This document shows positions 1 through 64,000 of a stretch of 64,000 nt of DNA, piece by piece (the stretch's first letter is position 1; each line of letters opens with the position of its first letter). Below the pieces are notes generated by a model that saw only the letters and a list, made by a program, of their open reading frames with translations, ran no database searches and was not told where the DNA came from. Origin of the DNA: Ceratodon purpureus (Eukaryota > Streptophyta > Bryopsida > Pseudoditrichales > Ditrichaceae); assembly GCA_014871385.1 (NCBI GenBank), contig CM026426.1, positions 21,899,408-21,963,407 of the forward strand, in the 5' to 3' direction. A program made the translations under genes and the position numbers.

Positions 1-777
1 TCTAAACTCAACATCTTCTTCCGCAAATTTGGAAAGTTGTAGAACATCAAGTCTAAATTCCGTATCCTAAACTTAATTTTTAATCAAGAAGTCCTACATG
101 CCACTTTCTCTACCGTTTACACATAGGGCTGAAATTGTCAAATAGTTAACCACTTTTTTGGTACACTTTATTGTGCTTCCCACCAATAAGGAAGATGACT
201 GAGGGGAAGTACAGTGGAGCGAGAGAAGGGCATCACACATCTGAAATTTAAAACCATTGAAAGAGAGAAAGTAACATAAACACGACCCCACTGTTCTAAG
301 AGAGAAGAGGAAGACATTAAACTTAAAATAAAAACATCAACATAGACACAATGTAATAGAGGAGAACAGCGGGACTGTGGTTCAACAAGGACAACAGACT
401 GAGGGGGGGAGGGGGTTCGAGGAACAACTTACCAGGGAAGACAGCGACGACATGTTGATTCTTCTGCTGCGCCCACGCTGCGAGTACTGGAAACCCTAAG
501 TCAAAGGAGATGGAGATGCCGCGCTCGACGTGCTGCTGCCGCTCCTCCGTCGACGCTCTTTTGCTCCTCTCCGCACCACGTTCCTCCGCGCCGTCACCTT
601 CAAATCCTGCTCCTACAGTCCCTCTTAGTTCCCCTCCTCCACCGTAAACCCGCGAATCGCACCACCGACAGTACGCAGCAGTCGGCGCGGCTGCAACGTC
701 TAAACCCCACGCGTAGTAAATTCTCTCTCCAGTCGCTCCCGACTCCGCTTGATTCTACCTCCTCCTCCGTGACCGGT

Positions 778-790
778 GAAACCCTAAACC
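778..790 (+). promoter_or_regulatory. Telo-box (AAACCCTAAA)
   Basis: The word GAAACCCTAAACC contains the plant telo-box core. This is known in promoters of plant housekeeping and ribosomal-protein genes, and as an interstitial telomere-like word. Related shorter words (AACCCTA, ACCCTAA) occur nearby at about 485-500 and 885-905. No gene start could be linked to it, so a promoter role is inference. Confidence 0.4.
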
Positions 791-1039
791 GATACTCTTC
801 GGGACCCTTAATTACAGAAACTCTCGCATGATGTCACCACCTCCACGACGAAAGCGAACACAGCGTGCACATCTCCTTCTCTTACTCCAACCCTACAGCC
901 TAAACCTCGACTTCCGCCATCGCCTGTCCTAAACCCCAGAAAACACCCGAGAGAGACACTGAGGACACGCAGCGATTGCAGACGTGGGCGGCGAGGGGAG
1001 AGAGACGACGCGGACGGAGATGCACTGGATGAGAACTGT

Positions 1040-1205
1040 GCCGGGTGGAGGACGGGACCGGGCGGGCGGGGGCGACAAGCACGGGCGGGCGGGGGCGCAC
1101 GGGGCCGGGGAGCCATCGCGGGGGGTCGGGCGAGGCCGCGGAAAGGGTCGGGCCGGGCGTGGGTCGGGAGGGCGGAGGGACGGGGAGGAGCGGGCTGCCC
1201 CTGCC
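1040..1205 (+). other. G-rich, CpG-rich block
   Basis: This block is extremely G-rich on the plus strand, with many runs of three to six G separated by one to four bases (GGGCGGGCGGGGGCG-like words at about 1060-1100). It stands out from the AT-rich surroundings and could form G-quadruplexes. Open frames on both strands follow from base composition and are not annotated. Confidence 0.5.
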
Positions 1206-1853
1206 CTCGAAAAAAGGAACTGCTACGCTTGTTGGGGGAAACTAAAGAGACCCCTTACCCTCCTAACAGACACATCATTATCAGAAGTGAGAGGTTTGAA
1301 AACTAATCTGTCGGTCACGTTGAATGACCTTGGTCGACCTTAGTGGCTGCAAAATAAATATCAATCATTCATGGAACTGATGTGGATGTTCACAAAGCAA
1401 GTGCAGAGATCAACGCTGAGTGCATGTACATCAGCGACAGTGGGGAAAAAATTTGGGCATATACTACTCTAGTCGTACGCGGTGAGCCTCTCCTAGTTTT
1501 TGTCGCAACGTCTCCAGCAATCATTGCAGGGTCGGGTGTGTGGACGGGGTGCTTACAATGTATGAAGTCAAATCGACGGGTTAATTGACGAAGCGAATCT
1601 CCACAGAGAGAACGCCGTCCTGAGATTGCACCAATACTTTCAAGTACGGAAAATATATGATCCTCAGTAAAGAATGATATGTGCGGCACAGTCCATGAAA
1701 CAAGACCTCTTGTCCATTTCAGGATATTCAATTATAATCTGCCTAGAAGGCAAAAATTAGGAAGCTTACAGACAACCATGGAGTTCTGTCCGTGGTTGAA
1801 TCTAGCAATGACAATATATTATGTAACCCACTAAGCACTGCCTACAAACTTAC

Positions 1854-4800
1854 TCATATGGTGTTGTCATTAGCGACATGAAGATCGTCGTCTGATTGCT
1901 CGTCTTCTGATACCATCAACTCCGCATGGGCCCTTATTGTGGCGTCTAACTCCTGGACAGCCTCCTCGCCGACGAGTGCACCTTCAGTGGGGGTTGCTTC
2001 CGCCTGCGTCTGACCATGAGGATCTGAAACCACGGGAGCGGCCAAATTGTCGTCCTCCCTCCTGGGGGCTCCAAAATAAGCCAACTCGCGCTCTTCCACA
2101 ATGCGGGTGCTCCGCATATCACTCCTGATGACGACTTTATCGTCAGGATCGCGGATGTCGGACATAAAAACACTTGGTTGACGTGTTCCGGATACGCAAA
2201 CGGATTTGAAAAATCAGCATCCTCCTTTGAACTTGCCTTTACAGTCCAAAAACCGTAACGATCCTTCTTGATCGGGGACCTCCCCTGATCCTTCTTTTCG
2301 TACGATTCTCCTTTCATCAGCACTGCCATCATGGCTCCAAAATAAACGTGGAAAATCCCTTTCAAGACTTCCACATCTATTGCGTCTTTCAATCCCTCTT
2401 CAGTGATGTGCGCTATCCCGCTGTCGAATGTGACATAAGCGCCAGTTAAATTCTTCTCCACTCTAAAATGGGCACCGTAAGCCGACATAGAGGCGTAACT
2501 AAGTGCCTTCGCGTCGGGAGGTAGAGACAGAGCAAGCAGGTCCATAGGAACTGGAAAGTCTGCATCTCGCAGACTTCGTACGTGCTGCTGTATCCACGTC
2601 GCGAGGGGTGGGAAGGGTCCTCGTAAGTGGGCCGAGAAATTGTTAACTCGGACAGTTGGATCAGCAAGACCCTGTGCGCGCATCTCAGCTCGGAACAAAT
2701 CATGGGATACCTTCCGTGCCCTTTTCTAAGCCTCATACTCCCTGTAGGTTCCACGATCAGCCACGTAAAGGGGTGGAAAACTACCCTCCCTCACATACAA
2801 CAAATGCAGGCATATGTAAAAGGTTAGTCAATAAGAACTTTCTCCAATACTTCTGCGCTATGGACAAAATGGCGCAGCACGTAGTCATGGATTTGTCCAA
2901 TTTCAAGGTCCGACAATGTGTAGTTCGTGCTTCTCCCTATCAGTACCTCTCCAGAGTCCCATAACTCTTGTTCCTGGTCTCAGATTCTGCGGCTGCTATG
3001 TGAATACAGCTGGAAATACTCCGTCCAGTACCCAAGTGCCTCGTCCACGACGTACCCTGATGCCATGCTGGCCTCCGGCTTTGATCGATCCCTCACGTAA
3101 GAAGTTAAAACACCGAGGTATCTTTTGATACCATAGCACCATCGCCCATGTACCAGTCCGAATTGAGCAAGTTCTTACACTAAGTGAATCACAAGATGAC
3201 TCATGATATCAAAGAACCTTGGCGGAAAATTGAGCTCAACTAGGCATAAAGTTTGAGCAGCAAATACTTTCAGCCGATCCATTTCTGTGGGATCAATTAC
3301 CTTGGTACAAATAGGGTGAAATAGATCTTCCATTCGGGTAATTGCAAGTCAAGGACCTCGGCCGAGTCTGTGTCTTATTGCCACTAGCATGATTTGTTGC
3401 ATAAGACAATAGTGGTCGTGAGCATTGAGCCCGGCCAGTGAACGTTCTCCAACATGCTTTGTTAGGGTTGCACTGTATCCTATTGGCACTCGGGTCTGAG
3501 AGATCAATGCTATGAAGTCTCTCTTTTCCTGAGCAGAGAACACCGACGGTGCATGGGGCATGACATAATCTCCAGTGTTCCCTTCTCTCTGCAGCCATAA
3601 ATGTCCAAACATTTCCGCCTCCTCCATGTCACGTCTCCCAGCAGGAGTGTCTTTCTTCCCCATGACGTGTCTCAAAAAATTGTTTGAGACATTGCGCTTG
3701 ACGTGCATGACGTCAAGCTTGTGCCTTACTCGAAGCATTTGCATGCATGACCATTAGATAAATTAGTCATAAACTGATTTATGACTACCCGGGCAGTGAC
3801 ACTTCAGCGACTACATAGTGCGTGAGCATGTTCGAAAGAGACCATGGAAATAGACAATTCAGTTCCACACAGTCGAAATTAAAGTGCAGTTAAAATAGAA
3901 TTTAATTGAACCTACCCTCCAGTACGGTATCTCGTACAGAGAGGACACACGTTTGATCCCATATACGCGTCTGGATCAGCAGATGCCAGCACTGATCCGT
4001 CTTGAATCCAAGCCTCTCGCAAGTTTCTCCACCTATTCACATCGTTTCCAGTGACCAAGGGAGGCTCTGACCGCATTTCAATTTCTCCGTTGAAGGACAG
4101 GTCCCGACGCCAAGAATGATTCATTGGCAAATAACGCTGGTACTGAAATCCCCCATACACGTTCTTCGATAAAGTAGCAGATCTCCTTGATTCCATTTTC
4201 TGGCCCCAACAAAGGCAGGCTTTATAGCCTTTCGTGACACATCCAGCGACTATCCCGTAAGCGGGGAAGTTGTGGATGGTCCACATGACGATGGCCCTCA
4301 TGCGAAACATGGAAGTTCCTTGGTACTTCGCGGCACCAACCGTGGGGACACCTTTTGTCCACAGTATGTGAAGTTCCTCAAGAAGTGGCTGTAAATACAC
4401 GTCGAATGTGTCCACGGTCACTACATGTTTACGAGTGATTATAAGAGACAGCATTAAAAAATACCGTTTCATTGTTAACGTAGTAGTCAAGCATGACAAC
4501 CTGGCGTTGGCGAAGAGCTGCGTAGTGGCGTTGTCCTCCATTAAAGGTGGTGCTCCATCTAGAGGTCCAATGTTGTTTTCGTTTAGCTCGGGTAGGTCAT
4601 CAACGCATAGATTGTTCTCTCCAGCGTCCAGGTCTTGCCAGTCATCAACTAGCTCTGCAGGCATAACTCCCAGTGAATTGGGAGCGGGTTCGAAGTTGTC
4701 GTTTCCCAGTCCGAGGCGTGCAATCCCAGCTTGGGCGTCATATAGGTGGAAGGCATATTGCACAGCCTCCACTATATTAACTTCTTTGTCTATGTTGTTC

Positions 4801-4913
4801 TTTGCGACTCCCATTGCATTTCTACCCTTCGCACCATACTCTCTGTTGATAGCTTCGTCCCATTCATCGTCAGAGTCATCCTTTGGAAAATTCTGCATTG
4901 TCATTTTGCCCAC
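1854..4913 (-). pseudogene. CACTA (En/Spm) TNP2 transposase remnant, copy 1
   Basis: Decayed TNP2-type transposase (Transposase_21, DUF4218 and DUF4216 regions), reading right to left. Exon 4913-3912 starts in an acidic region (DDSDDEWDEA) and continues into the core (YLQPLLEELHILW, then FRMRAIVMWTIHNFPAYG) and the CLCWGQK zinc-like stretch, ending near CPLCTRYRTGG before a GTAGGT donor. Exon 3744-3349 has KLDVMHVKRNV and LNAHDHYCLMQQ, both typical of TNP2. DUF4218-like sequence follows (ELNFPPRFFDIMSHLVIHLV) with an in-frame TAA at about 3175. The DUF4216 part (NPFAYPEHVNQVF, then DPDDKVVIRSD) is split by a frameshift near 2165. Compared with copy 2 at 32.3-35.8 kb, the block between the acidic N-terminus and the core is missing, which indicates an internal deletion. 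It would have catalysed cut-and-paste transposition; it cannot now make a full protein. Confidence 0.85.
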
Positions 4914-5120
4914 CGTTAGTATATGCGAAAGCGCTCGTAATGAATCACAAATCGAAGTAAGCGTAACATCGAACAGACTTCTCTGCCGACTGTATGGGAC
5001 AAATTGTACTTGGCAGACTGAGATGTTGGCACAACCCCGACTAACAATCTCTCTTCATTATACTTGTTCTATACTGTGGATACGCTACTAGCACTCACGC
5101 TATCCACAATCCTTCCATTG

Positions 5121-5366
5121 CTAACATGGTAGTGCCTCTAACTTATGTACTTCCTTCCAGACCACCCTCCTCTCTGACACATCAATTGCATATATAACGT
5201 GAATGTAATGCAACTCTGTGAAAATATCTTCCATGCCAATACTTTGGTCACTGACAATTCTGCTCCAGAAGGTGTCGTGTCCGTTGCGGCATCCATTTCT
5301 TTGGCTGCCACAGTAGATGCGTGGCGTGGACCTTAGTGTTTCTGTGACTGAATATTGGCCAACCAC
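5121..5366 (-). pseudogene. Possible upstream exon of the copy-1 CACTA gene
   Basis: This is an 81-codon open frame upstream of, and on the same strand as, the TNP2 remnant. Its residues (RIYCGSQRNGC..., then MEDIFTELHYIHVIYAIDV) look protein-like, but I match them to no family and see no clean splice pair. It may be a decayed exon of the same element or chance. Confidence 0.2.
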
Positions 5367-5369
5367 GGA

Positions 5370-6838
5370 AGAAGATCCCGCTAATCTAAGGAGGAGTCAC
5401 TTTCCAAAGGTCAGTACGTGCACGATTATTGTTGTCATTACGATAATAGAAAGATTAATTCCAGATAGCCGTCATTCCTCGCTGACACATCAACGTGGCT
5501 AATTAATTGTAATGTTCATAATCTGACACACTTTTTATGAAAAGAAATCTTGATCAATCACGGCTCACCGATGATGCATTGTAAAGTGCGTAATCCCTGT
5601 TTAATGCTACCCTGAATACTTCCAAATGAACCTTGTACATCGACCTTGTTTCCCTATGTGAAACGCTACGGAATGTGATAGTGAACAGAGTTTTTTCATT
5701 CCAAACAAACTTTCAACATGAACACAAAGGCAAAAGATACGCGATGATAAACAACGGTATTCAGTTGCCGAAAAACCACCGATACTCTGACAACTACACC
5801 CTAAATCCCTAATAAGAACAAGACTATGGATTCCAGACACTTTTCCAGTGTCTATTTCTGATTTCGAAACCCCGTGTATCCTTACCTAAGCTCACCGGCT
5901 ACTGGATCTAAGATTCTTAGTCTTAAGTCACATCGGCTAGATGGATATCCGCTATAGCACATAGGATAGTAGTGCAGGATCCAGAGCAACGAAATCCAAG
6001 CGTCGAAGATCCCTCGAGTTGTGTACAAGGAGGCCATTGCACAATTGTTCGCTTTCGGCGCAAGGATGTTGAATCAAGTTCCTTCACTAGATCTGGTGGA
6101 TGGGGCAGAGCCTCCTTCAATGGTAAGTGTTCCCTCCAACTCCATTGAGCCCCTACTTTGTCACTGTGAGCATGCTCCATTGCATTACTACGTCTGTCCT
6201 TGGTGCTATGGAGTTTGAAACCCTAATAATGCATTGACTTTCATTTCGCTTGTGAACATTGGATATACATAGGTACTCCCTGGATTCAACACGAGATTCC
6301 CTTTGGCATTCACTAGAACGAATCCTACATACGGCGCATACGGTAACCTGCTCAACCGTGGTTCACCAGAAGTTTGCCTAAGACCTAGCGCCCTGCGTCA
6401 GCCGATGGAGACACCATCATCACGCCCGGCCCCAAGTCCACTAATCCCTAGGCCTTGACAGCAGCATAGTCAAAGTGCTTCCACAAGCTGCACTACTCCA
6501 TGCACATCAACTGGGGGGCAACTACAAACATCGGGTCAGTCCGAGCGAAGCTGTGGAATTTTAGATGTTAGCCTCCCCGTTGATAATGGCAACAGGAGCA
6601 AGAGGAGGCGCGATCAGAGGAGCTACAAACCGACATTCTTTACGAAAACTGTTGCCTCCCACGCAGAAGGGTGTAAATTCAAATACTCTATCCCTACGAA
6701 TTCACAAGGTAAGATCATCGGTCTCCGCACAAAATGGCATGGGACTTGTAGATCTATTGTAAAACATTTAATAATTGGAATTGTAAATCATACGCCAAAT
6801 GCAAGGGAGAATGGCAATTATTGTGTCTCACGGTCCAA
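5370..6838. other. Region between the divergent genes of CACTA copy 1
   Basis: This is the gap between the minus-strand TNP2 remnant and the plus-strand accessory gene. A short plus-strand frame at about 6021-6218 (65 codons) and another at 6565-6762 look weakly coding and may be decayed 5' exons of the accessory gene. No splice chain could be built. CCCTAA-like words occur at about 5800 and 6222. Confidence 0.35.
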
Positions 6839-6839
6839 C

Positions 6840-7968
6840 GGGAGCTTGACTTGTTATTTACCTATACTCCCACAAATTCGGACCCGGAGTACTTACCGAA
6901 ACATCTTGACGACGCCATCGCCCATGACAAAAGGACATGGAGGAAGCACTCCTATGATACCGGGATGTAGCACAAAGATTGCCCTGATGCAGCGTGGAAG
7001 ACTTTGCACCCGCATTGGGACTGCAAGGAAGGAAAGAAAAAATTGCACGACATGCACAAGCTCGGTTTATTGTCCTCGACAACACCATCAAGCACTTCCA
7101 TAGATCAAACAAGCTCAGGCGCAGGCTCCCCTGTTCCACCTGCTCATGATACAAACTTAGAGAATCAGGTATGTCTTTTGCGTGACCCTAAACCGAACTT
7201 CGAACCCCTACCAATTCAATCCAGCTATGACTGATTACGAAATATAATTATTGATGCAACATATGTACAGATAGTAATTCAAATGTATGTATAGGTAGTG
7301 GGGCAGGTTGGAGGTCACCGCATCAACGTCGTCCCAAGTAGCGGCGATTACGCTTCCCCTTCCGAGCAAGTATATTTAAATTTAGCAACCTCATAAGTAC
7401 GTAATGTTCCAATTTCCATAGTCAAACTAGAAACTATTGAATCCAAGCCTGTCTCCATTATTTGAACCCTACATCCCCGTAACTCCAGATGGTTTAGCCC
7501 TTTCATGACACTTTGGAATTAACTAAGATTTCTTTCTTTTTGGGTGCAATGGGAGGATGACCTCATGGATCGCACCACAGAGGTTGCGGGGACTTACGTA
7601 ACGAACTACTCTCAAGCTCGTGGTGTGGAACTGTATGACACAGCAATATTCCCTAAGGTAATATTCCCCTACAATCCGTGTATTCAAATGCACTCTTTCT
7701 ATTAATAGAAACCATACCGCACATGTCTGTAGAATTGACAATAACCTCTGTTGATATCATGTGTCGACCAGAGAACTCCAGAGTATGTTCGAAGCCACAA
7801 CATCCGTCTTGTGGAAGAGCAGAGGGACATTGCATGGAAGTCAATCATAGAGGCGACCGTAGCTCAGCTGAACCACACGCAACAGACAACGATCGATGTC
7901 TTGCACGACATGAAGCTCATGCTCTCGCAAATCTTAGCAGCCACATTCATACCGGGCAACGGCAAGGT
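6840..7968 (+). pseudogene. CACTA accessory (Transposase_24-like) gene, 5' exons
   Basis: At least three exon-like stretches lie on the plus strand, divergent from TNP2 copy 1. About 6848-7170 reads PEYLPKHLDDAIAHDKRTWR, then one in-frame TAG, then WKTLHPHWDCKEGKKKLHDM. About 7557-7659 reads DLMDRTTEVAGTYVTNYSQA and ends at a GTAATA donor. Exon 7771-7968, with a CAG acceptor and GTGTAG donor, reads EEQRDIAWKSIIEATVAQLN and then a Met/Leu-rich helix. Basic and Trp-containing helices beside a TNP2 gene fit the second CACTA protein (TnpA/Transposase_24 type), which binds subterminal DNA. The family call rests mainly on position and on the clearer homologous layout at 37-46 kb. Confidence 0.45.
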
Positions 7969-7975
7969 GTAGGCT

Positions 7976-8815
7976 ATGGACAGAATGAGTGATCCTCCGA
8001 ATTCCCTTGCGGCCTTCATTGAAGTGCCACCAACTGCAGACAAGAACGGCTCCTCTGCATTGCCAACACGTGAAAATATCCCCCTGCAAGACCATTCCTG
8101 TAGCCCGGAGTTGGCTTTGGATTATTACGTTGTTCATGTATCAACCCGCAAGGAAAGTGATACAGACCTAATAGACCCTGTGGACATGGCCCAGATGCCA
8201 AAGAAGAGGAAAACATCGTCTCCTCAATTAGAGCCTGCGAATGAATGGGAATGTTGTACAGGGGGTTTCTTCGATGACCCAGACTTTATGACTCAACCCC
8301 CTGCGAAGGCTATAAGATCACAGAAGTCCGTGACACACAAGAAGGCTATAGTTCAGAAGAAGTACCTCAAGACGAAGGGGTCGCTCCATCACGTCCCTCC
8401 TGTTGCTCCACCGTCAGTTGGTCGCATCAATCCTCGCGGGAGAACGGACCACCCGATTGCTTGCAACAAGCCGTGCTGGATTCTCCACCCAGACATCCCA
8501 GGCCTCCCAGTTGCTTACGAAAAGTCGGGGATCAGCTCAAAATCAACCCGAAAAAATCAGCTTTGTATGCCATGCAACGTTGGCCAGCAAATGGTGCAGG
8601 TGCATCACGTATACAACCCTTCTATATTGCAAATGTTCCTGGAGTTAGAGTGCCAGCCATTTCGGACGCTCATCGAGGCAAAGGTGCCACATGGGAACTC
8701 TCCGGTGTACGTCAAATGGGCGCACCACCTATTCTTCCGCGACCTCGAATCAGATGACCTAACATGTAAACCGTACGCGCTTACTCCAATTGAGCATGCA
8801 CAGTGCTTATTTTAG
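7976..8815 (+). CDS. Uncharacterised 3' ORF of CACTA copy 1
   Basis: An open frame of 279 codons directly follows the last accessory exon but in another frame, so it is either its 3' portion after a frameshift or a separate protein. It has a KKRK basic stretch near residue 75, a Lys-rich central part (HKKAIVQKKYLKTKG) and a Cys/His-bearing C-terminal half (CNKPCWILHPDIPGLP, then CMPCNVGQQMVQVHHVYNPS). Two short CxxC-type pairs suggest metal binding, but I recognise no domain. Its length without stops in a decayed neighbourhood supports real coding history. Confidence 0.45.
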   Translation: MDRMSDPPNSLAAFIEVPPTADKNGSSALPTRENIPLQDHSCSPELALDYYVVHVSTRKESDTDLIDPVDMAQMPKKRKTSSPQLEPANEWECCTGGFFDDPDFMTQPPAKAIRSQKSVTHKKAIVQKKYLKTKGSLHHVPPVAPPSVGRINPRGRTDHPIACNKPCWILHPDIPGLPVAYEKSGISSKSTRKNQLCMPCNVGQQMVQVHHVYNPSILQMFLELECQPFRTLIEAKVPHGNSPVYVKWAHHLFFRDLESDDLTCKPYALTPIEHAQCLF

Positions 8816-10240
8816 CATGGCAGTGGAGCTCGAAATTAGTAATGGGCTTGCACCCTAATGTCCATAGAGATGGGATGCTTCACCTGGTGTGTGGGGTGTA
8901 CAAATCCTGACGTAGCGGTAGGCCTAGTTCTGAGATAACAAAGCTGATCTCTTCTGGAATAGAGTATTGGAAAGGCCATGAGCATAATGTTGCTTTAATT
9001 GCAGACATACCGTTAATGCCATGGACAACGTACTGTATAAAGAAAAAAATTGTGATATTCCATTATATCCATTCTATTTTCCAGCAACTGCATATACCGC
9101 AAGCACAGAGAACACGACTAATATAAAACCCTGGATTCACGGCATCTATATCTCAAGCATCGCTGTTGAGCAAATTAAAAGAAACAAAATCTACGTAACT
9201 CGCACTAAATTAAGTGTATTAACATAGAAGAAATCCTGGAGAAAGAAGACAAAATTTAGATGTCGGTTAATCGGATACTATCTCCAACCCTAAAAAAAGA
9301 AAAGTCGATCTTCTAAAACCAGCTCATTTGTTCAGAGTCGCATATGTATTCAGATTGAAATATCCAGGATATAGAACCCCATTATCTGCTCTCTACCCTT
9401 CAAATCTCCGCTCTCCGCTCGCCGCACGCCGCACACATACAAGTCTCGTCTCTAGAAACCCCACTCATCCCTTGGCCATTAGCACCATAACCTCCCACGA
9501 AATAAGATCCCAACACCCATCCTACAAAAGAAGTACCTCGGAATCAGCACTTTGCTATTCAGCAATTCAGCTCCCAAAAGTCTATCACAACCGTCTCTGT
9601 CATCATTACAATGTTCCATAGCTCCTAAAAAAGAGTTGCAAACAATAGCTTCCAACTATTAACCAAAGCAAAATAAATTCACTCTCCCAGTCATTTGTAA
9701 GGATTCTACTCCATGCCCAAACTCTCAGCCCTTGGTATGAAACGAGATGCAAACCTCAAAAACTAACCTGCTATGAAAGGATCCGCCGTCCGTAAAGCAT
9801 CCCAATTCAGACTCGTAAACCCATGGCTATATCTTCCAATAATAGCAAAGGTGACAAGAGCCACCAAATTGCCGGCACCTAAAACTCCCACCCGCCTGCA
9901 TCCACAAAACCACCGCAAACAAACTTACAGAACAACCAAGGATGTAGCTTCATGACATACATCTCTTCTGGAAACTCCAAATCATCCCATCAAAAACAAA
10001 GGAACGCACCGCAGGAGAAGCTCGACGAGGATGCTTCACGATCCAAGCACACTCATCATAAGCAACCCTTGCACGTTTACCTCTGCTCGGAAATGCTCCT
10101 TAAGCGTCGCGGGGGCTGTACCGTTCCCAGGGGCGAGCCGCGCTGCTGTAGTCGTGACAATCGCTGCTGCTATGCTGAAGTCCAAAGTATGTCAGAGGGT
10201 GTCTACGTGGTGAGGGCCGGAAGGGTGTACAGTACTCTGT
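8816..10240. other. No gene recognised
   Basis: Short plus-strand frames at 9021-9227, 9328-9621 and 9773-9955 have CT-rich, low-information translations and no splice context. The segment resembles untranslated or degenerate transposon sequence. I see no repeats above about 20 bp inside it. Confidence 0.4.
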
Positions 10241-10246
10241 GCACTG

Positions 10247-10467
10247 TGAAGGCCGTGAGCGGTGGGAGAACTCCACCTCCCACACCGCTGTCTGCTCCGA
10301 CAGCGGATGTTGGGGAGGGTGCCGAAGTGGGGGAGGTGCGACGGAGGCGCGGAGGAGCACCGCGAAGGCCATGAGCGGTGGGGGAATCGAACCTCCCACA
10401 CCGCTGTCGGAGCAGACAGCGGATGTGGGGATGGTGCCGAAGTGGGGGAGAGTGCGGGGGAGGCTAT
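10247..10467 (+). repeat. Tandem repeat with loop-inverted hairpin
   Basis: Two copies of a unit of about 115 bp start at about 10248 and 10363. Both contain GAAGGCC(G/A)TGAGCGGTGGG, CCTCCCACACCGCTGTC, GACAGCGGATGT and GGTGCCGAAGTGGGGGAG. Each holds a hairpin with stem CGCTGTC/GACAGCG. Its six-base loop reads TGCTCC in the first copy (about 10287-10306) and GGAGCA in the second (about 10403-10422), which is the exact reverse complement. The stem core is therefore inverted while the flanks stay in the same orientation. Confidence 0.75.
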
Positions 10468-10509
10468 GCAAACCACCGCGGAGGTCATGGCCGCGTAGAG
10501 CACGTCCTT

Positions 10510-10725
10510 TGGAGCTCCCTCAAAAATTGAGGCCGAGGCCCTAAGGAGGCGCTGTCTGCTCCGACAGCGCCCTCGGAGGCTGCCGGCTCTGTTTTGCCGA
10601 GGTTGCTCAGCTCCTTTGGAGCTCATTGTGGGTGTTTTTAAAAAAAAAATTATTGAGGTGGAGGCCCCAAGGAGGCGCTGTTTGCTCCGACAGCGCCCTC
10701 GGAAGGTGCCGGCCTTGTTTTTTGG
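10510..10725 (+). repeat. Second GC-rich hairpin repeat pair
   Basis: Two diverged copies of a longer unit share AAGGAGGCGCTGT(C/T)TGCT, then CCGACAGCGCCCTCGGA, then GCCGGC. They lie at about 10520-10585 and 10655-10715. Each includes the same CGCTGT..GACAGCG hairpin as the repeats upstream, so four copies of one hairpin lie within 450 bp. The repeats end just before the first exon of the ParB-like gene. Confidence 0.65.
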
Positions 10726-11098
10726 ATGCTGCTTCTTGTCTTATGTATGATATTATATTTGATTCCTGAAATCTATTTACCGTTTGTGGTGCAGGAGTAC
10801 TCTGAGCAAAACATGGAGAGCAAAGGCCATGGCCCAATTCCCGCAAAAATTGAGGTAGTTGAATTTATTTCGGGAAATTATTGCCTTGCTTAGCTTTATA
10901 GTTTGCACTTCCTTAAGTGAGTTCATTGTACTTCTCTAAACCTTAAATTTTTTCCTCCAATTCAGATGCTCCCGGGTTCTTTATCAATTCTTTGCAGTAT
11001 GTGATCAATCTTTCAAACCTCTCGGACTCGTACAATAAGCTGTATTGTACGTGTGACTTATCAAATCCTACAGGTTTAGGTACCAGATCGTTTGCAGT

Positions 11099-11222
11099 CC
11101 ATTCTCCACAGTACATGCCTACCTCACCGGTTTATGAGCGTACCTCCCCGAGATACATGCCCACATCTCCTTGCCTCAGTACTTCGCCATTGTCTCCACA
11201 TTCTCCTTCTTCACCTATTAGA
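11099..11222 (+). other. RNA polymerase II CTD-like heptads within an exon
   Basis: Within the second exon of the ParB-like gene, residues run YMPTSPV, YERTSPR, YMPTSPC, then a shorter LSTSPLS and PHSPSSP. The register matches the CTD consensus YSPTSPS, with Tyr at position 1 and T-S-P at 4-6 in the first three units. Such Tyr/Ser/Pro heptads are kinase substrates and docking sites in the Pol II tail. Here they lie in a transposon-like gene with no polymerase domain nearby. The repeats could be convergent low-complexity sequence. Confidence 0.5.
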
Positions 11223-11526
11223 ATGAGGAGACCAGCTCATGTAGTATTTTCCCTTCCGGCAATTCTACAACGTACTGCCCCAATCACTGGGCGTATTTCG
11301 AGGGTACTCCTTCCTTGGAGGAGTAGAGAGGCTAGGGATTACTACAGACGTGCTCCACGAAGATACATGCTCGCAAGTGATACTTAGTGAAGCAGATGAT
11401 CATTGAGTTGTTACAAGAGATATTTAAGTATGAGAAGAATTTGTGATTTCTTCTATATAAATTTTATATTTATGTATCACTTCCCTTGTATTGAATTCAA
11501 GTACTAATTTGCATGACTTTTGGCAG

Positions 11527-12110
11527 GGAACTCAAACACAAGACGTGTTGCGAGCATTATCTTGTCCTACAAACTTGAAAAATGTTGTAGAAAGCGAATT
11601 GCTTCATCGAACACAGCACTAGGTGGACTCCATCAACGTCATCAATAGCCTTCGAATTCAACCAGTGGAGAAGTACCGTTTGTTTGTCCCGTTCTATAGG
11701 ATGATCTCAATGGCAAAAGTGAGGCCAGCTGGAGAAATAGGAATACAACATTTGGAGAAGGAGTTTGTGAAGGGATATAGAGATGGAGACCGCGTCATGT
11801 ATATCTCTATGTACAACAACAAAGAAGTGTCATCAGATGTGACAGAGGAGGTCAAGGCTGGTTGGAGCTCACTATGGGAAAGAATGAATTATACTTTTGA
11901 AGAAAAGCTTCAAGAAGACCCTGATTTGAAGCAATTCTTTGGCAAGATATCTTCTGTCTGGGAAGGTAACCATCACCTCTCCGCATAGTTAAGACATATC
12001 AACAATCACCATGTGGCTGACCCCGACTGGCACATCTCCGTGCATTGCATTCTTTTAGACCCATGCGGCAAGGTCTGCAATCTTCTTAATGCCATGCACG
12101 ATATCAACTG
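11527..12110 (+). pseudogene. Exon with ParB-like DGNHR-type motif
   Basis: This exon starts after TTTTGGCAG and ends at ACTG|GTAAGT. After an in-frame TAG it reads INVINSLRIQPVEKYRLF, then KGYRDGDRVMYISMYN, then LWERMNYTFEEKLQEDPDL, and reaches the core VWEGNHHLSA. A TAG follows, and then LRHINNHHVADPDW. The minus-strand exon at 56.1-56.5 kb reads VWDGNHRALAWMRHIKDH at the same place, so the TAG replaces a Trp. ParB/Srx-fold domains carry a G-H/N-H-R motif that contacts nucleotide or DNA. The relation of these two window genes is clear; the link to bacterial ParB is by motif only. Confidence 0.6.
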
Positions 12111-14271
12111 GTAAGTATCTTCCTAGTTCTATTTGTCTATCGTTTTTCAAGGCGCGGTTTTCTTTATTTTTTTGTTTCTAAGTATCGACTTCTATATTCA
12201 GGTCTACTAAAAATGACCACGTCAAGAGTAATCTTCCAGCGAAACTTTTCTGTCTGCGCTCTTTCAGTGTAATGAAGTTGTGAGAATTCAAGGATCTTCT
12301 ATTTTTGGAGGAGTACGAGGCCTATTTGAAGAACAAACCATCAAATCTGTCATGAAATCCCTTGACAACTAAGTTTCTATTGCGTTTCTATACCGAGTAA
12401 GAATTACTTTCATTATTTTATTGATTCTTTCCTTCCGAGGTTGATAAAATTATAGTTTTGTAAACCTAATAATTTACATTTTTTTCTATATCGTAAGATT
12501 GGAGTGGCGGTGGATGAAGCCGCTAACGCCTACATTAAGAGAACACCAAAGGACTACCAAACCGCAAGTGGAGTTTGGGATGCGATGACTTTGGCATGCG
12601 ACAACATGGTCGACGTCATTAAGAAGGACATCACCAAATACTTGGCTATTGCAAATCCCAAAAATGGTGAAGATTTCCTCGGGGAGGTGAGACCCAAACC
12701 AATGCTATAAATGATTCTTTGTTTTCATTCGACCCTAAGTCCATTTCTTTTTGTTTAAATGTTCTACTCTCCTGGCAAATCAATTGGCATTTGAGTGAAT
12801 TCTCTGAAGCAAAGATGACACTGGATAAGCTACAAAAGATTGTTCCAGCGGCTGTGGATGCGAAGTACAAAGCCCGTTGGTTGAGGCGGTGGAATTCTTC
12901 TCTGAGTTCGCGGCTTTCCTACAGATTTTTACCTCCAGAATTCAAAGAAGCCAACCTCGACCCTTGGTTGAACAAGGCAGCATTTTGGGCAGGGGTATAG
13001 TACCCAAACCACCTTTGTATATAATATTTATATTCTTTATTAGACCAGATACATACTCATCTCTTATCAATTGAATTGTATCTCCTAGTTGGAGGAGGCC
13101 GTCAACCACGAGTTTGAGTACATATGCAAGGCGGAGAAGCTCACCATCAAGTGGAAGGCATCCCCAGATGATTAGCGACCGGGCACATACATGGAGAGTT
13201 GGCGTATTCTTTTATGGGAGAAGGCATTCCCTACGTTCTTTGGTTCTAAGGCTGAGAAGGTTTTTTATAAGAAGTCCAAATTCACCAAATTCCCGAGAAC
13301 GGCAGAGGTTGTGAAGCGGATTTCATACCGGTATGATTGTGAACTCAACCAGCTTTGCATTATCAATCATGCTCCTATTTTTTTTTCAAACTATAACAAT
13401 TTGTATTTGTCATTCATTAGGTACTTCAAGAGGGAGATTGTTCTAAAAGGGGCCATCCATGTCCAACAGCTTTCAAAGTACTTTGCTGCATTCATTCAAA
13501 AAGGCTGAGACCAGTGTATCTGTTCTGCTCAACAGTTGAAAAGGTACAAAGCTCCGCACTTCGAAGCAGGATGTTGGTATCTCGATTGCCATTGTGGTTT
13601 CACTATTGATTCAGAGGCGGATGTGAAGTCTTTACATGATGGTGGAGTTGTCGTGGTCGAAGATCCCGTGCAAGGTACAAAAGATGACGAGGGTCACCAG
13701 GATCAATCATTTGCACCACCACCGAAGAGTAGGAAAGGGCAGCGTTTGCGATCAGGAGCAGAGGCAAATAGGGTGTCTTTGGAATCTTAGTCGCAAGCAT
13801 CACATCAAACCTAGACGGAGTCGTCGGTGCAAAGGCCAGAGGTACTCCTTGCTTCTCAATCTAAAGTCCTTGCAAAACCTTCTTCCTCTCCCTTGACCGT
13901 GCCTCCCTCGACCGTGCTGTCAATTCTTATGTGTTTGTTGTACAAGACCATTAACGTCTGATATGTTTTGGATTGTTTTTTTTTTTTTAACTTTCTAATC
14001 CGATGTTCATGGCCTCAGGAAGGAAGTACATTTCATGTGGAAAAGTGATTTTGCATTTCCCGATAAAATATTGGCAGACTAGTGGAGCCAAAAAATGTCG
14101 ATACCAAACTACTTAAAAGATTGATTCTTTCAGATAGTAATAGCCATGAAACCAAAAACAATATTGTGGACATAAAATTACAATACAGAAATAATCAAAT
14201 GTTCAAGAAATATACAAAACTATAATAACTTTCTTTAAAGGTCAATAGCCTTTTTCATTATTATACCCATC

Positions 14272-14739
14272 TCATCTATTCTTCAGAGAGACCCAGTTAC
14301 CAAGTCTTGGAGAAATTTTCTCTCCTGGTTGCACCCACAAAGTCTGGTTCCCATTGTCCCTTAGCAATGACTTCAACTGATCTAAATGGGGGCAACTAAG
14401 TTCGCTAAGGGACGTTGTCTCTAATTTATTGTTGTTAATTGGATTTGCTAGTGACCAAGAACTCTTAAAAACGTTCCAGTTGATGTTGAATCGATAAGCT
14501 TTATATTCGTCCTTTGGAATCAAATGGCAACCCGTGTACGAGACGTAATCCCACTTCGCTAGCCAAAGGCATGCGTATTTAGGACTATTATCAGTGTCAC
14601 ACTTCCAAAGCTTCAACACAACACAAGCGTTCTCGACGTCTTCAAACGTGACTACCGTTGGAGGAGTCCAACACTGTGTTGTACTGCTATCTATATGATC
14701 CCAGGGGTCAGGCTCATCCGCCATCCATTGAAGCAAATC
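14272..14739 (-). CDS. Orphan terminal exon, unknown protein
   Basis: This open exon is preceded by a good acceptor (TTTTACAG|GATTTGC) and runs to a stop at 14272, about 155 codons. It reads DLLQWMADEPDPWDHIDSST, then CVVLKLWKCDTDNSPKYACL, and ends in LGNWVSLKNR. It is rich in Trp and Cys and free of stops, unlike its neighbours. No upstream exon could be identified with confidence in 14.75-15.3 kb. I do not recognise the family. It could be the last exon of a host gene or of an element cut by rearrangement. Confidence 0.45.
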   Translation of the reverse strand, partial: DLLQWMADEPDPWDHIDSSTTQCWTPPTVVTFEDVENACVVLKLWKCDTDNSPKYACLWLAKWDYVSYTGCHLIPKDEYKAYRFNINWNVFKSSWSLANPINNNKLETTSLSELSCPHLDQLKSLLRDNGNQTLWVQPGEKISPRLGNWVSLKNR

Positions 14740-15425
14740 CTGTAAAATTGTTTTATAAGCAATGACCTCAAAAGAATCCCCATTCTCTCAAAACACCTAA
14801 ACTCAAGTACAAGGTCAAGTTCTAAAGAAACATTCAGCTCAAATGAATTGAAGGAATGTTAGTAAGGTTTAAATACATCGTTGCTTGACACTTAAGCTAG
14901 CAGTGGTCTTATTCAAAAATGGAGAAATCTTCAATGAAGACAAGCACTCTGACATGGTATAAATCTTTGTTTCAGAAGTACCAGTATTGTACACGAACTG
15001 TAAAATATTTTAGGAAGTTTTCAGACCTATAACTTAATATTTTGTAAAATGTGTTATCACAATAGTTAATTATATAATCCTATGCTATAATTACTAATTT
15101 GATCTAAAATCATCAGTCTAGAACATGGTCCTTAGTTCCAATGTTGGACCAAAAGTCATGGAATGTATGCATGACGTCATCATGACATCAGCCCTAATTT
15201 GTACCCCTTAAAAGAAATTTAATAAAGTGAAGCGGTTTTAACCCTAAAATCCACGGAATTACACTCCTTTTACAAAAAATAACAACCATAAAAATGCCTT
15301 TTTTAGTATTTTCTCGCGGTTATAGGGTACACTTCACTATTGAAAATATGATTAAAGGTCAATTCTATGCTCTCCATTTTGTGCTCTCCGCTCTTTGCTC
15401 GTCGCTCGCATGCTAACTTTCCCTA
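14740..15425. other. AT-rich spacer
   Basis: There is no coding signal. The segment contains short palindromic words such as GCATGACGTCATCATGACATC near 15170-15190 and a CCCTAA word at about 15240. It separates the orphan minus-strand exon from the piggyBac-like remnant. Confidence 0.4.
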
Positions 15426-15430
15426 TGAAT

Positions 15431-16468
15431 TGGCATGACAAGTCGTGGAGGTTGCAGCCACGGCATGCTTTCTATGGACCTCGGTCGGGGTCAAAATTTC
15501 ATTACGTAGAGGTCCTCAGTCCGGTGGATTGATTCCTCGACATCTGGAATGATGTGATCGAGCGGAAAATTGTGAAGAAGTCAAACTCATACGCAGACTG
15601 GATGGATCCAATAACAGGCAAGCGGAAAGAAGGCCTCAACATACAGGGTAAAATCACACTGAAGGAGCACAGACAGTTCATTGGAATATGCATTCTAATG
15701 GCTGTTTCTAACCAACCGTGAGTAAGGGACTTTTGGGCGGTACAAAGCGATGCGTTACACTATCAGCAGGTGGCGTCAACAATGCCAAGAAAACGGTACT
15801 TGTACCTCCTTCACTGCCTGCACGTCGCTTCAAAAGAGTCACTCACGTACAACAAGCAAGATCCCGGCTACGACCCCATTGGACAGATTAGATGGCTTCT
15901 CGAAATACTAGTCCAGAATTTCCAATCCCTTTGGGATGCATCCCCATTTCTGTGTGTTGACGAGTCAATGGTGCCATACAATGGGAGGTACTGCTCTTTC
16001 AAGCAGTACCTTCCCTTGAAATGAATCACCCATGGAATTAAGGTTTGGTGCCTCTGTTGTTCTGTAACTAAGTATGTCTTGAACCTTGAGGTTTATATAG
16101 AAGCAGCGAATGAGGCTATTGCAAGTCTCCCTCAGCATGCATGCGGATCTAGAGCACGAGTGGTATCGCGGCTCACGTATGGTTGAGAAGGTATGTGGTA
16201 CACATGAGTGATGGATAATTATTTCACCAACCCCATGCTCTTTGACAATTTGCTTTGGAGGGGCTTCTATGCAATTGGCACTGCCCAACAAGGACAAGTA
16301 GGATTCCCAACGAGCCTGCGTGTCCTCGACAAGATTCCAAGGGGCTTACTTGAGATTCATGTTCACAAAGACCGTGAAATGGCTGCCATTCACTGGCAAG
16401 ATACAAACGGAGTGTGCTTCCTCTCTACACCTGTGGACGCAACATTGTATACAATGCCTCGGGAGTGA
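15431..16468 (+). pseudogene. piggyBac-like (DDE_Tnp_1_7) transposase remnant
   Basis: Largely one frame on the plus strand. It reads FLDIWNDVIERKIVKKSNSY, then LKEHRQFIGICILMAVSNQP, then PRKRYLYLLHCLHV. The diagnostic FLCVDESMVPYNGRYCSFKQ at about 15950-16010 carries the piggyBac D-E-S-M and GR signature. After another stop come ITHGIKVWCLC and MDNYFTNPMLFDNLLWRGFY with a following GTAQQG, matching the family's DNYFTS..L...L and GT pattern. In-frame stops at about 15518, 15721, 16022, 16182 and 16201 show it is dead. I did not identify its TTAA-flanked inverted repeats. Confidence 0.75.
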
Positions 16469-16469
16469 G

Positions 16470-19400
16470 TGGTGATCAATCACTCCCTGAAGATACTCCC
16501 CTTGCTGTAAATGCACGCAGTTGCAGAACAGGAGGATATTTTTTTATCACAGGAGTCTGTGAACGATGTCCCCTTCCATGCGGTGGATTATTCGGACCCT
16601 AGCTCAGCCATGCCCCATGGAGGAGTATCCGCCCCTTGCGGCATTGCCCATGCCAGAGCATGCACCGCCGGCGGTGCCCTGCCGAGAACTCCTACCCGTC
16701 GCTCTTCCACCCCTAGCCCCCTCGGCCGGTGTCTCTCCACAAGAGCTGCTGACAGCCGCAGCTCTCCCCCATATGTCGCTAGACGATCTGCCCCCTGCCA
16801 CAGTGCTAAGGGGACCAGCGAAGACGGTGTCAAGTTTGTAAGAAGCGGACCTTCTGGGTCTGCAAGGGGTGCCGGCTTTGGTCCGTGTGCCCTGGACTGT
16901 GCTTCCTCCAGTTCCACGGGAGTGTCAATCTATGATTTTTTTATTTTTTTTTTCCCTTTGCAGAGTAGAAGCGTCTTCTGGACATGCCAGGTTTCCGCCA
17001 CGCCATGCACTGTTGGAGGTGAGGTCCCTCCGTATCGAATTTTAATTTTACATGTAGGTTCATGTCGTTGCCTTGTTTCCTTCATCACATCGTGACCCTA
17101 AATTCTGTTCTCTATTGCATGTAATCAGCGGCTACCTGCACCATAATGGATGCAGGCAGAAAACCTGGGCCATCTACGATGCCTCGGTGGCTTGACTGCA
17201 AAGGTTAGATGGTGAAGACAAACCTCCCTGTTCTTGAGAAATTCTCTCGGAATTCAGCATCCCTTCTAACAACATGGCCATGTACTTGGGCGATGTGTTT
17301 ACTCTCCTTCCGTCTCCTTCTTATCATTTCTCTACTGTTGTTTCAACTCTATTTTTGCAACAACTCTCTTGTAGTCAGTGCCGTCCTCTTTGTTTTATGA
17401 TAGCATGGGGTGGTTAATAGTTGCCCTGTCTTTCTTTTGATCCCCTCCCTTGTCTTCTTTGGAATTCTGCCTTATTTTCTCCTCTCATACGTGAACGTCT
17501 TCTTGCACCTCACACGAAGTTCTGGATTGTACTCTCTTCTAGGGTGGGCCTTCTTGCCTTCGTCGTGGCCTGCTTTGTTTACAGCCTAATTAATTTTTTC
17601 TTTATTTGTTCTCCAAATCACGGAGGGCTTACTTTGCAACTGTTTGGTGTATGTCCGTGCGGTGCCACATGTTCAGCCTTTTTAAAATTTCATTCCACGT
17701 TTGTCAATATAGGTTCCCGGTTTGGAGGGATGGTACTTGTTATTTCAATGTGACTACGCACTCCTCAATGTCGTTGATCTTTCCCGGCCAGTCTCTTCCT
17801 TTTCGTTGTTATTTGTGTCATGTTTGGAACTCATTCTTCTTGTTTTGTTCGGTATTTCACGTTTTGGAGTTCCTGCGGGACATGTCCATAGCCAACGCCA
17901 CCCGTGCAACAGCCTCGCACTCTTCATGGGATGTGGCAATTGTGGACATGTCACTCACTCGTGTTTTGGTGCCTGCTGTGGGGGTGCTGATATTCAGATA
18001 TGTCAAATTTTCGCCCACAACCACTCGGATGTGGACCGGCACTACTGTCTTTGCGTTATATATCAGATACTTACCCTGTGGAACGACAAACGCAGCTTGT
18101 CTTTGCTGGCCTCAACGTTAATAGTGTAGCTGCATTTCAGTGTTTAGTCACATTGCTTGTGGATCTACTAGCTTGGCCCACATCTCTGCTCTACAGTTCT
18201 ATCATTAGTACCTTCCGACAAGGTACGCTGCTAATAAATTCCCTTTATCTAAAATCATGTGTGAATTACTTCTCCCCCCCCTGGTTGTCATGATTACGTA
18301 TCAAATGGTACAGGGGGAAATCATGGAAGGGCTTGAAGGAGTGAAATTTTATTTCTCTGTATGCTATACCCTAGCTCTAAAGTCTTAAGACAATTGCAGT
18401 CTCTTTGGAGTAGACCGCGCCCTTCATGTGCAGGTTCATTGCTGTGCCTCTAAGGTGGTTGCCAAGCTTGAAATCCGCTTACTTTTCCACAGCTTCTGTC
18501 AACAATGTGGGCGTCATTCGCAGCAATGGTCCGCACGCATGTTCCCCCCTCCCTTTGCGCAGGAGGCCAGACCAGAAGACAAAGGCCGAGCTTCAACCCT
18601 GGCTCAAAGCCGTCAAGGAATGGCGCCGGACCAGGCTACCAAGCCCCGCCCTAACCTCATACTGGACTTGGTAGTGCCGCGTGCGCCGTGGTTCTGGACC
18701 GTGTGCTGCACTCTCCAACGGTTGGAGATAGAAGACTTATCCTGGATTGCTTTCCCCCTCCACGCACCTGCAGCCCCAGCAACGTCGCCCTCGAAGTGAA
18801 TGTCTTCCGTCAGTGCTCGGAGAGCGCGGGCGGTGCCTCCCACCAGCTGAGGCCCCAGACCCCGCCGCGATCTGCGTGGACAGGTGAGTGGAGACGCATC
18901 GTCGAGATTGGCCTTTCGAGCCACTCCAACTCCAACCCGCCAATTGCTTAGCCGGTTCCGTTTTTAGAAGTGGCCAATTCCATGGTATGTGATGGCAGCG
19001 ATGACATCTCCTACGCACCAATATTTACAGACGGAGCTGATTTCAAAATCCCTTGTTTCCCCCCTCACGGCGATTCGCAGCTCTCGGATTCTTACAATTA
19101 CCGCGAGGGCATGGGTGCAATTCAAGCGTATTTTGACCGCTAAAGAGCAACAGGTACGTCACTCCTGCCCAACCCCCCCTCTACCTTCGCCCCCTCCCCC
19201 CCCCCTCAAAACACCGCCCCTCAACCCCAGTGTCTATACGCAAAACGTCTCAGTGATGCATATGGTCAGCACTATTGTTCATGCCCATACTTTGAGCAAG
19301 AATTGCCTTGTCTAGCCCCTACAGTTACGTTGTTGCATTTGGGGGTGAGTGACATTCCCTGCTCGCATTTCCCATAAACTTCCTAACAATCAACTCCTCA

Positions 19401-20100
19401 TTTCCGTTGCCGCAGGCCATGGCTAGTGACGTTGTGGCAGAAACCACATGTAACCCGGGACTCCCCTATAGGTAACTCTAAACCTAGAACCCCCCTTCCT
19501 CTAAGTCGTTCTCTTGGAAATTGTATAATTTATGTCACCAGGTGTCAACCATTTACTGTCCATATCGTAACCGTTTTCTAGACATGGGCTTCGGCTAAAG
19601 GGGGCTTGGCCTCCCAAGCGCCAACGCCCCTGTCTTGCCCGGGTGGCAAGCGTGGACCCTGCATGTTCCCTCCACACGTACTGAATCCATTATGGTCGCT
19701 CCCTCGTGATGTTGCAGGAAGGTGGTCACTCCCACCGCTGGCCGTTTTGCTATTGGTCGCTCCCAACATTGCTTCTCTCGTTGCGTTTCACCACTGTCGG
19801 GAAAGAAGAGACACATGTCCCAAGCTGTATGGACGTCCACCCTCTTCAAAGGAAAACTACTCTTCTACAATGTAGTATAGGGGGTGCTTTGTATTTCGTG
19901 GGTTGTGGTGATCTTGTAGTCCATGATGCTTAGATTTTTGAGGTGCACTTCCTTTGCACATGAAAGACCTGTTATCTCACCGTCCGGATTTTTGAAACTC
20001 ACTCAGGAGGTCCTTGAAATCAGGCTCCGAACTTTCTCACTGAACCGTACATTCTAACACAGTTTCCTGAGAACAAATCTATATCAATTCTGTAAAAACT
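16470..20100. other. Long region without a recognisable gene
   Basis: Many short overlapping frames exist but none shows a conserved motif or a believable splice chain. 16.58-16.92 kb is CG-rich and open on both strands. 17.2-17.9 kb is T-rich and gives hydrophobic translations by composition. 18.4-19.2 kb is C-rich. A run of GT/AG-like borders near 19.3-19.6 kb could be decayed exons. I record it as unassigned. Confidence 0.4.
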
Positions 20101-21160
20101 ATTTTTTCAGGTAGACACTAGTAGAAATTCAGTCCAAAGAGACCTTGACAAAAATGACAGCATGTCCAAAATTAGTCCATTGTGACTGTGTAAGTGACTC
20201 TCGTTGAAAGGAGAGTATTCCGGGCTAATTACTGTGACGTGTTCATCTATGGTAGTTTCAGCGGTAAAAAGCATACCCCAAATGAGAATACTGTTTGTGC
20301 GGGGTCTGAGTCGAGTCCGCTGAATGTGCACACAATTAAGAATGTACACAAATCTACTTGCGGTGAGGCTGAAATATCCAAACCACTCTTTGTACAATAT
20401 CTAGGAATTCACGTATATGATTATGAATATGGTGAAAACCATATGATCGGGATATGATGTGTGCCCCGACGTTCGGATTCCGAGGGGTCAGACTCATCTT
20501 CATATGCTGAGTATCTAGCCCGGGCTGCAATTCGTTACCATGAGTACATGTTATGTCATAAAGTTTGTCGATTTTCAAAGATTTTGCAATACACTCTATC
20601 TAAATAATGTTCACAGACGATTAAAAGCTGTGTACGCTTGCGCAAGTGCATACTGTGTATGTTTTTTTGATTATGTTAATACATTTTGCAAATAAGCTAT
20701 TCCCGTTTATATTCGAGTCGAATAGATAAACAAAGTCAACTTAGAAGTATTTTAAAATTTATTGTTGAGTTTCCATATCGTCAAAGTAAACACCTTAAAA
20801 GAAGAGCTGGCTTTTAATATTTGTGATGCAGCCACTACAATTGAAAAAGAAAAAAAGTAGAGAACATAATGAAATACTGCATTTAAGTGCACTTACAAAA
20901 ACAAATCACGTCAATCTTATTATAATTGTAAAATAGTTTGAAACTTTTTTTTTCTAACAACTTTGCAATAGACAGTGTTGACATGAGCCTTGTCTATTTT
21001 TCTCAATCATATTATTTGAAAGCTATCTTCACTACCGTCTATAATGAAGAGGAAAGTTGACATGAGCATATGAGCTCCACGAATTGAACTATCAAGGTCT
21101 GACTCATATGAAAAGTAATCACTTTGAAGGCAGAATGTACACCTCGGTTTCTTGAGAATT
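20101..21160. other. AT-rich region, nothing assigned
   Basis: No coding signal is visible. CACTAGTAGAAATTCAGTCC at about 20116 resembles a CACTA terminus, but no matching inverted end was found. Confidence 0.35.
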
Positions 21161-21782
21161 TCCGAACGACATAAACTTATCTTCCTCAGGAATGTCTCCC
21201 GTTGGATTCCCATCACGCAGATCACACTCTCTCACTACTAGTTTCCTGCTCCGTCTGTCCCCTGTCTCAACACATTCACAGTCTTGCATTTTTGTTAGTT
21301 TATGCCGTGGGAGGTGAGGACATTGTCTACGCTTTGCACAGATACGCGCATCAAGAGGTAGGCCATCGCCTAGTCGCGGTAGCTTGCATTTACAATGAGG
21401 GAGAACAACCCATCAGAAAGCAGTGCACATCATGCACCTCTATGAGTTGCACAGGTGACGGTGGTTTCTTCCATTCCATATTACTGTCGCATCTCTTGGG
21501 TATTGAAATCTGTCAGGTGCTCCTTTTCCAGAACATCCCTCACCTGGCTGTATGCACAAAACAAGATTATGTTGAGTCACATGCAAGAATGTAGAACATT
21601 TGAATCCTCCGACAAGAAGACATACGACATTGTTTACACAGATTAATTGGTAAGCTCAACATAAAAAATTGAAAGGAATTGTTAGTGGAACTTACAACGC
21701 ACTTTAAGTTCTCAATTCCGCACTGTCCATATAGAAGGGGTTTCCCTTCTTCGTCCACGATTGGCAGTCGAGTGCTGGACAT
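21161..21782 (-). pseudogene. Possible decayed exons of an unknown gene
   Basis: On the minus strand, a short stretch at about 21782-21695 reads MSSTRLPIVDEEGKPLLYGQ and ends at GTT|GTAAGT. After a CAG acceptor near 21552, an open stretch contains GDGLPLDARICAKRRQCPHL and later GDIPEEDKFMSFGNSQETEV before another possible donor near 21130. Two in-frame stops interrupt the second stretch. The exon borders are plausible, but I match the residues to no family. Confidence 0.25.
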
Positions 21783-22280
21783 ATTGTACGGTGAGCACTA
21801 GGACCCTTAAGAAAAAAAGGGCAATCGCATGTACAGTTTATTGTCTTCTAAGTCACCAATCTGAGGAACTTCAAAAAAGAACGTTAACTCCGAGAAATAC
21901 CTTTCCTGAACTATACATGACCTGTTCCAAATCCTCTACGTTCTAATGTCAAGACTCATCTCTTATTCTAAGATTGATAAAAGGAACATGCACATACTTC
22001 TATTACCTAAGGTTACTTGTAGATTACAGAACCTTTTAGAAGCCTGTTATATTGACAAGTATCCGAAGTCTGCATGGAAGGACTTGGTTCAACATGGGCT
22101 GATAGAGACCGAACTCCCAGTCTACTCAGCTTAATACAACAAAATGTGCAAGTGCTTACCTAGGTTCGCTTTCCATGCACAACTCTTGGTTCGTGCTCAT
22201 TATAAATCTGAAACCGGTAAAAGAGAGAATACATGTTAGAACTCGACTACATGTTGGCTTCATGCTAGAGAGTTGTAGTG

Positions 22281-22754
22281 ATGGACGAGCTAGTAGAGAG
22301 TGTGAGGAGGCTTCACGAAGCCAAGATGGGGACCATGATAATGAAATTGGAACTTTAGAATTTGAGGGCCGAGGTAAATTTTATAGACGTACCTATGCTT
22401 TGGGAGGCATTGACAGACGCTCAAGAGGCATATGAGAGTGAGCTGGATGTTTTGGCCAACATCCTGCAACTCTTCACCCCAGCGCGTCCAAGGCGAGGAT
22501 TGACTCATGTTGACAAGAGACTGGGGAGGCACCTGCGAGACGTGATGAACGCGAAGGAGGAGGAGGGAGCGGCCAAACGTTGGTTTCGTTGGACACAACG
22601 AGTTAAGAATGTGGCGAAAATGATAAAGGTTGCAGAGGAAGAGCTAGCTAGTCTCAAAGCAGTAGAGCAGTTCACTAGGCAAGATTGTTATGCGCTAATA
22701 GTTGACTTGGCTCGTATTTGGACCAGTTTTAAAACCAGAGGTAGGAAGTGGTGA
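22281..22754 (+). pseudogene. Small coiled-coil protein with one nonsense codon
   Basis: A plus-strand frame from ATG 22281 reads MDELVESVRRLHEAKMG, meets an in-frame TAG at 22356, and continues without a shift through WEALTDAQEAYESELDVLAN, RRGLTHVDKRLGRHLRDVMN and AAKRWFRWTQRVKNVAKMIK to the stop at 22754. It is charged, heptad-like and mostly helical. A single stop in an otherwise intact 157-codon frame suggests recent inactivation. I do not recognise the family; it may belong to the element that fills 22-32 kb. Confidence 0.4.
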
Positions 22755-23950
22755 TGAGACCCCCCTGTGTATCACCTTCACAGAAATTGAAATGTGAGTT
22801 ATTTCAAGCCAAAAAGGCAATCTCTTTTACTTGCTACATCCAGCTCTTGATTTACTGGTAAATAAAAGAAGTCAATAGAGAAGCAAAGATTTTCATAAAA
22901 CAACTTCAAATCGGACTGACGCGCAGTTTTAAAGACAGAAAAAGTTGAATTCGTTGCAGAAACTCACCAGCCTAAAGAGAAAACGTCTTTTACAGCAAAG
23001 CTTTTTCTTCAGTGTATGCCGATCTAGTCAGAGTAGTTCGCATACTTCACTCAATTTCCAATGTTATAAGTGAATTCAACCATCAGCATCGGCTTCAGAA
23101 GTAAATCGTATCTGTAGCAGAGTAGATGTCTTGGTTACAAGCCACTTACAGTAGAATATATTAAACTCCACAATTCAGGCACATAACATGGTAAGACAAG
23201 AATTCCCATATACAATCACACAAATGTAGGTTACATTGCCATCACCAGTCGCTAAGACTGGGTACATATAAATTTGACAAGGATACAAACCCAACATTCA
23301 CTACAGGAAATATCCACGATACTGAACAGTGACCGAAAGAAATACGGAAGAAGGTCTACTACTTTATCTCTGATGGACAAAGATGTGCGCTTAATGATTA
23401 GGTCCATTGGATCATAGGTTCTGTGTATTGTCTAACAATGACACACGATAATGCATACTGTTCTCCAAGTTACCCAAAAACTTTTGGAAAGACCGTGGTT
23501 AGCTATCAGAGCTTGAAAACTGTTGAGTTTCAAAGATTACCGTTCTTGACATTTAAATTTGGGGACTCTTGATTGGAAACAAAAATATAGCAAACACAAG
23601 GGTACTACTGCTGCAGAGTTCATCTTGCCCGACTATCTGTAGGGAAAAAAATTAAAAAGAAAAAAGAAAAAAAACAAACAAGCTGATGCTATGATGTTCA
23701 GGTGCATCCATAGTTCTCTGTCGTGGATGCATGCGCCCTTAGCCTGCCATCAAAGACACAATTGTAATGATATTTTCTTGTATTGACTGTGTAATATCAC
23801 CTGAAACAACTCATGAAACAAAAAACACACTAACACCCTCAGCTATCCAGTTCTTTAGTGGAAGGAAAATAGAAAAATTTACCAACCGTAGGTCCGTATG
23901 TTAGTTGAGAATGAGATTTTTTATTTACATCTTCTTTTTTCCTTTTCCCT
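22755..23950. other. AT-rich spacer, no gene
   Basis: There is no frame with coding character. It contains an A-rich low-complexity stretch at about 23642-23680 and CACTACAGGAAATATCC near 23301, which resembles a CACTA end but has no partner I can find. Confidence 0.4.
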
Positions 23951-23960
23951 TGCGTTTGTA

Positions 23961-24540
23961 TTACTCGTCGTCATATGGATCTGCATTCTCCTCAGTGTCT
24001 GATGGAGTCACATTGTCTTCGGCTGACGTGAGCAGATTCCTGTCAAACGAATCTGCATACTTTGGAGGCTCAACCACGTGACAAGTCTTCATTCTCTTGG
24101 AATAATTCTCTTCATTTGTTCCAGCCTTGGCAAGTCTTACTTCAGTTGCCCATTGTTTTACATTAGTAACTCCGTCCGCTGGCAGGCCATTCTCATATTC
24201 CCACTTTTGGAGCGGGGTGTAGAGGCTGTTCCTTGAGGCGCTTAGAATGCCTTGGTTGTATGAGAAACCAACAAAATTTGGTGCAAGGTTGGTCCTTCCT
24301 ATGGGTAGAGCTCTAGCATCCATGTTGTCACTGCCTGAGCCAATGTCATTCACATTTTTTGAAACATCATCTTCAGAGTCTGCTCCGGAATCATCATCAT
24401 CACTATCGCTTATTTCAACCTCGTTGCCTCCAACATGTGACACGCCGTATGGGAAGGTTGAAGCACTCCCGCTTCCAGGATTCAACGATGTAGAGTGGCC
24501 TTTGCCAGACATGCACACATCTGAGGCGTTTAGAACAAAG
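23961..24540 (-). CDS. Acidic C-terminal exon, unknown protein
   Basis: The minus-strand frame that ends at 23961 contains a natural-looking acidic stretch (NEVEISDSDDDDSGADSEDD), then RTNLAPNFVGFSYNQGILSA, LYTPLQKWEYENGLPADG and a Glu/Asp-rich tail ending ADPYDDE. The frame stays open to 24794, but the upstream part overlaps a better-looking plus-strand frame. I therefore limit the call to the acidic and C-terminal part. The family is unknown. Confidence 0.35.
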
Positions 24541-25119
24541 CTCACTTTCGATTTTGCAAATGCTATGAAAGCAACAACTAGTAGCAGCTTCGTCCACCAA
24601 CAATGGTTTATGCCAATCCATGTTATGGTTGATTTGTTTGCGGTAGCTACTGACAGCATTAGGCGGACACCTACACTGTTTGTTTTGAATAGTCCATCTG
24701 AGGCTCTGCTAAGTAGTCTGATGAACCCTGGGTGGAACGAGAAGTTCGACATTGGCCAAGATGTCATCAAGTGCGTTGCCAACAGGTCCAGCATTGTCTT
24801 CCGCTATCATGTGGGAAGACAAACATTATACACCAGGTTCATGTATACAAGGTATAGAGGAGCTGCCAACAATAAGTGGGAAGCGATGGATCACCTACCA
24901 AAGGAGGAGATGGTGGAAGTGTCTTGTATGTTTAGGGGGAACCTGCTGCCAACATTCGAAGTTGGCAAGGCCTGGCCAGTATTCCACCTACGGCAAAAAA
25001 TTGCAATGGCACTTGGAGATGACGTCCCTGGGCAGTACAACATGGTTGTGATAGAGGCCAACGGTGTTTGTGAGAAAAAAGTACGAGTCGCAACAAATTC
25101 ATCATGTCGTTTAGATTAG
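24500..25119 (+). CDS. Unknown ORF, possible decayed element gene
   Basis: This is the distal part of a plus-strand frame open from 24247 to 25119. It reads FVHQQWFMPIHVMVDLFAVA, NPGWNEKFDIGQDVIKCVAN, RYHVGRQTLYTRFMYTRYRG and PGQYNMVVIEANGVCEKKVR, which is protein-like and free of stops. I see no known motif. The two opposing frames share about 550 bp (24247-24794), so at least one is a shadow there. Confidence 0.35.
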
Positions 25120-26130
25120 TTGGAAATTGGCGGTTCAGGGCTCCTTGCTGCCAGCAAATGAAAATGATAGGATTTGTTGGGTGCAGATCAACCAGCGTCA
25201 TAAGAGACACCTCACTTATAAAAATAGTTGTACATAAGAAATGAAGTAGGTCGCATATGGAAAATAATAACAATTGCAAATATAAAATGAACCATGGTTG
25301 CAAAAAATGCAATAAGAAAAAAACGAGAAAGAGAGCTTGCTGTCGGCAGTCCTCAATAAAGAAGAAATACAGTTGCAAATAAAAACAACGAATTACAAGA
25401 ATGCCATTTCTTTCAAAGAGACATGGCACTCCAGAGGCAAATTGTTTTCAACTTCGGAAAAGTTTGAGAAAGGTGGCCTATAAAAGTCCGAACCTAAAGC
25501 CGCTGCCAGCAAACTCCTAACCCGGCCTAGAAAACTGTGCGAGTAGGAATCTACTCCACGGCTGCGTTTGTGGCGATTGCCTCAACAAGGCTCGACAGTC
25601 CCTCCATGTTGGCGTCGTCCTCGTTCTTCTCACCTCCATCTGGTCCTTGCGTGGTGGCGAAGGAGTGATGGTTTCCATCTCCGGATAGGGCTGCCTGGGT
25701 CTCATGAGGAGAGACCTACCTAGGCTCCACGGAATCGAACGCTAGAGAGTCTGAGTCGGGGTGAGCATCCTCTGCAATTGGTGCCAACAAACAAGAATTA
25801 GAAAAGAAGTTTTATTTGGATGTAGCAACGGGGCAGGCAACAAGCAATGGGTAGATAGGTTTAGGGGCAACAAACCTGGATTGCCTTTGGCAGGAGCGTG
25901 TCGTTTTTTGATATCAGTCGATGGACCAGAGGAGTCTCTAGTGACATGCTTGGCTTTCTTCCACGGAAGCACGGGTAGAGAGGGCGCAGCGGGCCTCTTG
26001 CTGCCAGCACGTGGTGAGCGGGCTCGGCCAGAAGAATCTCCTCAATGTGGCGGAATTCCTCTGCGGCCTTGGAGTCAAGGTCGAAGCCCCACTGTCCAAG
26101 CCGCCCTCCAGTCATACGCCGCTTGCATCG
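25120..26130. other. Spacer with TGCTGCCAGCA words
   Basis: I support no gene here. The near-palindrome TTGCTGCCAGCAA occurs at 25145-25157, with variants at about 25502-25513 (GCTGCCAGCAAA) and 25998-26009 (TTGCTGCCAGCA). The same words recur inside the flanking genes. Confidence 0.4.
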
Positions 26131-26136
26131 ACAACA

Positions 26137-27663
26137 TCAGGCGTCTTGGGAGAAAACCGCCTCAAACATACAATGGAGATGTGCCAAGCAGCCGCAAATT
26201 AGAGGTACGCAGCAGGTGTCAACGAAGTAACACTCGCAGAAGGGGCATGGATCATTCAAGGCTATTGGCAAAACGTGAAACTCCCATGGGTAGCGAAGCA
26301 ACACTTTCTTCGGTCGCAAGAAAGTTGATGCCAACTTCAAGGCCGAGATCTCCGCTGTCATCGCGGAAATTTCAGCATGCCGTTTCACCTCATCGGCTTC
26401 CATCTCCTCCAACTTCTTGTAGATTCTATCAATGCGACCCTTGGCCTCCTCAGCTGCCGTGCTTGCAAGAGACAGCTTATCTTGGCCTAGGTGGGCCAAC
26501 TGATCGAAGCGCCTCTTCTCTTGATCGTTGCCAGCAGCCGCGGCCTTCTTGCCGGCCTCGCGGGCGGAGAAGACGTCCTCATAGAGCTTGGACTCCTCTT
26601 CCTCCTTGGTCTTCATGTAGGCCTGTTGGTTTGCAAGATTGAGCTTCACGCAGTCCCGGTTGGCCTCCACCTTCACAAGTGCGGCCTCCAACGACTTCTT
26701 CTTCAGGCGCTGCTGCTGTAAGACTTGCTTCGGATCCGTTGCCACCAGGGGCTGCTCCTTGATGGCATCGGCAGGTGGCTTCTGCTTCTTCTCCTCCACG
26801 GTCTTCATAGGAGCTGGCAAGGATCTAGGAGCTCTCACCTTCTTTGCCTCCGCAGCCTTCACTGCCTTGGAGGTGGCTCCAACTGTCTGGGCAATAGGCG
26901 GTTCTTCGTCCCCTTCGCCCATGACCTTGTTGCTAGCAATGGTGGGGATGTGGCTATGAAGGAAGTCAATGATGGCTTTAATCTGCTCCCTCAAGGCCAG
27001 GGGTGTTAGCTTCTAGGGATTCCGCGCGGCCCGCTTCTCACGCGCCTTCTAAAGGACCTCTGCCTTCTGAGCGAAGTTGACATTCTTGCCCTCCTCAAAG
27101 AAGAGGTGGCACGCTCGAAGAAAGGAAGTCCCAAATGCGCAATTGTCGGGGTCACCTCCATAAGTCTTCCAGTAGCACTGCAAGTAGGTCCTCACAGCCT
27201 CCCCATCCTCACAGTCAGCAACATATTGCCGCCCAGAAGACCGCTCCGGCCATGCCTCGATGAAGTGGGCCTTCTTGCAGTGCTTGTCGCTGTTGAGGTC
27301 GGAGAACTTGTACCCCACATTGGAGAGCCCCAAGGTGCGGTGGAAGAAGTCTTCATCGTAGTCGGCTGTCTGCCTATCCAGCAGAAATGGGGCGAGGTGG
27401 TGGAGCTTACCTACGAGTGCAGGGGATAAGGCCTCCAAATCAAACGCATCATTCCACGGCGTCTCAACTCCTTCCTCCTCCTCGGTGTTAGCAATCTTGT
27501 GGTCGTCCTTCTTCACCCCTTTCTCAGCATGACCCTCCTGCCTAGAAGCCGCGGCCTTTCCCTTCCTGCAGCTCGACATCTCTGGCGCTGGTAGTGCAAA
27601 AACAACAGATTTTACAATAGGGGGATCGCGCATAGCAGCTGAAAAACGAAAGACCACTGACAA
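26137..27663 (-). pseudogene. Coiled-coil protein with Cys-rich C-terminus, two nonsense codons
   Basis: One minus-strand frame runs from about 27663 to 26137, interrupted by two in-frame TAG codons at about 27049 and 27010. The N-terminal part has a basic stretch (SSCRKGKAAASRQEGHAEKG), an acidic stretch, and a folded-looking block (DYDEDFFHRTLGLSNVGYKF, then YLQCYWKTYGGDPDNCAFGT). The middle is a long Lys/Glu/Ala coiled coil of roughly 150 residues. The C-terminus is Cys-rich: CPFCECYFVDTCC, then ICGCLAHLHCMFEAVF, a possible RING or treble-clef site. It lies on the same strand as, and downstream of, the transposase remnant at 29.2-31.4 kb. A nuclear DNA- or chromatin-binding accessory role is inference. 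Confidence 0.5.
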
Positions 27664-27819
27664 CGCATTATTCGCGCAGTTTAGTTGAATTTATTCTTAC
27701 TGAAGAATCCTCACAGCTCTCCAGACCATGGCGGCCATGGCCCCCTACTTACCAACACAACAACTAAAAGAAATGCTATGAAAATAGTTTTGAAATCTGT
27801 GTGCTTACCTCTAAGCTCG

Positions 27820-28410
27820 GTGTCAATGGCGTCTCCCTTTTGCTGCCGAAGCTCCCTTCTTGGTGCCGTAGCTCCCCGCTATGTTGTAGCTCTTCTCTGC
27901 CTCTTCTGCTCCCCTCTCCAATGTAGTGCCCGCCCTCAGCGCCTTGGCTCCCCTCTGCTACTGAAGCTCCTCTCTACGCCGCGGCTCTCTTTCTCCGCCG
28001 ATCCTCCTCTCCGCCCCGCTGCTTCTCCCCGCTCCTCGCGCCCGCCTTCTTCACAGCTCCCCTCTTGCCCCAGCTCCTCCTCGCCGCGCTACTTGCACCT
28101 CCGCGCTGCCCCTTCCTCTGCAGGGTTGGAGCTCCTCAGCTCGCAGCTCCCTCTACTGCCGGCACTGTTGCTGCATGCCACCTCGCTCCTCACCCCTCGA
28201 ACCCGCTCCTTCGAAGTCAACCCCCCTCCTCGCAGCTCCGCCGAACTCCTCAGCTCGCACCTCCTCAAAGCGCAACGCCCCTCCCTCCGCCCCTTCTGGT
28301 GCAGCTCCTCCACGATCTGCACCTGACCTCCCGACTTCCGCACTCACAAGGTCTCACGGCCCCCTCTGCACCCACAAAATCCTCACGGCCCCCTCCGCCA
28401 AGAAAGCTGA
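27820..28410. repeat. CT-rich AGCTCC low-complexity tract
   Basis: A CT-rich tract has frequent, irregular AGCTCC / GCTCCTC words. It yields long Pro/Ser/Leu frames on the plus strand and Glu/Arg frames on the minus strand by composition alone. It lies just upstream of the coiled-coil gene on the minus strand and could be its 5' flank. Confidence 0.5.
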
Positions 28411-28942
28411 TGGCGCTCCTCAGTAGTTGCTGCCAAGCTCCTCAATGACAAGAATCTTGGGTGCGTGACAATCTGATAGATCAACAAGCTAACAGCACTA
28501 CTATGTCAGTGCAAACGCAAGGCGCTTGCTTCCAGCAGGAGGTCGGCAACAGAAGAGAGGCGGAGAACAGCTAACAGTCAACGACATATCCAATTTCGGG
28601 AAGGAAGCCAAAGACTATTTCGAAGGACACTCTTGCTCGAGTCAACCGCTTGCCACGTGGACAACATCCTTTAAGGGGGGTTTGAGACTCTTAAGCAATG
28701 TTAATTAGGGGGATCTTAAAGGAGATGGTGGGAAGGTCACCCTGACCTTAATTGTCAATCGTTGCCACCGCCTTACACCTCATATCCCCATTTGATTTTA
28801 ATTGCAAAAATCGGCATAGAAATTAAAATTAAAATTTCAGGGTTGATAGCACATATGATTACTAAGACACATTCATTGAATTCATCATTACGGAGAGTAA
28901 TGATCCCTTTGATTGGCCATTCTAGAGAAATAACCAAAATGT

Positions 28943-29120
28943 ATGTTTAGGAGTGAACCATGGTCTAGCCTATGTAAATGAAAACATTGTTGACACCCAA
29001 AAAAATCCCAAAAATTTGGTTAATCTATTCGTAGATGGCTATTGTAGAATAAACGCATAAAACATGTTTAGGGGATAAGCATGGTCCACCCCAACTAAAT
29101 GAAAACATTGTTGGCAGCCA
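28943..29120 (+). repeat. Direct repeat, 57-bp units spaced 121 bp
   Basis: Units at 28943-28999 and 29064-29120 share ATGTTTAGG, CCATGGTC / GCATGGTC and AAATGAAAACATTGTTG followed by a GACACCCA / GCAGCCA end. They differ at scattered positions. They lie immediately 3' of the transposase remnant that ends at 29162 and may be subterminal repeats of that element. Confidence 0.55.
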
Positions 29121-29161
29121 CATTCTATATGTCCATTCAGTGAGTTTACAATGCATTGCAC

Positions 29162-31450
29162 TCAATTCACTCGGTCGTTGCTAGCGTCACCACAGCCCAC
29201 GTTGTTGCCAACGTCCTCATTGTCAGTGGAGTTGCGACCTTCCTGAGGATTCACATTGTTGCCACCTTCGTGAGGGTCCTCTTTGTTGGCAAAATCTGAT
29301 GCTTGTCCATTGTTTGCTCCACCACCTCCAACGAAGTCATCACTCACCCAAGCATTGCCAACACGCCGTCGCCTTGACCGCCAATTCTCCAAACCCCTGG
29401 CAGCATTTGATTGATGCCATTGTTCTCGCCTTCTACGCGTAGCCGCCAATCTTGCCTCATCAACCATGATATTGAGAACCTTGGTGCACTCTAATTTCTT
29501 GTTATACCGATGCTGTATATTTTGGTACCAGTGCTGGAATTGTTGCAAAATAACACTGATGCGCTCTTGGCCACTACCACGAGCTGTATGCGCTTGATTC
29601 GCTGCCTTGGCTTGATGATGGGATTTTTCCATACCCTGGCAATTCCATACGGCCAAACTACCGTACATTCCTCCACAAACCAATTGCCGTGCCTGACAAG
29701 TACATACTGTCAACAGCCAGAACAAGGTTAAACCTCGATTGAGAATTAAAGAAAGTAAGGTCAGCCATCAACCCCTAATTCATCTCAAACATTGTAGATA
29801 GAACTCACCATGTACTAGGACACATGCTCCTCTCCAAAGGCCTCCGAAAATGTTCTTTCCAACGTTTCTATCTTCCCTTTGAATTGGAGTCGTTGTTCTG
29901 CTGTCAACACCAAACCGCTGAAACATGGTAAAACCTCTTCAAAGGCTTGCCACATAGCACCCCTCGCCCTACGATCTGCACCACCGCCACTATTATTGCT
30001 CTCTGCTTGACATATGTCTTTCCAGGCCTTGTCGTTGCCAGACCAAACGCTTGGTCTAAATAGTCTGCTGGCAACAACCCCAATGAAAGATGGTTTCTGT
30101 GGCACATTCCCAGGGCTGCCACTCAGTTTCGGATCCTTTCTAATCTCCACGTTGCCACCGTGAGCCTCGATAGCTGACAAGGACTTCTCCATTTGCTCTA
30201 TTGCTGTAGCCCTCAATCTTTGATCTTGTATGTTCCAGACATAAATGATATGTTGATGCACAATCGTCTCCGTTAATCAAACCTCGGCATGGAGTGTACA
30301 AATGTGCACTATATGCAACGGAATTGACAAGATAGGCCGCCACCTTCTATGTGCACGCATGTCACAAGGTTTTGGCGCCACAGAGTTTGCAAACAGTCCC
30401 CCCACCCAGTTTGGTTTTCCACATTTTCTGATGGCAGAACTCGACTGGCTTGCTGTTCCTACGGTAGGCTTAACCCTCTTCTGCTCGCAGTATATGCAGT
30501 TCATTGCACACGACGGCCCGGACTAAAGCCCGTACATACACTTGATCGTCTTCATGTCCGCAGCAAGATGCCACTCCACATGGAATTCTCCAACTTCAGG
30601 GACCGTGAGTTTCTCGCCATTGGACTGTGCTGCAATCACAGATGGAAATTTGGATTTCCCGAATATCCATTGCAGAACTTCGTAGGACTCCTTTTCCACA
30701 TGGAAAGTTGCCACCGGCCAAATTTCCTGCTCTGAATAGACTGAGAAAAACAAGGCATGGTTCCTCTGAATGTCTGGGTTGAGCGTCCTATTCATCAACG
30801 TGATGCTGACACATTCAAATTTCTTGCCATTCACAATCTCAGCCTCGTCCAATTTCATGACAAGTACCAGCGGTGCCCCTCTTAACTCTGTGGAAACAAG
30901 GCGAGTGGTTGTAAGGGCACAATTTATTGATAAATACACCTACTGACAGCAAACTCTGAAAACAACAGTACAAGGTGATTACGTTACCTTCTTCCGTGAT
31001 GCCGTAAAAGATCACCATACTTCTTTGGACCACCTCAAGGTTTGTGAAAAGGGAATTCTTCTCAGTCAAAACGACCTCTTTTACCATGTCCTCGGACTTC
31101 TTGTTCTTCTTAGAACTTGTTGGCAGCGTAAGTCGTCCTTCAGCATGGTAGTATTCACCAATATATTGTGGCAAGTTTGCATTTAACTCCTCCCGAAGCA
31201 GTTTCACATGATAGAGGCTTGGCAAAATACTTCCGGTGGCTCCTTTGTTCAGATCAGCAATGGGAGCCTTCACAGCTTTGTAGATAGCATCATATCCCTG
31301 ATGGGAAACCCCTGCTTGGTCGCAAGTAGCAAGAATTTTGTCCGGTCCAACACTCTTACCAATCGGCTTAAGCACATTGATTGCAATCTCTGCCTGAACA
31401 TGTGCTATAGCAGGCTGAGAAGCGATGGCTACACCTTCATGCCTTGACAG
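29162..31450 (-). pseudogene. DDE-like transposase remnant, family unassigned
   Basis: Exons on the minus strand. 31450 to about 30987 reads INVLKPIGKSVGPDKILATC and YIGEYYHAEGRLTLPTSSKK, ending at GAAG|GTAACG. After a CCACAG acceptor near 30897 comes LRGAPLVLVMKLDEAEIVNG, then FHVEWHLAADMKTIKCMYGL, an in-frame TAG, then CAMNCIYCEQKRVKP. The pattern of an Asp in a short strand, a Lys, then a CxxC zinc pair recalls DDE transposases with an inserted zinc site. Further TGA and TAG stops lie near 30278 and 29815. The last exon (from about 29698) reads ARQLVCGGMYGSLAVWNCQG and GMEKSHHQAKAANQAH, a typical C-terminal transposase element with a possible catalytic Glu. An Asn/Gly/Asp-rich tail follows. 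I cannot place it in a named superfamily. Confidence 0.55.
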
Positions 31451-32280
31451 AATTCAAGCTAGTGCTACTGCAGTTCTATTTTGGGACTCTTTATCGTCCC
31501 AAAGAAAGTATTAGCAAACTCTCTAAATCGTGATAATTATTGCTGGACGGCAAAATTCACAATCACAAATTCTTCTAACATAATTTAATAGACCACGGCA
31601 ACTACACATTCGACCATGAAACCTACTTTGTCCTATACTGTTGTGGCAGCAAGGCCTAATGGCACCAAAATTCAAATTGCTCTAAAATCCACTAGCCTAG
31701 AAACATCCCACAAAGGTTTATTGTGGCAACTCACCTTCCCTTCAAGTACATCAATTTACATCCCTTCGATTAAGCCAATGTCGATGACTAAGAACGACCT
31801 TTGGCCGCTGTCGCTGCCAACGGACGCTGCCTAGAAATTAATTTGAATTTCAATTTTGCTCCACCGATTTAAGGCGCCATCGTCATTTGGAAATTTTGGA
31901 GAAATTCACATTGAATTCTGCGTGCCACAGTGCCATAAACAAATTGCTTGAAGTAGAACAGGGCGCTTTGTTTTCTTGGTGCTGAACGGCGTAGAGCCGG
32001 TAGCGCCATTACGCCCAAACCTCTGTGGCAACAAATCGAAGAAACCATGGATCGAGGCAATGGATCGAGGGATTTTATTCTTTGTGGAGCAATAAATTCC
32101 ACTTTTTGGCGCTCAACGAACACTGTTGATACCTTAGCGCCAACAAGGCAAAACTTAGCCACGCACCTCCCTTTCGTCTCCAAAAGGTCGCTACGGGCAG
32201 CGTTTCCTCCTCCTACTAACAACGACAGAGGGGTTTTTGGGCAGGAAGCTCACCTAATCCGGACTGTCTTACAAGGCCTT
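31451..32280. other. Gap between two element genes
   Basis: A minus-strand frame at 31869-32222 (starting MLVGGGNAARSDLLETKG) and plus-strand frames overlap it. None is convincing, though the minus frame could be a decayed 5' exon of the transposase remnant. CACTAGCCTAGAAACATCCC at about 31689 resembles a CACTA terminus but is unpaired. Confidence 0.35.
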
Positions 32281-33118
32281 TTAGACCCGGATTTCTCCTA
32301 ATGACAAACGGCAAACTCTCATAATTGCCATTCGAGTATTAGGTTCCATTAGGCCCCTCAAAGCTAGTGGCATCAATGTTTGCAGTAGAATATGGTAATC
32401 ATGTAATTTTAGTGCTCCAAACTTCTTGTGTCTAATTAGACTTCCAATTTGTAAACAATATCCAGAAGGGACTTTAAGGTTTTGAAACCTTGTGCAGAAT
32501 ATGTCAAATTCCCTTGCTATCAATGTGTAGTTAGCCACTGGTTTCAACATCCTGCCATTCTTTCTCAGATCTCGCACCATCCATAAATGTCTTCTAACCC
32601 CTTCCTGCTGCATATCTCTTTGCACTTTAACACTGTCTTTACTGCCATATCCACATATAGTTTTGAGGATATTCTCTGAAATGTTCTTTTTGCATTGCAT
32701 TATGTCAAGTGAGTTTCTGATTTGGAGGTGCTGCAAAACGTGAGCATAGTCATCAGTATCTCAACATGAACAGAAATTGCTAACGTACATGGAAACTTGC
32801 AACAAGGAACAGGTCAAGTCAAAAACTTTGACGATGACATATGAAATCATATTAACATTACTCCACAGTCATCAATACATCTAAGTTATAAGAAAGGTCT
32901 AACTTACTTATAAACAGGCAGTGATAGACATATCGTGTTCCAAAAATGAAAAGGAAAAGGAAAAGAAAAAAAAAAAAAAAGATGACAAAGCAGTACTGAT
33001 GAATTGGTGTACACCGTGAAGAGTACTTTTAAATCAACAAAAACAGCTCACATAATGATAACCTCGCAGCAGTAGACATCTCATATCAAAACAAAAAAAA
33101 AAAAAACAAAAAAAACAA

Positions 33119-33149
<31 letters not shown>

Positions 33150-35801
33150 CAACAGAACATAACAATGACCTAGCAAAACAGGTCAACTGGAGTCACGACG
33201 GAAGTAGTTCAGATTACGATAGAGGATTTTTCTTCAGAATGTAATGGACGCTGTGAAAGGCTTAAACCTTGAAGAGCTTCTACGTGCTCAATGAATTTCC
33301 ACGAACTGACACTGGCAACCACTCTACCTCCTCCCTAATACTACAGAGAAGTGAACATCTAAGTACCACATAAATCACTTCATTTGGCATGTTCGAAAAA
33401 GACGCAGGATTCATTCTGCAAAACGTGATTCGACATTCTGTTCTACAAGTATGACAAATAATAAGAAAATGATGACTGTAAATTTTTACATATAACAGCA
33501 ACCTTCAAGAGAACTGCATTACGGATTGGCATTCACGATTTGAGCTTGGCGTACGCAACATACCTCCTAATACGGCAGCTCAAAAAATATATTGTCTCTT
33601 TTTATACCATGAGCTTTCGACGGGTCAGGAGATTTAGCCCGCTTTTTCCTAGTTATGTTCTTCCTTGAACCACTTGACTGTCCAACTTTCCGTTTTCTTG
33701 AAGTATGTGCAGAGGTTCCAGCGCTGCGAGAAGCAAAAGGGAGTTCTTCAACTATTCTTTTTCTCTTCACACCTTGAACCTGAGTAGACTGAGATGCACT
33801 CCCCGTTACTGGATTTTCTGAAGTTCCTACGTCTGTCCTCATTACTGCTCCCGTCTGCACACGAGGTTGGCTCGAGGGACATGGCCTCCGGTTCTGTGAA
33901 ACATCAGGCTCTGCTCCTCAATTACGCGGCCCTCTTCTACCAGTGCCTTGTCTTGACATGTATGCGCGATACTGTTTTAAAGCTCGTCTTTGATCCTCCG
34001 ATGTCTTAGGTACAGGGGGAAGCCTAGACTCGGGTCGTCCATCAAAAAAGTGATCATACCTCTGTGGACATAAATAATGATCCGTAGGCAACCATCTTCT
34101 AGCATCTTTATAATTCATTTTCTTGCTTTCGAATGCATACCTTCCCCTGAGTTGATCTCCGCACGGCAGGCAAGCTATGTATCCATGATGCGAAGCTCCG
34201 AACACCGTTCCATAACCTGGAAAATCAAGCGTAAAGTACTGCCGCCCTCAATCTAAACAAGCGTTCACCCGCTCGTTTCAAGATGTCATACCCAGGTATG
34301 CCTATCCAGAGCTGCTTCAATTCCTCAATCAAAGGTCTCATCCAGAGGTCAAAAAATTCAAATGGTACCTGACTTCTACCTGAAATAAGAAGTGTCAACA
34401 TTGTGAAAAATTTCTTTGTGATTAACCAGGGCGGTAAATTTAAAAAGGTAGCCAGCACATGCCATGCATACCACGTTGATTTGTGGAGTTTGAACGGACA
34501 TATTCTGTCATAGGAAATCTGGAGCCTGACATCGGAATCTTGTGACCCAAAGCCCATTGTATCGAAGACCTCCGGATCCATAGAATCAAGTTTTTTCCAA
34601 GCATCTGAATCTGCCGGGTATCTGACCTTTCCATCTCGGCTCTCATTTTCTTTGTGCCACCGCATAAGCTTTGAGAGGATAGGTACTCTATAAAATCTCA
34701 GAAGCCGAGGCGTGAGTGGAAAATACCTCAACACTTTCATTGGTCTCGTCTTATTCAGCATATCTTTGTAACGAGGAGCGCTACAGACATGACATCTATC
34801 AAGGAGTTTTTTATCATCTTCGTCATATAAAACGCACCATTAATACAGCCATCAATATTCCTAAAATCTAATCCTAGACGTCTTGTCAAGGTTTTGGCTT
34901 GATAAAAAGAACCTGGCAAGCAGTTATCCGGAGGTAGTAGGTTTCTGAAAGTGGCGAACATGTCGTCGGCAGCTTTCTCAGTCATTTTCTGGTGCGTTGC
35001 AACTAGGTTTACAAGCATAACTGTAGCCCCCAATTTGGTGTTCGATGATCCCGGATAAAGTTGTCGCATCGCATCTTCCAATGCCTTCGCATCTCTCACC
35101 CTCTCCTCCTCTAACCTGTCATCATTCAACTCCCCTTGTAGTCCATCAGTTCGCCTTCCGCCGTTTCTATCCAAATTCGGCTGCTCCATATCAGCGTTAC
35201 GATATGCGTCGGCAAAAGGTTTGCGAGACTCTCCACCTTCGCGTTCTCCCTCGACGTTGTCCTGACTATTACGTAACGACTCGTCTTCTATGTCGTCCGT
35301 GTTTGTACCTGTTATGTTGTCCGATCTCTGAAGTGCATCCATGGTGATCTCGTTAACCTGCTCCACTGATGTCGCAAAAGCATCCACTTGCTGGTATATG
35401 TGATGCATCATCTCTCGCATTTGCAGTCCATTATCGCGATCATGTTGTCCTAGTGAAGAGTCTCCAAACCTTCTCGAGAAATCCGTCTCCCATTCCTCAT
35501 CGGATGAGTCCGGCTCTTGAGGTCCTCTACAAGCACGGCAATCAGGCGACCTCCCGTATCGTAGGAGATGCCTTTCGATTTCTGGTAATCCAACGGGAAG
35601 GCCTGTACCCCTGTGTACACTGCAAGGACAGAGTATTCTAGTAAAATTGTACATAGTCGCCCTCTCCTGATCACGGACCCAGAGTTTATCATCTCTGGAT
35701 TTGATACGTTGAGGATCTGTAAGAGGCAACCTCTGGCTCATTCTGCGCGGAAAAACAGTATATTTACAAATGCTTATAACGTGTGTGCAGATATCAGACA
35801 T
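32281..35801 (-). pseudogene. CACTA (En/Spm) TNP2 transposase, copy 2
   Basis: Better preserved than copy 1. Exon 35801-34760 has the N-terminal CPCS zinc-like motif with HLLRYGRSPDCRACRG, an acidic DSSDEEWETD, and TNP2 block PGSSNTKLGATVMLVNLVAT followed by LPGSFYQAKTLTRRLGLDFR. Near 34835 the frame shifts into a second frame with DRCHVCSAPRYKD, KVLRYFPLTPRLLRF, LNLPPWLITKKFFTMLTLLI and MRPLIEELKQLW. The next exon (34205-33918) has GASHHGYIACLPCGD. It runs through one TGA (33918-33920) into a Lys-rich linker ending FFELPY, then TAG where the TNP2 consensus has Trp, then a GTATGT donor. Exon from about 32726 reads NSLDIMQCKKNISENILKTI and ALKLHDYHILLQTLMPLALR. The DUF4218/4216 C-terminus is not visible beyond 32281. 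Confidence 0.85.
33087..33155 (+). repeat. A-rich (AAAAC)n low-complexity tract
   Basis: A run of A with interspersed C, becoming AAAACAAAAC-type repeats, lies in the long intron of TNP2 copy 2. It has no other features. Confidence 0.6.
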
Positions 35802-37436
35802 AGTGTCAAAACATCCTCTACTTTGCCAATCAAATATCAGCGCTCAAAATCTGCCCTACTTTGAACCCATCGCAGAAATTTATTCAGCATTCAATATATT
35901 GAACTTAGAGTCGTTGAAGTGCATTTATAAGCATGTAAGTGTACTTTAGGAAAACCACCCATCGACAGAAGACCAACTGTCTGCGTTGTGAAGGTTCCCA
36001 TATACTTTAGTGCACAGTCACAAAGAAGCTTGACGCAGCTAACAGAACTTATATAACGCATGTGATTTTGGATTGGGATTTAGATTTCCATTTAAGAAAA
36101 GATATAAAATTGTATTAACCTACTGTAGTAGAACAGAGTATTTACAACATAGAACAAGATAATTCACAACAAACTAAAAGCTTGGCCTTAAAACTTACTT
36201 GATATTAGGAATGAACACGTCTCGTATAAGTTGCCTCCAATGAGTCAGAGATTGAGACAGAAAATGAACGGAGTATATCAATGCTGCTTTGCAGTGATGA
36301 TGAATTTGATGAAGACTGTTTATATCAGTGTATATGATATTTCCTTGGTCAGTCCACCACCTCTGTGCATCAACGACATACGATTTGCAAAATGTCGAAA
36401 ACTAAATTAAGAACCTAAATAAATGAAGAGTATTACAACCTCTAATGAATGGAATTTCCTTCTTCATCTTCTAAGAAACATCTTAAACTACACGGAAGTG
36501 TCAGAAAGAAATCCAGGACAAACATGATATCCTGATATCTGAAAGTTAAAGGAATACAATCTGAGCAGTAAGTGTGTTACCGAGATTGCTGCAAAACATG
36601 CTGAATGGGTGTAGAAGTAACCCCCTTTGTCATTGTAAGGTCATTCCCTTCGTCCTGGTAAGGCAAACAGTCCTGGACTGTGGTGAGCTAAGAATTTGTT
36701 GTCTCAAAATTAGGGTAATAATGCCTTGAATAGAACAACCTATTTCTGTCATGCAACGACTGCTGTGTAGAGTAGAGCGTTGATTAAACTCGACGACAGT
36801 GATCATGTACAACTCATCCAGGGATATGGATCATAACTCAAGCATGTTAAGTAATCATTTATAACATATAGGACAACCTTTTGCTAGACATACAGCAATA
36901 TATCTTAGTCTAAAACTTACAATACTAACAGTCACTATTGAGTTCAATCAGCAATCATTTCATTTCTTTGTCCGGCAAAACACGAAGGAGTGAACAAAGA
37001 CGCGTGAGCCATATTTCAGATCCCGATGTACATCTGATGCTTTTAAATCCAAAATGAAGTAAATGCGACTGACTGCTGGATCGTGATTCACGATGAATTT
37101 CAATCACTATTGGACATTGAAATCCACGCTCCAAAGATAAAGGTATAGTACAGACAGAGACTCTACACAGTTCGGCATTGAGAAGTTTCTAATTTCACTG
37201 GTACTTAACTGTCACTCATGCAGGAGTGCTGAATTCTGGCAGCGACTACAAGAACCACGCTGGTGAATGGGTCTTACCTCTTCTGCCCTGACGCATTCGT
37301 TGATTGTATGTCGCCGTCCGTCCTTCGGAACGCTTAGGTCGCCTGCACGTCAAATACGCCCTCTGCGTAATGCATAGAATCTGATTGTTGTTTAATATAT
37401 AGACTGAGAGGTAAAAGAAAAAGCAAGTAGTAGAGG
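35802..37436. other. Intergenic region between divergent CACTA genes
   Basis: About 1.6 kb separates TNP2 copy 2 (minus) from the accessory gene (plus). It is AT-rich and lacks coding signal. In CACTA elements with divergent genes this would hold shared promoter and binding sites. I found no tandem subterminal motif by eye. Confidence 0.4.
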
Positions 37437-39834
37437 ATGTCGAGAAAGAGAGGAATGAAGGGTCGCACCGACGAGGGTTGTGAGAGAATTGGTGAGGAAG
37501 AAGAGGGTATTGAGAGAAATGAGTACGTGTTGATGCGCAACGCCAAAGTTGCTCGAAATAACATTCGACTTCAAAACTGTTCTCGACAGTGCTACTGTTC
37601 TGTAAGTTTCTCTTTTGTGTTTCTAACCCTAGTAAGGAATTCTAATATACAACCGATGTTTGCCACGTGTCATATTCAACGACTAAGATTGTACTAGGGA
37701 ACTACTACACTGTCTTCTTCTATTCAGGTGGTAGCGATTGTGTTGGGATTCGTGTGTGTGCATGTTTGATTCAGGTTTAGTATGTTCTTTAATTGTTTTA
37801 TCGAACATGTTTCCATGATATTTTAGGAGCTCCGCACTAGGTTCAGGTAGGAAGACTCGGGTGTCTCGAAAACGTAAGCCCTTCGAACAAGGACCCCGAC
37901 GGAGAAGCGAAAGACTCGAGCAATTAGTAGTGGAGGACGTGGAAGACTGTAACGTAACAATCGACAAGACATACGAAGATGACTTTGAAAAGAACAGCAA
38001 CCAAAGCCATACAAGTAGCGGTCAAATTGATAAGTTATTTCACTGTTGAACCACAACCCTAATTTCGTCAAATGGGTTTTTAACTGTAGGGTTACTCCGT
38101 AGTGTGTTGTTCATGATTTGGGGTTTGAAGTGTTAGTTCACCCTAAGTAAAGGTGTGTTTCTTAATTTGGCATATGATTTTGGTGGTAGCTACGGTATTG
38201 TGTCTACAGCGACGCACGAGGAAAACATTACGACATAGTTCAGTGTAGACTTTGTATTCATACTGTTTGTAATTTCATAGTACTAAAGATGGAACTTATT
38301 ACCTGGAAATCAATTGCTACATGTTTTGACATATCAGTAGATATTGCACGTTCTGCCAAAGGCAAATTGACGTCTAACGCATCTGGGGATGAGCCTCCAC
38401 GATCTGCCGGCGTGTCTAGCAAAAAAATTCAAGAGACAGAGCGGAGGAGGGTTTACCCGTTGGGTTAGGAATTTCCTCAACAACACATTCAAGACCCTCA
38501 TCTTAATCGTACTTATCGAGAGGGACCCTTCACCTCTGCTGCGCGCAATTTTTTGCCGATTCGTACGCCATCCGGTTGTGCACCAGTGCAGCAGATACCT
38601 GGGTATACGTGGGTACAAATACTAGAAGGTGAGAAGGGTGCCGAGTCCTATAATGTTCACGGGGGTGCCAAATGTCAATGTGCCGCAGAATTCAGAGCAG
38701 CTGAACACACACTATGCCAGCCCAATTCAGGAGAGACTTGGATCTGAGAGGGCTTCGAACGAGAGAAGTTCCCTGTCGGGATCTTCAACCATAAAGGCGG
38801 ATCGGAAGAGCCAATCAGAAAGAATCAGATGCAATTGCGAGGAGAAGGGAAAGCTTTGGATTTAAGCCGTTTGTTGTTCAGGTAAAACCATCTGGAATCA
38901 TTGACAGTAGATGTGCAGGACATCTGAAGTGGCAAGAGTACATCAGGAATCTCACACCCAAAATTTTGGACATGAGCGTGATAAGATATGAAGACCAGGA
39001 TAACAGTTCAAGATGGAAACTACGTGAGGCTCTCAAAACAAAGTTCGAGTTCACAGACCACGAAGTAACGGAGTCGTCATTAGACAAGATGATTAAAACG
39101 TGGATGAGGAAAGACCACGAGCGAATGAAGCGCTTACATGGAGGAAAACTGAAGGCTCCTCCCAGGTATTCAGAAAAAGATTGGGATGCTATGAAAAAAT
39201 ATTGGGATACACCAAGTTCAAGGTTGCAGTTGGAGAGAATGTCTGAAACGAGAAAGAAGGTACAGTACAACCCGCGCGTTGGCAGACAGGGATATGCTGG
39301 GATGAAAGCAAAACTGGTGAGTATTTTATTCTATTTGAACATGAGCTATATATCTTCGCATTGAACCAGACATATATTAGTTGATTTGTCGGATATTGTT
39401 TTAAAAGTTGCAATGTCTTTCGTGAATCTTCTGACTTGGGCTCCATTACGTTTGAATTGTTAGCTTGTGACGACATCAGAAAGGGAAAGAGCCCCGACTT
39501 TAACTGATGTTGCTGAGGAAATAAAAACTTCAGTAGAAAATCCAAACACAGCGATAAGTACTTTATAGTACTTTGAGTTTTTATACATCTCTTACTGTAC
39601 TCCAAATTTATGACTTCAACTTGAGGACACATGTATGTTCTGTTTTGCTGCGTCTAGATGAAGTGTTATCTGTTTGAACGGTATTCCAAGGAAATTTGAT
39701 GGAGTTAGATCATGATCAATCATTATAGTTTTTCACTCCCATTGACGATTTTGGAACAGGATTTGATCGTAACTCCAACACTCTGATTTGGAAAAGGAGT
39801 TCTAATTACTTATTGACTCCCGTCGTGTTACAAT

Positions 39835-40057
39835 TGTTGGACCAAAGTCTAGTCAGCCAAGTCACACCTGGCGTTAGTTAGAAGTAATGAGTTTTTTGTA
39901 GGAAGCAGAGTACACTTAGTCTAGTTAGTGGGTTAGTGGGTTAGTGGAGGTAGTCAGTTACAACTTTGTAACAGTCATAACAACAATGACTGTTACTCTA
40001 AGCAGTGTATTTAATTCGAAGAAAGTTCAAAGTTAATTAAGAGAGTAAATTCCTACA
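39835..40057 (+). repeat. 5' LTR
   Basis: Starts TGTTGGACCAAAGTCTAG and ends AAATTCCTACA. It includes a triplicated GTGGGTTA-like stretch (GTTAGTGGGTTAGTGGGTTA) and a TATTTAAT box that may be the TATA-like element. It differs from the 3' LTR at two sites: T instead of C in the TTTTTTGTAG stretch, and C instead of T in AATTCGAAG. Confidence 0.97.
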
Positions 40058-40070
40058 TGGTATCAGAGCG
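40058..40070 (+). other. Primer-binding site (initiator Met-tRNA type)
   Basis: TGGTATCAGAGCG immediately abuts the 5' LTR. This is the usual plant copia PBS, complementary to the 3' end of initiator Met-tRNA. Confidence 0.95.
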
Positions 40071-40286
40071 GGTTTAAGTAGTAGAGATGTGGTGAGCCCT
40101 GCTCCTACTGTAAGGACAAGTGAGCTTTGCTCCAAGTCGACATTTATTGCGAATCCGTTACCACTTTTGTAGCTCAGCTCAGAGTGAAGTTAGTCCTTAT
40201 AAATAGTTTTCTCATTTGATTACCCTTTACTTCAGTTCACCATCGCTTTTGTTTTGTGTCCAACAGTGCAGAGCTAGTAGATTCCT

Positions 40287-43200
40287 ATGGCTTCCGGGGA
40301 CTGTCCCGAGTCCAGCAAACTGACAGGATTTGCTAACTATCAGACATGGAAATTTAGAATGAAGATGGTTCTGCTTCGCAATGGTGCCTGGCAATATGTA
40401 GATCCCACTAGCACCAACGTTCCTGTGGCTGGTGAGCCTGCCAATGTAGCACAAGGTAGAGTCAAGGCTCTTACAGACATAGCTCTTTCTGTTAAAGAGG
40501 ACATTTACTTTATCATTCAACAGTGTGTTGATCCTCGTGATGCCTGGAAGAAATTAGCAGCTCGTTTCCAGACTAGCACAAATGCCTCACGTCTCATGTT
40601 AAAGGATAAACTAAACTCCACCCGCTTGCTTGAAGGAGGATCTGTGTCTGAATATCTCACGCAGCTCCAGTCTATCCAATCTGAACTGGTCGGTATAGGT
40701 CACCAGGTTCCTGAAACAGAGGTCGTAGAACGTATGCTAAACTCGCTTCCTCCAAGCTTCGATTCTATCTACCAGAGTTTCTGTTCGCAGGCAGCTCTTC
40801 CCACGTTTGAACAAGTTTCCGCCCGATTGCTCCAAGATGAGAGCCGCAATCGCATGCGAGCAGGACTTTCAACCAGAGCAAAGGAAGAGGCCCTGGCACT
40901 TCGATTCCAGAATAACCCTCGCTCTGGCAACTTCGGAGCTCGCCCCCAACTGCCGCAAGTCGGATTTCGTCATGACCGCAACATTTGTTGCAACTGGTGC
41001 GGTCGCCCGGGGCATATCCTTCGCAACTGCCGCGATTTGGCTGCTGAGATTGCCAAGCGCACTCAAGCTCGTCAGACTGCCTCTTCACATCGAGGAGATA
41101 CCTCCAGGCCCCTCCATTCTAACGTAGTCATTGAAGAAGTCAATAATTCACTCGATGACGGTGTTGATGTGTTTGAAGTAGCTCTGGCAGGTCTAGACAT
41201 TGGAAAAGATGAGTGGCTTGTAGACTCCGGTGCTTCTAGACATGTGAGTGGTGACCGGAGCGTATTTTCTACGCTCAACCTTTCCCCAGGCACGTCTAGA
41301 GTACAGACTGCCGGGAACGAGAGCCTTCCTGTTCAAGGAACAGATTCTGTAAACCTCGGGCCCAGTGGGGCAGAAATAAACATTCGAGATGTTTACTACG
41401 TCCCTGGTCTTACTCGTAACCTTCTATATGTAGGAAAGATTACAGATGCCGGATACGTTTTAGTCTTTGACAAGGAAAAATGTTTGGTTTATGATGGGCC
41501 CAACAATATCGTTGGGACCGGGATTCGAGAGCCTGACACAGGATTATATCGATACATCATCGAACGGCCCTCCTTTCCAATCTGCGCAGTTCAATCTCCT
41601 GTGGTACCACTCCTGTGGCACCGCCGCTTAGGGCACCTCAACCAGCAAGGGGTTCGACTCATCGGATCTCATGGCCTCGCAAGTGGAGTTCCGCTTATGC
41701 CAGGTTCGGATCGATTATGTGAGAGCTGCGTCACCGGCAAACAAAGTCGTGAGAGAGCGCGGCGAACTACAGAGCGCCGGGCCACCCGGCCACTTGCTCT
41801 CATTCATGCCGATCTCTGCGGGGACTTCAAACCTCCCTCACTCGGTGGTTCTAATTATTTTGCCTCATTCACAGATGATTTCTCCCGGTTCTGCTTCCTC
41901 AAATTTATACGCCACAAGTCCGAAACTCTAGGAGCCTTCAAGATATTTAAAGCCTGGGTTGAAAACCTGTTACAGAATTGAATAGGTGGTCTTCGCAGTG
42001 ACCGTGGCGGTGAATTTCTAAGCGCTGAGTTCTGTGCTTTTCTTGACACCCACGGCATTGGCCGCGAACTAACCCAGAGTTACACCCCTCGTCAGAATGG
42101 CGTCGCAGAACGCAAGAATCGCACCTTATTGGAGAAAGGACGGTCCATGGCGATCGACGCTCACTCTCCCAAATTTCTGTGGAGCGAAGTGATAGCTACC
42201 GCCAACTATCTGACAAATCGTTCTCCCACGCATGCAAACGCTGGTGGATCCTCCCCATATCACCTCCTGTTCAGGACAGTTCCTGACCTCTCTCACTTAC
42301 GTATTTTTGGCTGTGTTGCTTATGTGCATATTCTAGATGAAACGCGCTCCAAGCTTGACCCTAAGACTACCCTGTGTGTGATGGTGGGATACTCTGAGGA
42401 CAGTAAAGCTTATCGTTGTTACAATCCAGTCACTCGCAAGATTGTCATAAGCGGAGACGTTAAGTTCTACGAACATCGTTTTTTGGATATCTCAAGCCCG
42501 GGTCCGAACTTTCCCAGTGTAACACTGGAGCGACTTCGTTCCGATAGCGCTACCATTGAGGTACTTGACCCAGACCTCGCCACTACTCCTACTCATGCAG
42601 GGTCTAGCAATGTTCCTGCGGCACCCACGCCGCCCTCAACCCCCGGCACGTCAATATTTCCAAGCGACTCGTCACCCACGGTACTCCCTGAGTCCGCTCA
42701 TGACACCGGTGGACCAGATCTCCCTCTAGTCACTGCCCCGTCTGACCCGACACCGCCTTCTCCTGCAACGCGCGCCTACGTTCGACGCACCTCGGCCGTC
42801 ACACAGATCTCACCTGACCCGCCAACCCCAGAGTCCCCGGCCCCTGCTTCACCTCGCCGATCGATGCGCACCCCCGCTCCTTCAACTTGGGTCCGTGACT
42901 ACGTGTCACTGGTTGAAACTGCTGACGACCTTATCTCGGCCATCCAGCATGCCAAAGAGCCTATCTCCTTTCGTCATGCAGCCACCCACCCTGCGTGGGT
43001 GCGGGCCATGGAAATTGAAATTGCCTCCATCGAACGCAACAATACCTGGACTCTCGTCGATCCTCCTCCGGGTTGTCGCCCGATACACGCGAAATGGGTA
43101 TACAAACTTAAATCCGGTGTGGACGGCACTCCAACCTACAAGGCGCGACTCGTTTCCCGCGGCGATGAGCAAGTCGAAGGGATTGATTACCAGGAAACTT

Positions 43201-44498
43201 TCTCGCCCGTAGTCAAGTGGACCACGATGCGAACACTGGTTTCCATGGCCGCACAGGAGAACTGGGAAGTTACTCATCTGGACGTGAAGTCCGCATTTCT
43301 TAATGGCGTCCTCCATGAAGAAGTCTATCTCACGCAACCCCCTGGCTTCATCAAGCCTGGCCATGAGAAAGGTGTGTATCGCCTTCACAAATCTCTTTAC
43401 GGTCTCCGCCAGTCTCTCCGTGCTTGGAATGAGCGCATTGATACCTTTCTCCATGAAGTTGGTCTGACCGCAGCCGTATACGATCCTAGCCTGTACGTGC
43501 TCCGTGAGGACGACCTCCTTATTCTCCTGGTGATCTACGTCGACGATGTCATGATCACTGGCAGTCACTCAGTCAAAATTCGTTGGCTCATTAAACTTCT
43601 GTGCTCCACCTTTGATATGTCTCTACTCGGCCGTCTCACACTGTACCTAGGGGTACAATTCCATCATATTCCAGACGGCGGTATATTCATGTCTCACCGT
43701 TGCTACATCGAAAAATGCCTCTCCGACCTCAATCTCTCTGACTGCACTGGGGCCTCCGTTCCAATGGACCCCGGCACTCGCCTGTCTGCGGACATGGGCG
43801 CTCCCCTTGTGGATCCCACATATTATCGTATGTGCGTAGGAAAGCTGCTCTATCTTCAGAATACACGCCCTGACATCTCTTTTGCTGTCGGTCTTCTTTC
43901 ACGTTTCATGACCTCTCCCCAGCAACCTCATCTTGATGCGGCTCTTTACGTGTTTCGCTATCTGAAGGCTCACGCATCCTATGCCATTCACTATCAGCGA
44001 GGGGGAGAATTAACAGCCAGTGGATACTCTGATAGTGACTTTGCTGGCGATTTGGAGGAACGAAAATCAACCTCAGGTTTTCTATTCTCTCTGGCCTCTG
44101 GCCCCATTTCGTGGAGAAGCAAACTCCAGACCGAGGTGGCACAGTCTTCTGCAGAGGCAGAATACCGAGCACTCGCCGAAGCAGCTCGTGAGGCTCAATG
44201 GCTACGCATTTTGTTTGATGACATGGGCGTAAAACTGAAAGGGCCAACTATGATTTGGTGCAATAATCAGTCTGCCATTAAAATGGCCAAGAACCCTGTA
44301 ATGCACGCCCGAACCAAACATATTGAACGACACTGCCACCTTATACGTGATTATGTGAAGAAAGGCAGAATCCGCGTGGAATTCGTACCCTCCAAGGAAC
44401 AGGCAGCTGACGGGCTCACCAAACCTCTCAGCAAGGTACGTTTTGTTGAAGTAAGAAACATGCTGCAGATGAAAGACACTCAAGAAATCAACAGGTAG
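40287..44498 (+). pseudogene. copia gag-pol polyprotein with one in-frame TGA
   Basis: One frame of 1,403 codons broken only by TGA at 41979-41981. Gag (UBN2-type) fills residues 1 to about 220; a CCHC zinc knuckle (CNWCGRPGHILRNC) lies near residue 235; the aspartic protease DSGASRH near 312. The pre-integrase region LLWHRRLGHLNQQG is near 441, with CESC downstream. The integrase core begins HADLCGDF and resumes after the stop with LRSDRGGEF and QNGVAERKNRTL, so the stop falls between the first and second catalytic Asp. Reverse transcriptase has WVYKLK, THLDVKSAFLNG and YVDD; RNase H has SDSDFAGD and SSAEAEY. Start is ATG 40287 (MASGDCPESSKLTGF). The rest is intact, so the element may be mobilisable only by helpers or readthrough. 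Confidence 0.95.
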
Positions 44499-44554
44499 GG
44501 ATCTGGTCACAAATAGTTATATATATTTATAATCTCATAAATACATATATACTC

Positions 44555-45196
44555 CTAGGTAAAATCTGCGGCTAGGTTTGCATAGTATAATATCTCCGGG
44601 TCCATATCATAGTCTTGAACTGGTAACAAAGGTTCCTCGAGTAGAGTTCTAAAATGGTTCATCTCCATTTCAAAACGCTCTCTTAAAGTTCGGTACCTCA
44701 TTCTACAACCCATGGTCGGTTGATGACGTGCAATGTACTGCATGTAACCTGGGATATCGAGTCTCGTGAACTCTAACGTTGTCCACTCCAAGGTGGTATT
44801 CATGTAATCTCTCCAAGCACAATTCAAACTATGCAACCTATCTAGTTGTGAAATTGAAGGAGGGGAGTTCAGCGCTCTCCACAGGTGGTCTCGCACCGAG
44901 AACCCTGGTACCGAAGAAGTAGAAGCTGCAATGTACGAGGAGGACGGTCTTTCTCTTGCGGTTCGAGGAGGTATCTCCTCACCTTCACTGCCTTGCTGAT
45001 CCTCTAAGCTTAAGGTAGCAAAGGCATCTTGAAAGTCCTCCAACTCATCTTCAGGCACCTCCGAAGATAAGAATTCCGTAATCTTCTTCACAAAGACAAA
45101 TAGGGAAAAGAGGAAGTGGAGAAACAATTCCCACAAAGAAATTCCCTCAGCTCTCTCTGTCACCCAAGACTGAACAGAGCGCCTATGTCTACTCAT
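44555..45196 (-). CDS. Antisense ORF between pol and 3' LTR
   Basis: A 213-codon ORF from ATG 45196 to a stop at 44555, on the strand opposite gag-pol, fills most of the 788 bp between pol and the 3' LTR. It starts with a basic MSRHRRSVQSW, then a hydrophobic helix (LWELFLHFLFSLFVFV) at about residues 21-36, an acidic stretch with SSEVPEDELEDFQDA, a Ser-rich linker, and a Trp/Tyr/Arg-rich C-terminal half (DYMNTTLEWTTLEFTRLDIP). Copia elements normally end at RNase H, so the extra length needs a reason. Extra or antisense 3' ORFs are known from some plant LTR elements. I recognise no family. It is one candidate for a type II membrane protein, but the function is unknown. Confidence 0.55.
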   Translation of the reverse strand: MSRHRRSVQSWVTERAEGISLWELFLHFLFSLFVFVKKITEFLSSEVPEDELEDFQDAFATLSLEDQQGSEGEEIPPRTARERPSSSYIAASTSSVPGFSVRDHLWRALNSPPSISQLDRLHSLNCAWRDYMNTTLEWTTLEFTRLDIPGYMQYIARHQPTMGCRMRYRTLRERFEMEMNHFRTLLEEPLLPVQDYDMDPEILYYANLAADFT

Positions 45197-45278
45197 GTTG
45201 CTAAGCCTACTAAACGCCGAGCCTGGGACGCAAGACAATCAAAGACAAAAAACAGAAAAGAGGAGAAGCTCAGGTGTG

Positions 45279-45286
45279 CGAGGGGG
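45279..45286 (+). other. Polypurine tract
   Basis: CGAGGGGG immediately precedes the 3' LTR, in the expected place for plus-strand priming. It is short and G-rich. Confidence 0.6.
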
Positions 45287-45509
45287 TGTTGGACCAAAGT
45301 CTAGTCAGCCAAGTCACACCTGGCGTTAGTTAGAAGTAATGAGTTTTCTGTAGGAAGCAGAGTACACTTAGTCTAGTTAGTGGGTTAGTGGGTTAGTGGA
45401 GGTAGTCAGTTACAACTTTGTAACAGTCATAACAACAATGACTGTTACTCTAAGCAGTGTATTTAATTTGAAGAAAGTTCAAAGTTAATTAAGAGAGTAA
45501 ATTCCTACA
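45287..45509 (+). repeat. 3' LTR
   Basis: 223 bp, with two substitutions relative to the 5' LTR. It is followed by ACAAT, matching the sequence left of the 5' LTR. Confidence 0.97.
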
Positions 45510-46072
45510 ACAATGATACTTAGAATATAAAATCGAATGTATTGCTATAATGTTGGTCATTCGTTTTCTCTAAAATGCTGAATGTTGTTTAAACGATGCA
45601 GGAAATGGAGAAGGCCAACTTCGACGACTTTCTGCAATGGAACGCAATCAAGCAGAGACAAACAAAAGAGGACAGCTCTTCGGAGTGGGTTGTTTAGGGT
45701 GTGGGCTGGCCTGTAAAGCGTCAGAATATAAGTCAGGTATGACCCCAGGACCAGAGATGTCTGGCGATGAAAACAAACATCCGTAAGAAGAGGGATGAAA
45801 CATTGTTAGTCCCAAGAAGTACAAATACGGTATGATGACTGCGATGAACTATTCAACGTCAAAAAATACATCATCCAGTATTTTCTACGGTATAGTGTAT
45901 ACTACTAGTATGGTACAAAAGTCATTGCAGTCACATTCATATGGAACTCACACACAAATACGCAATCAGATTGAACCACTGGCAAGATTGCCACGACATG
46001 ATAACAGTAGGGAACTAGAGCCAGATCGACGTTACGGAAAATGGGAAATCTAGTAGCGACTCATTGCCCTAG

Positions 46073-46174
46073 GGGTCCGGTTTCTTTTTTATTAAAAAAA
46101 AAAAAGAGAAACAAATCAATGTTAATGCAAAGAAGGCAATAGGGGGAATGCCAAGGGAACCAAGGGTCCGGTTT
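46073..46174 (+). repeat. 11-bp direct repeat flanking an A-rich insert
   Basis: GGGTCCGGTTT occurs at 46073-46083 and 46164-46174, with an 80-bp segment between that starts with a T-run and an A12-like run. This resembles a target-site duplication around a short, 5'-truncated retroposed fragment. It could also be a local duplication of the last accessory exon, which includes the right copy. Confidence 0.45.
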
Positions 46175-46516
46175 AGCGTAGACAGTTGCTCAATCGAGCC
46201 TCTGGAGGATGATAATTTGACAGAATTAATTGCAGCGTCAAAAGAAAACGAAGCCCGAGCACAACCATGCAGCAACATACATAATCGGTACTAAAAAGCA
46301 GTCAATTGGAAAAATTGGAAGGCTTTGTAGACCACGGCATTAAAAGCTGAAACCAGATAACATCTGCACCAATGCAAGCCTCCGACGAAATTTGCTGAAA
46401 CAACTCACATGGAAGGTTCACCAAGTTACAGATAAAGAATGTAACAAAGAGAAGATAATGTGAATCCAATCACCACCATCAAAAACCACCATCGAAAACC
46501 CGAGAATCAGAGTTCA

Positions 46517-46577
46517 ATAATAGTGACTATAAATACAATAATAGTGACTATAAATTTAATAGTGACTATAAATTTGA
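46517..46577 (+). repeat. Short tandem repeat (AATAGTGACTATAAAT)n
   Basis: Three imperfect units of about 18-22 bp with core AATAGTGACTATAAAT. They lie downstream of the 3' end of the minus-strand LINE and could be its 3' tail repeat, as some LINEs end in short tandem units instead of poly(A). Confidence 0.5.
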
Positions 46578-46903
46578 TATCAAATGTCACCTGGCGCAGG
46601 CGCCAAATGATCAAAGGGATTGCAAACATCAAAACAATCAATCTCATTCATAGTACCACACGAGAAGGTAAATGATCCATCCGCGAGATCGAACAACCGG
46701 TATCTAAATACAATCGTCCTTCACTGATGAGACATTATGGTAAGATTATATAGCCAACAAACATCTCAATGAGAGAGAGAAACTACGGTCTCCGGAGGAG
46801 ACCGAAGTCAATTAAGTGTCTGTTCGATCCACCCCCAAGCCAATGCCCACAGGACAAAGGTATGGAAGTAAAGATCTACTCCCCCCTTTCGAGAGTAGAC
46901 ACT

Positions 46904-49180
46904 TCAGTCACAAAGTAAACAATAACTAATAACCAGTAACAAGTAACAAGTAACAGTAGTGATTATCTTCTCAAGATTCATGTGATTGCAATTTTGGACA
47001 CCAAGCCACGAGCTCATTGTTAGTTGGAGGTGAGTGTTTGTCTCATTTATCTGGTCCGGGTTCGAACCCTGATGGACTCGTTTGAGTGGATGTGGGGGAT
47101 GAAGTGGCTTGGTACTACTGAGTGAGCGATCGCAGACAGTAGATGAGTTGTGCCAACCAACAGCCCCCTCTGCAAGAAGTTGACAAGAGACTTGACACCC
47201 GTACGCTAACAATTTAAATAAAGTAGCTCTAGCTACTAAAATTTTTATTTGTATTTTGATTATAATTATGGGTTTTGACTGTAGGGGATCTAATGTTTCG
47301 GATAATGGTTGGTGGTTTTCTATTCTTCTTTTGTGGAGAAGAATAGACATGGCATATTGTATGGCAATAGTGTTTATGTTTTTAAAGGTGTTTTTGATGG
47401 TAATCAAAGGTATTTTGAAATTGTCTACAAGTAGTTTCATTGATGGAATGTGTGTGGTAGCTCTGGCGCCTGCTGTGATGACAATAAGGGGGTCAACTTT
47501 CCATCCTCTAGCAGTAATACTGGCAATTAATGGATTGTATTTGTTGGTTTTAGCTTCAAATGTTTCTGGTGAGAATCGGCCGTTGCAGTATGTGAATTCA
47601 ATCAATTGTATGGTAAGATTGGGGTTTATTTCTGTAGGGGGGTCGCTTTGGTACGATAAACCTTTAACGCAAAGAATGTCTGGTCTGAATCTAGAGTTAC
47701 AATGACATCTTTGTGTGTCACATGTGCATGGAAGTAGCCAATTGGGAACGGTATTTTCTGAGGGTTTATCATTGAAGGTGCCCGCATTCATTAGAATAAA
47801 ACAACGAGATTTTTCGGATGAGATTAGTAGTTTTCTAATTTCCCATACTGCTTTGTTGTGTCTTTTGACTCGGAGGGAGTGTATATGTTGTTGTTGGCAT
47901 GTGAGTAATACATGTAGCCATGTATCCGGTTCACGTGAATTGCAAATGGGACATGTGATAGATGGAAATCTTTCTCTTCCGAAAAACATTTGTTTTCTAG
48001 CTTGGCCCATGTAAGTTCCCGTACGGAATTTTATGAGGCATGATTTTTGTTTGTCAGTGATGGCTAGATTTTCCCAAAATTTGTTAGAAAGTTCATTGTT
48101 TATGTCTATATTTCCCGTCCATTTGCAGATGTTGGGGGTTTGTATGGCCATGATTTCTAGATTGTTTTCTCTGTCGTATTTTTTGATTTGTTTTTCTAGA
48201 GTTCCAACAGGTCCTTTATCTGGAACATCATTTCTCGAAGGCCAGTTATCTTTTTGGAAGTAGAACGGAGTGGCATGGGCATGTTCGTATGGGTGTAGGG
48301 CTTTTCTATGTCCTAGCTTTAGGCCTTGTTTTGCTAAGTAATCTGCTTCTTCGTTGCCGTCAATGTTGATGTGTGCTCTAACTTTGTATAGTGAAATTGG
48401 TTGTGTTCTTTGTTGGAGTAGTTCTACCATGGAGGCAAGTGTGGCTTGATTGGGGTGGCTGTTATGTAGTGTGGGATGTTTTATTTGTGTATTAAGTAAA
48501 TATAGTACATTTAGACAGTCGGTAAATATGTATGCTGGTTCGTTAGAGAATTGTGTGTTAATAATTCTGAGTGTTTTGTGTACTGCCATCATTTCTGCAC
48601 GTAGTATATTTTGGTGTCCGTGGAGTCTTTTGGAGATATTGAGGTCTTTGGGGCTGTAAATACCGTATCTGGCTCTTTCTCTCCGCCATTTCAGTGTTTC
48701 TTTTACTGGCGAAATAAAAATAGATTTTTTTTATATTTGGCTATAAAGTCCTAAAATCATTGATTAGTCGAAGCCAAAAATTATCCAACGTGTAACTTGG
48801 GTGGAGCCATCATTCCCACAACAAATTGCACTTTTTAAGGTGTCCAATGACATAAACTACATAATACCCAAAATTAGTGGGAAAAAAACAAGGATTGCCA
48901 AAGGGCTTCTCTAAAAAAAAATTGATGAAGCCAAAAATTTGCTCCCAATGTATTCCTTGTGGCCATTCTAGCACCAAACCATAAATCCTAGGATTTACAC
49001 TGCGCCATTTACCGTCGCCAATTTCTTTTGGTGGTTTAAATGATCCATCTGTATAATAACTGAATTGGGGGTGGAATTTTAGTGGTAGATTTGTTTGGTA
49101 ATTTGGTAGTTGTGGGGTAGGTGTTGAGTTATTTGCGGGGGTGTTTGGATAGTTTAATTTGGACCATTTTTTACTGGGAT
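46904..49180 (-). mobile_element. 5'-truncated LINE: RNase H, zinc knuckle, nuclease-like C-terminus
   Basis: 3' portion of a non-LTR retrotransposon. RNase H begins with YYTDGSFK near 49050 and continues after an interruption (about 48730-48990) with LRAEMMAVHKTLRIINTQF, AYIFTDCLNVLYLL and KVRAHINIDGNEEADYLAKQ, giving the catalytic Asp/Glu set. A reverse-transcriptase-type C-terminal zinc region follows (CPICNSREPDTWLHVLLTCQ, then KRHNKAVWEIRKLL). A C-terminal domain has RPDILCVKG, then IQLIEFTYC and KYNPLIASITARGWKVDPL, which resembles the PD-(D/E)xK-like ends of some green-algal LINEs. The ORF from 48592 to 46904 is stop-free. No endonuclease or RT core lies upstream, so the copy is 5'-truncated. 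Confidence 0.75.
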
Positions 49181-49836
49181 TAACATCTCAATGACATTTT
49201 AATTGAATGCATAATGGCGCCAGCGCCACTTGACAAACACAGCGCGATAGGAAACGTGGATAGTCAGAACGCTCTAAAAAACCAATTAGGTCCGTGTCCA
49301 AATTGACACCCGACATCAATTCACCAAAAATTAGTAAGATAAGAGTCTTCAAATTCCGATTGAAGGATATTTTGAATGTACTGACAGAAAAGGGAAAGTC
49401 ACGTTATCAATAAAGTTGCAATATCTTTAACAAGAGAATTTCCAGATGCGGGTAAAATATATGAAAGAACTCCTATCATCATCTAAAGCCATTGCCGGTG
49501 AAGGAGGCAGCGGCATCGAAAATGCATCCTCATGTCCCCGTCATTGAATCCCTACATCCAAACCCGGGAGCACGGTATCGATAGGCAACATAAAATCTTA
49601 AATCCGAATCCCAGAGGCAGAATCCGTAATGGCGTATCCTAATATAACCATCTGCCAATACACTTGAATTTCATATTGGCGTATCCCAGATTATGGCCAC
49701 TGCAGTCCTCGTGATTCGTGAGATCGAGGCAGAGAGCGCAATGTTCCCACAAATATCAATATATAGCTCCATTGAACAAGCACCTTTCATAGTGAGACTA
49801 CCCGCCCCAGAAGACCATAGCTAACAACCTCAGAGC

Positions 49837-50408
49837 ATGTCTGTGTGTGTCTCGACTGAGACTCTGTGTATCAAATGGCACCCAGGGGCCAGGAGGAGGA
49901 GACCGAGGAAGGCTTCCAGGCGTATGAAGCTCCATGGGTCGAGACTGGCCACTACAACGAGCGAGCGACGGAGACAAGCACTGAAGAACTGGTTCTCAGG
50001 TAAACCGAATGCACCTCATCGTTAACTTTTACTTGGCATATCTTTTCAACACCATTGCATGATGCTGCATCGTTTGGCACACATCTCTCGTGCTAGTTAT
50101 CTAGTTTAGTAATAGTACTCATTGAGAGCGAGCTTAAATCTTCTGCAGACTGCAGCTGCGCCTGCCACTCAGAGCTCAGCCGTATAATATCCATGTCGTC
50201 CCGAGTTCAAGGCATACAAACTGCTGAAAGGCTGAGTCTCAAATCCGCCGGCGCCGATATTTATCTGGAGTTTCGCTTTGAGGAATCGTCTGTCAACGAG
50301 GCGGCTGCTGAAGCAGTGAACAAGGAAGGCGGAAGTTCAGGTACAGCATCTAAGGACTTCGACATGATTTCTAAGTTCTCGGCAGACATAGTGAGTGATA
50401 ATGAGTAA
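49837..50408 (+). CDS. Possible small gene convergent with the methyltransferase
   Basis: A basic stretch (GARRRRPRKASRRMKLHG, near 49880-49930) ends at a TCAG|GTAAAC donor near 49999. After an acceptor (TTCTGCAG) near 50149, an ATG at 50193 opens 71 codons: MSSRVQGIQTAERLSLKSAG, then ADIYLEFRFEESSVNEAAAE, ending SADIVSDNE at 50408. It ends about 215 bp from the 3' end of the minus-strand methyltransferase gene. Phase across the intron is uncertain, so only the second part is moderately supported. The family is unknown. Confidence 0.3.
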
Positions 50409-50622
50409 GTTGACCACTGCTGCGGTGAGCACTGAAGGAATACCTTGGACACCCAGTAGTAGCATATGCATTCGAGAGTAGTAAGGCTGGTATGTTATTA
50501 CATTAGCACAAAGATACATAAATGGTGATTCCAGAGGAGATCCCTCAGTGTTGATCCTAAGACTATACTAAATACATGCTGGCTATGATCACAGGCAATG
50601 AATTGGACATGCGATGTTTAAA

Positions 50623-51106
50623 TTAGCTAGCCATGTCAAACGAACTCAGACTCAACGCAGGATGCGTGTTAGTGTTGGAGTACGTCCCGTCGAGGTCCTG
50701 TAAGTGCTGTTGAAGTGACATGATCCGATTATCCTCCCTCCCAATGTCAGCGCTAGGTTCAACAGAGTCGTCTGATAGGAACATGTTAAATGCCATTGCG
50801 TCCTCCTCAAGTGCAAGAACATGGCGGCCACTAAGCTCACATGCCTGCATCGATGAACCTGTATAGAACAATATATTGTTAGAGTTCTTCCCAGCTAAAA
50901 GGAACATTAAGTATTACATCAGAGACAACATTTCGCTTACCTAATGCCCCTGTCAAGTCGAGAACGGCACTACCCTTTCCGGTGCAGATTTCTATCATGG
51001 ATTCCATGAACGCAGGGGCCTTTTGTTTTGAACCACGGTATGATAATGTCTCCTTACAGTGCAGCAAATTATCGTCAGTTACAACATTCTCGAGAACGTC
51101 GGACAA
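50623..51106 (-). CDS. Methyltransferase motifs X, I and II (two exons)
   Basis: The exon ending at 50941 reads KQKAPAFMESMIEICTG, KGSAVLDLTGALG and splices (G|GTAAGCG ... TACAG|GTTCAT, intron 50940-50859) in frame to SSMQACELSGRHVLALEED, then about 45 acidic and polar residues to the stop at 50623. The layout matches the C-terminal half of beta-class DNA N4/N6 methylases: a helix for cofactor-pocket motif X, the motif I strand and glycine loop (bacterial D-P-F-x-G-S-G; here D-L-T-G-A-L-G), then a helix and motif II acid (here ALEED). This part is intact and is the best evidence for the fold. Confidence 0.65.
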
Positions 51107-51304
51107 TTCATGACCTTACTAGCGATTTCGTGAAATCGAAATTTGGTCTGGCTCATACATTTCCTTCTAAAAACCTTAGCTTTAAAAAGTCGCTTTTGTA
51201 AATACAAGTCAAAGTAGGCCTCTTAGTCATGTTCAAAGTGCATCACTCAGGTTTCGGTGGACGATTAAAGAAGGGGTGGAGCAAATGAAGGGAAAAAATA
51301 TTAC

Positions 51305-51640
51305 CCAAGTAGGAAAAAACGGTTTGTGATTTACAACGTAGAATGTCTTCAAACACTCCCAATCATTAATCCAACTCCCTGACATGAGCAAAGGCTGCTC
51401 CTCGGTGGGAAGAAATAAAAGAATGATACCGGAATCCGCCAAAACAGCTTCTGCAATGTGAAATATTGTCGGGAACGTTATCTTCTTAAGCATATTCCAA
51501 ACCGGCACCTTCGATTCATGCGGCAATGCTCCATTGTCGTATCCAGGAACCTCGCTATTGTCAGGAGTGTCACAAATTATCAGGTCCACGCAATTCCTAC
51601 TTGTAACATTGTCATGCTGCCGAAGCCTCCCACCGTTAAT
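51305..51640 (-). CDS. Methyltransferase motif IV exon, degenerate DTPD
   Basis: Exon bounded by CTGTGACAG|ATTAAC and ACTTGG|GTAATA. It reads VDLIICDTPDNSEVPGYD, then FHIAEAVLADSGIILLFLPT and FYVVNHKPFFPTW. Beta-class methylases have DLIxxDPPYN followed by a strand ending in gly-rich and hydrophobic residues; here DPPY is DTPD. The aromatic residue that stacks on the flipped base is missing, so catalysis is doubtful while binding could persist. Motif IV before motifs X-I is the beta-class order and argues against a METTL3-type DPPW enzyme. Confidence 0.55.
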
Positions 51641-52096
51641 CTGTCACAGGAACACAACTCGTAAGGATCTACACCGAATTCATTACCTAGCGTCGGCGCC
51701 AAGACCAAGTAGAAAAGCGGGATACCATATATAAATACACGATATGGTAGTTCGTTATCTCCCCTAGAAGCACTGAACATTGACAGGTAAGAGCTGATGC
51801 CAAAACAAGGACATACTAAATATGACCAGGTGGCGCCGGCGCCAAGAGTACAAAATACATGGAAGAATTCGGCCAAAATTAAGTGCATGGATCAAAGGAC
51901 CAGACGAAGTCGACAATCGCATAGTCTCTCAGTTCTTTGAGTTACTAAAAATGAACATTAAGCAAGGTACATCTAATACAAACTGTTAAAAATACATGCT
52001 TAAGCATCCCCATGTTCATGGTACCGGGACTCGGTCCATTCCACCGCACTGGACTACCTCTCACTGGACTCCACAGGCAAAAACAAAACATAACAT

Positions 52097-53042
52097 ACCG
52101 TACTTTAGGGTCAGCTTCATCCCCCCTCGGACGAATAATTAATTAATTTCAAGTTTTGATGTCCGGCACCTAGAAAAAGTATATTCTCAATTTCGACAAT
52201 TTTTTTTTTAATTTCTTAAAAATTCATCTTAATGCTTTATTTAAATTTTCTACTAAAATATCAATCCCCCACATCTTTTTTGCATTGGATGTCTAGATAG
52301 ATTTTATTGAGAGTCGAGAATGCTCTTTGCTTTATGCAAGTAGAGTGGAGTTGTGTCCAACAATCCATATGGGAAATGTGAACTTTGAGGTGAAGCACTT
52401 AGTTAGTCTTCTTTTTTATAACACACATAACTTTTGCATATAATCTTCAAATGACATAAAATTTATTGGAGGTGAAAGATTACTTGATTTATAAACTTTT
52501 TTTAGACCAACAAAATTTCAAAAAAGTTAATCTTCTATACAAAAATGACCTCTGAAAAACTGTTTTAAACCCATTCTATCTTTTTAATCTTTACAAGGCT
52601 GCAATGATTTGTTCATATCTTTTGCATAAAGACTTATTTTAAAACAAAATTTGTTGGAGCTGGAAGAAGAATTGATTTATCAACTTTTGTTACTTATTCA
52701 CAATTCTATAAAACTTCATCTTCTATGCTCAATTGGACTCCAAAAATCTCTGTACAACACATTTGAAAAGCCTCACCTAGACTCTTGCTACTTCTTAACC
52801 CATATTCTTTGTAAACTAATGTGTGTGAGCTTGATTACAAAAGGAGCACAGTCTCTCCATTACCATTTACGCATGCTTCAAATATAAGTAAATGTCTAGT
52901 GTGAAGTAAAATTTCTTTACATTCCGGCAATTTTGAAAAATAATTGACATTAAATTCGACAAAAAATGCCAATAATTTTCTAAAATTTCCGACATCTATT
53001 TTTGGAATTATTTTCTGACGAAGCTGACCCTAAAGTACGGTA
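52097..53042. mobile_element. 946-bp MITE-like element with 26-bp inverted ends
   Basis: The left end 52097-52122 starts TACCGTACTTTAGGGTCAGC and is matched by the reverse complement at 53017-53042, with one mismatch. The interior is AT-rich with no gene. A TA dinucleotide at each edge fits a TA target duplication, making ends of CCGTACTTTAGGG. This suggests a non-autonomous Tc1/mariner-like or similar element. It sits between the linker exon and the methyltransferase exons, probably in an intron. Confidence 0.75.
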
Positions 53043-56000
53043 TACAGATGATAAGCATGAAATCAAAGGAGTGCTGAACCAAGATCAAGAGTTCGAAAAA
53101 GAAGCTGCATGTCCAAGATTGATGTGGCGTGGGCGTCGTATGCCGAGAAGAAGAATTATTGGGATCTAATTAACAATCCCCAATAGGAAGGCAGAAGTGC
53201 AACCGCAAACCATCTAATATTAACGCACTCAAATTGGAAATGACATAACTAGGTCTCAAAACTGAATAACTAAGATGTGAATTGACGCTCGGAAGTTCAA
53301 GAAAAATTATGAGCATCAGTGCAGCTCAATCTAACACCAAGGTGAGGCATGCCGAGGCAATGCCAAAGTCTAGTAAATCCCCTGCCAACGCAGCGAGATG
53401 ACGCCGGCGCCACTCGACAGTTCAGATGACAGTCGATTCGATACGCAGCGCAAGGACCCTCTGAACAGAAAAATATCAAGTCAATCATAAAGAACTTCGG
53501 ACATATGAATACCTGCTTGATGGTGGCCAAAAAAGTCGCAAAAACAAAACGATCGATGCCTTCAAGCAAACTCTCGAAAGCAATGTTCATGGTCCGTTTC
53601 ACTAAGGCATCCACGCCTTCTATAGGCAGAGCCGAGAATTTCAGCTGATGCGATTCATCTGTTCCGGCCTTGGATATCTTCCTTAGCGACCTGGATGACA
53701 TTTTTTTTGGGATGGAGGCAGAGGACGAAGGCTTCGACACGTTACTATCCCTCAATGTGTCCTCAGGTCCCTTAATTGGCCTCGAGCGCAGATCATGGAA
53801 TAGTTGAGTGGGTGGTTGCTTGTTGCCTTTAGTAGCACTCACAAGGATTGTATCATGATCTTCCTCGGAACCGAGTCCCAGCAAATTCACATCCTCCAGT
53901 ACGTCCGCAACAATAGCATTTGATTCCTCTCCTGGCGGTTGCTGAGGAAGAGGCGCCTTTCCAGCTTTGGCAGCAATTAGGTCCTGCAGCTCAATAAACA
54001 ATATTGGTCCGTAATGAGTGTCGAGCACACCGTTAGTAGAAATATCACACACGTCTCTCGGAACGTAAACTCTTTCCAATGAACCAGATTAGGCAGAAAT
54101 AAGTGTAGAGGATAGTCCATAAGAAGTGCCATCTACCGTTTCAGGTCCTCTATTCCGATCACCTTGCAAATTACCCGTTCCGATCCGCTCCACAATTCGA
54201 TCAAGGGTTGAATCAAGAGCCAAAGCCTTCTCAGAGAGCGGGGCAGATTTTACGGCTTCAATCTCCCGTTTGACTCGTTCAAATATATCCCTGTCACTTG
54301 AATCAAGGAAGTACCGTTCCTGCCTACCACTCTCTATGTACCAACCGAGGTACTTTAGATGAGGCGGACTTTCGTCGAAAACATCGAACACGCTCGGCTT
54401 TGTCAAAATCTAGTCTAGAAAAATAGGAATCTTGCTAATGTCGCCATCTTCTTTAGGAATAAGGCTGTGTGCCTCAATAATCCAGCGGACAAATCTCATA
54501 ACAAACCGACTAACTGCCATCTCTCCTTTTGCAAATGTCGTCTGGTCCCTCAATTAATGTCAGAACTCGCAAGAACAAAATTCTCTGGCAAATGAAGTCA
54601 AATTACAAAACAAAATGAATGTGCGCTTCAAGCGATGGAAGTAGCAATGACTGCAGGAGAAGAACTGCAAATTATTCCATGAGATGTAAGGCTTTGATCC
54701 ATACTTACCTGCTCCCACCACGCACGGCGATTTAGCCATTTCTGAAATGCAGCTCTAGTAAAATCAAGGTCGGGAAAGTGATACTTTAGCTTCAATTTGC
54801 TAGAGCTATTCCACAATTTTAGAATCCTTTTAATGTCCACCCCTTGCACACCTACAAGTATGCCAAGATTGTCCACTGTCATCGCCCCGGCCTTTTTCGA
54901 ATTTGCGCGTGTGTGGATATCGAGTTCCTCAATAAGGTGGGGTTGGTACTTTGGGTTGCAAAGTCTAAATATCTTCTTCATGTAGTCGGTCTTCTCTTTT
55001 CTACAACACTGAGCCGCGTCATATTTTGCCTTCTCAATCATCGCCGCGGATGGAATTGGGAATTCGTCCTTCAACGCCTTGACTGCTTCACGCTCTGCGA
55101 GTATGATATCGCGCTGATAACATAGTTATAACATTGTAAGTCCTTGAACAATTCAATAAATTCCGAAAGCCGCTTCTAGCACAAACATGATATCTATGTT
55201 GAGCAATCTAATGCGACCATCAATCACTAAATCTCTCTTATGTTAATGAATGTGAACCTTAGCTCCTTTGGTATAAAAACCACTAAAGCTATAATTTGAC
55301 AAGATATCGGACATAGATCCATTGGAGCGGAATATGAAAAGTTGAGGAGCCCGAAACCAATATAGTAGTAGGGACAATTAACGGATGCGAAACGCTGATA
55401 AAGTGGAGAATCTGCTGCCCCTTGTTATCGAAGGCCACTGACATCCACATTAAGCCCTAAGCAGCACCACATAAATGAGCACGAACGTTCTCCCCGACCA
55501 CGCTTAGCTGTTGTCGATGCGAAACAGAAATCAAAGTTTCCTCTCTAAAGTGACTCAGCCAACACAACTTTGGCTAATATGACAATAATCACCCTACTGC
55601 ACAAGTCTTACTCTCTCATACCAAATTCGAAAAAGTGCTTGATAGGACAATGGTTAGAATCAGTGGTAAAAATTACGGACCTTGAAGTACACTTCGCAAA
55701 CTGCATCGCACGTCATGTTATATCACCGTCCCTTGCAGACGTCTTTAATACGTTCGATCTCATCGAGAGTGAAGTAGGGACTGTATTCTGAGGGGTCGCG
55801 ATTAGCAATCTGAATGACCTCGAATATAGTATGTGCGAGTTGCTTCTTCACAGTCGTGTTTGTCGTTCCACTATTTACACAAGCATCACCGTCGCATCAA
55901 CAAACGAGGTCAGTTCACTAGACTATAAGAATTCTAAGAACATGAACCCCAACCTACTAACCAGTACAATATGCAACAACACTACTGGGTAGGGGAGTCT

Positions 56001-56130
56001 TATAAACATGGAAACATTAAAATCTTCATCAATGCCATGGTGACGAGCAAAGTACTCAGAGATGCAAAAAATTTTGACATCTTTGGAACGAACCAAATGG
56101 AGTAAATGCTAAAGATCAAAGGACTTACTC

Positions 56131-56519
56131 GTTTATATCACGCATGAAATTTGATATCCAGCCTCTGTCGGACTCGGAATCATTCAGAACAAAACAAGAG
56201 ACTTTAATTGGTTCTCCGTTGTGATCCTTGATGTGTCGCATCCAAGCCAATGCACGGTGGTTGCCATCCCAAACGTGAACATAACGGTCAATCATAGCTT
56301 CATAGAGAACCTTGTTCTTTGGATCGCTCACGCACAAAGATTTATCGAATTTGTCCGACATTGCCGACCATTGCTGTAGATCCTCAAAACCTTTGCAAGG
56401 AAACAACCCGGGTCCTCCAAAACTGGTAACCCAGAAATTAGTCCCCCAATTGCCTATGTCGAATCCATCATACACAGTCTGGACATCGGCCGGTAGGGCT
56501 TGGCGAACCCAAGATGTAG
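56131..56519 (-). CDS. ParB-like domain exon (DGNHR)
   Basis: Exon between CTTAAG|CTACAT and ACGA|GTAAGT. It reads WVRQALPADVQTVYDGFDIG, NFWVTSFGGPGLFPC, YEAMIDRYVHVWDGNHRALA and WMRHIKDHNGEPIKVSCFVL. The invariant VWDGNHR matches the ParB/Srx-fold signature and is shared with the plus-strand gene at 11.5-12.1 kb, which has Trp-to-stop and Arg-to-His changes. It splices in frame into the following exon. Confidence 0.6.
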
Positions 56520-56759
56520 CTTAAGTCGACAAAGGGGGATGTCTAGCTTCAAAGGTACTAACTTGCGGCTCTCCAAGTGTTTTTGAATATTAACCTGGCT
56601 AAATAGACTTTGTTAGAACTCCTCAAAAGAGGACACTGACGGATTAGGGTCCACCTCCCTTTCAATGGCCCTCTCAAAATCATCTACGGGCTCATAGTCG
56701 TCACCATAGTCGTTTTCGGCAATAGAGGAAGAAATAATGTTCTGCAGATGCAAGCAAAA

Positions 56760-57970
56760 CCAGGATCCTCACTGTTAATCCCTATACTTAATGGAATCCT
56801 CATTTAATTTAATGGTGGCTCAGAACAAATTATTACAAATGTAATGACAGTCAATGCATACATCCACAGTCAAACCGCACGGCTAAGGGCGAATGATAAC
56901 CCGAAGTCGAATCAGACCAAACAAACTAAAGTATAAACAGGCAATGATCCTTGGAAGAGAAACAGAAGCGTATGGCGCCAGCATCATTTTAGCCATGTCC
57001 GGAATCTCTAAAATTACAACACCAGTGAAATCATCGAGGCCCGCAGTAATTCTAATTAGGCTAAACCTTTACATTCAAATGGCGCCGGCTCCGTTTGTAT
57101 CAATCCAAGAACAAACATACATAACCAATCTTCATAGAGGTTCAGTAAATTTCTATTCGACGAATGAAGATTGCGCCAGCTTCGAATGCATATTCCAAGA
57201 GACAAATTCAAGACAGTTACTAAGTAACAATATCAAATCTCATGCAGGAATTGCGACAAAGCAAGCATTTGCCAAGCGATAAAATTTTCCCCCGCCAAAT
57301 GGCGCCTGCTCCATGTGTTCCAATGGTGTCCCTTTCAACTCGCCATTGTCAACTAGGACAAGCGTTGATAAACAATTATTATCGCAGACATGCATGCAGC
57401 TACGAAGAGTTCATCAGCCCAAGAATGAACCATCTTCCTAAACACTTGGGCATGTGGCCTTTTGGTGCTAGACATCTCACCACATGCCCATCACTACAAG
57501 CATCGATAATTTAAATCGCGCCTAGGTCCTACTGTAACACATACATTGAGTGTCGAATTAAGAATAGAATAGGACACGACATTAGACCGTAAGAAAATTC
57601 AGAGTACAAACCAAGCTCAGATACATTGAGAGGGAATCAAATACAATGTCATCTTCTACAGGGACTGACACCTTCATTGCAAATTTCACGGCTATGGCAG
57701 GCGTCGTAACGAAATCAAGAGAATGCAAACGTGCCAGGCAGATAAGTCAATCACATACCCAATCGAATCGGCAAGTCACATGTCAGAAAAAATCGAGACG
57801 ATAGAAATGCCTGTCCCCAGGAATCCATGATGATTCAAAAATCACAGTGAAAACCCTACTGCAATTAAACTAAACCATACGAACCCATCAAGAACCACTC
57901 TCGAACCCAAGAACTTCGTAACTATAAAGATCTTGCTATATCACGGATCATATGAGACAATTGCGAAAGG
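56760..57970. other. Probable long first intron with palindromes
   Basis: Between the first and second methyltransferase-gene exons. No minus-strand coding is obvious. Plus-strand frames at 56893-57282 and 57242-57514 carry Met-Ala-Pro-Ala-type words only because palindrome variants at 56973, 57080 and 57300 translate that way. I do not call them genes. Confidence 0.4.
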
Positions 57971-58143
57971 CTTACCGGGGTAAGTGTTGGCTCCGAGGAC
58001 GCTTTCCGATTCTTCTTGCGACTGCCGCCTTGAGTGCCTTGAGTGCCCGCGCGTCGCTTCAGCTTGCCAAGGCTCAACAGGGACCCCTTCGTAGCAGCCA
58101 TCGTTGCCGCTGACCCGTTAAGGATATTATCTAACAAAGACAT

Positions 58144-58749
58144 ACTCGCGAGGGTAGACACAAAGTGATGTGATTGATGAAGAAGATATGAAGGTATGAG
58201 TATTTCAGATCTAAACCTAATCGAGGAGCAAGAGGACTGCAACACGAAGGTGGAGCACAGTGAGAGTAGGGTACAGAGCGGATGTGAGGATAAGGTCAAC
58301 ATGAGTGCCATATTTATTCTCGCGGTTTGAACGGGATTGGTAATTTTAAAAAAACCTACATTACCCCGGAGAGTTCCGTTATCTCTTCATCTCGCAGGGA
58401 AAACTCGACCCAACGGCTTTCTGCATCAAATGCTCTTAACTTCGGCGGTTGTTGTGGATGTCCGCGGGACCACAATGTTCTCTAACAATCTAAAGAATGA
58501 GATATTGACGGCAATGGAATGAATTGTATAAACAAATGACCGTTACTTACGCGAGACAGAAGTAATGCCAAGAAAATTCATACAATTCGAGTCGTTGGAA
58601 TTAGTTCACCAAACATCTGCGAACTAAGCATATAGCATAAGGATTACCGAGGAGACCTGTCGTCACCATCACTGTCAAAACCAGGATATTACATGGGCTG
58701 CCATAAGACTAAAGATTCAGCATTGTAAGTCGACTATAGCCTTCTAATC
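58144..58749. promoter_or_regulatory. Divergent intergenic region
   Basis: About 600 bp between the methyltransferase gene (minus, ATG 58143) and the MULE-like gene (plus, ATG 58750). Divergent starts imply a shared promoter region. I see no clear TATA box or full palindrome copy in it. An upstream in-frame ATG at 58311 would add about 56 residues to the methyltransferase gene, so that start is uncertain. Confidence 0.4.
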
Positions 58750-61700
58750 ATGGCAGTTCTAAGTGAACTGATCATTCGCCGCTCTCGCCAGATCCAGCAC
58801 CTTAGGTACTCTTCATTAAATCAAGAGATTGAGATTCCGGAGTTGGAGCTGGCCATGGCGATTAAGCTAGCGGAGGGTAGCATTCACATGAAGCGCATAG
58901 ATTCGAAGGGGGCGATTTGTGGGATCCACTAGTTAGAGTCAAGGGATGGATAGTCTGTGTTCAATTTGCCAGTTACGCATGGCGGCTCCTTTATTCTCTT
59001 TGGAGATGAGCAGAGTCACCCGCGTCCAACTGACCCCACGCGTCCCGCTAGGACTCCTACTCCCATGGCTCAGCTAGAAACTACATCCTTGAAGTTCCTA
59101 AATTCCAAAAGCGAGTCCTCGCGTTGCAGCCTGGAATTCCACGGAGCTTTCACAATGTATCGGAATGACAAAGCAGGGCATCAAGGAAGTCTCTCCATGG
59201 ACAATTTCCCGGTGGAATGCATTGGTGACATGGCTACTGATTCTATGCGATCTGATCCCATCATTGGTACCCCGCATCCAGAGTGTGCGTCTCCAATTAT
59301 TGGGCTTGAATGTACATCTCCTACATTTGAAGAGACTGACGAACGCATTAACGTACTGATGGAGCATGGACACGATCTTCATATTTCCAATACAAGAGAG
59401 CAAGCAATAATGTCCCACTCTAATGCTTCGTCGCCGATGGCTGCAATGGCTGCGAACAAGGAGTCGCCTATTCCGGGAGAATTATCGATCATTCCGCTAT
59501 TGCTGGACCTCAACGCCCGCGGTTGTACAGGTGAATTTGCTACCAACCCTTTTGAGGATTTTGCAAAAACAAACTGCAAGTATTTACCGAAGGATTACGA
59601 TGGCAATCATATATTTGAAGTTCCACCTATATTTGGGGATGATACAATCTCGACCGATATATCTTTCGACGGCCATCCATGGGTTAAATCCAACTGTTAC
59701 AAGTCGAAGCGCTTGGATGATGCCGGAGTTCGAGTTCGCAAATCATTCTGCGCCGGCGCATTTTGCTGCACGGATCCGGATTGCAGCCACATTGAACTCC
59801 ACGGTTCAGCCAATACGCTTTACAGGGAGGGAAGATGTCAGACGAGGCCAAAAGCCGGAGATATTCCATTGGACGGGAATTGGAGGTGCTCCTTCTGTCG
59901 ATGGACACCATCCTGTGTAAGTCAGTGTTCAAGTATTCTTTGGATTGTTAACCTAATTCACACCGATATACACGTGCTGTAGTCCATACAGGAGTGCACA
60001 GCCATCCATCCCCTCCCGGGAGAAGCCGGGTCGCATATGCCAAAATGACAGACACAATTCACCGATTCCTTGATGACCTGCCATGGCTCATGAATGCGCC
60101 GGGGTGGGTGGGATTTCGATGTGCACATCGGAATTTTTTGGATTTGATTATGCAGACCAAATCAGTCCAAGAGCAAGAATTACTAACAGAGGGGCAACTT
60201 ATGGACCTCTTAGAGAATGCTCCACCATATCACGACAAAGGCCGAGTGAAGTACGCGGTTACGATGTTCAAGTCCGACCAAGAGCATTGTATCTTCGCAC
60301 TGAAGAGATTTTCTCGGTACAGTTAAATTCAATATAGTCATTTTCCAGGCCAGTCTCACAAGGGCGTAAAGTTTGTGTTCAAAATGTCGACGGTGGGCAT
60401 CGGAAGCGGTGTCGCTCTTGTCAATCGCTTGACAAGTGGTGACTTCAAAGATAGCTTTGTCATGTTTGATCATATTAAAAGAGTTCATCAATGGACAACT
60501 ATGGCTGCTCACGTAGATGACCATAATGTAGGCCGGCTACTTACAATAGCAGTTTGCGAGATGGAGCTGGAGAACACTGAAAACCAGGTCAAGTTCTGAG
60601 AGCTCCTTAACGAAACCGTAATTACTAGTGGGCAAGCGAAGCCAAAGTTTAAGGGATTTATGGCTGATGCCGCACCGGCAAACTACAACGCAGTGAAGAT
60701 AGTTTATGGTACCTTAGATGGGCTCGGCAGCGAGCTTCACGGTGAAGAAGTAGCCTTAAACCCTAACGACCCAATCCTGCGTACTTGTTACTTCCACTTT
60801 GTCCAGAGCATCCATGATCATTCTAACAAGTGGGTATTAGAAAAGTACCAAACCCATCATACCGAGATGTGCAAGCGGTGGGCTAGAGCTCCGACCAACG
60901 AGGAATTTCTTGAGATTGGGGAAGAGCTTCAAACGTGGTGGACGGATTCTAGTGCAACACAAAGACAACATTTGCGATATGCATGGGTGGATGACATGGT
61001 GGATGGCAAGACGCACACTTTTCGCGTACCACCATCTGAACGAGCTTGACCTTGACCTAGAAAGCGAGGCACTTGTCCCCAACACAAACTTGTGCGAGCC
61101 AGTTCACAGTTCAATGTGGGCCACATCCGCAAGCGAACTCAAGGTTAAAATGGATTTGTACACTGTTTGTGCAGAGGATATGACTTGTTAGAATTATAAC
61201 AAGTTGGGAATGGAACTAGAGGGGGAAATGGACAGAATGCAGAATGTTAGATTCACTTCAAAGGCTAGGAAGCGGAGAGTGGCCCGCTCTCACAGACCTG
61301 ACAAAGACAGTCGCACAATTCGGAAACCGCTAAGATATCAGCCACCATCCAATCCTGACCTCGTGTCTCCAGGACATAGGCGGGGTCGTCGAATCGGGAC
61401 GAAGGGAGTAGGACAGCCGACCCCAGTTGAACAAGAACTGACCTTCCCAAAAACCGTCCCCAGTCATTCCCAGCCGGCGAATGCCGAACCGGCGACTCTA
61501 CCACCATCGACAACCGCACAGGCGCCGCCGGATTTTGCTCCAAGAACCAGCCGTCCAGACACCGCGCATCGAATGGCGCCGGCGCCACGATCCCATCATG
61601 ACAACTTCAGTTCTATGCCTCTCTCACCATCGGTTCATCCAGCGGCCCCATTGTCCACAACTCAGTTCAATCAACACACCTCGATGCCTGCGATCCCAAG

Positions 61701-63484
61701 ATCAGCGACGTTTTTGACGTCAACTCAGAACACGCCTAACCTGTCTCATCATTGGAGATTTGCAACTTCAGAGCGGGCCTTTGCGCCATCGCCCTTTCCT
61801 CAATACCAGCCCGACCCAATCTACAGTCAGGGTCTGACATCTACCCCACCCTCGGTGGAGCCATTTTCCTCACGGAGTGCGGGCATTTCTAATCAACGCT
61901 TCATTTCCACAGCTCCTAGTGAAATGGCGCCGGCGCCATTACGTGATCATCAAGGATATGGACTGCAGTCGGTGGATGGTTCTCGGTCGCGGTATCCAGA
62001 TGGTCCACCAATATTTCCAAACGCCTCGCCAAGCGGTATGGACGGACAGGTAATGCCCGAAACTAGACCATACACCTGGGGAACTGAAGACCAGAATCGA
62101 TCGACCTTGCCCGAGCAAACTAGTCAGACCCAAGGAGGTTGTTACACAAACCTTGCTTCCACGTCGAGGATGATGAGCCAAACTACTCCTAATCGTCAAT
62201 TGGCCAATTCGATTACACCACCGAGGTGGGAATCCACTGATTTCCCGTCTGTGGGACCATACCCATCCAGACCACATCATCCAATCACTGATCCGTTGAC
62301 ACCTTAGCGCTGGGAGCTAAGCGGTCAACCGGATATTGGTGTTTACTTGGCCACTGCACCACATCAATCTTCTGGAAGTGTGATGCAACCTAGTTCGGGT
62401 GGTTGGGTTGAATTCCCCGCCAATTATGTCTCACCCTATATGTATCAATCAAATTCTAACTCGATGGCACCTCCTGGTGAAAGGAGGGACATACGGCACT
62501 TTGACCAGAGTCGTTTTCAAGCAGAGAGGTTGATCGGGACACCTCCAGGATTCCCGAGTAAGAACACCAACCAGCCTCCTCCTGCCGTTCAGTTTGGATT
62601 TCCCGTAATCGAGAGAGATACAGATCACAAGCAATGGGCGATCCGAAGATGTCTTCCACATGAGAATCCAAGGTGTGCCGCAGTGGTACTTCGGAACGGG
62701 CGCTGGGATACCAGCGGTCGAAGCATCAAGCCCGATGTCAATTCGACTTTTGCTGCACCCTGTTTTTATGGCTGTAGCGAGGTCCGTTACAAGAAGAGTT
62801 TTCAAAACTTCTGGTTCTGTGCAACGTCCATAACAGAGTGCGTGAGCTCTGACCACGTCCAGCAGTTAAAGGGAGGAAAGCCACCTCGCCTACCGCAAAT
62901 CTGGCCCGTGGAAACAGGAACTCAACTTTCTACTTCCGAGGCGTCTTCATTAGGAGCCGCGGGTTTTTCTTTGGTAGAGAGGCCAAGGTCTCATGACGGT
63001 ATGGCAAGCAGGTCGCTGGGCCGACATCCTGCTGAGTTGAATCAACCAAGGCAGCCTCACGATGATCCTCAAAAGGAGACCTTTGCGACGGTGTGGCAAG
63101 CGCATAAACAGAAGATCGATCACTGAAGCCGCGGAGAGCCGTCGCAAGGAAGGGTTAATGATGCGAGCGCACGTTCAGCTGCTCGACCAGGACGAGTCCA
63201 ATAGCATGTACCAATTTGCTTTGCACACTATTTCCAAAACTTTTAACAAGCCTGTAACTTATCGAATTTTGATATGTGAAACTCTAGCCTGTACCTGCGA
63301 ATTCTTCGTTAGTAGCATTGCTGACACCAGGGCTGGTCACTTCTTCATGACATGCAAACACATGTACTATTTATATAATGTCTTTTTTGGGTTGCCATTG
63401 ACGGACGAACGACCACATCAAGCTACTCTAAGTAGGGTCGAAGTCGACAACATCATCAGAACGTGGAAGTGCCATAGTTGTTGA
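58750..63484 (+). pseudogene. MULE-like transposase with GCM/WRKY-like and SWIM zinc regions
   Basis: Plus-strand gene, several exons. The N-terminal frame from 58750 has two TAG stops near 58930 and 58945, and a long unstructured part. A Cys/His region follows: FCAGAFCCTDPDCSHIELHG, NWRCSFCRWTPS, then (after an intron at about 59920-59983) HTGVHSHPSPPG, a WRKY-GCM1-type metal site. The DDE core has SFVMFDHIKRVHQWTTMAAH, FKGFMADAAPANYNAVKIVY, RTCYFHFVQSIHD and, in another frame, VPNTNLCEPVHSSMW, with a stop near 60598 and a frameshift near 61020. A 370-residue Pro/Ser-rich linker (61204-62307) contains two MAPAP words, then TAG. Next is a C4-like region (PCFYGCSEVRYKKSFQNF, WFCATSITEC). A frameshift near 63100 leads to the SWIM finger (CTCEFFVSSIADTRAGHF, CKHMYYLY) and the stop at 63484. 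Not functional as it stands. Confidence 0.7.
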
Positions 63485-63798
63485 GCAAACCTCAATGAGA
63501 GTTCAGGACATTTGGATTTGCGCCGACGCCAAGTGATGAGCAGATCCCGTATCATGTAGTACTGCCTTTGTAGAAGTAGCCTGCCTCGAATATCAATGTA
63601 CCTGTGCAATCTTAATAAATAAAGACAACTTATCCTTCGCAGTCATCCCATAATGAAAAGCACAGACCACCTTCATGCTTATTAGTCATGACCTCGGCAA
63701 TGCCACATCCCCTCATTGCTGAAGCACTACTATTTATCCTCTTAACCAAGTTCGATGACTTTAGTAGTATAAGATCGTCTCTAGGTTTACCTAATATG
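63485..63798. other. 3' flank of the MULE-like gene
   Basis: Non-coding. It contains an AATAAATAAA polyadenylation-like word at about 63611-63624 and the last palindrome variant at 63519-63531, which may mark the right subterminal region of the element. Confidence 0.4.
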
Positions 63799-63963
63799 AT
63801 ATCTCACCCTCCATGGAAAACCCAACCTGGTTAAAAATAGACATTTGGGACCCTATCATCAAAATTGTAGTCTACTCATAAAACTAAATTTCTGAATGAT
63901 TTAGCAAAAAAATTCAAAATTCTATTTTAAACCAGTTTGGTTTTTCCATGGAGGGTGAGATAT
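63799..63963. mobile_element. 165-bp foldback MITE
   Basis: The left arm begins ATATCTCACCCTCCATGGAA and the right arm is its reverse complement. Arms of about 40 bp differ at a few positions, around a loop of about 80 bp. TA at both edges would fit a TA target duplication, with ends TCTCACCCTCC, reminiscent of Stowaway-type MITEs. It lies just outside the MULE-like gene. Confidence 0.7.
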
Positions 63964-64000
63964 GCTATCTTCATGTTTTTCTGAGCGAATTCATTTAATG

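Follow-up and report, generated by a model that had tools for sequence, protein, structure and literature searches.

Organization of the locus

The window (the whole stretch of 64,000 nucleotides of Ceratodon purpureus DNA analysed here) sits on the 110-Mb giant (U/V sex) chromosome of the 362-Mb moss genome and contains a copy of a transposable element, decayed by in-frame stops and frameshifts, whose family is present on autosomes too. As described in the initial annotation, two divergent genes start ~600 bp apart: a transposase on the plus strand from position 58741, and a spliced gene for a ParB-like/methyltransferase protein on the minus strand, with the ATG of exon 1 near 58143. The transposase (58741..63469), MULE-like by motif and decayed, was traced by tblastn with the intact 1607-aa transposase of copy C5 (41–80% identity, depending on the piece); it is split over several frames in the window and forms a single ORF of ~1600 aa in the closest intact relatives. 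The partner gene begins with exon 1 (MSLLDNILNGSAATM..., 57976..58143, borders drawn by eye), which resembles exon 1 of the intact C5 copy (MFSIDNILNGSAATM...), and continues on the same strand with the ParB-like exon containing the VWDGNHR box (56128..56711, with a frame change near 56520), the exons of the central region (53510..55878, namely ~55878-55681, 55119-54703 and 54550-53510, with in-frame stops), a methyltransferase exon with motif IV (VDLIICDTPDN, 51302..51643) and the methyltransferase exons with motif I (VLDLTGALG^GSSMQACELSGRHVLALEED, 50626..51201, frame broken). This exon order matches both the intact C5 copy and the annotated full-length protein P0001; the encoded protein, ~1100 aa long, starts with a ParB-like domain and ends with a methyltransferase fold, the two being separated by a long central region.

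The span of 50623-63484 originally assigned to the pair includes both genes and is smaller than the element itself. Comparison with copy C8_7347 by blastn places the element body in the window at 45668..64000, with 45668 as the terminus on the methyltransferase side, and the full copy reaches ~66303 in extended coordinates, overrunning the window end. The terminus ...CACACCCTAAACgACCCACTCCGAAaAGCTGTCCTCc is common to copies found in different contexts, and the members of the family are DNA transposons of at least ~17–19 kb. A ~296-bp insertion with the same terminus was observed in the C5 copy. The third gene of the window element, RING-like with a coiled coil, lies past the window end, and a gene of this kind follows the transposase in those copies that were read that far. 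Copy C6_51689 was dropped as a source of the second end, being truncated within the RING-like gene. The window element holds three nested insertions. The first (46770..49182, minus strand, delimited by blastn against C8_7347) is not the element's own and contains an ORF (46907-48730) that appears to resemble the RNase-H region of a retroelement; the second (52101..53030, delimited in the same way) has inverted-repeat borders (CCGTACTTTAGGGTCAGCTTC), as has the small third one (63803..63955, CTCACCCTCCATGG). Elsewhere in the window (11623..13589, plus strand) lies a separate decayed relative of the ParB-like gene of a distant branch of the family, here called B, with 39% identity in the ParB exon.

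The transposase and its recurrent partner

MULE transposases are characterized by the D...D..CxxH...E layout together with zinc and SWIM fingers, and many, though not all, MULE families have terminal inverted repeats and target-site duplications of 8–11 bp. The layout and both fingers are present in our sequences, judged by eye: the ORFs carry a SWIM-like C-terminus (CxC...CxH) and a Cys finger ending in HxH, and the motifs MFDH, MADAAPANYN, CYFHF and TNLCEPVH are, likewise by eye, invariant in six copies. No Pfam model recognizes the transposase (none of six sequences matches any family at E≤10), so the initial assignment as MULE-like is one by motif only. PDB searches gave no transposase match at E≤5, and no homologs were retrieved from the protein database in a search limited by word and length. 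An inverted copy of the methyltransferase-side terminus was sought across the compared copies and none was found; visual comparison of two boundaries showed no target-site duplication, the second end of the element being uncertain.

Among ten chosen copies of branch A of the family, eight have a single transposase ORF of 1402–1626 aa, and the head-to-head gene pair is found in nine. The same pair occurs at one locus of the B branch at 21–36% identity, where the transposase, 26–36% identical in the matched pieces, shows the same landmarks (DDE/CxxH-type boxes and fingers, by eye) as in branch A. The proposal that the transposase and the methyltransferase gene form one unit is thus upheld by nine of the ten A copies, the window and the B locus, and the refuting case named with it, other transposase copies consistently lacking the methyltransferase gene, does not hold in the sample examined. 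Open frames were the main ground for choosing the copies, and two of these are nearly identical (C8_11127 and C10_12821, 99.6–99.7% over at least 16 kb), so the co-occurrence of the two genes is no unbiased genome count. In one copy, C9_380, the methyltransferase gene is open and the transposase is missing.

The ParB-like/methyltransferase protein

Profile comparisons indicate that the C-terminal domain is a DNA-methyltransferase fold of beta order. All three members searched match PF01555 at E≤1 (best E 4.1e-5, with a best score of 24.1 bits, just under the curated cut-off of 26.7); the best E-value for the PHROG DNA methyltransferase profile is 6e-6, DpnA is the PDB match of the domain (E 8e-4), and phage methyltransferases align from motif IV through motif I, i.e. 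in beta order, with E 2e-4. The methyltransferase domain named in the initial annotation is corroborated by these matches and by the motif order. PF01555 was obtained from the spliced protein only, Pfam searches with raw exon pieces having given nothing useful; for the methyltransferase part, no match in a single-sequence PDB search had an E-value below 1.1, NCBIfam gave nothing relevant, and viral contigs yielded no relative.

The ParB-like assignment of the N-terminal domain, also proposed initially, rests on its DGNHR-type box and on non-significant profile matches. The VWDGNHR box is present in all aligned sequences (six from branch A and one from B), with VWEGNHH in its place in a decayed third relative. 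The ParB-like family phrog_1033 was matched by five of eight members, with a non-significant best E of 0.038, and in one member an unnamed family scored E 0.016. Pfam and PDB gave no ParB match, the PDB hits of the ParB alignment staying at chance level.

In place of the canonical motif IV, (D/N/S)PP(Y/F/W), the protein has DTPD in all ten A copies and DYPD in the B locus, and lacks the aromatic residue that active N4/N6 enzymes possess. Loss of this residue usually abolishes N4/N6 activity, and methylation therefore cannot be assumed. The AdoMet motif I is retained. An active N4-cytosine/N6-adenine methyltransferase could write a self-mark at or near the palindromic sites described below and so exclude silencing factors or protect the element; the fold with its motif I and the strong purifying selection on the domain would suit such an enzyme, but DTPD and DYPD differ from DLPY, the motif IV of the one phage match read, and we regard this explanation as quite unlikely.

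Both main genes are under purifying selection, with Ka/Ks of 0.03–0.07 in the transposase core and of 0.05–0.16 in the methyltransferase domain (five pairs), and the matched exons of the methyltransferase gene are free of stops in nine of ten A copies. Gene capture is frequent in MULE-type elements (PMC13317346; PMC6446971), and the methyltransferase gene might accordingly be a chance passenger of Pack-MULE style, without a role for the element; given the low Ka/Ks of the domain, its stop-free exons and a pairing common to branches so far diverged, this is extremely improbable.

Branch-specific palindromes

With at most two mismatches allowed, the window has 12 sites of the palindrome TGGCGCNNGCGCCA, where 1.17 would be expected, and none of 100 shuffles gave as many, which substantiates the dispersed palindromes reported initially for the region of both genes. 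Eleven of these sites lie at or above 45668, within the element; the twelfth, with two mismatches, is at 18675. Two sites lie at lower coordinates than the methyltransferase exons (TGGCGCAGGCGCCA, 46592..46605, and TGGCGCCAGCGCCA, 49215..49228). Introns contain a degenerate site with two mismatches (51688..51701), TGGCGCCGGCGCCA (51831..51844), a site with one mismatch (53399..53412) and, in intron 1, three degenerate sites (56973, 57080 and 57300; 56973..57313). Two more fall in the variable region of the transposase ORF (61574..61587, which encodes MAPAP, and 61925..61938), and a degenerate one with two mismatches lies just past the transposase (63518..63531).

In seven copies with a defined end, TGGCGCNNGCGCCA is found 48 times exactly and 75 times with at most one mismatch in 111,010 bp of element, and not at all in 28,990 bp of right flank; shuffling each element 30 times gave a mean count of 0.1 or less per element. 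Each of the ten A copies has 5–11 core A sites and none has the B palindrome, while the B locus has 16 copies of GCCGGTACCGGC and none of TGGCGCNNGCGCCA. The B sites (7489-12069) are distributed across the methyltransferase gene and the stretch immediately upstream, and the transposase region has none; part of them recur at a spacing of ~95 bp and therefore do not count as independent of tandem duplication. Each branch thus carries its own dispersed palindrome of 12–14 bp, often perfect, largely in introns and other non-coding DNA. A family-specific short motif enriched in the non-coding parts of the element is the pattern of VANC-type systems. Three exact sites of the C5 copy are inside the transposase ORF, outside non-coding DNA.

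The binder of the palindromes could be the transposase or the RING protein instead of the ParB-like/methyltransferase protein. If the palindromes were transposase binding sites, the ParB-like/methyltransferase protein would assist transposition as an accessory factor or modulate the transposase. Other DNA transposons offer a parallel in their subterminal repeats, the sites adjoin and enter the transposase gene and come within ~1 kb of the methyltransferase-side terminus, and the transposase has diverged between the branches together with the motif. However, the A sites do not cluster at the ends but are scattered through the element, introns included, the B sites avoid the transposase region, and the solo gene C9_380 retains five core sites, all of which makes this explanation fairly unlikely. 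Intronic and intergenic sites would also suit a regulator, and head-to-head promoters invite autoregulation, so that the protein might coat the element to control copy number, repressing its own genes or recruiting silencing via the dispersed sites; the recent spread documented by the near-identical pair C8_11127 and C10_12821 speaks against such a repressor, which we consider very unlikely.

Predicted function

The reading we prefer, with about an even chance of being right, is that the element encodes a VANC-like system of sequence-specific self-recognition, probably for anti-silencing, built on the ParB-like/methyltransferase protein. A putative DDE-type MULE-like transposase with a SWIM finger is paired head to head with this protein, which is predicted to bind the palindromes of its own branch and, the sites being many, may coat or chemically mark only its own element. 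The element so covered would stay accessible and unsilenced, or the transposase would be steered to it, much as VANC acts for VANDAL. The methyltransferase fold may have kept an altered catalytic centre (DTPD) or been turned into an AdoMet- or DNA-binding module. The element-specific palindromes agree with the idea put forward initially, namely marking, hiding or binding of its own DNA by the element. A bolder and less probable reading is that a phage-type ParB-methyltransferase was taken up by a plant DNA transposon as a eukaryotic self/non-self marker: a ParB-like clamp would load on the element's own parS-like palindromes, the altered methyltransferase centre would keep only that element open, and branch-specific pairs of palindrome and reader would avoid cross-activation.

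Comparison with known systems

To our knowledge, VANC in Arabidopsis is the case of sequence-specific transposon anti-silencing known in detail, and VANC is not known to contain a methyltransferase domain. The moss element shows the VANC hallmark of family-specific dispersed sites with an apparently different protein architecture, and its longer, often perfect palindromes make for an immediately testable binding prediction. If the preferred reading is true, a ParB/methyltransferase module is at work inside a eukaryotic transposon, and strong selection has preserved a methyltransferase fold that lost its standard catalytic motif.

The VANDAL MULEs of Arabidopsis encode a transposase and the anti-silencing protein VANC, which recognizes a short motif that recurs in introns and non-coding regions of the same family and differs between related families (PMC5735166; PMC10398659); VANDAL transposases are listed as having a SWIM finger (PMC6446971). 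The moss element likewise combines a transposase, a second gene and a family-specific motif in non-coding DNA, the binding of which is predicted. The VANC motifs (YAGTATTAY, AGTTGTCC) are not palindromes and often form tandem arrays, in contrast to the 12–14-bp palindromes of the moss; the partner protein is ParB-like plus methyltransferase, unlike VANC, and the host is a moss, not an angiosperm.

Other transposable elements also encode enzymes of the DNA-modification type. Fungal DNA transposons carry TET/JBP dioxygenases, thought to aid escape from silencing (PMC12730594); these oxidize 5mC and belong with other transposase superfamilies, and the abstract of that study mentions no dispersed family-specific palindrome. 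Retrotransposons of dinoflagellates and charophytes have captured C5 cytosine methyltransferases (PMC5890265) and so resemble the moss element in encoding a DNA methyltransferase or methyltransferase-like protein, but theirs are C5 enzymes in retrotransposons, whereas the moss has a ParB-like/beta-type fold in a DNA transposon.

A ParB-CTPase fold fused to an N6_N4 methyltransferase has been described in phages (PMC12704722), in a survey whose main text contains no occurrence of "plant", "moss" or "transpos". Both proteins unite a ParB-type box and a PF01555-type methyltransferase and are associated with mobile elements, and the moss palindromes would be parS-like. The moss protein differs in being eukaryotic and spliced, in its long central region and degenerate motif IV, and in a ParB similarity below significance.

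Gene structure and extent of the element

The divergent arrangement of a transposase and a ParB-methyltransferase gene, proposed in the initial annotation, is borne out: the minus-strand ParB-like/methyltransferase gene is legible exon by exon in the window, where both genes are broken, and both are intact in relatives. The copy at C5:13.55 Mb contains seven exons with AG/GT borders, encoding 1106 aa without a stop, besides a separate first exon. The only protein-database match to the protein of an intact relative is P0001, a full-length hypothetical protein from Ceratodon purpureus (60% identity over 99%), which runs uninterrupted over junctions matching those of the C5 gene; a profile query of the protein database again returned P0001 alone. 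The transposase is encoded by a single ORF of 1402–1626 aa in eight copies, a ninth ORF being truncated where the fetched sequence ends.

The window element spans from 45668, a terminus common to other copies, to ~66303 in extended coordinates, and includes three nested insertions. Past the transposase, outside the window, a third gene encodes a coiled-coil protein whose cysteines and histidines follow a RING-like C..C...C.H..H..C pattern; Pfam RING models match it only weakly (E of at least 0.26). One subfamily possesses two RING-like genes instead of one. In the C10 copy (L021/L030/L036) these two stand in tandem, and further out there are duplicated small ORFs (MSFI.GLPDE.V... and a 223–238-aa protein), which may also be element genes. 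The minus strand of the window (26032–27690) also encodes a coiled-coil protein whose cysteine cluster resembles a RING; its weak similarity (25%, E 5e-5) to the distant branch's RING-like protein may signal a further element. A ~296-bp insertion in the C5 copy (near 4873 of the fetched stretch L034) ends in the terminal sequence of the element and is a candidate non-autonomous derivative. Two long ORFs on the plus strand of the window (40281–44495), with gag and integrase-like sequence, presumably belong to a Copia-type retrotransposon.

Recurrence of the two-gene unit

The transposon is a conserved two-gene unit, with the RING-like gene in addition. In the genome search the best 150 of 1153 candidates were scored, hence all counts are lower bounds; 89 rows were kept (at least 49% identity, window included), while eight rows representing the second part of a split locus and a further 53 of ~23–32% identity were dropped. 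We fetched ten copies, mostly picked for open frames and including one near-identical pair, plus one distant locus. In nine of the ten, the transposase and the methyltransferase gene form a head-to-head pair; a consistent lack of the latter in other copies, raised in the initial annotation, was thus not found. The tenth copy, C9_380 (L017/L018, C9:371000–390999), revealed no transposase match within the 20 kb fetched. Its methyltransferase gene is open and accompanied by palindromic sites, and its neighbours give the impression of ordinary host genes; this copy is truncated or, possibly, domesticated.

The distant locus (L039, L040), the one row fetched from the low-identity class, exhibits identical protein architecture at 21–35% identity, and its intron positions agree by eye with those of the C5 gene at five junctions. 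It adjoins a head-to-head transposase with broken frames, 26–36% identical in matched pieces (E 1e-61 to 1e-64). Since both architecture and orientation recur at this locus, the pairing is old.

Domain assignments and selection

The methyltransferase domain of the initial annotation finds independent support in profile comparisons. PF01555 matches all three members searched (best E 4.1e-5, 24.1 bits, under the cut-off of 26.7), four PHROG methyltransferase families match P0001 at E<0.001 (best 6e-6), and a PDB profile search identified DpnA at 8e-4; a PDB search with the single sequence of the methyltransferase part matched nothing. A tblastn search against phage returned 81 records at E<=1 (best E 2e-4), and the ten matches listed, one of which was read, all align motif IV followed by motif I, i.e. 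the beta order. Most copies retain motif I as VLDLTxxVGSSVxACELSGRHILALEED. At motif IV, all ten copies close to that of the window read DTPD and the distant locus DYPD, the phage match having DLPY; every member seen has Asp in place of the aromatic residue of active enzymes.

Despite this altered motif IV, the methyltransferase-fold protein is under selection. Ka/Ks of the methyltransferase domain is 0.05 (C5-C4, C1-C4), 0.07–0.08 (C5 and C4, each with C8_7347) and 0.155 (C5-C1_680), close to the 0.03–0.07 of the transposase core; synonymous sites are saturated in three of eight pairs, hence the ratio is given for the others alone. For the ParB exon the ratio is 0.07–0.13 in four pairs, rising to 0.45 in the closest one. 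Matched stretches of the seven exons contain no stops in nine of ten copies, and two in C6_51689.

The other two assignments fall short of full support. A VWDGNHR box is the defining feature of the ParB-like domain; profile evidence for it is only suggestive and non-significant (phrog_1033 in five of eight members, best E 0.038; one member also matches an unnamed family, at 0.016), and Pfam and PDB profile searches gave no match to this part. As for the MULE-like transposase, the residues D, D, CxxH and E, which we take to be MULE landmarks, form invariant columns of the alignment, and a SWIM-like end is present, but no Pfam family claims the protein (0/6 copies).

Chromosomal distribution

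C6, which carries the window, comprises 110.5 Mb of 362.5 Mb (30.5%), the eight other large contigs with lengths shown being 16.7–29 Mb. The UV sex chromosome of C. purpureus is described as ~30% of the genome (PMC13120521); we therefore read C6 as the U or V chromosome of this species or a very close relative. At least 44 of the 89 kept rows (from the best 150 of 1153 candidates) fall on C6, where its length would predict 27. Among these 89 rows, the matched exon is without a stop in 19/44 on C6 versus 38/45 elsewhere, and stops occur in 25/44 versus 7/45; decayed copies accumulate on this presumed sex chromosome.

Palindromes

Dispersed palindromes, noted initially, are indeed concentrated in the element, and they are branch-specific. 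The commonest short palindrome of the window (6-bp arms, gap <=2) is TGGCGCNNGCGCCA; with up to two mismatches, 11 of its 12 window sites lie inside the element part. Across 111,010 bp of element from the seven copies with a defined end we counted 48 exact and 75 near sites; the right flank (28,990 bp) has none, and shuffled elements yield a mean of <=0.1. Three copies without a defined end, excluded from this count, have 5, 11 and 7 exact sites. In the C5 copy most sites are in introns, untranslated or intergenic DNA, and three exact ones fall within a variable region of the transposase ORF. The site sequence is retained in copies with transposases sharing just 53–65% identity with the first in the alignment.

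At the distant locus, TGGCGCNNGCGCCA is absent and GCCGGTACCGGC has 16 sites within 4.6 kb, covering its methyltransferase gene and the DNA immediately upstream, some in an array with ~95-bp spacing (the shuffle comparison covers TGGCGCNNGCGCCA alone). Thus, the putative reader and its site change together between the two branches. The window also contains a third, decayed relative of the ParB-like gene (11623–13589, plus strand), whose ParB exon is 39% identical to that of the distant branch. Four inverted repeats, GCTGTC-N6-GACAGC or close variants, lie ~1 kb upstream of it (near 10286, 10402, 10550 and 10676); as a further case this relative is weak, because at least two of these lie within a tandem repeat.

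Comparison with known systems

In the titles and abstract openings of the papers listed, with few subscription papers covered, neither a transposon with ParB and methyltransferase nor a Mutator-like element with a ParB-like/methylase protein in moss is described. Among the accessory ORFs that a MULE diversity study lists, no methyltransferase or ParB domain was noticed, and word-initial "methyl" is absent from its main text (PMC6446971). Phage ParB-methyltransferase fusions are reported to be enriched in prophages (PMC12704722). The moss gene could ultimately derive from such a fusion, but the sole sequence link seen between them is in the methyltransferase parts.

We propose, as the likeliest reading, that the ParB-like/methyltransferase protein reads the palindromes of its own branch, which would lead to protection or activation of that branch. 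VANC motifs of VANDAL MULEs are reported to be repeated in non-coding DNA and introns, to differ between families and to guide methylation loss (PMC5735166; PMC10398659). Working like VANC should be kept apart from belonging to a family, as the whole element fits no named one; for the mechanism proposed here, VANC is the nearest precedent.
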